64,000 bases of DNA, taken from positions 37,560,429 to 37,624,428 of the forward strand of contig OX485804.1 of assembly GCA_950295325.1 (NCBI GenBank), in the 5' to 3' direction. How positions within the stretch are numbered: the first letter of the stretch is position 1; each line of letters opens with the position of its first letter. The stretch comes from Polytrichum commune. Taxonomy: Eukaryota > Streptophyta > Polytrichopsida > Polytrichales > Polytrichaceae. The notes under the pieces are model-generated. The model saw nothing but the letters and a program-made list of their open reading frames with translations. It was not told the origin of the DNA and made no database searches. The translations under genes and the position numbers were made by a program. Below, in pieces: positions 1 through 64,000 of the stretch.

Positions 1-144
1 CACAGAGGGCTCCAAGACCATAAGATCATCGGAGAGATCCATTCCCTCCAACTCCTACATAGAGAGAAACAAATGGCATTAACAAAATGAAAGACAAATG
101 AGATGAAGCAGCAAAGAAATTGTGAAAATTTGACCATATCTCTT

Positions 145-166
145 AATCCCACGGATCCGTGGGATT
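145..166. repeat. Isolated copy of the 22-bp BamHI-centred palindrome
   Basis: A perfect palindrome with core CCCACGGATCCGTGGG lies alone here, about 6 kb from the array of the same motif at 6,227-7,704. It shows the palindrome is dispersed as well as tandem. The rest of 1-1,700 is AT-rich; I see no gene or element in it. Confidence 0.85.
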
Positions 167-1704
167 GGAGCAAATTGTCCACGAAGCCGCAACCGAGGTG
201 CCTGACGAGTGAAAATCTGCTGGGTGGGGGGCGTCCTCCCTCACCAACTAAACTTCAATTGGTCACCCCTTACCTCCATTTCTCAGCTGACTTGATCACA
301 AGTGGTGTGTAAAACACCTTTTCTTTATTGATTTTCACTTTCTCAAGAGCATTTACAAATGCTTTGCTCATACATAGAGTTTGCTTTTTGCATCCCCACC
401 TTTAATACCACTGTGACAGCAGTCCCTTCTACAGGTAGTCAAGCATGATCATGTGCATCTCTAAAGTAACATTCTACTGGAATTAAGCTTCATGCAGCTG
501 CAGCCTTGCACCACTTATCCTAATTACTAGAATAATACTAGGCAATTTCCCTGTGGCCCTCACAAGGAGCGCATGAGACGAAGGAATTTCTTCTCCTTGA
601 CGTGCCCAACAACAGTCATCTCCTCACCTTCTTCCAACAAGCTCTGTAGTCATTCAAGCAGCAGCCGGATTAGTCCAAGACATCACCAATTTGAGCCAAT
701 TCACAAGATTGAACCACGAGGAACCCAATCCAACAACCGCTCCACTGCATATCAGAAACCTGTGCATTCCCCTATCGATCAACTTCGCGAGGACGGTCTT
801 TCAGATCACAGAATCGAGAGAAAGAAGCAATGTAGATAAAGGCCTGTACTCACAAAAAGCGCTAACTGACATTATCTGGGGGAAAGAAGTATATATGTCT
901 ACATGGCACACAACCTATGTCAGGTACTTACATGAAATTAATACCTTACCAAGGTTTATGTACCTTCCTTCCACAGAAAACTAGAGAGAGTATTGCAACC
1001 TGAATAGTATATAAGTTATTTCTGTTATGAAGTACATCTATTACAACCAGCGCCTGTGTACTCTTTGTGAAGATCTAAGATGATAAACCATAGCCATAAG
1101 CAGCAGTCCTTATCTACTCAGATAGGGTGACTGAAATCACCTTCAAATCTGTTGACGCCTGGCTGATTGGTTATTGCTCTGACATTGTAGTCTGTGCATC
1201 CTCTGCGACTCTTCGCCTGTTGATGCCACCTCATGAATTCGCCTCATGCTTGCTCCCACATTACAAGTGAAATTCGAATTGGCATTTAGTAATTCCTTCT
1301 GACCTTACCTAATTGATAACAATAATTTTAATCAAAACCGATATAGAAACCCCAAAAAATTATGATTGGATGACAAGATATGATAAACAAAGTCCTCATT
1401 AAATTTATCATCCTTTCCCAATCTACTATGGATGATCATGGACTCGTCCTTTCAACAACCCCAGTGTGGTCATTCATATCATTGCAATCTGCATGTGGAG
1501 AGTTCAAATGAGTCACAAGAATCATTACACCACTGTGAACCCTTTGAGTGGTCCACCACTCTGCGGGATCACTTTTAGTTAGAATGTTAGCATTAAAAGT
1601 TAGAATTGATAGGGAATTTAGGGAAAATTAGTTCATTTAGCATTTAGCCTAGAAGAAGGAAGGTCAAAATGAAACTAAGTAGTGCTAGAAGATAGCAAAG
1701 TAGA

Positions 1705-1815
1705 AAAAATATGCTAGCTAGTAAAAACAACTAGCTAAGCAAATATTAGTAGATGCTAGTTATTAAGCAAATGTTAGTAGATGCTAGCTAAGCAAGTGTT
1801 AGTTTATTAGTTAGT
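1705..1815. repeat. Short degenerate tandem repeat
   Basis: About three imperfect copies of a roughly 30-bp unit containing AAGCAAATNTTAGTAGATGC and GCTAGCTA. No coding signal. From 1,816 to 2,570 I see only short open frames without recognisable content. Confidence 0.6.
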
Positions 1816-2574
1816 GTGAGGCACACAAGACGATTGGAGGTGTTTTACGTAAGAAGATAAAATCGGCGTGAAGAATTTTGAAGACAAAAAAGAAAGAAAG
1901 CAAGGGGGATACTTGCCCACTTGCCCCCTTGCCAACTCGATGGCGGAAAAATTAGAAAGATTTCTAAAGGTTTTTTGTCGGAGCCACCTCGGCGAGAGGG
2001 TGGCAACCTCAACCGGGAAAACCCCCGAGCCAAAATTTCGGGAAAGGGTTTGAAAAATGGATCCGGTGGAGGAGGGGTCCAACCCTTTTGTGAGAGGGTT
2101 TAAAAACCCCTCCTTCCACCTTGTAGCTCTCTCTCTTTCTCTAGTTTTTGGGCGAAGCCCTGCTTCAATGTAGTTAGGAAAAAATCCTTTAGCATGTATT
2201 ATCAATGGTCTAGAAGAAAGGCTTGAGAACCTCCTCTACTCTCTCTCTCCTAGTTAGGTTGTGTGTTTATTAACACACCAACAAAATTATTCCTTCTTTT
2301 GTAGAGGTAGGTTGGATGGTAGAGTTTTGAGTAGAGGCATTATAGACCTCATCTGCCAATGCCCTGAAGGCTTAGTTCAAAAGCTAGAACAAGATACTTA
2401 TCATTTTTCTCTTAGAGAGATTTCATATAGCTATCCATAGCCGTTTCCCATTTGTGATTTGGTTGAGATGACAATTAGTTATGGATTTTCAAAGATGGAG
2501 TAGAAAAACTGGGTGGTCTTGTGGGTAGCGGCTGCTGGATCAGACCTGCGAGCCCAATAGGAATTTTAATTCCA

Positions 2575-3010
2575 AGAAATTATATTTTTCCCAAGTAGAA
2601 CTTTTGTGTAGCTTTCCAAAATGGCTTAGAACATTTGATTTGAGCATGATTTGAATTAGATATGAATTGTGCAAGATGGGACACATAGTTTGAGAACTTT
2701 TGGTTGACTGCTGCATTGCAGAGGACCTGCTGGGTTCACTTCGGCTTACCTTTCTAATCACATATTTTTATCAAATACATCTTTTTAATATCTCTCCAGG
2801 GTCATATAGAACGTTTGATTTGACTAAGATTTGAATTAGATATGAATTGTTGAAGGCGAGATACATAGTTTAAGCCTTCTTGATTGACTGCTGTGTTACA
2901 AGGAGTCCGCTGAATTTCTATTAGCTTAACCTGCTGATGTCATAATTTTTCTAGTTAGAGCTTGTTCATAGCTTTCCAATGGTATAAGGAAAGCCTAGAT
3001 CCAAGTAGTA
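2575..3010. repeat. Degenerate tandem repeat with period of about 190 bp
   Basis: Two clear units and a partial third share TTTGATTTGA..., GAATTAGATATGAATTG, a short GACTGCTG segment and AGCTTTCCAA. They diverge by point changes and small indels. The type resembles non-coding repeat found in or beside plant LTR retrotransposons, but no LTR ends, primer site or polyprotein are visible. The stretch 3,011-4,657 contains no gene I can support. Confidence 0.45.
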
Positions 3011-4657
3011 AGGAATGTGCTATGAATTTTTTAAGTTAGAAGGTAGATAGGTGGGTTGGAAGGGTCGGTTGAATCGACCTCACACTTCCAACCCTCATAA
3101 CTTTTGCATTTCTTATCCGATTAGAGTGATTTTTAGATCATTGGAAAGATAATTTGGTGCACTAAGTATAAATATTATGCTTAGGATTAAATTACAGGGC
3201 AGAATAACACTTTATATTTTAATTGTTAACTAAGGTACGCTTACTACCAAACTAGTTACAAAGAAGGAGGCAAGGTCGACGCTCGGAAAGTGGAGCAAGG
3301 AAGGAGGTAGCGGCTCGGCCTACATCAAGCCCAAATCAACCGAGGAAAATTGAGGTAAATTAACTAACCTTAAGCCTTCCATTTAGGATTGGAGGGAGCA
3401 CGGCTAAGATACGCATTTCTAAACCCACTCACCTATCTCGTAAGGTCAAGTGGCTTGACCACTTGACCGCCAAGGGAGTACCCAATTCCATTGTTTTCGG
3501 GGCCCTTGGTATGTTTTGTGGTAGTAGCTTCATTTATTAGCAAGTTTCGTGTGTGGTAAGTCGGATTAATCACCGACACGACCACTCTGAATGTTGTTGG
3601 TGGAAAGGTGGGGTTAATGACCCGCGAATCCACTATTATGTTGTTGGCCCCATAGATTGGGAGTAATGGCCCCAATTTATGAAGATTGCGCAACATGTTG
3701 AACCTACAGGTCGCCCGTCACCCTGGTCCCATTGAGTTGTATTTCGTGGTCTATCCAGTGTAAACACATTTAACAATCAAAACATACCAAATAAATCGTA
3801 AACCCTTGTTGGCAAGAGACCCGAGGTAAGGGGTGATGCCTAATATGTTAATGTAGTAAGTTAGGACGTGCAAACAAAAGTAAGTAATTAAGAAGGAATT
3901 TGTGTGAAGGGTGGGACTTAGGCCAAGTTCCCCCGCTTAGAAAACTAAATAGAACTAAATAAAGAAATAGGAAGAATTGAATGGTCCATCAAATTGTCGT
4001 TATTCCGTTCGTTGAGTTAGGGTGGTATGAGTCACACCCGGTTGGGTGTATCAGAACCATCCCAATTCACAAATTAGGATTGCCTTGGTTTCAAGGCTGG
4101 TGCGTCTGCGCGTAGAATAGGTTGTAGGTTAAGGTTAGAACTAGATATGAAATTGGTTAGTGGAGTTTAAAGCCACACTAGTAAAAAACTAAGGCCTAAC
4201 CTCCGGAGGTACTACGGCGCATATTTAATCTCCCTTAAAAATCTAACTACTCACGTTATACACCTATCATCCGGGTTCGGCTTGGGCGCCTGCAAATGCA
4301 GGCCACCTTCACCGAAGGGCTTGTGTGATACTTTTAGGCTCCCTCGAAAAGGGGTGGCCCAAAAGTACCACAACCACCATAGCTAGGCATGGAGGCCATA
4401 TTTCGCATCAATTGCAAAAGCAGAGTTTCTTTGGAACTGGCTACAAAGGTTTTGAAACCTCACAAGGATATAAACAAGTTTCATACTGGAATAATGAATC
4501 CATACGCAAGCTACTCCTATAGAGATGACCTTTCGTATGTCCAACCATCTATGCTTTTGACTCTTCGCCCTCATCTAGAATGATAGTTGTAGAGCATCTG
4601 TCAAATCTGAGATCCTAGCCTTTCTCTAACCCAAAGGCAGCCCGGCCTTAATGGACT

Positions 4658-4827
4658 GACTAAATATGTTGATTAGTGTTGGAAACACTAATAGTCGACG
4701 AAAACGCTAAATGTCAATTGTCTTCATAGTGTTAGAACATCAAATGTCAACTCTAACACTATTTGTACCAATTAATAACTTTGAATATTTACATAAGCGC
4801 ATTTAGTGTTAGATGATTTTTTTGTAG
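4658..4827 (+). mobile_element. Partial copy of a CACTA-ended miniature element
   Basis: This 170-bp segment repeats the first 170 bp of the element at 5,643 almost base for base, from ACTAAATATGTTGATTAG to the T-run ending GTAG. It then stops abruptly, so it is a truncated copy. The following 4,828-5,642 is single-copy-looking DNA with an (ATCT)n microsatellite at about 5,272-5,297 and a CT-rich stretch resembling a 5' leader; no gene is supported there. Confidence 0.7.
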
Positions 4828-5642
4828 CATGTAAGGGCAGCAACGTCTGCCAATCTGAAGCATGATTCTTCACATTGCTTCAGGCTAAGCATATGGCCGT
4901 ATGTAACCCTGAGCGTTGGCCAATAACTTGGAGCACCTTAGAGGAGGGATTCAACTTGCACACTCCGTCTGCTAAAACACCTAATTCATTTTTGCATCTA
5001 TTGAGTCGCACCGACCCAACACCACTAAAACCTAATTTGATCAGTGCATGCATGCCCAACTGATGTTGATGAGTGCGGAAAGAAGATGATTCAGCTCAGG
5101 GCTGCACCAGCTCAACAGATGGGTCCTGGTAAATTAGAGATGAGGTTCCTGGTCGTAGCGAAATGCAAAAATCCAAAATATAGCAGGAAGGCGAAATGGA
5201 AAGCATGTGAAGTGATTTGAGTGGAGGCAGGCTACTTCACCATGAAGCTCATGTGTGATGACTCTCTCCCCTGATCTATCTATCTATCTATCTATCTTGA
5301 GAAGCCCTCTTGCTCCTCTCGAACTTTTCTGTGCAGCGTTGTGGATTCGACAGTCCTCTCATTCTCCACTCCCCATCTTTGCAGCTAGCAGCACTGCTCT
5401 TGGTGCCCCCTTGCCCGCAGACCTTCCTCTCACCTCCCGTGACTGCACCCTCTTCCCGGCTTCCAAAACCGGCAGGGCTTAGCCCTCAGAGTTTCTCAGC
5501 CAGCCTGAGGGGGAGAGAGAGAGAAATGAGAGAAAACCCCCAGCTCTCCCCGGACCCCCCTCAAGGCCTCCTATTTTTCCGCTGCCCGCCTCTCACCCTC
5601 GGGCAGCTCAAAAGATTCCCCTTCCTTCCAGTCGGCGGATTT

Positions 5643-6044
5643 CACTAAATATGTTGATTAGTGTTGGAAACACTAATAGTCGACGAAAATGCTAAATGTC
5701 AATTGTCTTCATAGTGTTAGAACATCAAATGTCAACTCTAACACTATTTGTACCAATTAGTAACTTTGAATATTTACATAAGCGCATTTAGTGTTAGATG
5801 ATTTTTTTGTAGATCTTCAAATGAAGAATTGGAGGTAGGATATGTGAGCCTCATATAAAATGTAATATGCTAGGAATTTGATATTACAAAAATTTAAACT
5901 TAATGGAACCCAACTCAGATAATGCAAAATAAAGACAAAGGAAATTCTAACACTAATTGTAATTTCAAGTGACATTTAGTGTTTTGGGTAACTATTGGCT
6001 CTAACACTAATCTCCATCCAACACTAATCAACCTATTTAGTGTA
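5643..6044 (+). mobile_element. CACTA-type miniature inverted-repeat element
   Basis: The element begins CACTAAATATGTTGATTAGT and ends with the inverse complement of nearly the same sequence, giving inverted repeats of about 25 bp with one mismatch. Inside are several more copies of the AACACTAAT / TTAGTGTT motif. The CACTA terminus is the hallmark of En/Spm-like elements, which make 3-bp duplications, but the flanking triplets (TTT and TAG) do not match. It carries no open frame, so it would be non-autonomous. Confidence 0.65.
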
Positions 6045-6226
6045 GTTCCAAACAGACTAGATTATTTTCAAGAAAATGGTGTATAGATTCTCGTAATTCA
6101 TAAAGTTTACTAACTTATCATGAAAAAAATAGGAAAAATTCATGAAAAATCTCATTTTTTGGCAAAATGAAAACCCGTAGGATTGAAGACTATAGCCTCC
6201 TCTGTGAGATTTTATGCACATTCATC

Positions 6227-7704
6227 AATTCCACGGATCCGTGGGATTGCAAGACGTGGGCCCCGCTGCCCATGAATGTAAACATTCTCCTATCCCACGG
6301 ATCCGTGTGATTAATGTTTATCTTGTTGCATGACAATGTGCATACTATTCAATCCCACGGGTCCGTGGGATTGATGAATGTTAGCTCCGATGTAAAAATG
6401 TATGCACATGTATCAATCCCACGGATCCGTGGGATTGATGAATGTTAGCTCCGATGTACAAATGTATGCATATGCATTAATCCCACGGATCCGTGGGATT
6501 GATGCATGTCGGCATCGTTGCTCAACTACGTAAACACTTACCAATCCCACGGATCCGTGGGATTGGTGAATGTTAGCTCCGATGTAAAAATGTATGCACA
6601 TGCATCAATCCCACGGATCCGTGGGATTGGGGAATATCGGCATTGTTGCTCAACAGCGTAAACACTTGCCAATCCCACGGATCCGTGGGATTGGTGAATG
6701 TTAGCTCCGATGTAAAAATGTATGCACATGCATCAATCCCACGGATCCGTGGGATTGGCAAGTGTTTACGCTGTTGAGCAACAATGCCGATATTCCCCAA
6801 TCCCACGGATCCGTGGGATTGATGCATGTCGGCATCGTTGTTCAACTGCGTAAACACTTGCCAATCCCACGGATCCGTGGGATTGGTGAATGTTAGCTCC
6901 GATGTAAAAATGTATGTACATGCATCAATCCCACGGATCCGTGGGATTGGTGAATGTTGGCATCGTTGCTCAACTGCGTAAACACTTGCCAATCCCAAGG
7001 ACCCGTGGGATTGATGAATGTCGGCATCGTTGCTCAACAGCGTAAACACTTGCCAATCCCAAGGATCCGTGGGATTGATGCATGTCGGCATCGTTGCTCA
7101 ACAGCGTAAACACTTGCCAATCCCACGGATCCGTGGGATTGGTGAATGTTAGCTCCGATGTAAAAATTTATGCACATGCATCAATCCCACGGATCCGTGG
7201 GATTAATGCATGTCGGCATCGTTGCTCAACTGCGTAAACACTTGCCAATCCCAAAGATCCGTGGGATTGATGAATGTCGGCATCGTTGCTCAACTGCGTA
7301 AATACTTGCCAATCCCACGGATCCGTGGGATTGGTGAATGTTAGCTCTGATGTAAAAATTTATGCACATGCATCAATCCCACGGATCCGTGGGATTGGTG
7401 AATATCGGCATCGTTGCTCAACTGCGTAAACACTTGCCAATCCCAAGGATCCGTGGGATTGATGAATGTCGGCATCGTTGCTCAACTGCGTAAACACTTG
7501 CCAATCCCACGGATCTGTGGGATTGATGAATGTTAGCTCCGATGTAAAAATATATGCACATGCATCAATCCCACGGATCCGTGGGATTGATGAATGTCGG
7601 TATCGTTGCTTGATGTGGTAGGCAAAATTTAATGTGACGAATCGGGAGTAAATTGTTGTTCCCAACAAAAAATACATTCTCCAATCCCACGGATCTGTGG
7701 GATT
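6227..7704. repeat. Satellite array: 22-bp palindrome at a 64-bp period
   Basis: About 23 copies of a palindrome (core CCCACGGATCCGTGGG, BamHI site at the centre) recur every 64 bp. The 42-bp spacers are mainly of two kinds. Type A contains TGTTAGCTCCGATG and GTATGCACATGCATC; type B contains TGTCGGCATCGTTGCTCAAC and GTAAACACTTGCC. One type-B spacer at about 6,757-6,798 is inverted. The edge copies carry most substitutions, as expected for unequal-exchange satellites. Long open frames rich in NPTDPWDW cross the array only because the repeat lacks stops; they are not credible genes. Confidence 0.9.
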
Positions 7705-7784
7705 GGTGAATTTCTCACTTCTATCAAAAGCTGGGGAATTTAGCTGAATGCAGTTTCATGTTCAGTCAGCAATGAAAAGTCTAG

Positions 7785-8524
7785 ATGCAAATGGAATGAT
7801 TGCTTTACTTATGAATCATAGAGTGTCTCCGATCGAGCCTTTTTCGGTTGCTCCCTCGAGGCCTCTTTGTTTGGCGCTCTTGCTTCCATCAGATGTCCCG
7901 CGCCTCCCCGCATAGCCGGTGTAATACAGTTTGCGCGCTTCTCTTCCCCCTCTAAAGCCGTCACTTCGTGATCTGGAAATTCTATATCATCCGTGTCCCT
8001 ATAGATATGTCCTCTATCAGGGCTATCTTCTCGCTAATGAATCACAAACATATCTCGTGTTAGTTCAAACTATTGCAATGATTAGAGTTTCAACAGAAAC
8101 TTAAGCCTCCAAGGAAAACACTTACATCGTCCGCGGGAGGATCACTTGTCTGCTGAGGTGAATCCATCTTACTAGCATCACTCGCTCTGCTACTCGATTC
8201 CTTCTCTTGTTCGCTCTCGTCCATCGCTGTTGCAACTGAGGTCCCGTGAATCTTGCCCGCGTCCTCAGCTTCTGCTATTGACTCTAGGTGTAACGACCGT
8301 ATTTTACATCTCCCTCTCCAAGTTCCTCCCTGATCCTCTTCCGCTTCGTCGCTCAAGTTCGATGGAGTTCCACGACCCTCAATGCTCGGGGTGTCCTTCT
8401 TCTTCAGATCCCTCGCAGCGCGCCTCTTCTGCTTCGAGTTGCTGAAGTTCGTCCTGCCCCTCCTCTTCCTAGGCTTCCGTGACGGCTCCGCTGAAGAGAC
8501 TGCTGTGTGCCCTGTTTCCTTCAT
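7785..8524 (-). pseudogene. 5' exon(s) of the partner gene of Mutator-like element 1
   Basis: On the minus strand a first exon runs from ATG at 8,524 to 8,126, where a strong donor (GTAAGTG) follows. It encodes about 133 residues, basic near the N-terminus (KPRKRRGRTNF, KQKRRAARDLKKK) and acidic/serine-rich after that. A second open acidic stretch occupies about 8,022-7,785, but its joining phase is not resolved. It is head-to-head with the transposase at 9,786, exactly like the ParB-methyltransferase gene and transposase of element 2 (37,490 and about 37,956). The N-terminal exon of that gene is also basic then acidic, with weak similarity. I infer the same gene, with everything downstream lost at the satellite array. 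Sequence similarity alone would not prove this. Confidence 0.45.
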
Positions 8525-9122
8525 GTGTGCGTCTCGATGCCCCACCAATGCCCGAACTTCTCTGCTCCTACACAAACTCTCATGCACACTAGCTACTCTC
8601 ACGAGATGCTCCTCCCGGAACTAATCGTACGTTCATGTCTCCCAAGCTAGTCCTCCGTATCCCTTTCCTTTGTATTTAATTTCTATCAAGCTATGTCATC
8701 GAATTATATTCCCACGTTTAATAAAACGCGGTATCCGAGATTAGATCACTGACAACACTGACATCAGTTACTAATCTATTTCGAATTTGTCGATATATTT
8801 ACGCATCTCTCCTGACAATGACGGCCTCCACAAATTTTCAAATTTATTATTTTTCCATAAAAGGTACATACACCTTTAGGGTTTAACTTCATCATTTCGG
8901 CATAGCATATATTAGGTTATCAAGAATGAGTTATTTTTTAGTGCGTAGGAAAATTAGTCTATACTGACATGTATCATATTTGGTGGTCAAAAAATAATGA
9001 CTATTACTGGAGTACATTCTAATCCTACATGAAACAGGTTGTCTAGAATTGACATGAATAAATATTGACTATTAATTGATCTACGAGGTTGTCATATATT
9101 TGGGTATTAGTGTCTACCCAAG

Positions 9123-9623
9123 GTGTATATAATACCCAATTATTGGTACCCTTTCCTTCATGTCATCTCATCATATTCTTCTCCAATGGGTACTGTCTCA
9201 CGTCTCCCAAGCCTTGCTCCATTAGGTGCTTCTATTTCATGTCAACTTCACACCACGTTGTCCATCGATGGTTCTGCAGACGTCAACAACATGAAGATTG
9301 CCAACCCACTTGACTGCTCAGTTACTCCGGTGGTCGTCGTTCACACTCCTAAACCACAGACTCCATCTTTGCGGGCAGTTGATGCAACACTGATACAGAA
9401 CAAGTCCACTTTCAAGATTCATGCCTATTCTAGAGCAGGGGTTATTAAACCTGGCACTTACTCTAGATCCATATTAAGGAGTGCCAAAGGTCAGAAACTC
9501 GATTGCGCAGGATGCACTGCAGTTCGTAGTTTGGGGATTGACCATTGTCATAAACATGACGGTGAGAAATATGGCAAAGGGCCCCATATGGAAAATGCCC
9601 CATTTTCGTCTGGCACTCCATGA
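9123..9623 (+). CDS. Unrecognised open frame upstream of the transposase
   Basis: A 166-codon frame with no recognised domain lies between the divergent partner gene and the transposase. Its C-terminal part has a small Cys/His cluster (CAGC...DHCHKHDG). It could be a leader or additional exon of the transposase or chance open sequence; no counterpart is obvious at the matching place in element 2. Confidence 0.2.
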   Translation: MYIIPNYWYPFLHVISSYSSPMGTVSRLPSLAPLGASISCQLHTTLSIDGSADVNNMKIANPLDCSVTPVVVVHTPKPQTPSLRAVDATLIQNKSTFKIHAYSRAGVIKPGTYSRSILRSAKGQKLDCAGCTAVRSLGIDHCHKHDGEKYGKGPHMENAPFSSGTP

Positions 9624-9785
9624 TTCTTAATATTTCCCATAATTAACCAAACATTTTCTGACTACATCATGTACATGTCTGGGATGTCCAACGATTTCAT
9701 CAACCTCTCATGTATATATCCCATTATGTTTTTTCAATCCCCCTTTTGCAATTGCATTCACATAGCTTTGTCAAATTGTTTCTCA

Positions 9786-12700
9786 ATGTCTTCCGCTGCT
9801 GTCCAAGCTCCACTCTTCGATGCCATCGAACTTGTTTCTCCTGGATCTCTTATCCCTACATGCATACCTACTGGCCCTGATGGAACCGCTGATCTCACTC
9901 CCCAGTGGCTATCCATTCGTTATGGTTTCGATGCTGATAGCTTGTGGTTAGAGACAGATGTTGTCGATCCAGAAACTCGAAATGTCCTTTATTCCTTATA
10001 CGTCCAGCCCGTAACGTTAGAGAATAATGCTCGCGTTTGGAAACTCAAGCCCGGAAGGTATCGCGTCTTTGGCTTGTCGGAGTCCATGAACGCTTCTACA
10101 GTCCTACTCACTCCTCGCAGTTCCTCCACACTGTGCACTGAAGCCCCCTTACTGTCTCGTGTCAAGATCGAACCAGGTCTCCGCGTTAGCATCGATTTGT
10201 CCGATTCTTCTGATGATGAGGGGAGGCCTTCCCATCCATCAATCCGGTCGAGTGCTAAGCGTCCATCTCCCTCCTCTTCTCAAGATTCACGTAGGACTAC
10301 TCCTTTCCTTATACCTTCGCAAACTACTAAACTGATAAACATTCTTCCCTCCCTTCGTTCCCTGGGTAGTATGCCTGGAAGCAAGTCAGTCCTTAAAAAA
10401 CTGAACTATGATTCCATCCGTATTGAGTACGTAGATTTCTTGCCACCGTCGTTCAATGGGGATATAATCTTCATTTTTCCTCCCACCCTTCCATCTGCCG
10501 TCCAGAAGAATGCTAAATGTATGGAAGGTATGGACAAACGTTACGATGGCCATATGTGGACAAAGACTATGACTACTAACATCAGTAACACGTTGGGGTT
10601 GTCATTCCGGTCGTCTAACTGTGTAGGTCATCTTCAATGCCACAATCCCAAATGTGGGTTTCTGCAGTGGCCTAAACGCACATCTGGATTGAACGAGGTC
10701 GAGTTCGAAGGTTCTTCCAAAGATGCCTTCCCTGTTGCAGACGGTCCACCTCCAACTTCAACAATAGTCTGTAAGATCTGTAAAGAACCTCATTTTTGTG
10801 TAGCCTCTTGTGATGCAAAAATCTTCTACGTTTTTGGAGATGATACGCAAGAGCGTGCTTGCGTCCATGTAGGCAACCATAAACATCATGTCAAGGTAGG
10901 AGACTATAGGGGCACGCGGAAGATAATAGACGATTTGATCGAACAACATGTTGAGCGCAACCCGCAAGCTACCATTTCCAAAATAGTCTTGGAAACTAGC
11001 AAGGATGTTTTAGGTAACGTCTTGCTCCGCGAAGAAGACGACCTTCCCACCTTACTTTCTCTGGAACAGCTAGAGCCTATCTTCCAATGTTGCAAGGAGC
11101 TCAACTCCCCTAACTTAAAAAACCGTGTCTACAGTTTCAAGTATCTACGCAGATATGGCGTTCTTGATGGCATCACTAAGCTCAGAGGGCTTAGCAACTG
11201 GGCCTACGTGCAACGAAACATGTTTCCAGGCCAAGGTGACGACTCCGACAAGGTCTTCATATTCAAGATGTCCGAGGTGGGACCTGGCAGCGGTGTTGAC
11301 CTTGTCCGCCGAATGCAACCTAGCGGCGATTTAGAGCACTCATGGATGATGTTTGACCACGTCAAACGAGTTGCCAACTGGACCACCATGGCCTGCCACG
11401 TGTACGACTCCTCTTACCAACGTGTACTCACCATTGCTTGTTGTGATTTCCAGTCTGAGGACAAAGATGCTCAACTCGTGTTCTGGAAGAACCTTAACCA
11501 CGTCATGGGTAGGCATGGAATACACAAGCCACAGTTCAAAGGTTTCATGGCGGATAGTGCTCAAGCCAATTGGAACGTTGTGCGTATCATATACGGATCC
11601 GGAGACCCAAAGATACCCATGGAAGGCCGCGAGCGAACGTGTTATTTCCATTGGGCGCAATCCCTACAAAAACACACCAAACAATACATCGTGCACGAAT
11701 TGCAAGATCAACACAAGAAATTGTGTATGCAGTACAAAGATGCACAGTCTGTGGCAGAGGCTGAAACACGTTATTTGGCAATCAAAGCCTGGTGGACATC
11801 TTCGGGTACCACCTCTGACGCAGGCCTCCACCATTTGAACCATTGGCTTGCGTTTTGGCATTTCCGATACAGGCAGTGGGGTGGTTTCATGGAACTGGTA
11901 AGTATACACTCTTTCATTCAAATTATTCAATTCTTTAAGTTTGCATTTTTTTCTCTGCGTCTAATGTAGTATCTAACAATATTAAATCTTTTGCTTTTAA
12001 ATGGCATGGCCCACCACGACTCCTCCTTGCTCACTTGAGTTTCCGAACATTTCTTAACCAGTTGCCTTCGTACAGGAGAAGAAACTTTCTCCGGATGAAC
12101 TAGCTGAAATGCCCTCTTGCAACCTTGCTGAGACCGTTCACAACAAATGGTTGCAAGCATCCGGCAATAGGGGTGGCGATCTCTACGTAGCAGCCGTCGA
12201 CGATTACGTTAGAGCATTCCTGCAAGTGGTGGGGTACTATCAATACCTCAAAGGTGGAGCGGCAGGCTCTGGACCCTCGAGAGAAGAACTTCGACTTCGG
12301 ACAGCCCAACGCCGAGCTCACCGAACCGGGGATCCGACTACCCTGAACGCAGCCGTCTTGAACATGCCCGGAGCCGAAGATTTCTGTACTCGAGATGCAC
12401 ACCTCGAAGGAGCTGAGGTTTTTGGGTCAAGGAAACGGAAGCCGGATCTTCCCCTTGGCGCTGAAGAAGAAACTCATAGGCCAGACACTGTTAATTTTTC
12501 ACGTCCTCGAGTGGGTCGGAGGGTGACACGTGCTCGTGCTCAAAATTTGAGTACCATCCAGGAGGAAGTTCAAGTGGAAGTGGAACGCCCAACACAGCCC
12601 CCTGCCTCAACTGGCATAGATATTGGACGGGTGACGGCCGTGGAGGAGACTCGTGTGAATGAGAAGCTATGGCACATTGCCCGACTTAATAAGGTTTCTG

Positions 12701-13539
12701 CGAAGGCTTGTTGGGCGCAGATGGCTGTCACTCGAAAGAAGTGTACATCCCGTATCGTCCAAAACGGGAAGAGCACCCCAGCTCCCACATACACTGGCCT
12801 TTGGACCCACCCTCAAAAAGGTAACCAGAAGGTGGTGGAGCAGTTTTTTTTCTGTGCTGACGATATTGAGAGGTGTGTGAAGGGGCATCGTCGACGATGG
12901 ATAGAGCCATTTTCGGATTACGAGGAACGACCTCCCATCCCGTCGGTTTGGCCTGTGAAGATAGGGACCAATCTCACACGTTCCGAGATTGAGGCGTTGG
13001 AGAATGCGGGATTTCAACTTCCCCAAAAGCAAAGCGTTCCTATGAGCCGCACGTTCAACAATGTAGCACTGCCACCGGATCTGTCACAGGTTCCAATGCC
13101 AGATAATGCGGACGTTTATCCAAAAACACGAAAGTCAAAGAACATGCGCCACTCAATCACTTGTGCCAGTTCGAAGCACATGCAGAACATTGATTCCGCT
13201 AGAGCAATGAAGGCAAGTATTCTGAAGGTAGTAATGATACCTCAACCCGGTTTTGGATGCGTTGTAACTTTCCAATCTAAACCAGCTCCCACGGAGTCAG
13301 TTTACCATCTCTCAATCAGTGCCTACCCAGACTGCAATTGCCCGGCATTCAAAGAGACAATGGCTAAGCTGGGTAGACGCGGGTGTCCATTCCGACCTTG
13401 TAAGCATCTTTACTATCTCTACGTACAAGTCTGCAAACTAGAGGCCGACCATGACCTCTTCATGCATGTGCCTACCCTCAGTTTCAAGGAGGTGAAAACA
13501 ATTCTTGAAAGGGGGATCTTAGCCCATGCTACAGTTTAA
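9786..13539 (+). CDS. Mutator-like (MULE) transposase with zinc-binding and SWIM domains, element 1
   Basis: Two exons, 9,786-11,897 and 12,076-13,539, join in phase 0 across a GTAAGT...ACAG intron and give about 1,191 residues. The start MSSAAVQ is chosen because homology with the element-2 copy begins near there. Order of parts: a conserved N-terminal region; an acidic/serine linker (SDSSDDEG); a Cys/His-rich module at about 250-380 (CHNPKC, CKIC, final HxHH) resembling the WRKY-GCM1/FLYWCH zinc fold of MULE transposases; and a DDE core. In the core I place D at about 521 (MMFDHVK), D at about 586 (GFMADSA) with the MULE C/H signature after it (CYFHW), and E at about 723 (CNLAETVHNKW). Near the C-terminus (about 1,123-1,147) is a SWIM motif, CNC...CKH. 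No stop or frameshift interrupts it, so it may still be functional. It would cut and paste DNA in the nucleus. Confidence 0.85.
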
Positions 13540-13953
13540 ATTCAGCAGATTCATTTATTAGTCTCATATATATGTTCTTTTTCATAAACGTGTATGACAC
13601 ACGTCACTCTATGTATTTTCACAATTTAGTGAATACGTATATATAAATATATATTATTTGTTCGCTATGTTAAATTTATGAATCACTTGTACTTGTCCTT
13701 CACTTGTGTTGATCCGTGAACATGTGTCCTTTTAGTTCTATTCAATGAAGTCTTCTATTTCCTCCAAAACTCGGTCACAGATAAATTTATTCCATGTCAA
13801 GCCCATTTTGCACGGTTATGGGTACTGAATTCCACGGTCATAAGACTATAATATTCGAATATTATGAGGAATATACGTTTTCCAAAATAACTTTTCTATT
13901 TTTGGACAAAAGAATTACTAAAAATAATTCCTCTCCGCTCAAAATTCAGAAAA

Positions 13954-13994
13954 TGTACGCTCTGCGCTCTACGCTCATGCCCTAGCAACGCTCC
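13954..13994. repeat. Right terminal inverted repeat of Mutator-like element 1
   Basis: The inverse complement reads GTTGCTAGGGCATGAGCG followed by GAGC-type repeats. This matches the left end of element 2 (GTTGCTAAAGTATGAGCAGG, then GAGC repeats). It therefore marks the right end of element 1, about 420 bp after the transposase stop. No matching left end is present upstream, so the left end has been lost or lies beyond the satellite. Confidence 0.55.
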
Positions 13995-13997
13995 CCT

Positions 13998-14165
13998 CAA
14001 AGACAACAACTCACAAACAAAGACATATATCTCACATACATTGATTTTTGCAAAGCATTCGTATCAATAGACCACATCGGATTCATAGCTTTCATGGAAG
14101 ACCTGGGATACCCCCAAGATGTCATAAAATTGATAGAAACATATAAAAGATGTCAAAAATCAACC
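13998..14165 (+). pseudogene. LINE reverse transcriptase fragment
   Basis: Plus-strand translation gives TNKDIYLTYIDFCKAF and EDLGYPQDV, matching the reverse transcriptase of the 16-22.7 kb LINE (TNQDIYLLYIDFKSAF, KDLGYPEDA). The fragment ends at a stop near 14,165 and abuts the right end of Mutator-like element 1. The following 14,166-14,390 is AT-rich with no clear content. Confidence 0.75.
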
Positions 14166-14394
14166 TAAACAACAACACCCAGTTTTTTGAAAAACCACCC
14201 GGATACCAAAATATTTATGCGCGGAACTCAAAGATATCCTTATTGCAATAAAAACCATCCAAACCACCCAAACAAACACATGCATATTTACAAATAGACT
14301 TAACAACGCATCCCTTATAAACAATTGTACATGACACCCATTCACACAACAACATCACCTTGACAAACTACTAATAGCAACTATAATAAACCAA

Positions 14395-14565
14395 AAGAAG
14401 AAGAAGAAAGAAGAAACTTTGATCCCCAAAGGGGACCGACGTGAATGAAGTGTCTGTTCGTTCCACCCCTAGTCCTATGTCCACGGGACATAGGAATAGA
14501 AGTAAAGAACTACTTCCCCCTTTCGAGAGTAGACACTATAGTCACAAGTAACCAATAACAAATAG
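14395..14565 (-). repeat. LINE/SINE-type 3' tail
   Basis: Read on the minus strand this is the shared 3' end of the local LINE and SINE families: GACTATAGTGTCTACTCTCG, a variable stem, GAACAGACACTTCATTCACG, a GGTCCCCTTTGGGGATC hairpin, then a (TTC)n tail. It lies downstream of the C-terminal LINE fragment at 14,719-16,107 in the same orientation, so it is probably that copy's 3' untranslated end. Confidence 0.7.
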
Positions 14566-14718
14566 AAACCGGTACCAAATAGAAGCCAGTAACAAATAAA
14601 AATAGTACAAATAAGGTTTAATTAATATAGGGTTTGTTTTGTGCAGGGTTTAGATGTCAGACCATGGTCTCATTGTTGTGTGGAGAGGGTGTTTTTCATA
14701 ATACAACTTTTGAGTCAT

Positions 14719-16107
14719 CTAGGGGGGGTCTTGTATTTGTGGTAGAGGTTGGTGATTTTCTAGTCTTCTTTTGTGGAGGAGGATGGACATGGCGTATTGT
14801 ATTGCAATGGTATTGATGTTTTTAAAGGTATTTTGGATGGATGGCATAGGTAGTTTAAATTTGTCTTCAAGTAGTTTCATTGATGGAATGTGTGTTGCGG
14901 CCACGGGTAGGTCACTTAGTGCATTTTAAAAACGACGTGCGGCATAATATAGAGAGGGTTAAAATCATTTGAAATAAAAATTATAAAGGAATTCCAAATA
15001 ATGAAGGGCCCATTAAATGTAGACAATCCCATTATAAGTAAGTTAGATGGACATAAAATGTGGGCCATTATTTTTTTGTAAAATTAATATAGGGGCTGAA
15101 GATAAGGATCCTAGAAGGTATGTTTAGTATGTTTGCTATGGTCTCCTATGTGTTTTCTTCATAACTTTGTTTGCAATGATATTACTGTTTGCACCTTTCT
15201 TTGTTTCCATGGTTTCCCTTAACACTCGTCAATGTGTTAGGAAGTAGATTAGCTTTTATTACTTAAAAGGAATATAGAGTACAAAAAGTTACAGTGACTT
15301 GGACAAAATAAGTAATGGAAGGGTGCAAACAAATGGGCCATTTTTGAAATTTAAGTAATTATAGGGGGGCTTTAATTCAGCCCTTGAAGGTAAATAGCCC
15401 CAAAACAAAAAAAACCCAGCCGCACGTGGTGCACAAAAATGCCTTAGAGTGACCTACCCGTGGTTGCGGCTTTGGCACCTGCTGTAATAACAATGAGCGG
15501 ATCTATTTTCCAGCCTAGAGCAGCAATGTTTTCTATCAGTGGCTTGTACTTGTTAGCTTTAGCTTCTAGTGTTTATGGTGAAAATCTATCATTACAATAC
15601 GTGAATTCAATGAATTGTATGGTAAGAGTTTGGTCTATATTTGGGGGAGGTTCATTTTGATATGGTAACCCTTTAACGCAAAGAATGTCAGGTCAAAATC
15701 CGTGAGTTACAATGGCATCTTTGGGTTCCACATGTGCAGGGTAAGAGCCAATTAGGGACGGTGTTTGCTTGGGGGGTGTCATTAAAGGTACCAGCGTTCA
15801 TGAGAGTGTAGCATCGGGATTTTTCGGAAGAGATTAGTAATTTTCTGATTTCCCATACTGCTTTGTTATGTCTTTTGACGTGTAGTGAGTGTATATGTTG
15901 TTGCCTACATGTGAGTAGTACATGTAGCCATGTATCAGGTTCGTATGAATTACAAATAGGACATGTAATGGTGGGGAATCTTTGTCTACCAAAGAAGGTT
16001 TGTTTTATGGCTTGTTTCATGTAAGTTCTGGTGCGAAATTTGATAAGGCATGATTTTTGCTTGTCCGTAATAGTAGGGTTATTCCAAAATTCATTATAAT
16101 AAACCAA
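14719..16107 (-). pseudogene. 5'-truncated LINE fragment (zinc knuckle and restriction-like endonuclease)
   Basis: Minus-strand frames encode the same C-terminal region as 16,640-17,575. It has CPICN...DTWLHVLLTC, then CTCGTQRCHCNSR, a PD motif, QFIEFTYCNDRF and a conserved tail ending LLHKRRLENHQPLP. A frameshift lies near 15,690 and a stop in the DRFSP region. The gene is split by a 561-bp miniature element at 14,902-15,462. Removing that element and one 8-bp duplication rejoins the frame exactly at GAKAATHIPSMK. The 5' end at about 16,107 faces the target duplication of the younger LINE. Confidence 0.85.
14902..15462. mobile_element. hAT-like miniature element with 8-bp target duplication
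   Basis: The ends are CACGGGTAGGTCACT and its inverse complement, and the inverted repeats stay recognisable for about 45 bp (both contain ACGTGCGGC or its complement). Identical 8-bp direct repeats GTTGCGGC flank it at 14,894-14,901 and 15,463-15,470. An 8-bp duplication suggests the hAT superfamily, though the termini are not a classic hAT consensus. There is no coding sequence inside, so it must have been moved in trans. Confidence 0.88.
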
Positions 16108-16329
16108 ATCTATTGGATAGATAGATTGATAGATAGAAACTCCGGTCCCTATTTAAAGGGGCCAACGTGAATGAAGTGTCCGTTCGTATTGTCAAATGAC
16201 CCGATGCCCACCAGACAAGGGGAAATTTGGACAATACTACTCTCCCCTTCCGGGGATGGACACTATAGTAACCGTAAAACAAAATAAAGGTAACCCTCCT
16301 TAGTTGTTTAGCATGTAGTTGCGTCAATG

Positions 16330-16610
16330 TTATAGTATAAGTTGTAATTTGTTGTGTTTGGTGGACGCCAAGTCATGTTTCCTTGGTTGATTGAGGGAGG
16401 ATGTTTAACTACATGTAGACGGTCTGGGTTCGATTCCCGTTGAGTCCGTATGAGCGTTTAGTGTGTTATACATGACTTGGTGCTGCTAGTGATTTAAAGG
16501 CAGGAAAATTGTACCAACCAGCCGGTTCCTACCCATCTTCCTGAGCTATTGGAGTTTATATTGTTCAATAAATAAAGGACTACTTTATGATCCTTCTCTT
16601 ATTCTTGTTA
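16330..16610 (+). repeat. tRNA-like promoter segment inside the LINE 3' region
   Basis: On the plus strand GGTTCGATTCC at 16,427-16,437 is a perfect RNA polymerase III B box, with an A-box-like TGGTTGATTGAGGGAGG about 40 bp before it. The surrounding sequence does not fold as a cloverleaf and has no anticodon arm that I can see. It may be an old SINE head inserted in the LINE's 3' untranslated part. No target duplication was identified. Confidence 0.4.
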
Positions 16611-16639
16611 TTCTTGTTTGTTTGTTTATTCATTTATTA

Positions 16640-17575
16640 TTATGTTGGTATTGCTTGGTTATTTTCAATTCGTCTTTTATGTAGAAGGATTGAACTAGCA
16701 TATTGTATGACAATGGTGTTTATTTCTTTGAATGAATGGTTTATAGAATTTTGAGATAGTTTAAATGTTTGTTCAAGTTGTTTCATTGACGGGGTGCATG
16801 TGGTTCCTCTAGCTCCAGCCGAGATGACTATAAGTGAGTCTACTTTCCAGCCTTGTTGAGTGATGTCATTAATTAGTGGTTGATATTTTTGAATTTTATT
16901 GTCAATTGTATCTTGCGGGAATCTGTCGTTTGTGTATGTGAATTCAATAAATTGTACTGTGAGGTTGTCTGTTGGGTGTGGTGGTGGGGTGCTTTGGTGT
17001 GGGAGTTCTTTGATACATAGGAGGTCGGGTTTAAATCGTGCGTTGCAGTGACATCTTTGTTGTTCACATGTACATGGTAGGAGCCATGTGGGGACTGTAT
17101 TCTCTTGTGGGTTGTTGTCGAATGTCCCTGCATTCATGAGGATGTAGCATCTTGATTTTTGCGATGATAGGATTAGTTTTCTTAGTTCCCATACTGTTTT
17201 GTTATGTTTTTTGGTTCTTAGGGCATGTATATGGTGTTGATTGCATTTTAACAGTACATGTAGCCATGTATCTGCATCAGAGGAGTTACAGATTGGGCAT
17301 GTGATAGATGGGAATCTTTCTATGCCAAAAAATAGTTGTTTTCTGGCGTTGCCCATATATTGTCCAGTTCGGAATTTTAGTATGCATGTTTTTTGTGAGT
17401 CTGATATTATAGGGTTAGACCATAAATTATTAGATATTTCATTATCAATGTCAGAGTTCATTGTCCATTTGCTAATGTTAGGGAATTGTTCTGACATGGT
17501 TTTTAGATTGTTAACTCGGTCGTGTTTAGTTAGGTATGTTTCGAAGCATCTAACAGGGCCTTTGTCAGGTCGCAT
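16640..17575 (-). CDS. C-terminal zinc knuckle plus restriction-like endonuclease of the LINE
   Basis: This intact 311-residue frame is the C-terminal part of the LINE polyprotein. CPICNSSDADTWLHVLLKC is a CCHC knuckle, followed by CTCEQQRCHC. Next come FKPDLLCI and, about 20 residues later, VQFIEFTYTNDRF, with K then KY further on. The order PD, acidic residue in a strand (E here, D in R2-type enzymes), K matches the restriction-like endonuclease of R2-type and Dualen LINEs. The tail (SAGARG, PSMKQLEQTF, LLHKRRIEN) is conserved in all local copies. It was translated only as part of the long polyprotein, so it is not an independent gene. Confidence 0.8.
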   Translation of the reverse strand: MRPDKGPVRCFETYLTKHDRVNNLKTMSEQFPNISKWTMNSDIDNEISNNLWSNPIISDSQKTCILKFRTGQYMGNARKQLFFGIERFPSITCPICNSSDADTWLHVLLKCNQHHIHALRTKKHNKTVWELRKLILSSQKSRCYILMNAGTFDNNPQENTVPTWLLPCTCEQQRCHCNARFKPDLLCIKELPHQSTPPPHPTDNLTVQFIEFTYTNDRFPQDTIDNKIQKYQPLINDITQQGWKVDSLIVISAGARGTTCTPSMKQLEQTFKLSQNSINHSFKEINTIVIQYASSILLHKRRIENNQAIPT

Positions 17576-17629
17576 GTTTAGTCCAGGCCAGGTGTCATTT
17601 TGGAAGTAGTATGGTGTGGTGTGTGCAAA

Positions 17630-18165
17630 TTCGTATGATTTGGCAACGAATCTGTATTTTTTTTGGCGCCTTGTTTTGCTAATTGGTATGCTTGCTCATT
17701 TCCATCAATGTTTGTGTGTGCTTTTACCTTATATATCGTAGTGGGTTGCGTTCGGCTTTTTAGCATTTCTACTATAGATGTTAATATAATTTTGTCAGCA
17801 GGGTTGTTATGGTGGGTAGGGTGTTTTATTTGTGTGTTAAGTATATATAGACAATTGAGGCAGTCTGTGAATATGTGTGCTGGTTCATTTGTGTATTTGG
17901 TAGTAATTAATCTGAGTGTTTTGTGTATGGCCATTAAGCTCGGCCCTAAAGCTGGTTTGTAGGCCAGACAGTTTTTCTGATATACGCATTTCTGCTTTTG
18001 TTGGGTTGTAAATTCCATAGCCAACTTTTTCTTTCTTCCAATGTCTGTCATTTGCTTGTATGGGTGGGACAAACGATCTGTCTGTATAGTAGCTGTATTG
18101 TGATGGGAATTTTAATATCGTGTTTTTTTGAAGTTTGGTAATGGTGGTGTGTTTGTGGTTGATAT
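17630..18165 (-). pseudogene. LINE RNase H domain
   Basis: Frames joined across a shift near 17,975 give YYTDRSF (first catalytic Asp; G changed to R), GYGIYNP, FRAEL, HIFTDCLNCLYIL and IYKVKAHTNIDGNEQAYQLAK. These are the TDGS, E, TDS and AHxGIxGNExAD signatures of RNase H1-type domains found in plant and algal LINEs. It would degrade the RNA strand of the cDNA hybrid. The ORF is frameshifted, so it is inactive in this copy. Confidence 0.85.
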
Positions 18166-19039
18166 GGGGTGGGTAGAGTAATTTATTTCATTTAGCGTTT
18201 TTGTTTACTGGAGCATTGCGAGGTATGAGTGGGCCTTTTGTATGTGGTATTGTGTTATTTGTAGATTTACGATTGTTGTTTTAATTGTCTCTATTTGGTT
18301 GGGTGTGTCAATGTTGTGGTTTTGGTGGTGGATATAGAAGATGTGTATTGCTAATGGTTCTATCCGAGGTTTGTTTATGTTTTGGGGGGTTGTTGGTTCG
18401 TCATATGTAATGGTGTTGGCACTGAAATAAGCTAACACATGTGTGTCCGGGAATAGTCCGGTGTGTGGTGAGTAGTTTTAGTACCAATTAATGTCTAGTG
18501 TGATGTTGTTTGGGTCATTTTTGGCTGCTAGTCTTGCCCAGTGTATTGCTTGTTGGGTTGTTTTTTCATTATGTGGATGGGCATACCTAATTTCATTCAA
18601 TTTATATTGGAATGCAGTGCCTAGTGATCCGAAGACTTTGTCTCTTGCAAATGGGGAATAAAATTTAGTAATATGTGTAGAACATGTTACTGATGAGGAG
18701 AAATATGAGTATGTGATGTTGAATGTTTTGGTGATGGAATCAAGGAGATTTTCAGGGAGAGTGTGTTGTGATGCTTTTAGTGGGTATTTTTTCGGGTTTT
18801 TAGAGTTATATCTTTGGTAGAGCCATACTACTTCTGTTTCAAATGATTGTGGGGGAGGTACTAGACCGTGTGTGTTATATTTGTTTTTGTTGTATTGTTG
18901 CCATAGCCATTTTAGTCTTGTAGTTGGAATGGCAATGAGGTGTCTTCCGGTGTCTTCATATATATATGTGTTAATTCATTTTGTGTTTGTATAGTATTTT
19001 CAACAGTGACAATGTCTTTTTATGGGTTGCATTCTATTA

Positions 19040-19420
19040 CTGATATTTGAATGTATGGTATTATCGTAGGTGGTGGTATAAATCTTGGATTTTTGGCTTG
19101 TATAGGGGCTAGGTGTGTTTGTACAATGTTTTTATAATAGTTGTGTTGATATCTTGTGTAGTATTCTTTTAGCAGTTTGATATTGTGTTCGATTACTAGG
19201 GGTTGGTTTAGTGGGAAGAGTTCGCATTGTGGCAGCTATTTGTTATATGTGGTGTTGTTTTGGAGTGACCATTGGCATAGGTATGTGTTAAATTTTTTGG
19301 TTATTTTATACTTATATTTGGTTTCGTTTGATTTGTGGTTCAATATAATGTGGATGGGAAATCTGAGTGGGTTATTTTTTATGTTGGGGGGTGGATTGGG
19401 TTGTTGGGGTTGTTGTGGTA
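19040..19420 (-). pseudogene. Chromodomain-like segment between RT and RNase H of the LINE
   Basis: Minus-strand sequence gives FPIHIILNHKSNE, NTYLCQWSLQNN, then a TAG where chromodomains carry the second tryptophan, then LPQCELF and a helical IEHNIKLLKEYY. The spacing of I/V-x-x-I-L-x-x-K, Y-L-x-x-W, W/stop-x-P-x-x-x-L fits a chromodomain with an insertion. A related fragment at 46.4 kb preserves a W (SKWVEYSKL) at the corresponding place. This is a motif-level resemblance only. A chromodomain would tether the integration machinery to modified histones. Confidence 0.35.
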
Positions 19421-19899
19421 GTGGTGGGTGTAAGGGGTTTTCTTGCACTCTGGGTGTTAGTTCTCTATTTTCTAATATATATCTTGCTTTGAGTGTGCGG
19501 GCTTGTGGGTGTCTGGTGCATGAATTTGGACAATTTTGGTTGCAACTTTGTTGACAAAAAAATTGTTCCGCTATACGTAGTGCAGTTTTTTCGAGTTTTG
19601 TCGGTGTTTTATAATATATTTGGAAGTCTTTTGGTGACATTAAGTTTGTGCATTGGGGAGGAAGATGTGTTTTAGTTTTTGTATGTTGTGATTTAGGAGT
19701 TTATGGAGTAGTTTTAGGGATAAGTCGGGGTTTAGTTGTGGTAGTTCGGTTGTGGCTTGTGTTCTCCATTCATGTTCTAGTTCTGTTGTGTGGAGTTGAA
19801 AGTTTGCTTCTATGCTTTTGAGGTGACCTCCTCCTTCTTTTTTCATTAGAAATAATGTTCGTGTTGTATGTGATCTTATACAGTTTTGGTATTTGATTC

Positions 19900-21340
19900 T
19901 TTGTATGTCCTCTGCGTCACCGTGTTTGGCTAGTATATGTTGTATGAGCCCTTTATATATTATTCCTAATCTTCCGGGGTCATTTAGTGCGTTTCTAAGT
20001 TGTTCACTAATACATCTTAGGTGGGCATTTTTTAATGAGAATGCTTCTAGTCCAAATAGGTCATGTGGTAGTTGGGTTATTACATTTGCTATACATTTGG
20101 GTAGACCACAGATTATTTTTTGGATTCCAATTATTTATTTGTCTAATTTTTTGATGGTTGGTAATGAGTATGGGACTGCGTTGAAGCTATAGGCTATAAC
20201 AGCTCTGATGATGGTAACCACCATGCTTACTTTTTGTTTGATTGTAGCTGGGCATTTTATTAGTTCTTTACATTGGTTTATTATTTTGGCCAACGTGATG
20301 TATGTTTGGAGCTTCCATTTTAATGAGGGTACTAGTTGTATGCCTAAATAGACATAGGGTTAGTTTTGGTGTAAGATAGGTAGTGGTTGGTGCCTGTAGT
20401 TGATGTTTTGGGCTAGGATTTTGGCTTTGAATGTTCCTGGTTTTATTTTTGATTTATTTGGGCATCCTGTGATGGCACATTTTGGCACTCCTAAATCCAT
20501 TCCGGCCCAATCACAGTATTTGTCTAATTTGCTTAGTTGTGTTTGTATTGATTGAAGATTGCTTGTGATAGCAGCCAGATCGTCTGCGTCTGCTGCCGAG
20601 CTGATTGTTAGTTTGGACGTACCAAATGTGTATCCATGTTTTCCTCTTTGTAGCCACCTTAGTAGAGGTTCTAGGAATAGTAGAAAGAGCTATGGGCTGA
20701 GTGTGTGGCCTTGTATTGTGCCTCTTTGTATTAGTATAGGTTTTGTTTTTCCGAAGTGTTCACCGGTGAATATGGTATTGGAGTTTGAATAAATGTTTCC
20801 TATTAGGGTCACCGCATCTTCTGGGTATCCTAAGTCTTTTGTTATTGCTAACAGCCTTGCGTGATCCAGAGAACCGAAGGCACTTTTGAAGTCAATATAT
20901 AATAGGTATATATCTTGGTTTGTAAATCTTGCATCTTCTAGTGCTGCTATGAGGAGTTGGAGTTGTCTGGACGTGCTTCTTTTTGCTCTAAATCCTTCTT
21001 GATTGTCGTGTAGGATTTGGTGTTTTTCCCCGTATGCTGATAATATGAATGTTAGGGTACTTGTACAGAATTTGTATATTGTGTTTGCAAGTGCAATGGG
21101 TCTATGGTTTGATAATTTTGAGGGGTCTCCTTTCTTATATAAGAGTATGGTTAAGCTTATTTTCCATGATGTTGAAATTTGTTTTTGTTTGTGACAGTGG
21201 AAAAAGAATAGGAAGAGTAGTTTGTGGAAGCTTTCGGACATATTCTTAATGATTATATTGGGAATTTTATCGGGGCCTGGTATTATGTTGTTTGCTAGGT
21301 TTTTAACGCAAATGTCGTATGTTTCTCTGTCAAAGTATTC
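19900..21340 (-). pseudogene. LINE reverse transcriptase domain
   Basis: An uninterrupted stretch (21,241-20,690) has SWKISLTILLYKKGDPS, NHRPIALANTIYK, EGFRAKRSTSRQL, YIDFKSAFGSLDH and QRGTIQGHTLSP, the RT fingers and palm motifs. A TAG stop follows directly. The palm continues in the same frame with SAADADDLAAI at about 20,585, the catalytic YxDD-type box, here ADADD. Downstream thumb-like sequence runs to about 19,900 with one or two more stops. The family uses this enzyme to copy its RNA at the nicked chromosome. Confidence 0.85.
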
Positions 21341-21925
21341 ATGTAGTGGAGTTTGTGGGATTCATCTCTTGTCGATGACAAATCCATCTAGGTCATGCCA
21401 GGAGTATTGTCTTACATCGCATGTACAGTATGGTGGGTGTTCCGGTTGGTGATAACATGTTGGTACTGTGGGTCTGTTGCTAATGGATTGTTGTTTGTGA
21501 ATTTCGTTGGCTATGTCTACCGGGTCTGTAAGTATGTTGTTGTGTTCATCTGTAATGCAGTCTTGGTTTTTGAAGACTCTTTTGTTAATTTTCTTTGGAT
21601 TTTTTTATATAATTGTCTGTATTTGGTTATGATTTTTTTTATGCATTCTTGGATGTATTTTGTGGTAATTTTTCGGGAGTATATATTTGCAGTTTTGGCT
21701 CTTTGGGCTAGTGTTTTTATCCATTCTTGTTGGCTAGGTTCTTTATTTGGGGGGTGGAATAACGACTTGAGTATGATTACGTAGTTCTTCTATTATTGGG
21801 TATGTTGACCAGTTTGGTGAGTTCTTTATGCGGTAGATTGCTTTCCTAATTAAATGGTAGGTGGAGAGATGTTTTTTCCATTTTGTTTGTAGTTTTCTTG
21901 GTAGAAAGCCTCTTTGTTGTGATGT

Positions 21926-22690
21926 TCAGTTTGTGAGGTCTGGGAGGGGTGGTGCGCTACACGTGTCTTGGATTTTTTCATAAATTTGTTGAATTAGGTG
22001 GTCTAACTTAGTGCAAGATGTTTGCCATTGTACAGTTGTTATTTGGTTGTTATTTAATATGTTTGTGAGTTCGTTTATTTGGAGTGCGTTTTCTTCGAAA
22101 AATTTTGTTTTGAATATTTCGATATTTGCTTGTGGAATGGGGTTTAGTAACCTTGGTGGTTTGTTTGTGGTTGGTGGCATACAACGGGCTAGTAGTGTAT
22201 TTGGTGGTATATGTAGTGTTACTGGGGAGTGGTCTGAGTTTAGATTATGGTCATTATTTGTGGTTGATGAGTATAGAGCATTATTGGGTGTTTTAATGTA
22301 ATATCCATCTATTAAGCTAGTTTGGTTGTAGTCTTGACTCCCTTGTCTAGAGTATGAGCTATTCGTGGGGATATATGTGAGTTGGAGGTTGTTCGTAAAT
22401 GTATGCCATTCTATATCTTCAACTTGTGGTGGTGTTGTTACGTATTCATTTTGTCGTCCAATTAGGGCTATATCTCTGTTAAAGTCTCTGCATAGGATGA
22501 GTGTGTGGTTTGGGTGGTTAGTGTTTTGTTGTGTGATGTTTTGTTGTATTATTGGTATAAGTCGTTTGTCCTCTACGTGTGATGGCATGTAGATGTGTAT
22601 TATTAACCATGGTTATAGGGGTTGGTTGTTTATTTTTATTATTTGTAAATATGGTGATATTGCAGCTGGAGTGGGGATTTTCGTGATGTT
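21926..22690 (-). pseudogene. LINE AP-type endonuclease domain
   Basis: The frame from 22,588 contains CRDFNRD, TSLIDGYYI and NSDHSPVTLHI, the catalytic DFN, D and SDH signatures of the exonuclease-endonuclease-phosphatase fold used by LINEs to nick target DNA. Homology continues upstream past a stop at about 22,615 (PAAISPYLQIIKINN) to the element's 5' edge at 22,690. The first part of the domain, including its metal-binding N and E motifs, is therefore absent. The enzyme would have made the first-strand nick for target-primed reverse transcription. Confidence 0.8.
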
Positions 22691-22705
22691 ACCAAATCTA
22701 TTGGA

Positions 22706-24607
22706 CCAATTATAAGATAACCATTTACAAAATTTGAGCACACAACGGGAATACCGGCAATGAAATATCCAGCACACTAGTAGACAAAGAAGCCCAAAAA
22801 GACCCCCCAAAAAAATCCTCATCCCATTAATACACATTGCCCAAACCATCTCATATTGGCTAGCCAAGAACCCAATTGCAACACGTGACGGGGCTATTTG
22901 CAACTTACACACATTCATTTAGAAAACACATCAAGGACATATAACTACCCTAGCAAAAAATAAATTGAATATGTTGACAATTGGTTATCAAACAACCAAA
23001 TTAATTAATCACGAACTATCTAACTACTTTTGAAAAACCCTGAGCATGTCAAATGCCCAAATAACCCACGTGTTCAAATTTAGATATGCACAATACATGG
23101 GAAACCATTGAAAAAATATCTCATGGCTTGTCCACTCCAAACCCTTTGACACATTGTGCCCACTTAACAATTGAGACACGTAGCCACACCTACTATCCAA
23201 TTGCGAAAACCAACACCTAAAAGGTGTACATGTAGCATGCCACAACAGAGTTGTCCATCTAATAAGCCAACAAACATGCATGATTTTGCACTCACAAATG
23301 TCCAAACATCAACAAGCAACCACCTTACTGACACAATCTTAAAATGGCTACTACAATGTGTATGCCCCGATAAAGGCCCCGTTAGATTCCTAGAAAAACA
23401 AATTATTAAATACGACAGGGAAAACAACTTGGAGAACATGGCCACACAAACCCCCAACACTTACAAATGGACGGGAAATGCAGATATGGATAAAGAACTT
23501 TCGAACGAATTCTGGGAAAACCCGGAAATCACGGATAAACAAAAATCATGCCTCATCAAATTCATAACAGGAACCTATATGGGCAATGCTCGAAAACAAT
23601 TGTTCTTCGGTAGACAATCATATCCCTCTATTACATGCCCCATTTGCAACTCACATGAACCGGACACGTGGTTACATGTACTACTTACGTGTAAACAACA
23701 ACATATACATTCACTTCACGTCAGAAGACACAACAAAGTTGTATGGGAAATTAGGAAATTACTAATCTCTTCTGAAAAATCTCGATGCTATATTCTCATG
23801 AACGCTTGCACCTTTAATAATACATCCCAGGAAAACACCGTTCCCAAATGGCTACTCCCTTGCACATGCGGTACACAAAGATGCCATTGTAACTCCAGAT
23901 TTAGACCCGACATCCTTTGTGTTAAAGGATTCCCGTACCAAAACGACCCCCCCACAGACATGGACCCCAACCTCACCATACAATTCATCGAATTCACATA
24001 CTGTAATGATAGATTCTCTCCAGAAACAATCGAAGCAAAACATAACAAATATAAACCATTAATCGATAGTATTGTTGCTAGAGGATGGAAAGTTGACCCC
24101 CTTATTATAATCACCGCAGGCGCTAGAGCCACTACACACATTCCTTCAATGAAATCACTCGAAAATCAATTTAATATACCTATGCCTATCATTAAAAATA
24201 CTTTTTAAAACATCAATACTATCGCTATTAAATATGCCATGTCTATCCTCCTACACAAAAGAAGAATAGAAAACCACCAACCCCTACCCCAAACACTAGA
24301 CCCCCCATAGACAAAGCCATAAAACTTTGGTAATTAAGCCACTCTACTCCATCCACTAACAAATGTAATAAAGACTTGGCGACCCAAACCATGCCAACAA
24401 CCCCCCCCCCCCCTAAAACTAACCATTTTGGTTCTTGTTGCTAGTAACTGGTGACTATAGTGTCTACTCTCGAAAGGGAGGAGTAGATCTTTACCTCCAT
24501 ACCTTTGTCCTGTGGGCATCGGATTGGAGGAGGATCGAACAGACACTTCACTCACGTCGGTCTCCTCCGGAGACCGAAGTTTTTTTTTTTTTTTTTTTTT
24601 TTTTCTT
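22706..24607 (+). pseudogene. LINE copy B: RNase H end, zinc knuckle, restriction-like endonuclease, 3' tail
   Basis: Plus strand. Homology starts in RNase H (IYKI-stop-AHNGNTGNEISSTLVDKEAQ) at the edge of the younger LINE's duplication. A long frame at 23,171-24,208 follows, with CPICNSHEPDTWLHVLLTC, CTCGTQRCHCNSRFRPDILC, IQFIEFTYCNDRF and the conserved tail, a single stop, and LLHKRRIENHQPLP. The 3' end shows the family tail (GACTATAGTGTCTACTCTCG ... ACTTCACTCACGTCGG) then a run of about 24 T and CTTCTTC. It belongs to the same subfamily as 14,719-16,107 and lies head-to-head with it. Confidence 0.85.
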
Positions 24608-24616
24608 CTTCTGTGT

Positions 24617-25411
24617 ATGCCCCACTTTGCAATGCAAATGTTTATCAAAACCAAGACCCGACATACTATGCATACTTGGAGCACCCAACCAAAGTCGAAC
24701 ACTGATGACCCGAACATCACTTCTCAAACTACATTCCAACCTCCCTAATATCACACATGTGACAACCTAAGTGCACGTGCTATCAAGGAGGGTTGTAGTG
24801 TTAACATGGAAGCATGACATTAGAGTATTATTGTGGTGTGACATTATGGAATAACACAAAGCAAACATTGCAATATTGACGATAATGACGATAATAACAA
24901 TGATGACAATGTGATGTGTGCAAGGTTGTGATTTAAATTCTTTGGTGGATTATTTGTAAGTCAAAACCTGTGATAAACGGGAGGGAAATGTGACTAGAAG
25001 GAGGAAAAATAAAACTAAGCAACATCCGTTCCCTAGGGCTTCATGATATAAGAGAGGGAGTGACATGGACGGTGACATTTTAGAGGCTAGGGTGTACAAT
25101 TCATAGAGTTTATGTGCTACTACGATTGATATTTGTGTTAGGCCATCGACCACAAACAAAATAAGTATGACCCACTAATAGCAATGCTCAAACAAACAAG
25201 TTGGCAAGTCAGCCCCCTAATCGCTATGACGATGGTGTTAAGGGGAGCCATCCACGAACAATCCATTGAAAACATACCGCAAGGATACCAAAAGGCCCAT
25301 ACTAAATGCCTTATGAAAACCATACACCAAAATGTCATAGAATATCTCACAGACCTAATACTCAATAAAATAAAATTAGATAACGAACCAACACATGTCT
25401 TTGCCCCATAA
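24617..25411 (+). pseudogene. LINE restriction-like endonuclease fragment split by an insertion
   Basis: LQCKCLSKPRPDILCI at about 24,620-24,675 is the Cys cluster and PD motif. The continuation resumes at about 25,100 with VQFIEF, two stops, AIDHKQNKYDPLIAML and a divergent tail to LILNKIKLDNEP at about 25,395. In intact relatives these motifs are about 75 bp apart; here about 450 bp separate them, implying an insertion of about 375 bp at roughly 24,715-25,095. Copy B ends immediately upstream in the same orientation. Confidence 0.7.
24741..25040 (+). repeat. Dispersed repeat, copy 1
   Basis: AACCTCCCTAATATCAC, GTGCACGTGCTATCAAGGAG, a GACGATAATAAC-type run and CTTTGGTGGATTATTT recur in inverted orientation at 26,540-26,995. 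It is the sequence that splits the LINE fragment above. No coding content. Confidence 0.65.
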
Positions 25412-26539
25412 CCACCACCGCCCTACAATCTTCTTCTTTTTTGTAAAAAATGTCCCAAACCTTGTTGCTACATCATGGGAACCATGATCAATATGAAGGC
25501 TAGGGGACTCACATTCATGCCGATGGGAGCATATGCGATATTATATATTTTAATTTCTTTCCATTTCTCTTCTTTTCTTTTGTTCCTAACCTCATGCATC
25601 CCTCCCCCCCTCCCATGGTTTTATGATGCTAGAGATTTGTGGCGTTTAAATGAACTCCTCCATATGGATGAAGGGGCTATGTTAAAAAAGATAGTAATAA
25701 AATCCCCTACATGTTGAGATGCAATTCATTCCAATTGGACCCCATTAAATTAACTTGGAGTTTCTGATGCCATTTACGGAGTCAAATATTTTGAAACTAA
25801 CTATTTGCAAGTTGTAGAATAGTTCATTGCATTGTCCCCTTCATATTAGACAAGATTACATGGACACTAAAATCCTTTACTGTTTTATGTCCTTGTGTCA
25901 CACCGGTATTGGTTAGGTATCGTCTTTTTGTATACACCATTCATGTACTACCTATAATGAGGATGCCACATTTTCTTATAGTGTTATGGTAAGAGTATTT
26001 GATGGCATTCATGTTTTGGATATCATTTGGGTTTATATGCCATGCAAGAACCTTCATATATACCAGCTAGGTAAAATTACCTTGGTATCACTATGGTTTA
26101 GAATAGTATTGACCCAAATAATAACTTGTGTATACAAAGATTCTCTCAACTTGAGATACCCACTAAATATCAATAATCGACTAGCATTAAAATTTTGACA
26201 TTCATGGATAGGTGCTTTGATACAATTATTGATAAGCTGATTATTGATACCATGCATTCACCTATATACCAAATCAACACTAGCTGACACAAATGCACAC
26301 AACCCCATATTGGTGAAGGATGCAAAATGGGGAATACGCCAAATATTTCACAAATATGGTGAAATAATTGTGGTAAATATTTATTAAAAAAATGATAAAG
26401 GGTTCACACAATGACATTATACCTACTCTCTTCAAAATAATTCTAGACAATATCAAACAATCTTTCACAATTCAAATAAAGCAAAAATCCATACACAATG
26501 GCACTCGTGACGGTGGTGGGAGTCTACGAAAGATGAACA

Positions 26540-26995
26540 CATGTCCACAACTGGATATCTAAAATCTCATGCCTTGTTGTCACATTACCATCCCATATAT
26601 CATAGATTACGACATTAAAATAATCCACCAAAGACTTCAAACCATACACTCACATGCATCATTGTCATCATTGTTGTCATTGTTGTTATTGCAATGTCAA
26701 CATTGTGTTGTTCCACGATGCCACCCGCTGCACTAATAGCCCACCCACACTGACTTATGCAAGCCATTAATTAACGATTTCTACCGGCAGGGGTCACCTG
26801 CAGAGTTGGTTCAACCAATGAGAGCCACTGGATGTAACCGGTGTTCTAACTCACCGTTCACTGATGGCCTGCACCAATAAGTGTGGGTGAGCTATAAGTC
26901 CCTATTATCATGTATCCATAAGAACACTGCAACCTCCTCGATATCATGTGCACTTTGGTTGCCATAGGCGTGATATTAGGGAGGTTAGAGCGTAC
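26540..26995 (-). repeat. Dispersed repeat, copy 2, interrupted by a miniature element
   Basis: The inverse complement of the 24,741 repeat, about 80% similar by eye. Its middle is interrupted at 26,739-26,891 by a small inverted-repeat element absent from copy 1, so the order of insertion is readable. The stretch 25,412-26,539 holds no supported gene. Confidence 0.6.
26739..26891. mobile_element. Small inverted-repeat element of about 150 bp
   Basis: GCCCACCCACACTGACTTATG at the left is mirrored by the complement of CACCAATAAGTGTGGGTGAGC at the right, giving termini of about 27 bp. It occupies the middle of the second dispersed-repeat copy. The target duplication is unclear. Confidence 0.55.
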
Positions 26996-27390
26996 TTGAA
27001 TATAGTAGGCAGGGAAATTGGGGAAGGGCCAACATGCAAGATGCATGTTGCCATGTGGACGAGAATTCAAGGGAGGCAACACCCAGGGTTAGATACCCGG
27101 GAGGCGGCAATAAAAGGTAGATACCCGGGAGGCACCTAAGATGGGGCGGGTATGGGCTAAGGCAGAGGGGGGGGGGGGTAGGATTATTTAAATGTTGAAT
27201 TTTTGTCCTTTTATTACTGTGTACTTAGATTCATTCTTTTATTATTAGAACGTTTCCCACATAGTTTTCATCCCAAATATAAAGTGTGATCGTTTAATAA
27301 TTAAAGTGAAGATATATATTCCTTCTTCAACGGATCCCACATGTCCTCCAAAGTGTGAATATTATCGAGCCTACAGTAGGTAGTAGAATA

Positions 27391-27749
27391 GAAGAAGAAG
27401 AAGAAGAAGAAACGCTGACCATGTGATCAACGTGATTGAAATGCCCGTTCGACCCACCCTTGGCATTAAACCCTCAGGGCATAATACCAATGGTGGAGGA
27501 CTACTAACCCCTCTCGGGGTGGGCACTATAGTGACACACTATACTAGTTCCTAACTAGCCACTAGTGCCTTGAGGGTACCTGGACATGGAATCCCCCCAA
27601 AGGTACCCATACAACAAGGCCCAATGACCCCCCACCATAATTGGGTGGACTAAGGTGGTGAGCACCACGCCGGCATGGGGAATAGTACCCACAACCTCCT
27701 CATTGGGAGCCATAAGCCCTAACCACCAAGCCAAGCCCGTGGTGCCTTA
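27391..27749 (-). mobile_element. tRNA-derived SINE with LINE-like 3' tail
   Basis: A 359-bp minus-strand element has an 11-bp duplication GTAGTAGAATA at 27,380-27,390 and 27,750-27,760. Its 5' end carries an A-box-like TGGCTTGGTGG and a B-box-like GGGTACTATTCCCC, as in tRNA-related SINEs. Its 3' half (CACTATAGTGCCCACCCCGA, a variable stem, GTCGAACGGGCATTTCAATC, then (TTC)n) aligns block by block with the 3' end of the local LINE family. This suggests it was mobilised by that LINE. Confidence 0.85.
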
Positions 27750-28401
27750 GTAGTAGAATAAACAAATAAAGTGACATTTTTTTATGCTTACCACAAGGGG
27801 TTAGTGAACATATTGAGATGTATGTTAATAATAATAAAAAGGTTGAAAGCAGTTTTTAAGCAATATCAACAGTTTGTCTTCTACGTCATATAATTCATAT
27901 GCATAGGTGTTTTGGGTCAGAATGACAAGGGTCCGAGTTATTGCATTACACTGAGAAAATACACCGAGAGTAGGTGTTACGTCGTTTTCCTCAATGTTTC
28001 ACTCACTTTTACTTGGGATAATTAACTAAGAGAGCCATAAATTTTATTTATTTTTCCAATATGGGTTCTCATGGGGTCGCCTCATTCAGCTACTACATCT
28101 TCTCTAATCACCATTTCAAGTAGCAAATGGTGTTTGGTCAACAACAAATCATTTTTGTGGTCAACCAATTAAAAGGTCAACCAAAAATACTCACTTGCAA
28201 TGTGTAGGTTGGGGGAGGGGGGCAAACTACCACCTTATAAACCTTATGGTGCTCTTTGACTATCAAGTATTTGAAATTACCACCCAATTTATGAACTGCT
28301 AGGCCCTAACCAATCGGGATTTGCAACTAGCCGTTATCAATTGCCAATCGTGTGAGGATGGAACTTTAGTCATTTTGGGCAATGATGGGTGACCATATTC
28401 A

Positions 28402-28672
28402 AGAAGAAAAAACGTTGACCATGTGATCAGTGTGATTGGAATGCTTGTTCGACCCACCCTTGGCATTAAACCCTCAGGGCATAATACCAGTGGTGCATGA
28501 CTACTAACCCCTCTCGGGGTGGGCATTATAGTGACACACTATACTAGTTCCTAGCTAGCCACTAGTGCCTTGAGGATACCGGACATGGAATCCCCCCAAA
28601 GGGCTTTGAGGTACCCATACAACAAGGTCCAAGGACCCCCCACCATAGTTGGGTGGACTAAGGTGGTGAGCC
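28402..28672 (-). mobile_element. 5'-truncated SINE of the same family
   Basis: About 270 bp matching the 3' three quarters of the previous SINE, flanked by a 10-bp duplication ACCATATTCA at 28,392-28,401 and 28,673-28,682. The tRNA-like head is missing, as expected from incomplete reverse transcription. The stretch 28,683-29,640 holds no gene I can support, only an (ATTTTT)n microsatellite near 29,205. Confidence 0.82.
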
Positions 28673-29639
28673 ACCATATTCACAATCTATGTACACATGC
28701 AATCTTATGTCTCATATAATCCAACTCCATATCTATGATGATGACTTTGATAGCTCAAGAAGTTGTCGAGCGACATTCAATGAGTGCTTCAAGAGCCGCC
28801 TACACCTGGAATAGTACTCGGGGTGGGTGATTTCATAGCTCATGTGGTTGGTTGAGAATATCCAGTCAACCGAATGCCCAACAACCGGTACGAACAAGTG
28901 GACCATGGGTGGCAGGTGGCATTGGAAATAAAAGTGCTAAGAAGGTCACCTATCCAAACAATATTCCACCCTTAGGCAACTTAACCTTGGACTTCAAATG
29001 CGATTCAAATTAAGGTCTTGGTTTCAACCCACCTTGGCCCTTGTGGAGAGATTATTTGCAATTTGGCTTGTTCGTGCCTATTGAAGGTGAACACCTTTGA
29101 AAGATGCAAATTTCTTAATGATGTCCGTTTTGGAATAATATATCTTAAATTATACTAGCTTCAAGATGAAGCAATAGAATATTTCACAATGGTACCAACA
29201 TCGGATTTATTTTTATTTTTATTTTTATTTTTCTTGTTGGGGGGAGGGTATATTTTGTGATTGAATACAATGATAATACTTGAATTTCTAATTTGCAATA
29301 GGCTTCAACATCGAACATGGTAGCTCCAACTAAATGTCAAACGAGTTTGACCTTTGTCCACGACGGGGATAATACCTATTGTGTACAACTAGAAATGCCG
29401 TCCAACTATAAAATCTCAAGACATGCTAAACCATGGAAATAGCCATGGCTTTTGTTTTGTGCTACCATGATGAGGTCTTCTCGTGTATATGAGACCAATA
29501 TGCACATTTTGCAACTACGACAATCATGTTCACCAAATTCACATAGTACCATGCAATACATACCCTTGAAACCCCCAACCTCATCTAATGTTTTACATTC
29601 ATCATTGACATAGTCAATTTCTTTTACTTGCGTTAGGGG

Positions 29640-30556
29640 TGCTAGTTGTTGTCCTACTTCCAACTATCTAGCATTATCAGTTGGCTATTAGTTCTTTACT
29701 GCATTAATGATAATATGATTGATGGTGTTGCCTTATGTCATCCCCCCAAGGTAGTAATTTCCATAATAACTTACCAATTTCACAAGTACAACACTGACTG
29801 CATTTGGAATGTGGACGAGAGTGGTGCTCAAACCGGAAAGAATGGAGGAGTTAGGGCATTGGCATCAAAAGAACACATCAAGTACATTGACAAGTGTTTG
29901 ATGAACGCCAACATCTTTCCATGTTTTCTTGCATCAATGCCAATGGAGATTGCATCCCAAATTTTTACATATTCAAGGGCAAACAATGTCAGGGGCACTA
30001 CATCAAAGGATGTGAGACTGGAGCATGCACAGTGATGCAACCAAGTGCATGAATAATGACATTTTTGTTTGATACGTGTTTGGACCACTTCATTGTATGT
30101 GTTAAAAAAAAAGTGGAAACATGTCTTAAAGTTTGGACAACCAATACCTTTTGGTTATGAATGGTCATGCAAGTCATGTCATGGTGATGTAGTGAACAAG
30201 GCAAAGGCAATTGGCCTTGATGTCATCACCTTGCCTTCTCACTCATGACATGCCTTACAACCTCTTGATATTTATTGCTTCAAGAACTTCAAGTCTACTT
30301 TTCGTTCATGTTGTGATTCTTGGACATCGACTCATAGAGGAGTTTGAGCCAATAAGAAAGATCTTGCAAATGCGATGGCAAGAAGGTTGAAGAATGCATT
30401 CACATCCGATAACATAAATGAAGGTTTTTAGGCTATGGGAATGTGGCCATTGGACAAAGATGCAATGGTCAACAAGATGGCATCTTTGGAGGTATTTGTA
30501 CATAATGAGAGGGAAGTTGATGTGCGGATTGAGGAGGTGGAGGACATCACTATATG
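29640..30556 (+). pseudogene. pogo/Tc1-like (DDE_1) transposase remnant
   Basis: A 129-codon frame includes IWNVDESGAQTG, the first-Asp motif of the DDE_1 family (IxNxDExG). After stops and shifts come MNGHASHVMVM (family: DGHxSH, with the second Asp here changed to Asn), IGLDVITLPSHS and ALQPLDIYCFKNFKSTF (family: LPPHxSHxLQPLDV). The end is MGMWPLDKDAMVNKM up to TGA at 30,554-30,556. The loss of the catalytic Asp, the stops and the frameshifts show long decay. Mutator-like element 2 inserted 10 bp beyond the stop. Confidence 0.8.
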
Positions 30557-33500
30557 AAATAATGAAGTGAATTACCAGGGTTGCTAAAGTATGAGCAGGG
30601 AGCAATGAGCGTTGAGCGTTGAGCATTGAGAAATATCAAAAAAATGTGTGAAAAAAAATATTTTTTTACTATAAGTTTCATATGTGAGTGGTTGAAAAGA
30701 AAAACCTATGGCTATAAATGCTCTCAAAGACGATGAATGGAGATGAATGGAGTTGGATGAATTGTTTGTAGTTATTTTTATGGATGAAAATGAATTTGGA
30801 TGATTGTTGAAATGAAACTAAAAAAATCAATTATTTAGGATCAATTACCAAGTACTTTAGATCCAAGGTTTAAGGTGTTTTTTTGGAAACTAAGGATCTG
30901 TACATGGTGTTACGAAACAATTTGAGTGAATACACCATTTTCAATTAAATTTTATAATTACTTTTAAGCAATACTGAGATTCATCAAATTTATTTTTATG
31001 CTAACACAAAGTCAACGATTTTCTCATTATTAGTTGAGTCTAGGTGGACAAACAAACAACCCCTCTTAAAAACCTTATCATTTACGAGTTTTAGTTACAT
31101 GTTTCCATGTAAAAGAAATGACATGTTGTTAATTAAACAAAATTGATTCAATCTAGAAAAATTAATAAAATTTAATCTCTAAAATGAAGATGTCTTCTAA
31201 AGTGGATATCCTTTAAAATTAAAAATATGTTTACCGCCACCTCAAAGATCACAAAACTACACAATAACTCAAGAATAAATTGAGATGCAAGAATGTAGTG
31301 GCCCTTGTAGTCTCACTACATCACATTAAAAAATCAACAAACAATAAGAGTGTTTACAAAAAGATCAATTTGATCCAATACCACACATGCTAGAAGAATG
31401 ATCACTAGCTTCACTACTATCACTGTTCATAAGCCCTAGTGTCTCCACATTGGCTTCTAGATCTAAAAACTTCTTGACAACAACATTGTATGAACGTCGT
31501 TTGGTAACAAGAATGGGTGATGAAGCCTCTGCCATAACTTTCGCTTGAGTTTCGATATAACATGGCAAACTCTTGGGACTAGGAGAAGGCGAGAGCACAA
31601 AATGTTGGAGAGAGTTCCCTCTACAATATACATTGAATAAACAGTTAGAAACTTGGAATAAATTTTCAAGTCTTACACAATAAAATAAAACAAAGACATG
31701 AATAAACAACAACCAACTTACTTACAACAACGTCTCTTTCGAGGCCTTGTGGAAGGCCTCACAATGTCCTCATCATCTGAACCATTGTCCTCTACTAGTA
31801 GAGGACACTTGGTTTGGGGGTTGGCAATAGAAGTCGGAGGAGTATTCAAAGGTTCAAGAAGGGCTTTGAAAATATCACTATCGCTCTCCAAGGCCAACAA
31901 ATGACGTCCAATGTTGCGGGTTGCATGTATAGAGGGCCCTATTCATTGAATGCAAGACAATTAGTTCAAGCAAATATATTACATACAATGTATGAAAAAA
32001 AATGGATTAGGTAATGAGAACTAATGAAAATTACCTGTAGATGCAAAACAATCTAGTACCACATCGCCGGGTTTTGAAAATGCCTCAATCAATAGTTGTA
32101 CAAATAATGGATCTTTCTCACGGGCACCTCTCCATGGAAGAACCCCATTCATTAGCTGAGTTTGTAGAGAGGTGAAATTGTGGAGTAGGTCAATTTCTTC
32201 AAGGTTGATGCTTGCATTGCTAAGTTGTTGGTTTACGTAGATAGAAAACTTAGACACTACAAATGTTTCCTCCCATTTTCTGCGTACAAAAAGAAAAATC
32301 CGAAAGCGTTGTGACTGTCAAGGATAAACAAGTATGTCAATTAGTATTTGAGAAGCAAAATGTTGGTACGAGTGGATTCAAACATCAATATACCAAAAAC
32401 ATAATTTGGTAGATAGAAAAAACTTGCTATAGTTCTTATTTACAATTTTTTTTTGGGATGCATCAAAATTCACAAATGAAAAAACTCAATAGAACTTACC
32501 CAACATTTAGATTTCTTGTAACTAGAAAGCTTCAACTCATTCACACCCATCCAGGAATCCAGTAGACGAAAGCCATATGTATCAGCACGCTCAAGTGTGA
32601 ATTCCTTCACCTTTCCGTTTTCTGGGTGGAACAACAAAATTGCTCCATCATCATGAACATACTCTAAAGCAAACTCAAAGATGGGTTCAATTATCTCTTC
32701 TTCATTCAACAAGTTCCAAACAGGAACATGAGAAGGTGATTCCGAGACATTGGGGACTGGTAGTCCGTCTGGGATATCAGCAACAATCAAGTCAAAACAT
32801 GGACCAGAGATCACGTTGCCTCCAAGAGTTCGTACCCGCTCCCCTCCAACCTTGACAATAGAAAATGCACATTTTTAGATTTAAGAATAACTTGCAATGC
32901 CATGTAACTTTATAACTTAATGTGAAATGAAAGAAAAACATTAGAATAAGACTATAGATGATAAATTTTATTTTTTTTGCAAAATTAAGCATTTCATCCC
33001 ATGCTTGTGCATTTTTCCCAGTCTTCTCTTTGACACTAAGCATTGTAGAAATTGATGATGGTAGAATTAGAGCTTGAGGCTCAATACCATGTCTATTGGG
33101 CTGAATTGTTGACCTAGCAATATACTATGATGAATCAAATGCATTTGGAGGAATAGATAGAAGAGTTGGAGGACAATGAGAGCGAGCTGTATCAATCACT
33201 TCAAAAGGAGTGGGAGACACAAGTGAAGGAGGAGGTGCAATAATAGATGCTGGCATGGACGAAGAAGGCGTGTCATCTTTTGTGGTAGTATTTGTCGCCA
33301 TCTTCTTTATAAATTTTTTCTCCCTTGGCTTCCTCCCCTTCTTCACTGGTGCAACCTCTTCAATTTCCACCTCTTCCTTTAAAAACTCCTCTTGTGTGGT
33401 TGTTTTAGGATAGTCTTTAGCAACCTCTTTCTCAGGTCCCTCAAGTGCCAGGGCAAAACTCCTTGGACACTCTAGGTACCAAGGACAAGCTTGGAGTTCT

Positions 33501-34484
33501 TGGGCAGAAAACCCCCGTTGTTGAGTGAAGGTGAACATACATCCCGTCAAAGACGTGTCAAGCCAACCCATGAAAAGCTTGGGCATAAATTTTCTTTCAA
33601 TTCCACCTTTTGGAATCAACTCTCGTTTGAAATATATGCAATCACATAGAAAATGTTTGATTATTGCAATGACAAATATGCATATTCAATTATTCTATGG
33701 ATTTGTAAAGCAAGTCAAATGTAAATAAATAAATATAATTGAACAAAAAGATATACCTGTAGAGTAGCCTCTTTGTTGCAACATTTGTACCCTCTTGATC
33801 TTTGAAAGCTTTAGACCTCGAATATGAAGAATATTTTTTGAACAACCACCAAAAAGCATGATCCCATAACACAATGCGCCATGTCTCCACATAATTTCCA
33901 ATTGTGTCTAACTCATAGTTGGCACTCCAATGGACCTCAATATTCTCAGACTTTATGATGCTCATGAATTCTGCTTTGGCTGCTTCTTCCAACTTCAAAG
34001 AACCCGAGATATATTAGAATGATTTTTTAGAAAGCAAAGCATATCATAAAACAAACACCCATACAATATTATTCTCCACAGTTATATACATGTCGTCCAC
34101 AATGGCAATTTCATTTTTTTATAATTTCCAATTGCATTTTTTGGAGTTTAAAGGCGAATAATATACAAATGGAAAGGTATTACAAAATGTAAGTATTAAA
34201 TATGTTGATGAAAAAATTGTTGATAATATACCTCAGCCCAAAAATCAGCTTTAGAGAGCCATGTCTCTAAGGTCAATGTGTTGAAACCAGGGGGTGGAAA
34301 TCGAAAGCCATCTCTAGAAGTTTCACTGGAATTCCACCACCGAAGAAAACGAACCTTGTGGTGTGGTTGGACCACACATGTAGGTATCCTTTGAAGTTTC
34401 TCCAATGACATCTCGGGTTTCTCATTGGTGCTGTAATGCAAGTTAATCTGAAAATTTGAAGGTGGACATTATAGTCAAAACTAA

Positions 34485-34570
34485 AGACAAAACCAAAACC
34501 AAAACCAAAACCAAAACCAAAGTCAAAATCAAAATCAAAATCAAAATCAAAATCAAAACCAAAACAAAAA
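34485..34570. repeat. (ACCAAA)n / (ATCAAA)n simple repeat in an intron
   Basis: About fourteen hexamers, first ACCAAA then ATCAAA, lie in the intron between exons 5 and 6 of the methyltransferase gene. They give a spurious alternating FGFDFD reading frame. Confidence 0.9.
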
Positions 34571-35894
34571 ATAAACATAGAAATTATTCATTTGCAAGTA
34601 AATAAAATTACATACCTCTTCTAGAAATCCAACGCCATTATTTGGATTTGCAACAGCTGATTGCTTATCAAACTCTGTTCGGAAACCTTTAGTAGCTGTA
34701 GTGGCAGCTTGGGTCATGACATCATGAACTCCCTTTGAAGTGCGGTCTTTTGGTTGTGTTTTTTCATAATACGCTTGTACTGCTGCTTCTGAAATAGTAG
34801 CAATCTCTTGCTGCAGACAAAAATAAAATTAGTAAATCAATGTAAAATGAATTGTACAAATGACAACAATGAAATGAATTCTTTTTGCAAGCACATGACT
34901 TACCCGGTGAAGGAATTGTATGAAAACTTTTGACGTCAATGGATACCAAGCACCTGGTAGTTTTCTATTTTCGCATTTCTTGTAATCATCATCGTTTAGA
35001 AGATCCTTGAACTCTTCTAATTTTAAGTTGCCATAGTTACTCATCCTATGTAATTGCTGAGCCAAGTTGCTCTTAACATGAGAATGCTCAGTAGACCTAT
35101 AAAACCAATGAAAATAGAATACAAGATAAATAAATTGATAAACATAGAAAATAACAACTAATCAAAATAAAAAAAATAGTGAAGAATGAAAAATAATGTG
35201 GACCAGATTTTGAAACTCACCAATTGATGTCGTTCATAGCCTCCAATAGCATGCATGTGCGACCTTCAGATACCAAAAGCATACAATCAACTTGGAAATG
35301 CCATTTGCGATCATAACGATGCATCTTATGAATGTAGGCATACCAAGCTGCCAATCTATGGTTACCATCCCATACGAAGAACATGTGGTTAGACAAATGC
35401 GAAAGAAAAGGCTGAGACTTCAACCAAGATTCAAATTCATCATTTTCTTGTATCCAACATTCATCCCATGTCTCCACGATCTCAGGAGTCACCAACTTGC
35501 AAACTCCCTTGTCATTTGTTGTTGATACATAAAGTATACAATCACCTGGTCGATATCCACGAGCAAAGTCTGCCTCCAATCGTTTCACTTGACTTTGAAG
35601 AAGGGGACGCACCAATGGAAGGCCAATCATCCTGCATAAAGGAATATGAAAATGAGATGAAGGCCCTCCACCATTAAAAAACATGCTGTTGATGATGACA
35701 TTGGAGTTGAATTTTTGACCAATTCGTACATCGTGCTCCACCTCTTCTATTGTTTTCCCTTCAAAAGTGGGATTATCACTTTGATTTTGAATGGTGGTAG
35801 AAGTCTATAATGAACAGTACATTAAAAACAAAGTGTAGTCAATGAAATGAAAAGTAAAACTTGTAGCATATGAATAACACAGAGAACAATTGAA

Positions 35895-36400
35895 ATATGA
35901 GGCCTCGTCAACGAGGCTATATTCTCCAGCACAAACCAGCAAAACCAGTAAAAACTAGCAAAACCAACGTAAACCAGTAAAATCAACATAAACTAGCATC
36001 AACTAGCATCAACCAGCATAAACCAACAAAAACCAACACAAACCAACACACCCTAAACCCTAAACCAACACAAACCAAAAAAAAAAATGAGACAAGATGC
36101 ATTTTGAACCTATACCATTCCAATAAAACAGAAAATGATCCAAAATTGACGCCTCGTCAACAAGCCCAAGTTTCAGAATGTAAACATGAAACCCCAAAAA
36201 AAAATTTAAAAATGTCCCTTCAAACTTTTGTTATTCCAATAAAACCCCAAAGAATTGAAATTTCAGGCCTCGTCAACGAGGCCATGCTCTTCAACACAAA
36301 GCAACAACAAAGATAAAATGAGAAAAGATGCATTTTGAACTTATACCATTCCAATGAAACAGAAAATGACCCAAAATTGACGCCTTGTCAACGAGCCTAA
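35895..36400. repeat. Hairpin repeats and minisatellite in intron 2 of the methyltransferase gene
   Basis: Four copies of a near-perfect hairpin GGCCTCGTCAACGAGGCC occur at about 35,902, 36,150, 36,266 and 36,381. The last three are spaced about 115 bp apart and embedded in a tandem duplication with ATTCCAATRAAAC. Between the first two lies an AACCAGCAAA-type minisatellite (35,935-36,070) containing CCCTAAACCCTAAA, the plant telomere motif. The intron's exon-2 side also holds a TATGCTAGGGTTTGCAAGG-like short repeat near 36,690. Confidence 0.75.
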
Positions 36401-37955
36401 GTTTCAGAGTGTAAGCATGAAATCCTAAAAAATTAAAAAAATGTGCCCTTAAATTTTTGCTATTCCAATGAAACAACTGACATTTGAGGCCTGACATTTG
36501 ACATTCAAAGCAGCAATAAACCTCAATGTTAGTTTCGGTGGCTCCATTCTCCAAATCATGTGCGCCCTCGATGTATTCGGGAACAACCTCCCCACCATCG
36601 CCACGCTCATGTCCACCCTCCCCATCATCGTCGCGTTCCTATCTATCCTTCCCCATTACAGCGTTTCCCTAGCATACCTTAGCATACCCTTGCAAACCCT
36701 AGCATACCATCTAAAGTTGGGCTTCGGTGTCTAAAAATAAAAAATAAAAAATATGGTAGATTTGGGCCAAAAGAATCTTTTAGATATATCCTATCATTTT
36801 AAATATTATAAAGCCATTTTTTCCCAAGCATACATTCTAACCTCACAAACCACCTTGATTTTTTTCAAATTTTTTGGATTCAATGCGGATTTTACAAAAA
36901 TTGGCAAAGTCCTCTGAAAATAATCGGACAAGATTTCGCCCAAAAATCTTATGATTTTGAAGATTTCTCTCACGATTCTAAGATGTTTTTTTTCATTTTT
37001 GGGCCGTAAAACATTCACAACTTCTCCGTTTTTTGCATGCAATATACCGTTGGAATCGTCTTCTCGACCTCCACGACATGGGATTTGGTGTCAAATTTAC
37101 CTCCAAGAAGAAAAAAAACATGTACACATAAATTTAAATCGTTCCAATCTAATGGTTATAGTTTTGACAACAAATACATGAACTTACCACTTCTGTGCTT
37201 GTGGAAGATATGGCATTCGTAGCTGGACTAGATTCGCCTCCGTCTTCTTCAATATCATTCATACAATCGACCTCGGCAATATCCATTGCTTCATTGTTTT
37301 GTATCGAGTTCTCCCCACATTAAAAAAATCCAACTTCATGATTCTCATAGGACAAGGTCCGAATAATGCTACTAATCTCATCACCATTGGCCTTCTGCAA
37401 GCGTCTAACCATCCTTAATTTTTCTAACTGTTTCTTACTAGAAAATAGAAGACCAGCCTTACATCTCTTCCTATGAAAACCCTTTGGCATCCCTGCAACT
37501 GGAAACACTACATGAAAAATAATTCTACTATTTGGTTACAACTATGCAATCTCTTCAATAAATAACGCTCATTTAGTGTAATGAATGTATCATCATCCGA
37601 TTATTTATGGCTTCTTAGAAATGAATTATATCTATTTACATACATATAAACGGTCATTTGTAAAAGAGACATACGGCTTCTCGTCTAGAAATGATATTTA
37701 CTTACCTTAATATAAACGTTCATTTATAAAGGAGGCGCTCCCAAAAATTCATAATTCAAAACATTCTATAATAGTCACTAAAATCATATGAAATCTTTGT
37801 ATGTCAGATGTATCAATTCAAATTTTGAATCACTACGAGCTAACACCACGCAACGGAAATATTTGGTTGTCACTACTTTATAGTCATTTCCTTTCTATTA
37901 CAACAAACTTTCATATAACCCTTTCATACAATGACATTGAACGTGACTTTGTAGG

Positions 37956-40900
37956 TTGTACGCACATGCAAGTATGGATATGGCATTTGTTCGCGGTGAC
38001 GCCTCTAGTATTCCAATTTTTTTTCCCTGCAGTGATAATGGTATGGCATGGGTATCTACATTGATTCTCAATATAAGATTCAATTTGGATTTGTCGTCCT
38101 TATGGGTGGAGGAGGAGTTTTTTTATTCAGAAGGAGTTCAAGTCGTATCTACAGTCATGTTGCTAAAGATCGAGACTGACTCAGGATGCGGTTGGAAGCT
38201 TCCTCCAAGCAAGTACCATGTTTTGGTACTCCAAGAATTACTAGGTGAATATCGACAAAAATTCTCACACCTGGGTCTGCAACCTCCACTGTTCAGATGC
38301 ATTGGGGAACTCGTGTGAAGGTAGAGTCTCCAAGTCATAGTCATATTGATCTTACTGAGTCTTCCGATGATGATGTAGTTGTTGTCAATGATGTGAATCG
38401 CAAGCTATCTCCTATACATGAGAAATGTGAAGACATTTTTCTAAGTGTACATAACATTGACCATCATAGCACATTGAATCCTTCTGTTCATAAAAAAACA
38501 TCTAAATTTGTGAGCATCTTGGAATGCCTTAGAGATATGCAAAGTCGTCCACATGCACGGAATGAATTGAAATTTATAAACCTCAATACAATCCGTTGTG
38601 ACGCAGTCCGTCACCTTCCTCAATCATTTAATGGAGATGTGTTTTTTGAGTTACCTCCTCTTCCTTCTTCGGCATCCCCTTCTAGAAGTGGAGCCAACTC
38701 GATTTCATCGTCTTCTGTAGGTCGACAGCTAGAAGGCATGGATCGTAAGTTTGATAGCCACAATTGGACACACACACACACCACAAACATTGCAAATGAT
38801 TTCGGCCTAAAGTTCCGCTATTCATTGTGTGTGGGCCATTTGGTTTGCAAGAACACAACTTGCCCTAGACTACGGCGAAGTGGCAACAAAAATGAGACAG
38901 AATGGGAGGGATCGTCACCTGTTGTCTTTGATGTGGGACAACAATCTCCTGTGAAGTCTAATCTCGTATGTCGGATTTGTAAAGAAGTCCCATCCTGCAT
39001 AGCTCCATGCCCTTGCCGCATGTATAGGGTCTTGAACTCAATAGGTCTTCCAAGAGCTTTTATCCATGTTGGTATTCACGATCATCCAGTGGGTAAAGGG
39101 ATTTGTCGTGATTATGTTCATCGAGCAACATCTTTGATTAGTCGAGAGGTATCAAAGACACCAACTGCAACAAATTCCGCCATTCGACTTGCTGCTAGCA
39201 AGGAATTTCTTGCATTTGAATTGTTTGGAGAGGAAGGACTACACAACGACCGAAAGCCCCTCTGCGGAGAGGCCCTTGAGGCTGTTATGGGCAAATTCCG
39301 GATACTCAGTTCACCTACTATTCGAAATACCATCTCTAGTTTCCGTCACAATACAAACAGGGGACCCATTGACAACATTATCTCGTTGAAAATGAAAAGT
39401 ACATATTCCTTTATTCAAGATAGTGTGTTCCCAGGCCAAGGTAAGGATAAAGTTTACCTTTTCAAGATGTCTGAGGAAGGACCGGGAAGCGGGGTGGATT
39501 TGGTAAGGCGAATGTAATCTGGTGGAGACTTGCAGAACTCTTGGTGCATGTTCGATCATGTTAAGAGGGTGAAAGGATGGACGTCAATGGCTGCCTATGT
39601 CTATGACCCTGAGTTTTGTCAAGTCCAAACTATTTGTGTTTGCGACATGATGAGTGAGGATGCTCAGTCACAACAACAAATGTGGAGATCCCTCAATTCC
39701 GTCATGGCGCGCCATGGGATTTCATCTCCAAACTTCAAGGGTTTCATGGCTGACAATGCAATGGCCAATTGGCATGCTGTTCGTGTGGTGTATGGAAGTG
39801 GCAACAAGCAAGAGCCAATGCAAGATCGAGAGCGCTCTTGTCTACTTCATTGGACAACTTCGCTAAATAGACATACAGAGAAACTCATTCGACTAGAGTT
39901 CCAAGAAACTCACAAGAGGCTTTGCAAACAATACAAGGATGCAAAATCAATGGCAGAAGCAGAAAAAAGATACCTTGGAATCAAGGGTTGGTGGCTTTCT
40001 TCAAGAGCTGCATCAGAGGATTCTTTGCGAGAACTAGATGACTGGCTGGGTTTTTGGCACTTTTGATACCGGCAGTGGGGTGGAGTTTTAGAATTGGTAA
40101 GTTATATACCTACTTGAATTTGAATTTTCCTTCTTTATTGCTCAACTGTTATTCATGGACAAGTTGCTTTAGTGTCCCTAACGTATGTGGTTTTGTTTAA
40201 TTGTTTTCCTTCACATCTATAATATTTACACAAGTTTGGGTTCAACATCCACTAGTATTATTATGGAAACATGATTTTGGAAACCAATGAAACCTTACTT
40301 TATCATTCAAAATCATTCTTATTGTTGCAGAACCTCAATTTAGAAGAGCTAGCCGAGATGCCTTCATGCAATTTGGCAGAGACAGTTCACAACAAGTGGT
40401 TGCAAATGTCTGGGAAGAGGGGAACCTGCTTGTACGTCGCCACAACCGATGACATGATGCGGGCTATTCAACAATCGACTAATTATTGGGCATACCTCCA
40501 AGGGTATGCATCTGGCACTGGTCCCCCTTGGATGAACTTCACCTTCGAGCTGCAAGACGAACTAGAAATCCAACAAAATTTGCTGAGGTTGTCGCCAAAC
40601 TTCCAGATGCTCACCTATTAGCCACGCGGGTTCCCCACTTGGAAGGTGAAGAAATATTTGGCTCCTCAAAGCGCAAACTGAATTTGCCTCCTGGATCAGA
40701 CGGCGACTCTCATCGCCACGATACAGTGAATTTTTTTGCACCTAGAGTTCAGACTCGGTCAGTCAAAGCACGCACAGAAGGAGATGCATCGACAACAATA
40801 CCAACACAAGAAGGTGAACCAAGCACATTATGTCGACACGCTACCAAAATACTTGAAGCAAACTGCAACCCTTCACTATGGCACATTGCTAGGTGTAAAA

Positions 40901-41739
40901 AAGAAGGGAAGACTTGTCACGGAGTTCAAATCGGGATGAAGAAGAGATGCGGGGCCAAGATAAACAAGTCAAGCAAGAGTGGAACGGTAGCACCTACCTA
41001 CAACGGCCGCATGACAGAATATGGAACCAAGCCCATTATCAACTTTGATTTCTGGTTTTGTGCAGATGACCTATTGCGTTGTGTTGGAGGCTCTAAGGTT
41101 AAGTGGGTTCACGATTGGCCTCCTCTTCCAAATGTCTGGCCTATTGCATGTGGGACACATCTCATAAAATCAGAGATTTTTTTTCTACATGAAGCAGGAT
41201 TTCAATTGCAAACTGAAGATGTAGGCGAACCAACACTCCACCTCTTCAATGAAGACGATACAAGAAAAAATGTGTCATTCCTACACTCAAAGCAACTAGA
41301 TAGTGATGTCCAACCATCTGACGGTGATATGCACCCCACAAAGCGATTGGGAAGAACCATTCGGCGTAATCCTAATGCGCCCACAGTTGACCACCGCAAC
41401 AAATGGGAGACAACATGGAACTTGAACGCAGTCGTTGATTCTGTTGTCGTTATTCCATACCCTGGCTATGGTAGAGTGTTAACTTTGATCTCTGGTATCT
41501 TTCCCAACCAAAAGGTCTATCGAATCACAATTTCGGATTTTCCTGCTTGTACTTGCGAAGACTTTATCACCATGAGTACGGCTGCACTTGGTAGTAGGAA
41601 ATCTTGGGTAAACTGCAAGCATTTATATTATGTCTTTAGGTTTATTTGCAAGGCAAACTTAGAGAACGACAAATATATACATGCACCAAGTCTGAGTTTT
41701 GATGAAGTGAAGTTACTTCTTGTAGGTAGCAATCTATAA
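37956..41739 (+). pseudogene. Mutator-like transposase, decayed paralogue (element 2)
   Basis: It is homologous throughout to the 9,786-13,539 transposase, with the same phase-0 intron (40,097-40,330) at the same place. Conserved: RVKVE...DLTESSDDD, the Cys/His module (CRICKE, final HVGIHDHPV), MFDHVKR, GFMADNA, SCLLHW, CNLAETVHNKW and a SWIM motif CTCED...CKH near 41,550-41,620. Lesions: a frame change near 38,300, TAA at 39,515-39,517 (after LVRRM), TGA at 40,064-40,066 (WHF-stop-YRQWGG), and a one-base shift in a C-run near 40,530. All catalytic D, D and E positions remain. It is divergent from the methyltransferase gene and probably shared a bidirectional promoter with it at 37,491-37,955. 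Confidence 0.85.
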
Positions 41740-42611
41740 GATTTTTTGTATTTGTCTTGTAGTAGATAGTGAAACCATTTATGTGCAGAGGTGGATATAG
41801 AATTTTCAATTGGAATAGATGCCACATACCTTACATTCTAATTGCTTTATGCTGGAAATTGTTTATGGCACTTCAAGGACCACTCAAATCATTTGTAAAA
41901 TTGTAAACATGAAATAAAGATATAAGAAAAGGCTGAATTTAGCCTCACAATATTGTAGGATGAAATGTTACTATGCTACAAATGAATCTTGAGAGAGCTC
42001 CTCAGTTCTAAGAAATACTTAACCACATCCAAACAACATTGTAAAATTGTTTGTTACATATCTCCAAATGAACTTTCAAGGTATTCTTTGGTTCCAAAAC
42101 ACATTAAACCAACCTCTGGGATAGTTAACAATGTTTTTGCAGTCAATAAAGCAAATATTTTTTGTAAATGAATTTTTTAAATAAGCAAAAAAAATCATTC
42201 ATTTTTTCAAGACATCTTTAGCAATGTCCAAAGAAAGTTCTTTTTGGATGAATGGTGAATGAATGATGAATGGTGAATGAATGATGAATGAATGATATGG
42301 ATGAATTTCATTTGTTTATCAAATCTCTCGTGGTGAAATCTTCTTGTTGTGGGAGATGTTGGTTTTTCAATAATTTTGATTTATACAACAATTGATTGAA
42401 AATTTTATTATTTTTAATATAATTTTGTAATTTTTGTAATTTTGTAATTTTTGACATTACTATATTTAGGCTTGAAAATATTCTTTATTACTTTAACGTG
42501 TCTATTTTAAATATAAATCATTGCACTAAGCGCTCAAAACTAGTTGCTCATTGCTCAACGCTCAATGCTCATTGCTCCCCGCTCACACTCTAGCACCGTT
42601 GAGTGAATTAC

Positions 42612-43200
42612 TACGTGAAATAATTGAGTGACGCTATGTTATTATTTTGTGCAAGAATGGGAAGTTGAATGAAAACATTGTTAATATGATGTTCAATGAT
42701 AAAGACAATGACAATTTAATCACTTCATTCTCTATATTGCCGCGTCATGTACCAATAACAATATGACAGTCGACACCCGCTACACCAACAATTAATTACT
42801 TATAATCATGGCTCATGACAAGTGATGAATATATTGGAGCATCACATCAGAAGCCTAGAAGTAGATTGGATGCAGAAAAATAATGGGCAAGGATGAAAGA
42901 AACTACAGAAAAACGAATAAAAAAGAAAGTGCAAAACGAACCCGAGAAGGAACTCCGAGCCATTATGAGAGCAACAAAGAATAAATTTGACGAGATATGA
43001 AGTGGAAAGGATTTTGTGGCAATTGGAGAGGCATTTTACATGGAGAAAAAATTGCCTATTTTGGGATATAAGGGGAGATTTGATGAGATCACACCTCCTC
43101 TTTGCAAGCATAATATGTAAATTGCCATATGGAAGAGGCATATGAAGAAACTTGGCTTCAACACCGATGGTTACATGTTGACATAATTGCGATGGGGCTA
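42612..43200 (+). other. Continuation of DNA interrupted by element 2
   Basis: This flank rejoins 30,566 if element 2 and one 9-bp duplication are removed. It contains fragments such as WARMKETTEKRIKKK and KELRAIMRATKNKFDEI broken by stops, possibly the tail of the same pogo-like element. That is not established. The stretch 43,201-45,285 holds a G-rich run near 43,490 and no supported gene. Confidence 0.3.
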
Positions 43201-45287
43201 ACAAGGTAAACCATAGGGCAAAACTAATGAATTTTCCACTTTGCAAGGTGGTTGCTAATTAATTATGATGTTCATTATCGACTGAGCTTAATTTAGTGAT
43301 ATGAGATAGTGCACTAGATCATTATCTATGAAAATTTGAAAAATATTGAATACTCTCATTTTGTTTATTGCATGTTTTGCAAGCTTTGCAAAGCCCAAGA
43401 TTTATCTACAATGCAATACCGCACATTACCGCCTACTGCCACAAATTGTTGCAATTGGTAGTTTTACACATAATCAGCTGCAAACTGAAGTGGGGGGGGG
43501 GGTGGGGGGATAGGGCCCGGTTGAGGTTTTGTTTAGACTTCTTAGGCTAAGATAGGTGGCATACTTGAGTTTGGGCCGACCATATTAACCACAAGTATTG
43601 TGCCATTTTATTATCCAATGGGATTGCAATTAAGAATGCTTGTACATTATTTCATTTTAGATAAAGTTGTTGGCATTGTTCTTGATATAAACTACATTGG
43701 AGCAACCACTAGTTCAATTACAAATTAACCCACTTTGCATTGTAAGTGTCTATAAATGAGAATGAGCCACCCTACTTCACACATTAAAGAATCGCATACC
43801 TACTACTTTGATAAATCAAAATAAAATCATAAAGAATTTGATCTTCAATCTAAGAGTGCCCTTAGATTCACCTTGGATTTCTTAGTTTTTAGCAATAATA
43901 TGCACTCCAATCCAATAGTTACAAATATGTGATTTTGCGAATGGAACCACTTAACACCCCCATACCTTAGGGGCACTGAAGATATCCAAGTCAAAAGTTG
44001 GAACATGGCAAGAGCACAATACATTCGCCTCCCTCTTAGCATTAAAAGATGTCTAGTGCATATAGCATTGCAATAACAATTTTACAGTAAAATACACCTT
44101 CATTGTGGGAGGATCTTTGTGTGACTCATTTGTTGTGTATTACTCATTGTGTGTATTGATATGTGTTACAACTCATCCACCGCATTAATCAAAGTGTTGA
44201 CAATCACACTAAGTAGTCAAACCAATGGGAGTTTTGCCTTTGGATTTAATTTTATTTCTAGGCGCAACATAGGGTGGAGTACAACAACTCTATGTTGTGT
44301 AACACATTGTAAGCATATTACTCTACTTGGAGGATATTTTGCAAGGTCTCTTTGTATAATACAAATGATTCACGTTAGGTTTAGTTCTTTACCATCACAA
44401 AGTTTCACATCTATTTTCACTTCTCAATTTCATCTTTGCATTTCTATCTCATAATGCATTTTCTTCCAGTTCTTGACATGGGTTGCACTTGGAACATTGT
44501 TATTGTTTGTCGGTGTTGTGTCACATACAAATTGAATCCCATGAGAATATTGGTAGAATATGAAGAGTCCTTGAGGAATTGGATAGGTTTGTTCTATTGT
44601 GTAATTTTTGTGCCATTGTGCCAAATGGCAGTGCATTGAAGTGGTTTGTCCTACATTTGAGCTCAATGTCGATCTAGCTTAATAGGTTGATGAACCCTAT
44701 GCATGCCCAATACCTTATCCATTATGTATGTGCCCGAACTGAATGCCCTATCCATCACATATGCCACAGTGCTAACCTCAACATTGTATAGAATACATGT
44801 AGGAAAATACTTAAAAAAAGGTGAGTACTTGGAACCATGCTCTGCATCATGTAATATAACTTCGATGAAAAGAACATATGCAAGGACATTTTTATGAAGT
44901 TATTTAGGACTTCATCGTTGTATGATGTTAATGGGCGTTTGAAAAGTCTTGAGCCATCGAACATGTCCTCAAATTGTCAACAAACATCAAATATATAATC
45001 CATACTTTATTTGTGAATTTTGAAGAGAATATTTGACATTTTTACTACACAAGTTGAAATAATAGGTCCATATACATGTTTCACATAGACTTTGACCTTG
45101 GATATGTAACTGACACAAAAGTCCCCTATATGATGTAAGTATTTGGTAAGACAATATCTATTTCTCCAAAACCTTTTGTTATTAAAATAATATCATATAC
45201 ATGAGTCATATTTTAAATGATGTAAAGACCATTGAGCATAGGATTTATTATAACTTATCGATTGGTTGTAAAAATTGCGGTGTGACA

Positions 45288-46640
45288 TCAAAATAAGTAC
45301 GATGTAGTTTGCTTGCACTTGGTGGTGGTGTGTTTCAGGGTGGTATGCCATAATTTGGAGTGGTTGATTTTATATTCTAGGGGGGTGCCTTGGATTGGGG
45401 TGGTTTTGACATGAGTGTTGTATAGGGCTAGTATGTTGGTTGTGAGTGTGTGAGTGATTGGGGCATTCTTTAATTGTGGATGCATATGAGGGAGGTGTAT
45501 TGATTTTTATGTTTGTTTAGATATTTTGACCATTCCGAGGTAAGTTGGTATTGGATGGTATTTGGTGGGATAGTTATGAGATTGTGCATGTCTGCGTGCT
45601 TGATTAGGGGGAGGTCTTCTTTGTGATTGACTACAATGATGGTCATGGTGTTGTGATTTTCTTTGGCAACCATTCATGGCCATTGGATTGCCTTCATGGT
45701 GAAATCGAGGTCGGGTGTGTGTGCTAAGTCAATCCCTAGCCATTTTGAAGATTGTGCAAGTCCAATGGAACCAAAATAATGTCTCTAGTGTGTGGGGAGT
45801 TGTAATGGATGATAATTGTTGGACATGTGAGGGGAGAGGAATGATACAACTATGTGATTTGGAAACTTTCAATTAAGGTTTTGAGTGTAGTTGGGTGTAG
45901 CGCTCGGTGGTTGTTTATTGGATTTTGTTTCTTTGGTATTTTTCTAGGGTTGATTTTGATATATCTTTGGATTTACTGAAGGATTTATGTGGCGAAGTCT
46001 TGTGGTGGGGAATTGAGGAAGTTAGCCATGGGGTGCGCGTCGTTATGGATATATCGTTCCCAAAGCCCCTATAGTTGTGTGAGTGGGAGTGTGGTGATGT
46101 ATGCTATTGTTAGGTCATATATGTTGGTTTATGGGCCTAATATGTGTATAGTGGGTTTGGTGGTGATTATGTCTTTATATGGGTTGCGTTATGTGGGGGC
46201 AAGGGTTAGAGTTTGGGCCATGCTTAGCAGTTAGATGAATCTACGGTCTTTGGATTGGGAGAAGTTAAGACAAGAGTTGCATGAGGTAAGGGTAGTTGTT
46301 TCATATTGGCTTTGTGTAAATTTGTGGAGGAGGAGTAAGTTGTGGTTGAGTGTAATGTTATCTAGAGTTTTGAATATTCTACCCATTTGGATTGTTGATT
46401 GGAGGCATGAGCCATTGACATAGCTAAGTGTTGCTCGACGGATTGTGCTCCCCATTTGCCTTTGCAAGTTGTGGTTTTGGTGCCAACAATGGTTTGTACT
46501 AGTTTTCCTTGTGTGGAGTCTTTTTCCTTGTGTGTACTTGAGGGGTTGGACTCGAGGGCTTGTAGTGTGCATTGGTAGTTGTTTATTTTATTTACATTAG
46601 GACATATATTTCCTAATGTTCTTGTGGATTTTATACTTTT
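45288..46640 (-). pseudogene. LINE fragment (RT-RNase H linker region)
   Basis: Minus-strand reading finds NPYKDIITTKPTIHI, TNIYDLTIAYITTLPLTQL, WERYI, PPQDFAT, INPRKIPKK and SPLTCPTIIIHYNSPHTRD. These match in order the region of the 16-22.7 kb LINE between its RT and RNase H (NP-stop-KDIVTVENTI, WLWQQY, PPQSFET, KNPKKYP, SVTCSTHITKFYSPFARD). A W-containing SKWVEYSKL near 46,390 matches the chromodomain-like segment. Many stops and shifts are present. The stretch 46,641-48,020 has no supported gene. Confidence 0.65.
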
Positions 46641-48023
46641 CAAATGTTGCATAAGATCTTTATTTAATTATTAAGTACATGCCTAATGATTGGTCATTGG
46701 TTGTAGTGGGAGCAAGTTCTCACGTATCTAATATATTAGTGACAATGCATGTGAGAATATCCAAAATATGGGTCATAGATTTGTCAATTGAATGATGTAT
46801 TGAGTTAGCCTCTTGAATAGTGCCACTACTTCTACAATATTTGCATTCAAACTAACAAGGATTTTTTTCCATGATCATCTCAAATTTTAGTAGAATACAT
46901 ATGTTAAACTTTAAATATATGTATAGCTGTCTAAAATTGAGCCTCATGGTTGTAAAATTCTTATTAAAATCTACCTTCTATTTAATTCTACGTGCAAGGC
47001 CAACACGCCTAGTTGTTGTGATGGTGGTAGAGGGGGGAGGGGCTTTCAAATCCATGGCAAAAGTGATCTCTAGTTATTGTTTATAGGTAACATTGGCTAT
47101 CTTAGGAGTGTCGATCAACCATTATTCATCCAAATATTTGTCACGTGCTCTTTATGTTTGGTGAGGTTGTGACAAGACATCCCATGCACTTCACTATCTC
47201 ATAATATATGTATATACGTGCATCAAAGCTTTTTTTGGGGTACTTATGTAACATTTTTCTTTTTCTAATACATTTTTTTTAACCTCTACTTTGCCCCATT
47301 ATATTGTACCTTTTGGTAGTTTGAACTTTGTTTTTTTGTTTTTTTTCTTCATTTAAACTTAACCCTAACCCAAAAGATGCCTCTTATGTGTTGTTTAAAA
47401 TGAGCTGAACCACTTGCAATTGGTGTGGATTATATGGGAGAGTTTGTAGTAGATGACATGAGTAGCTAAATACAAATGCTCATCCAACATCATGTACATC
47501 CTAGGCCTGACCCTCTAGAAGGTTTCTACCATCTTAAACACAGTAGCCTATATGCACTTCTAAAAAATAAATTAATGTATGACATTACATAATACTATAT
47601 GATTTTTTGATCCAATATGTGAATAGAAATGATGCTATATTATATTGCATATATTTTAGTTTCTTTGCTCACATAAAGAGTACTATATACATTACTAGGT
47701 CTCACCCTATTTCTATATTTTTGCTAGTGAATTTCCCATGGGAGAGATGTTTAAATGCCTAACAACCCCTAGGCTAAAGCCATAAAGGGGGAATGTCAGT
47801 ATGTATTCCATCAACATACCCCGTCATCAAAGTTGTTGGTATCATATATGGGAACTAGTCAACATGGGAAGCATCAACTTATATGACTCTAGATTATACA
47901 CAAGCTTAAAATCCTCTTTCAATGTACCTCTTAATAGGTAGTCTATTTTTAGAATCTACCCACTTCTAGACACGTTTGATTTCATCTTCTCCTCTACATA
48001 CTACACCTATATTGACACTAACT

Positions 48024-48325
48024 ACACTAAGTATGATATTTAGTGCCACTACGGTAACCTTTTCGGATGACACTTCTTATGAAAAACTGAACAAATATTT
48101 GTCATGGATGATGGATGTGTTCATCCATTGGCCAAAACCCTACCTTCGCTTGTCAGGAACTTGTGATGAGTGATTGAAATTTGGATGAAAAGTCACTTGG
48201 TAAGTGACAATAGTTGCTACACTATACATCTATCATCCCCCGTTTTTTTTGTTTGTTTACAAGGAATGACAAATAATGTTGGGTTAACATTTAGTGTTGG
48301 TGACACTAAATATCATAGTTAGTGT
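48024..48325. mobile_element. CACTA-ended miniature element upstream of the synthase gene
   Basis: CACTAAGTATGATATTTAGTG at 48,025 is mirrored by CACTAAATATCATAGTTAGTG at 48,304-48,324, one internal change apart on each side. Related TTAGTGTTGG motifs recall the elements at 4,658 and 5,643. The flanking triplets (CTA and TAA) are not identical. It ends about 35 bp before the TATA box of the following gene. Confidence 0.6.
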
Positions 48326-48360
48326 AATTAATTAATCCAAAACACCCTCGCGCGTTCATG

Positions 48361-48367
48361 TATAAAA
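48361..48367 (+). promoter_or_regulatory. Candidate TATA box of the farnesyl diphosphate synthase gene
   Basis: TATAAAA lies in a GC-richer context 427 bp before the start codon, leaving a plausible leader that contains a CTAC/CTACAAAC microsatellite at about 48,468-48,505. No transcript evidence is available. Confidence 0.4.
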
Positions 48368-48793
48368 TCTCGGCCACACTTCCGTAACAAACATGCATGC
48401 CAAAGGCAAGGCGGCTCTCAAGGCTCGGGTGAGCCCAAACCTACAAACTAAAAGTATAGGGGAATCTACCTACCTACCTACCTACAAACCTACAAACCTA
48501 TCAACCTACCAACCACGTGTTGGTAGGTACCAAAAAAGAGAAGAAGAAGAGCCCTTTTCTTCGGAGCCGCAGAAGCCTTCCTGGAATTAAGCACAGGCAC
48601 TCTAAGATTTCTTTGCAATCCGGCGCCCGCCTCTCGCCTTCGATCGATCCATCAATCGATCGATCGCTCCTTGGCCCACTCTGCGCCATCCTGTTGGGTT
48701 GAGTGTGAGGAGTGGTCGCTTGTTTTTTCTTCTACTTGCGGTTGTGTTGCTCGAAGAAGTGTTGTTGGCTCTGTGTGTTTGGGGGAGGCGAGA

Positions 48794-51700
48794 ATGAGCA
48801 CTGCTGTAGCAGCGATGGCGCCGGAGGCAGCGGCCGCAGGGAGTAGGGAGGCGAAAAGCAATGCTGGAAGGGAGAAGTTTCTGGAAGTTTACCAGCAGCT
48901 GAAGAAGGAGCTTCTCACCGATTCCGAGCTCATAGAGTACACCAACGAGTCTCGCGCATGGATGGAGGAGGTCAGTTTCTCTAAATAAGGTCGATCGGGT
49001 TAAGCCTCTCGATCCGTCTGAATGTGGGGGAATGATTATAGCAACCGCCATTCTGAGCGACGATGATAGCCTGCTGCTTTTCTTGTTTGCGGGTTACTAT
49101 GCTTTTATCGCAAGTTTATTTATTCATTTTTTATACGGGGGGAAGTAGTATTATGTGACAATCCATCAAGACCTAAACTCATTGACTTTGGTTATTTCGT
49201 CATAGGCGACATTCCGAATTCGTGTGCAATCAGGAATGTATGCCGGCATTGCTACAATTTGTTTTGCTTTCTCCCATTCATGTGAAACTATAATGTGATA
49301 CTGTGGTTTGCTTCGAGGGTGGACTTCGAGTAGAGTTCCAATTCGTGGTGATGCTTCCTTCTACTCATTTCTGTTAAGCAAAAACTAATGGTGTGGATGT
49401 AACGAGGGTGTTGCACCTTTGTTTGGTGTGTGTATTTTCGTTTGCTTTATCGGGTGCTCTGTTTGCAAAGGAGGTTTTCGTAGGCGTCGAGGTGTGTTGC
49501 TCGAAATACTGCAGATTTTTGTGAAGCTACTAACAATGGCCTCTCTGGTTGTGTTTTAAATTTTCCTCCTCTACAGATGCTGGACTACACAGTTCCCGGA
49601 GGTATGTAGCTTTTTTCTTACGCACTCTGCATTCGAAGAATTATTGGAGGTTTGCTTTTGGTTAAGATTTAGAAGATCGGGTTAACCCATCGATGATGCA
49701 AATTGGAACCACTTGATTGACCTTAATCTTCTTTAGTTTGCATTCCTGCTATTGCTACTTTGATGCTATTTAAGAAACAAAAACAATACATGGGGATTGA
49801 ATCTGAAAAATGGGGGAAAATGAGAGGGCCATCTTGGTTTCAATAATCTTCAACCCTTCAGCTCAAGGTTCGTCAATGTGCAGGAAAACTTAATAGGGGT
49901 CTGTCTGTCATCGACAGCTTGAGATTGCTGAAGAAGGAACCGCTCTCTGAGGAAGAGGTTTTCAGTGCTTGTGTCCTTGGTTGGTGCATTGAGTGGGTAT
50001 GATTATCTTCCACATTACTTTTTAGACCTTTGGTTGGAATCTCTTGGCTTTGTCCTACTTATTATGTATTTTTTTGGTAATGCACAATCTGGTCTCTTAG
50101 TTCGAACTCAAAACACTACAAAGTCTTCAGCCAAATCTTCATCTGGCTGATGTACCTCTTAGGTTCAGTATCAGAACATTTTGACCTTACAGCAATTTAT
50201 CGCATGTATATGTTGAAGTATCTGTTATCTTAGCTTGAGATCTTCAAGGATCCAGGTATGCATTTACTATGTGTTCATGTATTTTGTCACATGTTGCACA
50301 ACAGTTGCAAGGCTACTTCCTGGTTCTGGATGATATCATGGACAATTCTGTCACTCGTCGTGGCCAACCTTGCTGGTACCGAGTCCCGAAGGTATATTAT
50401 CTCTTTGAAGTGATGTTGCGCAACTATGATTTACATAATTGAATGCTACCTCCTGTGCGGTTTATATCTTTCCTACTGCAGGGTAAATCCTTCAATGGCA
50501 TGCACTGCACATCATAATATGAAAGTCATTGGTGTGTACAGGTGGGTCTGATTGCTGTGAACGATGGTATTGTTTTGAAAACACATGTTTCTCGCATTCT
50601 GAAGACACATTTCCGACAGTCACCTATCTACACCCAGCTTCTTGAGATTTTCAATGACGTAAGTTGTTTATTTCTCAACACTTATACATGGTTTCCCTTT
50701 TACACTCTTGAGGCCTGATATGGGACTTTGCACATCGCTGTGAAACCATATCTGCTTTCAAGAACTTAGCATGTGATGCGTGCCTCTATTTGCTATTGCT
50801 TATCCATGAGACTTCTGTAGAAAGCACTAATTTGGGATGGTCTTTTTTCTCTTGGGTTTCAGAAGAGCTTGAGGTTTTAGACTTTGCATAATGAAGTTTG
50901 CCATGTGAATTGTTGTTCCTAGTGAGAAAAAACAAGAGTAATCTTTTGGTGACATGGAGATGTTCAGCATTTCCAAAAGCTTGTCATTCAAGATGTCATA
51001 ATTGCAGCTTCATTTGTGGTTTCTGAAGGTCATGTCATGTCATGTCATGTTTCCTGTCATTGTATAATGTATCTCTTTCTATATCCCTACATTCTCAAAA
51101 CTATACTCTCCCATCATGAATGGGCGGCCACCTCAAATAATTCTACTATAGCATCAACTATTATTGTTGAGTTTTTCTGTGTTGAAGAGAGCTATTTATT
51201 TCAACTTGCAGGTTGAATATCAAACAGCTTCTGGGCAGATGTTGGATCTCATCACCACCCCAGCTGGAGAAGTAGATCTTTCCTTATATGTGATGCCCAC
51301 GTATGTGATGTGATCCTGATCTACTTCCTCATCAAATGTATACAGTAATGTGGATTTTAGGACTGAGGATGTATGATAATACGTAGCTTTTGGTTCTTGA
51401 ATCATATTAATATATCCTGTTGTTCTATCTCAGCTGCCTTAAATTCATTCAGGCTCTGTTGTGCTGTGTAGGTATCTGCGGATTGTGAAGTACAAAACCG
51501 CCTACTACTCATTCTACCTTCCTGTAAGATTCTCACCTGACACGTCACTGTCATGCATTTTGTTAACCCCTGGAATAAGGGGTCAATTTGTCTCAAGTGA
51601 AGACCAAGCACCAAGTGAATAATTTCTTAGGTCACCAGATGTGCAACATGTAGTCTTCAAGTGTTCCCCAAAAGGTCGAAGGTGAATCTTCTCAAAATTG

Positions 51701-53369
51701 CCTAAAACAGTTCAGTCGTATTCAGAAGTTTATGAAAGGAAATTGACACCTCTTATGGTAGATCTGACAGTACGAATCAAAGCTTTGTACAGTTAGGATT
51801 TTTCACACAAATAATTGGAAGATTGTAATGTAAATATGCATGCTGGTAGTGTTGGGCAGAGGTGACTGCCTGCATGAAAATTTCTGCCATGGCCTTTAGG
51901 GGTTAAGGGGCCGACTATAATGATCTCTGAATAATCCTTCCCTGTTGCATTCATGGTAAAGAAAATTATGATATTTTATTTATCTATTTATTTATTTATT
52001 TCCTGTTTTTTGCTGTTTTGATATAAATAATGTTGATATTCACCTGCACTTCCAAATAAGTGACTTTGTTCAGAACTCACCTGTGTTGTTGATCTGCTCT
52101 GTGCAGGTGGCCTGCGCCCTGCTTTTGGCAGGAGAGAAAGATGAGGCAAAGTTCGAGGCAGCAAAGGAAATCCTTGTTCAAATGGGTACTTACTTTCAAG
52201 TCCAGGTATTTTCAAATTGAACCACTTTTGTTGGTACCAGTCATATTGATAACCCATCTGTACTGGACATTTTACTGAAACATGTTTGTTTGCAGGATGA
52301 TTATCTGGACTGCTATGGTGCTCCTGAAGTGATTGGAAAGGTTAGTAGGCTCCTGCATGTATTTCTAGTTATTGTATAGAGCTGATGTCATGTACTTCGG
52401 TCAAGCAAGACCGAAATGAAAGCTCATTCAGAAAGTCAGTGCCTCTTATTTACTTCTAGCAACATGTTGGAGTGGATGATAACGTGACATTCTCGTGAGT
52501 GCTTTTGCAGATTGGAACTGACATTGAAGACACCAAGTGCTCTTGGTTGATTGTGCAAGCACTCAAGCGGGCCAACGAGTCCCAGAAGAAGCTCCTGAAG
52601 GTAATAATCTTGTTGATTTATATTTTTAGTATAATGTGCTTTGCAAATATCCTGCACGTTCAGGAATTAAGATGTGAAAGCACCAGGGTTTGAAATATTT
52701 ATTTTCTGACAATTGTAAAACTTCATAATCTTAAGTAAAATGTAAATATGTTTTATCACATCAGGAAAAGTATGGCAAGGCAGACCACTCTTGTGTGGCG
52801 GAAGTGAAACAGCTGTACAATGAGCTGGAACTTCAGGTAAGTAGACTTTATCTAGCTATTACTGTAGTTTGTCTCTACTAAAACTGGGTATAGAAACTCC
52901 AATCGAAGTGATGGTTAAGTGCATCAACTATCAAGGCACACAAGTGTATGAAATATCTGTGCTTCTGTTCCAACTTTATACTGTTTCCCGGTTCAAAGAT
53001 GTAATGTTTTGATTCAACAGTGATATACTTGTGCATCTTTCAGAGAGTGTTTGAGGATTTCGAACGAGATAGCTACACCAAGCTCATTGCTGACATTAAG
53101 AAACAAGATGACCCAGCCCTTCAAGTATGTGATTGTTTGCTGGTTCCTCATCCAAATTTCTGTCAAGTATTGCCAAACTTGAATTTATCCTTTGTTTCAG
53201 TCAGTCTTAATGCTATAAATCTCTTTGAAGTCTTGATATCAAGGTTTGTTGATGTAATATGGTAATATTATGTGTACACATGTGAAGAGTTCAATGCTGA
53301 ACCTCTTGATTTTGTTTGCAGCTGGTGTTGAAATCATTTTTGGAAAAGATCTACAAACGCCAAAAGTAG
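48794..53369 (+). CDS. FPS: Farnesyl diphosphate synthase, 13 exons
   Basis: Condenses dimethylallyl and isopentenyl diphosphates to farnesyl diphosphate, feeding sterols, sesquiterpenes and prenylation; normally cytosolic. Exons: 48,794-48,970; 49,577-49,601; 49,884-49,996; 50,305-50,391; 50,542-50,658; 51,212-51,300; 51,472-51,523; 52,107-52,205; 52,296-52,340; 52,511-52,600; 52,765-52,836; 53,044-53,124; 53,322-53,369. They join in frame to 364 residues with GT-AG sites throughout. The first Asp-rich motif DDIMD is at 114-118, with Y109 F110 before it (the aromatic pair that sets C15 length) and RRG after it. [11 protein letters not shown] lies across exon 7, the second Asp-rich motif DDYLD is at 254-258, and the C-terminus is KIYKRQK. 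The N-terminus is about 20 residues longer than the usual 342-residue plant enzyme, alanine-rich, with a second Met at 8. No lesions are seen. Confidence 0.95.
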
Positions 53370-54778
53370 GATTCTACTGTTATTTTGAAGAAGACACTGT
53401 CATCATGGTCATCGATACAAGGTAGAGGGATTTCTCTGATTCTGTTCCCCAGTGACTTGATTTTCCAATATACAAAGTGAACCACACTAGATCCTAGTGA
53501 CCATTTCCTATGAAGCTGGGGTAGTATACAGTAGGCTTTAGAAAGCTCAAGCTGAGATAAACAAGACTCTGCTTTGGTAGAACTGTGGGTTAGTTGGTAT
53601 TTGGTCCTCTAGTTTGGTGAATTGTTGTTTTTACTTTTCACTGATAGTGTGAGCTGAGGACTATTTTTCATTTTCTTTTGTGTCACACGTTCCATTAGAG
53701 TGTTCGCGTTGGCTTATTACTGAATATCTCAGTGCTCTACTTCTTGGACTATTCATGAGTGGAAATTATACTAGAAGCTATTCTTTATTATGATTCTTGG
53801 TGCATACGATTCTTTATTAAGATTGTGAATTGTATCTGGCAAGGCTTGTTGCTAACCCTACTCTATTATTACCTTGGTTGGTTTGTTGGTACAGTCCATC
53901 TTGTTCTGTTTTATGAAAAACGAATTGAAAATTGTTTGTAGAGAGTGCTGACAATAACTCAAGACAAAAGCAGTGCTTTGACTCTAATGTGGACTTAGAG
54001 GAGCTACATACACATAAATATGCACTTTAAGCGCACTGCTCTTTTGAACCCTTGGAAGATTTTACTGGAGTGGATGACCTAGGCTGTTACCACAAAGTCT
54101 TGTTGTTTGTTGGGTACGTATTGATCTCTACTTTCAACAAATTAGAACTTGGGAACGAAGTTATCACTGTCTTTAACGGTTGCAGGATTTGTACTTGAAT
54201 TTATACCTTCCCAAGTGTGCAAGTATCCGTGATGTAAGGACATTGTTGGGTGTGTCACAAGTTAATCCATGTGAGAAGCTTTGAAAGGGTTGAACACTTT
54301 TAGCATGATCATTCTGATTGTGTATACCTTATACGGGATGATATGAAATCTTTATCAAACTCCTCGCAAGATATTTTATGCTAGGATGTCAAGAAGAATA
54401 ATCTTGCAACACAAGAAGCTATCACTATCTACCAAATATACTCATTATACAATATATATACATCGCAATTTATATTCATGTTGTACAATTTCAAAATACC
54501 ATATGTACTCAGAGGCCCAAGTCGGGTTGAAAGAGTGTTTAGGGTTAACTTAATGTGAAATACACTTTTGTTGTAAACTTGTTGACCACATCAACAACTG
54601 GCATTGGGTTACTTCCTGTCAAGGTCTGGCTTGAGTAAACAAGCTACCAAGCATGTCGGGATGATATCATCACTTCTTGAGAGCCTTGAGTTTTTAGCTT
54701 CTGGTGCAGTGTCCGGGGAGACTCTTGGGCATGATCAGTCAAGATCCTACTGTTTCCAAGTCCAACTACTTACATCCA

Positions 54779-55148
54779 ATGAACCAACCGCTAGTTACAG
54801 ATGAACCAGTTGAATTTGACAAATAACAGGCTGAAGTTCAAGACTTCAGGAAAATTACTGATCATTTTAGAGGAATTCATAGAATGTACCTCAAATCAAT
54901 AAAGAAAAACCAAAAGATCAAAACATGCAACTGGCTAGACTTGGAAACATGAGGATTTGGACTGATTAAGCTTAAAAATCTCTCCGGACATTGATTATGT
55001 GTTGACATCTTTTGGTTTTTCGTTATTGATTTGAGGTATAGTATCTGAATTCCTCTAAAATGATCGATAATTTTCCTGAAGTCCTCTAACTTCAACCAAT
55101 TATTTCTCAAACTCAACTGGTTCATCTATAAGTATTGGTCGGTTCTCC
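54779..55148. repeat. Long inverted repeat (hairpin) with arms of about 120-140 bp
   Basis: The left arm (54,800-54,918, starting GATGAACCAGTTGA and ending ACCAAAAGAT) is mirrored at 55,007-55,126 with roughly 85% identity. Weaker similarity extends outward on both sides, and the loop is about 88 bp. A transcript would fold into a long stem. The stretch 53,370-54,778 after the synthase gene has no supported gene. Confidence 0.8.
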
Positions 55149-58100
55149 CCATTCAATGTTCTCATGGCAACAAAGTACTTGATTCCACAATCTAATGTTA
55201 TACGTATCTGCACATCAAATTTGGATTTCTTGGTCCCAAGTATAGCCTATTGAGATGTGCCCTTATGAAGCGGACATTCTCAGCTCAATACATCCCTCTC
55301 TTGCCATTGCAACTAATCGCATAAGACATGTGGTCCTATTTTGGACACTTTGAACTTCACAGACAAGTTGGTTGTTGGATTTTGGATCGGGAATGTCTCT
55401 TCTAGTTAGCAATTTGCAAAATAGGAAGATTTTCTTTCAAGTTTTGGAATTGGAATTGAGATGCAAAAGCTATAAGAGTTTTAAGTCAAGATATCTTCAC
55501 TCTTTAATGATAACACGGGCCTTACCAATTGCACGAAACATACTGAACCTAATATCATGGTCATTATATTTTGACATAGCACATATCTTTTTGATGTCCG
55601 GTTTGAACAACAAGCCTTGTCATATATCATTGAAATATATGTGTCCAATTAAGAAGAGTGACCACATATGGCCCCCATAGCCTTGCATTTTTTATTTATT
55701 TTTATTTTTTATGTCCATGATAGAATGTTTTGGAACATTTGTGATTTTCAAGAAAGAAATTTCTTGATGGGTATTCAAGTCAAACCTTACTAAAAAAAGG
55801 CGCATTTCCCTGTGTATCATCACCCAAAAATTTGAAACAAATCATCTCCCATCGATCCTTCCAAAATTATTCGTTTGGACTACAACATCTATTTGAGCTC
55901 TTAGGAGTTACAAAATCATATCATCATGCTAAGTGGCAATTATTGGGCCCCCTTTGGAGGCTTTTAAATAATGTTCTCTCATAGTTGACTCATGATCACT
56001 CCAGCCGTGTTCTTTTTGGAACCAACATCTCAATGGCCATGGCTTTGAGCACTCCTCTTGGCACAAGGACAACACGCCATGCCTAGAAATATCTAACATG
56101 CCTACAATTTCAGTATGTGGAAACAATGATAAGAAAATTATCAAAGATATCCTCATAGTGTTACTTGGAAACCAATTTCAAATAGCATGATCAAATACTA
56201 AGGTTAAAGAGAGGGAATCATCATATACGAGCGTACCTCTCATCCATCCAACATGTGAGAGTTCACCTTTCTAGATTAAAATGCAACTCTTTAACTTATT
56301 TTATTGGATATTGGCAAAATTTCATTGGTGTTCATGTCCATAAGTATCTATAAGTTCATGCAAGTCAGGATGTAGAAACGATGATTATAAAGGAATAACT
56401 ATAGATGTTTCCACACTATTACTTAGAAACTGATTTCAAATTGCATGGTGATTTCCAATGACTACAACCCAAGAAGGTTACCATGTGAAAGTCAACTTTC
56501 TTGGATTAGCATGTGATTCTTTTGCCTATTTGATGTGCCCACCATGTGTTGATAATGGACACATTGTCAAGGAAGTTCCAATAAATTCATTCAATTTTAG
56601 TATATAAGAAACAAGAGAGAAACAAGAGTTATAAACAAATAATCATAGATGTCTCTCACTGCAAGCATATGAGTCCTAGGCAATTGACCTACGTACCTAG
56701 AAAGTTTGCAAATCTAACATTGTAATAGATTTTCATTGTTCTTTCAATGACGTAGGGACTCGTATGCTAGTAGTGTCTGGATACTGTTAACCGAACCTAC
56801 TTACTAATTGCATGGTGAATTTAATCAGCATGGCCTACGAAGGTTAACATGTGAAAGTTGTGATTCTCATGCCTACTTGATTGACCCACCATTACCGATT
56901 TGACATTATGTATATTTGTGAACAATAAATGTTCGACAGAAGGATAGGCATCCCTATCTTTCGTGCGGATTCAAGAGAAGCTGACTCACTTATAACTGCG
57001 ACATGGCTAGTGTAGAGTTGAGTATCTAAATTTGACACAACATACATGTAAAGCGATGCACAATATAAACTTACACTAGGGACTTTGAGAAGTGCGCCTG
57101 ACAAGGTCTTCTTCCACCTCCCTCAAGTGCACCCAAAGGTTTGATTGACTCGTCAAGTGAATTAAGTGTATGCAGGGGGGGCTGGATGCCTTGAGTTGGA
57201 AACACCACATTTGACCCTCCAGGGAGCCAAATCAGAAGAACCTTTTCTCCTGTTTCGACCTGTATATGCACCAAATCTGTTGGACGAATGGGAGTTGCAT
57301 ACTACTAAGTGAGTGAATCTTTCCACTGCCTGATCACAATACTTCGTATGCACGGCATTGACTCCGTTTGTGCGGACCGTACCACGAGCCCATGGGTGGA
57401 AATCGCACATTCCAGGAAAACACTTTAAAATTAAGTTCATTGGAACCTGCATTGGATGATGAAGAACTCCAATTTGCAACAGCTATCTGTAGTGTCCAGA
57501 GGGGCCAGTGTATTTACAACATGGTTTGGAGCTGCTAAATTACTTACATTTTCAAAGTTAAGGTTGGTTTTGTAATATAGGAGATTCTAAGGTGAAGATA
57601 CATTCTTAGATAATCTATAAATCTTGGGTACGCAACTCTCATGTTATACGCAGGGGGCATCAATATTTAAACAATTTAGAGGGCGACTTTTGTAAAAATT
57701 ATATCAAATTATACAAATATAAAAGGATCCAAAAGTATTGTGAATACCAAATTAAATAAAATGAGACGTAGAAAAGGTTGGGTTGCATGTTTATTTTACA
57801 AAAAACTCCACAATGTATATAAAGAATTGAAACACCTAGATTTTTTTACCTTGTAGAGCGTCTAATTTTAAATGATCCACATGAATAGTTACCTCCAATT
57901 AAAATTACATTTTTGGATTCCTTGTTAGAAGGGTTAGAAGAGTTTCATACATTAAAACAAATTATATCACTTGAGATTGGACTAAATTACATTCTAAGTG
58001 ATTATGATTAGGACCATATAATACAGGAGTTACGTACCCATACTATGAATTTCCTTAAAAGTGAGAAAATAAATATCCAGAGGGTCTAGATGGTGATCCC

Positions 58101-58420
58101 TGCTCTAGACAGCACAATCGCTTGTGTATGGTTTTCAGAGTGTAAAGCTGTTCCAATCCAGACATTAGGTTTTGTAAGTGCTTGGTATGAATGGACTCCT
58201 GTCAATGCCCTCTTTCCGACAAGCAAGTTGCTCCTCTAATTTGTCCAATAACAACTTCATCCATTTGGCATTAGAAACCACATGGAGTATTGGTTTAGAA
58301 TTAGCTGTTTTAAAAGGGGAGAGCTTGCACCCGGGGAGGTTGATACCTTACAGGTATATTCAAAGAGATTGGTTCCGGCCAATATTATTGAATTGTTCCT
58401 GCACCACCGGAGCTCAGTTT
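55149..58420. other. Intergenic stretch with no supported gene
   Basis: AT-rich sequence with only short open frames on both strands. A minus-strand pair of frames at 57,071-57,479 is somewhat longer and overlapping but shows no motif I recognise. Confidence 0.6.
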
Positions 58421-58424
58421 GCTT

Positions 58425-58576
58425 AGGATCTTGTATCATCTTCACGCACCTTCTCTCTCATGGTCGCAGATCGAATTAAGCAATTACAGGAGCAATATCT
58501 CACAGCCACAGATGATGTGAAGAATACTGCAGCATCGATCCATGAGTTGAAGAAACTACTCTCTGAGAAAGGTTGA
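58425..58576 (+). CDS. Possible terminal exon encoding a short coiled coil
   Basis: After a TTGCTTAG acceptor-like site, an open frame continues to TGA at 58,574. It reads DLVSSSRTFSLMVADRIKQL and goes on with a heptad-like IHELKKLLSEKG end. An internal ATG lies at 58,460. The composition looks protein-like, but I find no upstream exon and do not recognise the family. The stretch 58,577-61,829 otherwise shows no supported gene; AACGTT-rich motifs recur at 59,480-59,760. Confidence 0.25.
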
Positions 58577-61500
58577 GGAAATCGTGCATCACGTCTGAGG
58601 AACCCAGGAGATGTAATATAAATGCAGAGAACGATGCATATGTATGACCTCTCCTCCAGCTACTTGTGGGTGGATTGGATAACATCAAGATCATCAATAG
58701 CAGGTTAGGCATAATCAAACTTCATACTAACATGGAATTTATTTGATCAGAGTTGTCTAAATATAAATAATTAGTTTGCTATCATGTCCTGTCTGTATAG
58801 TCAGTGATCACTAAGTTATTGAAAGTTCCAGACTTCCTTGGATTCTTCTACATCGGGGGTGGTCGATTACTTGATTCACTCTACGTACGCGAAGTCGGGG
58901 TTTTGTGATGGAAGCTAGTATTTTTGGAGTTTTGGGTTGATATATAGCGAGGTCTAAATTGAATCCTTGTATTCACGTGTGGTTGGTGCGTGCAGACTTG
59001 GGGCACATATATCAGAGGGAAGCATTATCAACTTTAGAGGACAGTACTTGCAAATTATTCTGCACCAATCGATCAAACAAGTTCGTGTTTGGTTTGCTGT
59101 ACAAGTGATTTAGAGACCAACGAAAAACTGCTGCAAATGTGTAGGTGGCGAAGCTGCCGCAAGGTGTCGAACCTGGTTTCTTTCTAGGGGTTAACCCTGA
59201 GGTAATCACCATGTGCCTGTGAGGATTTTGCTTCGACCTACAGCTTCTCAGTATTCTTATATACCAAGCTCACTCAATACGGACCTTTGTGTCATATTTC
59301 TTTAGAACGCTATGAGGTGAAGGAGTACCAAGCTAGCTGGCTAGGAAGGCTGAGTGATACTTGATCTCCAAGTACCTCAGGCTTCCAGTAGTACTCTGTT
59401 GCCCAAACACTCACCATCGCAACGTCAAGGAGCCTCTCGCAAGTTGGGGAGGCACCTTTTGTGCACTTGTTTTTTTTAGACCGAGAACGTTCGATGTCTG
59501 ATCTCGGTGTTCCACACGGTCGTTGAATGTTTTGAAACGTTCAAGGACTGTTATCACACAATAAGACGAAAGACGGGGTCACGTTCCCTCGTCACAAATC
59601 CTGGCTTGCGATTGGTGACAGATTTATTGGATTGTCATCCTCGTGTGTGAGTCATGACTTTCTACCGGAACCCTTTACCCGAACGTTGGACGTTTCAGAA
59701 CGTTTGAGGTCTCAAAGTATTTTTTGCACTGGACCACGCTCAGCTAGTTTTTGAAACGTTGACACAAGGTCCAGGGTCCAGAGTTTGACGTGGGATTAAT
59801 GCTTACTTCTCTCTCTCTCCAGCAGGATGGGTAGTGGATCACATGAGAATTGTGATGAGCCATGTTAAGTTGGCAATATGTCTCATACTCATTTCTCAGT
59901 TCTCAGTTCAGCATGAGAACCGAAAGGTTGTGTCGCCCAAGTACTACACCAGGCATGCAGATACTGGTTTTTGTGGTTTCCATACCAGTCCCCTATTAGG
60001 TGACATTAGGATATCGGAGTTTGCATATGATAGAATGTTGCACTCTAACCCTCAAAACATGTGCCACATGGAAAGGAGCAATCACACTCAAGGGTTGTTT
60101 ACGCTAGGGGTGTAGTGGTTTACTTTCTTTGGTTCTATTTCCATAGAAAAGGAATAATAAATGTTAATCACCCCACCCTCAGGATCACAACCATGACCAC
60201 GACCACCTTCAGTACCCATCAACCTCCCTTCTCCATGTCGGTAACCTCCTTTGAGATGGTTGTTCATGCTCATTTCGCATCACTAGAGAGTTTCAAGGTC
60301 AAGGTCCAGGGAGAAAATTAAGGGGACCACTTCAACATTACAATCCAAAGTCATCAAGAGAAATTTCCTCTCGCCCAAGACCTAAACCAATGATGAATTG
60401 TAATTTAGAGGATTGGTCCCACTACTTACCACAACCACAAGGATTCACACAAGCCAAGTGTGAGTGAAATGTTGTTCATAACATTGTGGTTAATTGTGGT
60501 GGTTAACCAAGCGCATGACCACCTTTGTAGTGTAAACAACCTTTCATGGCGTAAGAGAGTCTCCTTGCTCCCGTCATCTCCTCTCTATGGCTCCTCCATG
60601 CCTCCAATTTATTCATAAGGAAATAAGAGGTCTAAGCCCAATAGAAATAGCCCTATCTCTAGGAAGTATGCGCAACTTGTTCACACATATGGAGTTTGCA
60701 CGTTAATAACTCCCAAAGACGATGAATTTGTGCCCCTTTAATGTGTATTATGGTCACCAGATCATCCTTGTTACTTATAGAGATTGCTTCGCCACTGAAT
60801 CACCGAGTAGCATACGCTGGAAATCAATCCTCTAGACATTATAGACTCGTCCAAACATCATGATTCTTGTGGTTATCTAAATTTACAATGTAGAATTTTG
60901 CTTGGAGTCTTGATTCTTAGTGTTTGCTAATTCATTAGCGTGCATTTGGGACTCTTCAATCACAGGTCTGTGGTGAGCATTAGAACAATCCAGTAGACCT
61001 TCGTGCTTCCTGAATCACCAGTATTTGTGACCTTGCCAGATTCATGTCAAGTTTTGTCATTTTTGTCACAACGGGATTCTTGGTTTCCTACCACTAGTTC
61101 TCTTCCATTGGATGGATTTGGTTTTGCAATCCATATTCATAGATTTCATACCGGGCTAGTGGAAGAGAATCAGTGGTGCGGAACCGCGACTCTTGTAGTG
61201 TCTTATTCTCTTTACATTGAAAGAAGGCATGTGCAAGCACGACAACTTGAACGACATTGAATCCAATGATCGTCACGACTGAGAAAGCCAACTAGATGCG
61301 GTGCCCCGGCTCGTGGCCTGGCATAACATGCCTTCAAGTTTCAAAGATTATATCATTAGAAGTAATGAAATGACCGAGTGGCACGATGTCTCATTTTCCC
61401 ACCGAAACCTTATACTTGCAGGTGACCAATATACAAACCAATTGCCATGGCGATTCAATTCTTTTTGAGTAATTTCTGCGTGTTGACTTCAGGGCTCTCA

Positions 61501-61829
61501 AACTTATCTTTCTTGCAAGAGCATTAAATCCTACAATATAACTTCCAACCCAAAGTAGCAAGCATCAGGCGATCTGGCCCAAACTCGAAATTCGTGAATT
61601 CAAACGCTAACTGGGACACCACTAATCTCTTTCAAGTGATGAAGTGAGCTCCACAAAAGCCTCATTGAAGTATTAGTGCGTGCATTGAAAATGCTCAGTA
61701 AGCCACCTCCGTGCCCCCCATGCCCACGTGGATATGCGTAGAAATTAAGCGATTTTTAATTTCCACGGTTGATGTGTTATCTTTGTAGGCGGCGTGTAAT
61801 CTGAAACAGCAGCAGCACCACCAATAACA

Positions 61830-63050
61830 ATGGCGAGAACGGTGCATGTGAACCTGTTTTTGAACGATTGGACGGGGACATTCATGGCAACAATGGACAT
61901 AGAAGGGCGATGGATTCGAAAACTCGCGGAGGTGAGGAACCTATTCAGCTCACCGGCTGCAACCACAGAAAAAGAAGCCGACGCGAAACCACCGGAGCCT
62001 CCAATTCTCATCCTTCACGTATTTGCAGACGTGCTGATGGAAGGCTATATGCCAAAAATAGAAGTGACCTCCACACGCGACTTCGACGCAATCCGCCTCA
62101 TCTTGAAGAAAAAGGGCCGGGAAGTGACGATGGGCATGGAGTCCATCTTGCGGGAGGGTCCAAAATACAAAATCAACACCGACTTTTTGAAAGTCGTCTC
62201 AATGTTCGCCCCCGAGTGTCGCATGTTCGAGACCGAGGGCGCGGACCACGAGGGTTCCCTACTTCTTGGCCCGTACTCCACCCTCACGACCGGCCTGCGC
62301 CACAGCAAGCCCGAAATTGTAAAACTCGCAATGCTGCTGAACCCCGGGTGGCTGATGAACGACGCGATTGAGCCCCGCGCGCTTTGGTCCGCCTTCGTGA
62401 GCTGCCAAACGATTCCCGACATCGTCAAGTTCATCTTGGAGGCTACTCCGTCGGTTTTGAACGACCACATGCTTTTGGCGCCTTTCCTGTGCATGCCAGA
62501 TTTCATCCCGACGGTGCTCACCTACCAGCCGCAACGGACGTTCCAATCGTTGGACGACGTCACGTGGTGCGAGCTCGAGGAGCACATACGCGTCAGGGAG
62601 CTTTCCGAGTGCTTGATCCCCAAGATTACGCATAACCAATACGTCGAGAACGTGGGCAAGGAGTGGAGGTTGAAAGCCAACTTGCACGGTTTGAAGCTTC
62701 CCATCTCGTGGGGTAACGTCGAGAACATGCTGACGCAGAACATGCACCTCGACATCTTGATGGTGCCCAAGGTCGACGAGGCGTGCGGCATGTCGGTTGC
62801 GGTCGCCAATGTGAACGTGGTGATCGAGAATCTGTGCTCCACGAGCACAAAGTATTTGGGCTACTTCTTGTCACACATGAGTGTGTCCATCCGCCCACTC
62901 GTGGAGGACGACGAGGTGAAGTCGATGAAGCTGGGGATGGGGTCGCCGAACGACAAGTATGACATCATCAGTCGAGCGACCAAGGGAGTGAACGGCCTCG
63001 TCACCATCACCACCCTAACTCATGGAGGTAAGCTGGATGCGGTGCTTTAG
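61830..63050 (+). CDS. GC-rich open frame of 406 codons, unknown function
   Basis: ATG GCG AGA begins an uninterrupted frame (MARTVHVNLFLNDWTGTF ... GGKLDAVL). Composition is protein-like: hydrophobic strands alternate with charged segments, and there is an unstructured TTEKEADAKPPEPP insert at about 45-60. There is no signal peptide, membrane segment or motif I recognise. The frame is clearly richer in G and C, with G/C-ending codons, than the AT-rich DNA around it. Long antisense frames are shadows of this bias. A good splice donor (GGAG|GTAAGC) occurs at 63,028, so the last eight codons may be intronic and the protein may continue elsewhere. Lineage-specific gene, horizontal transfer or viral insertion are all possible. 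Confidence 0.6.
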   Translation: MARTVHVNLFLNDWTGTFMATMDIEGRWIRKLAEVRNLFSSPAATTEKEADAKPPEPPILILHVFADVLMEGYMPKIEVTSTRDFDAIRLILKKKGREVTMGMESILREGPKYKINTDFLKVVSMFAPECRMFETEGADHEGSLLLGPYSTLTTGLRHSKPEIVKLAMLLNPGWLMNDAIEPRALWSAFVSCQTIPDIVKFILEATPSVLNDHMLLAPFLCMPDFIPTVLTYQPQRTFQSLDDVTWCELEEHIRVRELSECLIPKITHNQYVENVGKEWRLKANLHGLKLPISWGNVENMLTQNMHLDILMVPKVDEACGMSVAVANVNVVIENLCSTSTKYLGYFLSHMSVSIRPLVEDDEVKSMKLGMGSPNDKYDIISRATKGVNGLVTITTLTHGGKLDAVL

Positions 63051-63382
63051 AGTCCCAAGTCCCAACATAGAGGCAATGTCTCAACTTTTGAGCCTCAATA
63101 TACCATTAAAATATGGTACATTACCATTGCAGTCGGATCTTGATTATTTGATGCAAAAATATGTGTTGAACCTTTGTTGAGAGTTGGGTCTAGTTTTGTG
63201 CTCGACCAACTCTCAACATGAGTGCCAAGCCTCATCTCCAAAAAGTATTGTCATGTGGGCATCCATGTCATACATGGGACTTGGGACCCTGTGTGAAGTG
63301 GTAAGTCCCAACTTCCATGCTCTCAATGGCTGAGATTGCATGGATTGACCTCATGTGACTTGGGACTTAGGACTTGGGACCC
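63051..63382. repeat. Inverted-repeat element with AGTCCCAAGTCC ends
   Basis: AGTCCCAAGTCCCAA directly after the stop of the preceding frame is mirrored by GGGACTTAGGACTTGGGACC near 63,360, with an internal copy GGGACTTGGGACC at 63,274. It looks like a decayed miniature element inserted at the gene's end. The boundaries are approximate. Confidence 0.4.
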
Positions 63383-63581
63383 CATGTGGTCTGGCCCTTA
63401 AAGTAGATGGACGATGCACGCGTAATCCAACATTGCAACAATCTAGACGCCTCTTATATTTGAATGGTATGTGGTTAGGTGTGGATCTAAGAACGGGCAC
63501 CAAAATGACATCATGTGTTTATCAAAAGAGATTGGATTTTGTGTTAAAAATAAATATGCTAACCATTATTAGTGGACATGA

Positions 63582-63997
63582 TGGGGGGGGGGGGGACCGG
63601 AGGATCTATATGATCACTTAATGAGCATGAGAATTTTGGTCGTGATAATGAATAAGATATTAATATGAGCTCTAGAAATCATGAGGCAAATGGCTATGGG
63701 CGTGATTTGGATTTGTGAACCAACTTGCGCTAATTGTGGGTTTTACATCCTACGAGAAGTGGGTGCAAAAAGGAAAGTATCCAAATAACATACATCTACT
63801 TTATATAGATACTTTTCTCTTTGCACACATCTCTTGTAGGATGTGAAACACATCGCAAGAAGTGGAAGGTGATTAGCAAATCCAAATCGTGCTTGCAACC
63901 ATTTGCATTATGATTTTCAAAGCCCATATGAAGATCTTATTCATTATCAAAGTGAAGATTCTTGTGCTCATTAAGTGGTCAAATAGGCACCCCCCAA
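63582..63997. repeat. Foldback element with arms of about 190 bp
   Basis: The left arm starts in a G-run and contains GATCACTTAATGAGC, GATAATGAATAAGAT, GCGTGATTTGGATTTG and ACATCCTACGAGA. The right arm repeats these in inverted order, ending GCTCATTAAGTGGTCAAAT and CACCCCCC. The loop is only about 20-25 bp, so nearly the whole segment is one hairpin. The last bases of the window follow immediately. Confidence 0.8.
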
Positions 63998-64000
63998 TCA

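Follow-up and report, generated by a model that had tools for sequence, protein, structure and literature searches.

The window, i.e., the complete 64,000-nt stretch of moss DNA that was analysed, contains a decayed transposon of approximately 12 kb (30576–42601) with inverted ends, a target duplication and two divergent genes, both of them broken in this copy. The left terminal inverted repeat (30576–30633, plus strand) showed by eye several 7-bp units with the pattern NNTGAGC, the right one is located at 42544–42601 (minus strand). The detected inverted arms (30582–30633 and 42544–42595) had a length of 52 nt and were 88 % complementary, bearing out the 55-bp inverted repeats of the original prediction. 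The predicted target duplication was present, but the sequence AGTGAATTAC, read in the flanks at 30566–30575 and 42602–42611, has 10 bp instead of the proposed 9 bp. The divergent gene pair was found as expected, with the transposase on the plus strand and the cargo gene on the minus strand. A second element of this kind extends into the window with its right terminal inverted repeat at 13942–13992 (minus strand), its left end is situated outside at about −4908. Its transposase gene (9624–13539, plus strand) consists of the exons 9624–11897 and 12076–13539 without in-frame stops; the ParB exon (approximately −791 to −249) and the methyltransferase exons (approximately −3.7 to −2.8 kb) are outside the window. 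Its repeat array at 6349–7608 comprises about 20 units of 64 bp with 15 palindromes (arms of 11–15, mostly CAATCCCACGGATCCGTGGGATTG).

The transposase gene of the window element (37974–41739, plus strand) has one intron (approximately 40097–40330), in-frame stops at 39515–39517 and 40064–40066 and frame changes close to 38.25 and 40.53 kb. The comparison with Pfam yielded no family at E values up to 10, and none of the best 43 of 142 places of the MULE domain (PF10551) in the genome overlapped with any of the 150 places listed for this transposase. Both window transposases exhibit by eye a C-terminal CxC..CxH (SWIM-like) pattern, which was not matched by the Pfam SWIM profile. Target duplications of 8–11 bp and, often, a SWIM finger are given for MULEs in the accessible part of PMC6446971. 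The duplications comprised 10 bp in the window copy and copy B, and, read by eye in the flanks, about 9–10 bp in the elements X and Y and 9 bp in the second window element; terminal inverted repeats had 52 nt in the window element, 42 nt in X and 41 nt in the second element. Duplication length and inverted repeats agree with the Mutator-like element of the original prediction; a MULE domain in its transposase was not found in Pfam or by overlap with these best 43 places. Lacking the domain match, the element is therefore called MULE-like instead of MULE.

For the cargo gene (31365–37490, minus strand), the proposed structure of 12 exons from 37490 to 31365 proved plausible, with splice sites mostly common to the sister copies B and C. 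The compared region of copy C was without E1, E2 and the start of E3, copy B had lost the donor of E1. In the window copy the phases of E7/E8 and E9/E10 do not join cleanly, and E8 carries an in-frame stop (33125–33127, minus strand). Exon E3 (35221–35804, minus strand) encodes the ParB-like motif DGNHRLAAW, of which G-N-H-R and A-W were invariant in nine of nine sequences. This motif is the part of the predicted ParB signature that held; ParB was not recovered for the cargo in Pfam, PHROGs, a profile search of the PDB or profile-profile comparison. PF02195 (ParB_N) had no match in nine cargo proteins, and its matches in the genome were confined to the small contigs C12 and C23. The sole family matching more than one of the nine proteins was DUF1015 (two proteins, best E 0.25). 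The program hhalign placed GNHR on the ParB motif, but with a Prob of 1.6 and an E of 0.032, and the placement was lost with deeper input; a single-sequence structure model of the ParB exon (pLDDT 35) was unusable. The label ParB denotes here the GNHR motif alone, and homology to ParB is unproven.

The methyltransferase part is encoded on the minus strand by E9 (32500–32850; motif IV region, ADIPDGLP replacing DPPY), E10 (32035–32278; motif I, DCFASTG) and E11 (31722–31938; SAM-binding region continued). The three joined exons of the window copy reached 27.9 bits against PF01555 (N6_N4_Mtase, cut-off 26.7), the relative L058 32.4 bits spanning 1–216 of 221. The seven-sequence profile A2 matched the structure 5hfj, a beta-class adenine methyltransferase, with an E of 7.8e-10, and the motifs have the beta-class order, IV before I. 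The methyltransferase signature of the original prediction was thus recovered by PF01555 and 5hfj, and a prokaryotic-type beta-class amino-methyltransferase fold is supported for the predicted cargo protein. The catalytic motif (D/N/S)PP(Y/F/W) was absent, with DPPY in none of 23 sequences, a sample including 15 loci chosen because they resembled the exon of the window copy. D or N plus P of motif IV were kept and the SAM-binding region was conserved; the aromatic residue was retained in two of the 23 sequences (DIPY) and was E, D, G or K in 21. Loss of the aromatic residue from motif IV can be expected to impair the stacking of the target base. Scans of IMG/VR with both profiles revealed zero relatives, and tblastn of L058 against the phage collection gave no match.

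The genome of 408 Mb contained 1185 first-look candidates for the ParB exon; 150 were scored, and all 150 matches were significant. For 41 ParB places a transposase was listed at a distance of at most 25 kb, 34 in divergent (including the window copy, B and C), 7 in tandem and 0 in convergent orientation; the random placement control for such pairs had a mean of 3 and a maximum of 8. Both exons are under purifying selection, with a median dN/dS of 0.12 for the ParB exon (63 pairs) and 0.142 for the methyltransferase exon (23 pairs), the pairs being not independent in either set. Copy B, on C1, has its own 10-bp target duplication, CTTCCTGTGT. The proposed check that full copies carry both genes was passed by the large copies B, C, X, Y and the second window element, in all of which both genes were read or located. 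A truncation of copy C was ruled out by the location of its transposase about 22 kb away, the element being interrupted by a nested insertion. The window element is a decayed representative of a large family of DNA transposons with two genes, in which the transposase is paired head-to-head with the cargo gene.

Most sampled ParB loci contained repeated palindromes of 14–30 bp, mostly with the core CGNNNNCG and subfamily-specific arms. At least two palindromes sharing an arm were present at 25 of 30 ParB loci versus none of 15 control segments, any CGN4CG-centred palindrome at 29 of 30 versus 0 of 15; a recurrent palindrome was absent from 5 of the 30 loci. Eleven methyltransferase loci scanned, of 17 fetched, had no arrays. 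Element X possesses 28 palindromes in 4.8 kb, compared with 0.25 in shuffles, and 2 in the remainder of the element. Exact palindromes were counted 1903, 2064 and 84 times genome-wide, each reversed control gave 0. In five groups the mean major-base frequency was 0.89–0.95 over 16 positions of the central 22 bp versus 0.47–0.68 in all flanks; the search fixed only the six core letters, which are excluded from the 16 positions. Changes in four groups affected one arm in 51, 84, 5 and 10 cases, both arms unlike in 2, 16, 0 and 0 and both alike in 0, 1, 0 and 0. Since changes hit one arm and almost never both alike, the sequence is kept and not the pairing; a hairpin or other structural role was ruled out by the lack of compensatory changes. 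Arm classes associate, not strictly, with protein groups, an association also expected from common descent. The window copy has the arm CCTCG in common with the X class, although the identity of its ParB exon to the X-class members listed is only 43–46 %. In the window element palindromes are few: 3 with arms of at least 8 compared with a shuffle mean of 1.4 and maximum of 3, i.e., no excess. Its intron E2–E3 contains a repeat array of approximately 115-bp units (35857–36475) with four palindrome-like units, apparent only as repeats (perfect arms at 35902–35917 and 36266–36283).

The subfamily-specific arrays gave unexpected support to the earlier idea that the cargo marks or protects its own element; from the sequences we infer that the palindromes are candidate cognate sites of the cargo protein. 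The accessory protein encoded by the divergent gene combines a GNHR (ParB-like) domain with a beta-class amino-methyltransferase fold. It would recognise the iterated palindromes in its own 5' region, in some subfamilies also in later introns, and binding, perhaps with DNA modification at these sites, would keep the element transcribable despite host silencing. We consider it about an even chance that the window element is a decayed member of a family whose cargo binds its own palindromes, with anti-silencing or self-marking as outcome. Motif IV is mostly degenerate, thus the marking step may not occur. The methyltransferase fold may persist for binding and not for catalysis. It is possible but rather doubtful that the cargo acts as a catalytic amino-methyltransferase and writes 6mA or 4mC on the element carrying it: the beta-class fold, the SAM-binding region, the preserved D/N and P, purifying selection and the two DIPY sequences agree with activity, whereas the replaced aromatic residue in 21 of 23 sequences argues against it. 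A more elaborate and quite unlikely variant is a system similar to ParB-parS, in which a ParB-fold protein would load on subfamily palindromes and coat the element while the methyltransferase-derived domain marks it. The hundreds of copies would then fall into recognition groups that are mutually specific, comparable to the incompatibility groups of plasmids.

The palindromes may instead serve as transposase sites or cis-elements for transposition, the cargo having an unrelated role. Transposase and palindromes co-occur in the elements read, and the printed ends of A, B, X, Y and the second window element carry by eye repeated short GAGC units, so sequence arrays are habitual in the family. 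The palindrome arrays, however, sit mid-element or in cargo introns, away from the ends, which carry this different short repeat, and we regard a transposase site as unlikely. Palindromes between divergent genes and within repeat arrays could also be host-factor or promoter elements, e.g., sites of a bidirectional promoter, spread by unequal exchange, and co-segregation of arms and proteins arises from descent alone. Against this improbable explanation, the arms vary by group while the CGN4CG core mostly stays constant, a variation unnecessary for a shared host factor, and the palindrome is kept while the repeat flanks diverge. A one-off capture of the cargo by the window element is extremely improbable. 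A short derivative on C5, which retains the left end together with the central region but neither gene in the matching part, would fit such a capture, but both genes occur in the five large copies and in many further divergent pairs; the 150 significant ParB matches and the genome-wide divergent pairing refuted it.

Paired palindromes beside a ParB-methyltransferase cargo appear to be new in the literature searched, the cargo type itself is known from algae. For ParB-methyltransferase proteins carried by transposons, both binding and modification of the own element have been proposed; to our knowledge, the target site is not known so far. If the palindromes are the binding sites of the cargo, the element would recognise and mark itself in a manner new for transposons. 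One genome with many copies and several protein groups with differing candidate sites makes the protein-site specificity directly testable. Sequence-specific recognition of the own element is known for transposons from VANC; the present family suggests that this ability also arose with an unrelated protein. We are not aware of any ParB or methyltransferase fold in VANC.

The original prediction knew of no described plant element with such a cargo; ParB-methyltransferase cargo has been published for algal transposons. The available portion of PMC12477816 describes for the Sola1 transposon of a brown alga an opposite-strand gene; ParB-like and 4mC/6mA methyltransferase domains are predicted for its product, and both binding and modification of the own element have been proposed. 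The likeness to the opposite-strand cargo of the window family is one of description, not of compared sequences, and palindrome arrays are, unlike in the moss family, not mentioned in that portion (PMC12477816). Phage and bacterial proteins fuse a ParB-CTPase fold with a PF01555 methyltransferase, according to the part available of PMC12704722. A bacterial-type ParB-methyltransferase is encoded on the small contig C12 of the assembly as a 501-aa open frame with ParB_N match and DPPY; the transposon cargo differs from it in being intron-split and without ParB_N match and DPPY. Fungal DNA transposons carrying TET/JBP likewise have a DNA-modification enzyme near the transposase, the enzyme being unrelated (PMC12730594, in the excerpt available). 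VANC proteins, in the accessible text of PMC5735166, bind motifs that are arranged as tandem repeats in the introns and the upstream regions of the MULEs encoding them, with which they co-evolve; in the VANDAL MULEs of Arabidopsis the motif diversifies along with the protein (PMC5735166; PMC10398659, also in part). An accessory protein of a DNA transposon and family-specific motifs in tandem repeats are common to both cases, whereas the VANC motifs named there are short and non-palindromic (YAGTATTAY) and the motifs here are palindromes (PMC5735166). The comparison concerns the manner of working only, and by this analogy we read the proposed mode of action of the cargo as VANC-like self-marking or anti-silencing.

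Two divergent genes are enclosed by the first element (30576-42601): the transposase is read from the plus strand and its head-to-head partner, the cargo gene, from the minus strand, according to the reading frames of the window (C2:37560429-37624428, in a 408 Mb genome whose seven large contigs measure 42-78 Mb each). This agrees with the original prediction, and its inverted ends were recovered as arms of 52 nt with 88% complementarity where 55 bp had been given; the target duplication stood as well, but as a 10-bp direct repeat on either side of the element (AGTGAATTAC) instead of 9 bp. The cargo gene (37490 to 31365, minus strand) was modelled with the twelve exons anticipated, E1-E12, but the junctions E7/E8 and E9/E10 are out of phase in this model. 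Its splice sites are mostly common to the sister copies B (C1:67.81 Mb) and C (C1:28.23 Mb), except that the E1 donor has been lost from B, and that E1, E2 and the beginning of E3 are missing from the part of C fetched. The phase fault at E9/E10 is common to B and C, thus an exon may be missed there. The window copy is broken. Its transposase has in-frame stops at 39515-39517 and 40064-40066 (plus strand) and frame shifts near 38.25 and 40.53 kb, its cargo a stop near 37321 in E1, a stop at 33125-33127 (minus strand) in E8 and no splice donor left in E8. The transposase of copy B is also interrupted by stops. Near the left end of the element a reading frame at 29646-30035 resembles pogo/Tc1-like transposases and contains NVDESGAQTGKNGG, which we take to be a motif of these enzymes; the first element may be nested inside another transposon. 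Elsewhere in the window, several frames at 15688-24208 look LINE-like by eye, with segments that resemble reverse transcriptase and RNase H, and a 416-aa open frame (61800-63050) had no Pfam match at E up to 1.

The second element (6349-13992) is of the same kind but less decayed and has a palindrome class to itself; its left half lies beyond the window (L064). It measures about 18.9 kb between inverted ends, with a 9-bp duplication, CCCTCAAAG, identified by eye. Its transposase (9624-13539) is open throughout. In the 10 kb left of the window the minus strand carries its cargo, with ParB exons at about -791 to -249 and methyltransferase exons at -3.7 to -2.8 kb relative to window base 1. Elements of this family are called MULE-like here: they have inverted ends, their target duplications measure 9-10 bp and a CxC..CxH motif was seen by eye, all consistent with the limits for Mutator-like elements in PMC6446971. 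For the predicted MULE transposase itself, Pfam assigned no family at E up to 10 to either window transposase (the first one up to its intron), and none of the best 43 of 142 genome places matching the MULE profile overlapped this transposase.

The two-gene architecture was amplified in the genome, with purifying selection on the cargo. Pairwise dN/dS of the ParB exon was 0.39-0.71 among three sister copies, versus a median of 0.12 for all 63 pairs. First-look searches gave 1185 candidates for the ParB exon, 1533 for the transposase core and 1026 for the methyltransferase exon, of which 150 each were scored; all ParB exons scored were significant (weakest E 6.1e-38) and 128 of the 150 were free of stops by hand count. 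At least 41 of the 150 ParB places had a listed transposase within 25 kb, a lower bound since only the best 150 places per list were compared. The divergent pairs, to which the window copy, B and C belong, numbered 34; seven were tandem and none convergent; random placement yielded a mean of 3.0 and a maximum of 8 pairs (200 trials, lengths approximate for four contigs). One young subfamily is represented by two copies of about 16.2 kb, X at C2:54.22-54.24 Mb and Y at C2:56.49-56.51 Mb, which share 99.1-99.2% identity in their two main blocks; in X the cargo exons E3 to E10 are present and collinear. Nine of the 150 scored ParB places all had 152.2 bits over the range 25-194, suggesting that copies multiplied recently in a burst. 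A short derivative on contig C5 (L011+L012, C5:20236501-20256000, about 16726-16881) has the left end joined directly to the central region, with neither gene in the matching part, and is probably a non-autonomous form. By the look of the lists of 150, ParB and transposase places appear crowded at about 41-58 Mb of contig C4.

The cargo exon E3 is named ParB-like by motif, because searches for ParB gave no significant match: G-N-H-R and A-W, which lie in the ParB signature of the original prediction, were unchanged across nine sequences, but neither Pfam nor PHROGs (nine members) nor a profile search of PDB recovered ParB. Two profile-profile comparisons with bacterial and phage ParB yielded nothing significant; one weak best alignment falls on the ParB motif, another leaves it uncovered. 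Genome-wide matches to PF02195 were confined to C12 and C23, which are small contigs. ParB_N or PF01555 genes on such contigs (L065-L068 on C10, C12 and C23), among them a ParB_N and PF01555 fusion gene with DPPY on C12, probably represent bacterial contamination or associated bacteria. The predicted beta-class methyltransferase was borne out as a fold. One cargo exon alone remained, at 20.5 bits, under the PF01555 cut-off of 26.7; the joined E9+E10+E11 of the window passed it with 27.9 bits. Three relatives scored 29.0-33.1 bits, one of them, L058, covering 1-216 of 221 profile positions. A profile of seven family members, with pieces joined by hand, matched the beta-class adenine methyltransferase 5hfj (E 7.8e-10) and CcrM (2.1e-4), and aligned the D-I-P-E of the family with the DPPY of 5hfj. 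As fourth residue of motif IV, 15 of 23 sequences have E, 4 have D, 2 have Y, and one each has G and K; several of the 23 are closely related, and 15 come from loci chosen for likeness to the window exon. The matches make the predicted methyltransferase fold clear; by the counts, most members have a degenerate catalytic motif. A relative with a single 577-aa open frame (L058, C1:9661001-9664000; L059, C4:44110501-44113500) has DIPYGMP in one copy and DIPDGMP in the other. In another cargo variant (L043, L044, L045, L047) the methyltransferase part is intron-poor, with open frames of 290-512 aa; L045 contains GCATTGTCGGATCCGACAATGC.

Palindrome arrays accompany most sampled loci, were found in none of the controls and differ between protein groups. 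The intergenic 4.8 kb of X hold 28 palindromes with arms of at least 8, mainly GAGGCCTCGGATCCGAGGCCTC, versus 0.25 expected from shuffles, and the other 11.4 kb hold 2. In the second window element about 20 units of 64 bp hold 15 palindromes at 6349-7592; their arms measure 11-15, and most read CAATCCCACGGATCCGTGGGATTG. The first has four GCCTCGTCAACGAGGC-type units, two with perfect arms; its 3 palindromes with arms of at least 8 are not above shuffles (mean 1.4, maximum 3). No window-type unit was present in the part of copy C examined, which lies outside the stretch that matches the window array. Beside copy C (L009+L010, C1:28231501-28251500), GGTGCCGTTAACGGCACC occurs seven times at 13194-15033. 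These copies lie upstream of another transposase (minus strand, 10981 to 7229), which is nested in or beside C, and their stretch probably belongs to the nested element. In a survey of the best-scoring 30 of 150 ParB loci (about 3.5 kb each; the window copy, B and C are part of this set), 25 had at least two palindromes with a common arm, 29 had a palindrome centred on CGNNNNCG and 5 lacked recurrent palindromes; both counts were zero in 15 control segments, taken from window sequence that belongs to neither element, from the DNA left of the window and from one region of C5. Eleven of 17 fetched methyltransferase loci (1.5-3 kb each) were scanned, with at most two single palindromes per locus and no arrays. 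Exact genome-wide counts were 1903 for GAGGCCTCGGATCCGAGGCCTC, 2064 for CCCTCTCGGNNCCGAGAGGG and 84 for AATCCCACGGATCCGTGGGATT, versus zero for each pattern read backward. Palindromes flank E3 on both sides in three loci inspected, thus some are intronic.

Within the central 22 bp only six core letters were fixed; at the 16 remaining positions the major base had a mean frequency of 0.89-0.95 across five groups (7 to 112 sites), versus 0.47-0.68 in all flanks taken together and 0.76 in the adjacent 20 bp of the smallest group (7 sites); conservation was slightly smaller, yet kept, once pattern-fixed positions were left out. In four groups 51, 84, 5 and 10 changes affected one arm, 2, 16, 0 and 0 both arms unlike and 0, 1, 0 and 0 both arms alike; as changes are mostly one-armed and almost never alike in both, pairing is not the preserved property. 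Mean ParB-exon identity was 74-97% with the same five-letter arm and 33-60% between classes, 70% in one class pair. Such a match of palindrome class and protein group can be the result of descent alone, and the window copy and the X class, which both have the arm CCTCG at 43-46% protein identity, break a strict match. We propose that the cargo protein would recognise the palindromes of its own element as putative sites; one step further, this recognition would keep the element expressed or mark it. With the catalytic motif degenerate, methylation may or may not take part.

Phage fusions of a ParB fold with PF01555 are described in PMC12704722, where 'transpos' is absent from the text. The cargo type, ParB-like plus methyltransferase in a transposon, is already known from PMC12477816; besides this, among the open-licence papers listed, no title or abstract opening describes a plant or MULE form or paired palindrome arrays. 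Of the systems studied, VANC of Arabidopsis MULEs comes closest in how it acts: according to PMC5735166 and PMC10398659, these MULE-encoded proteins remove silencing and bind motifs that are specific to each family and stand in arrays in introns and upstream regions.
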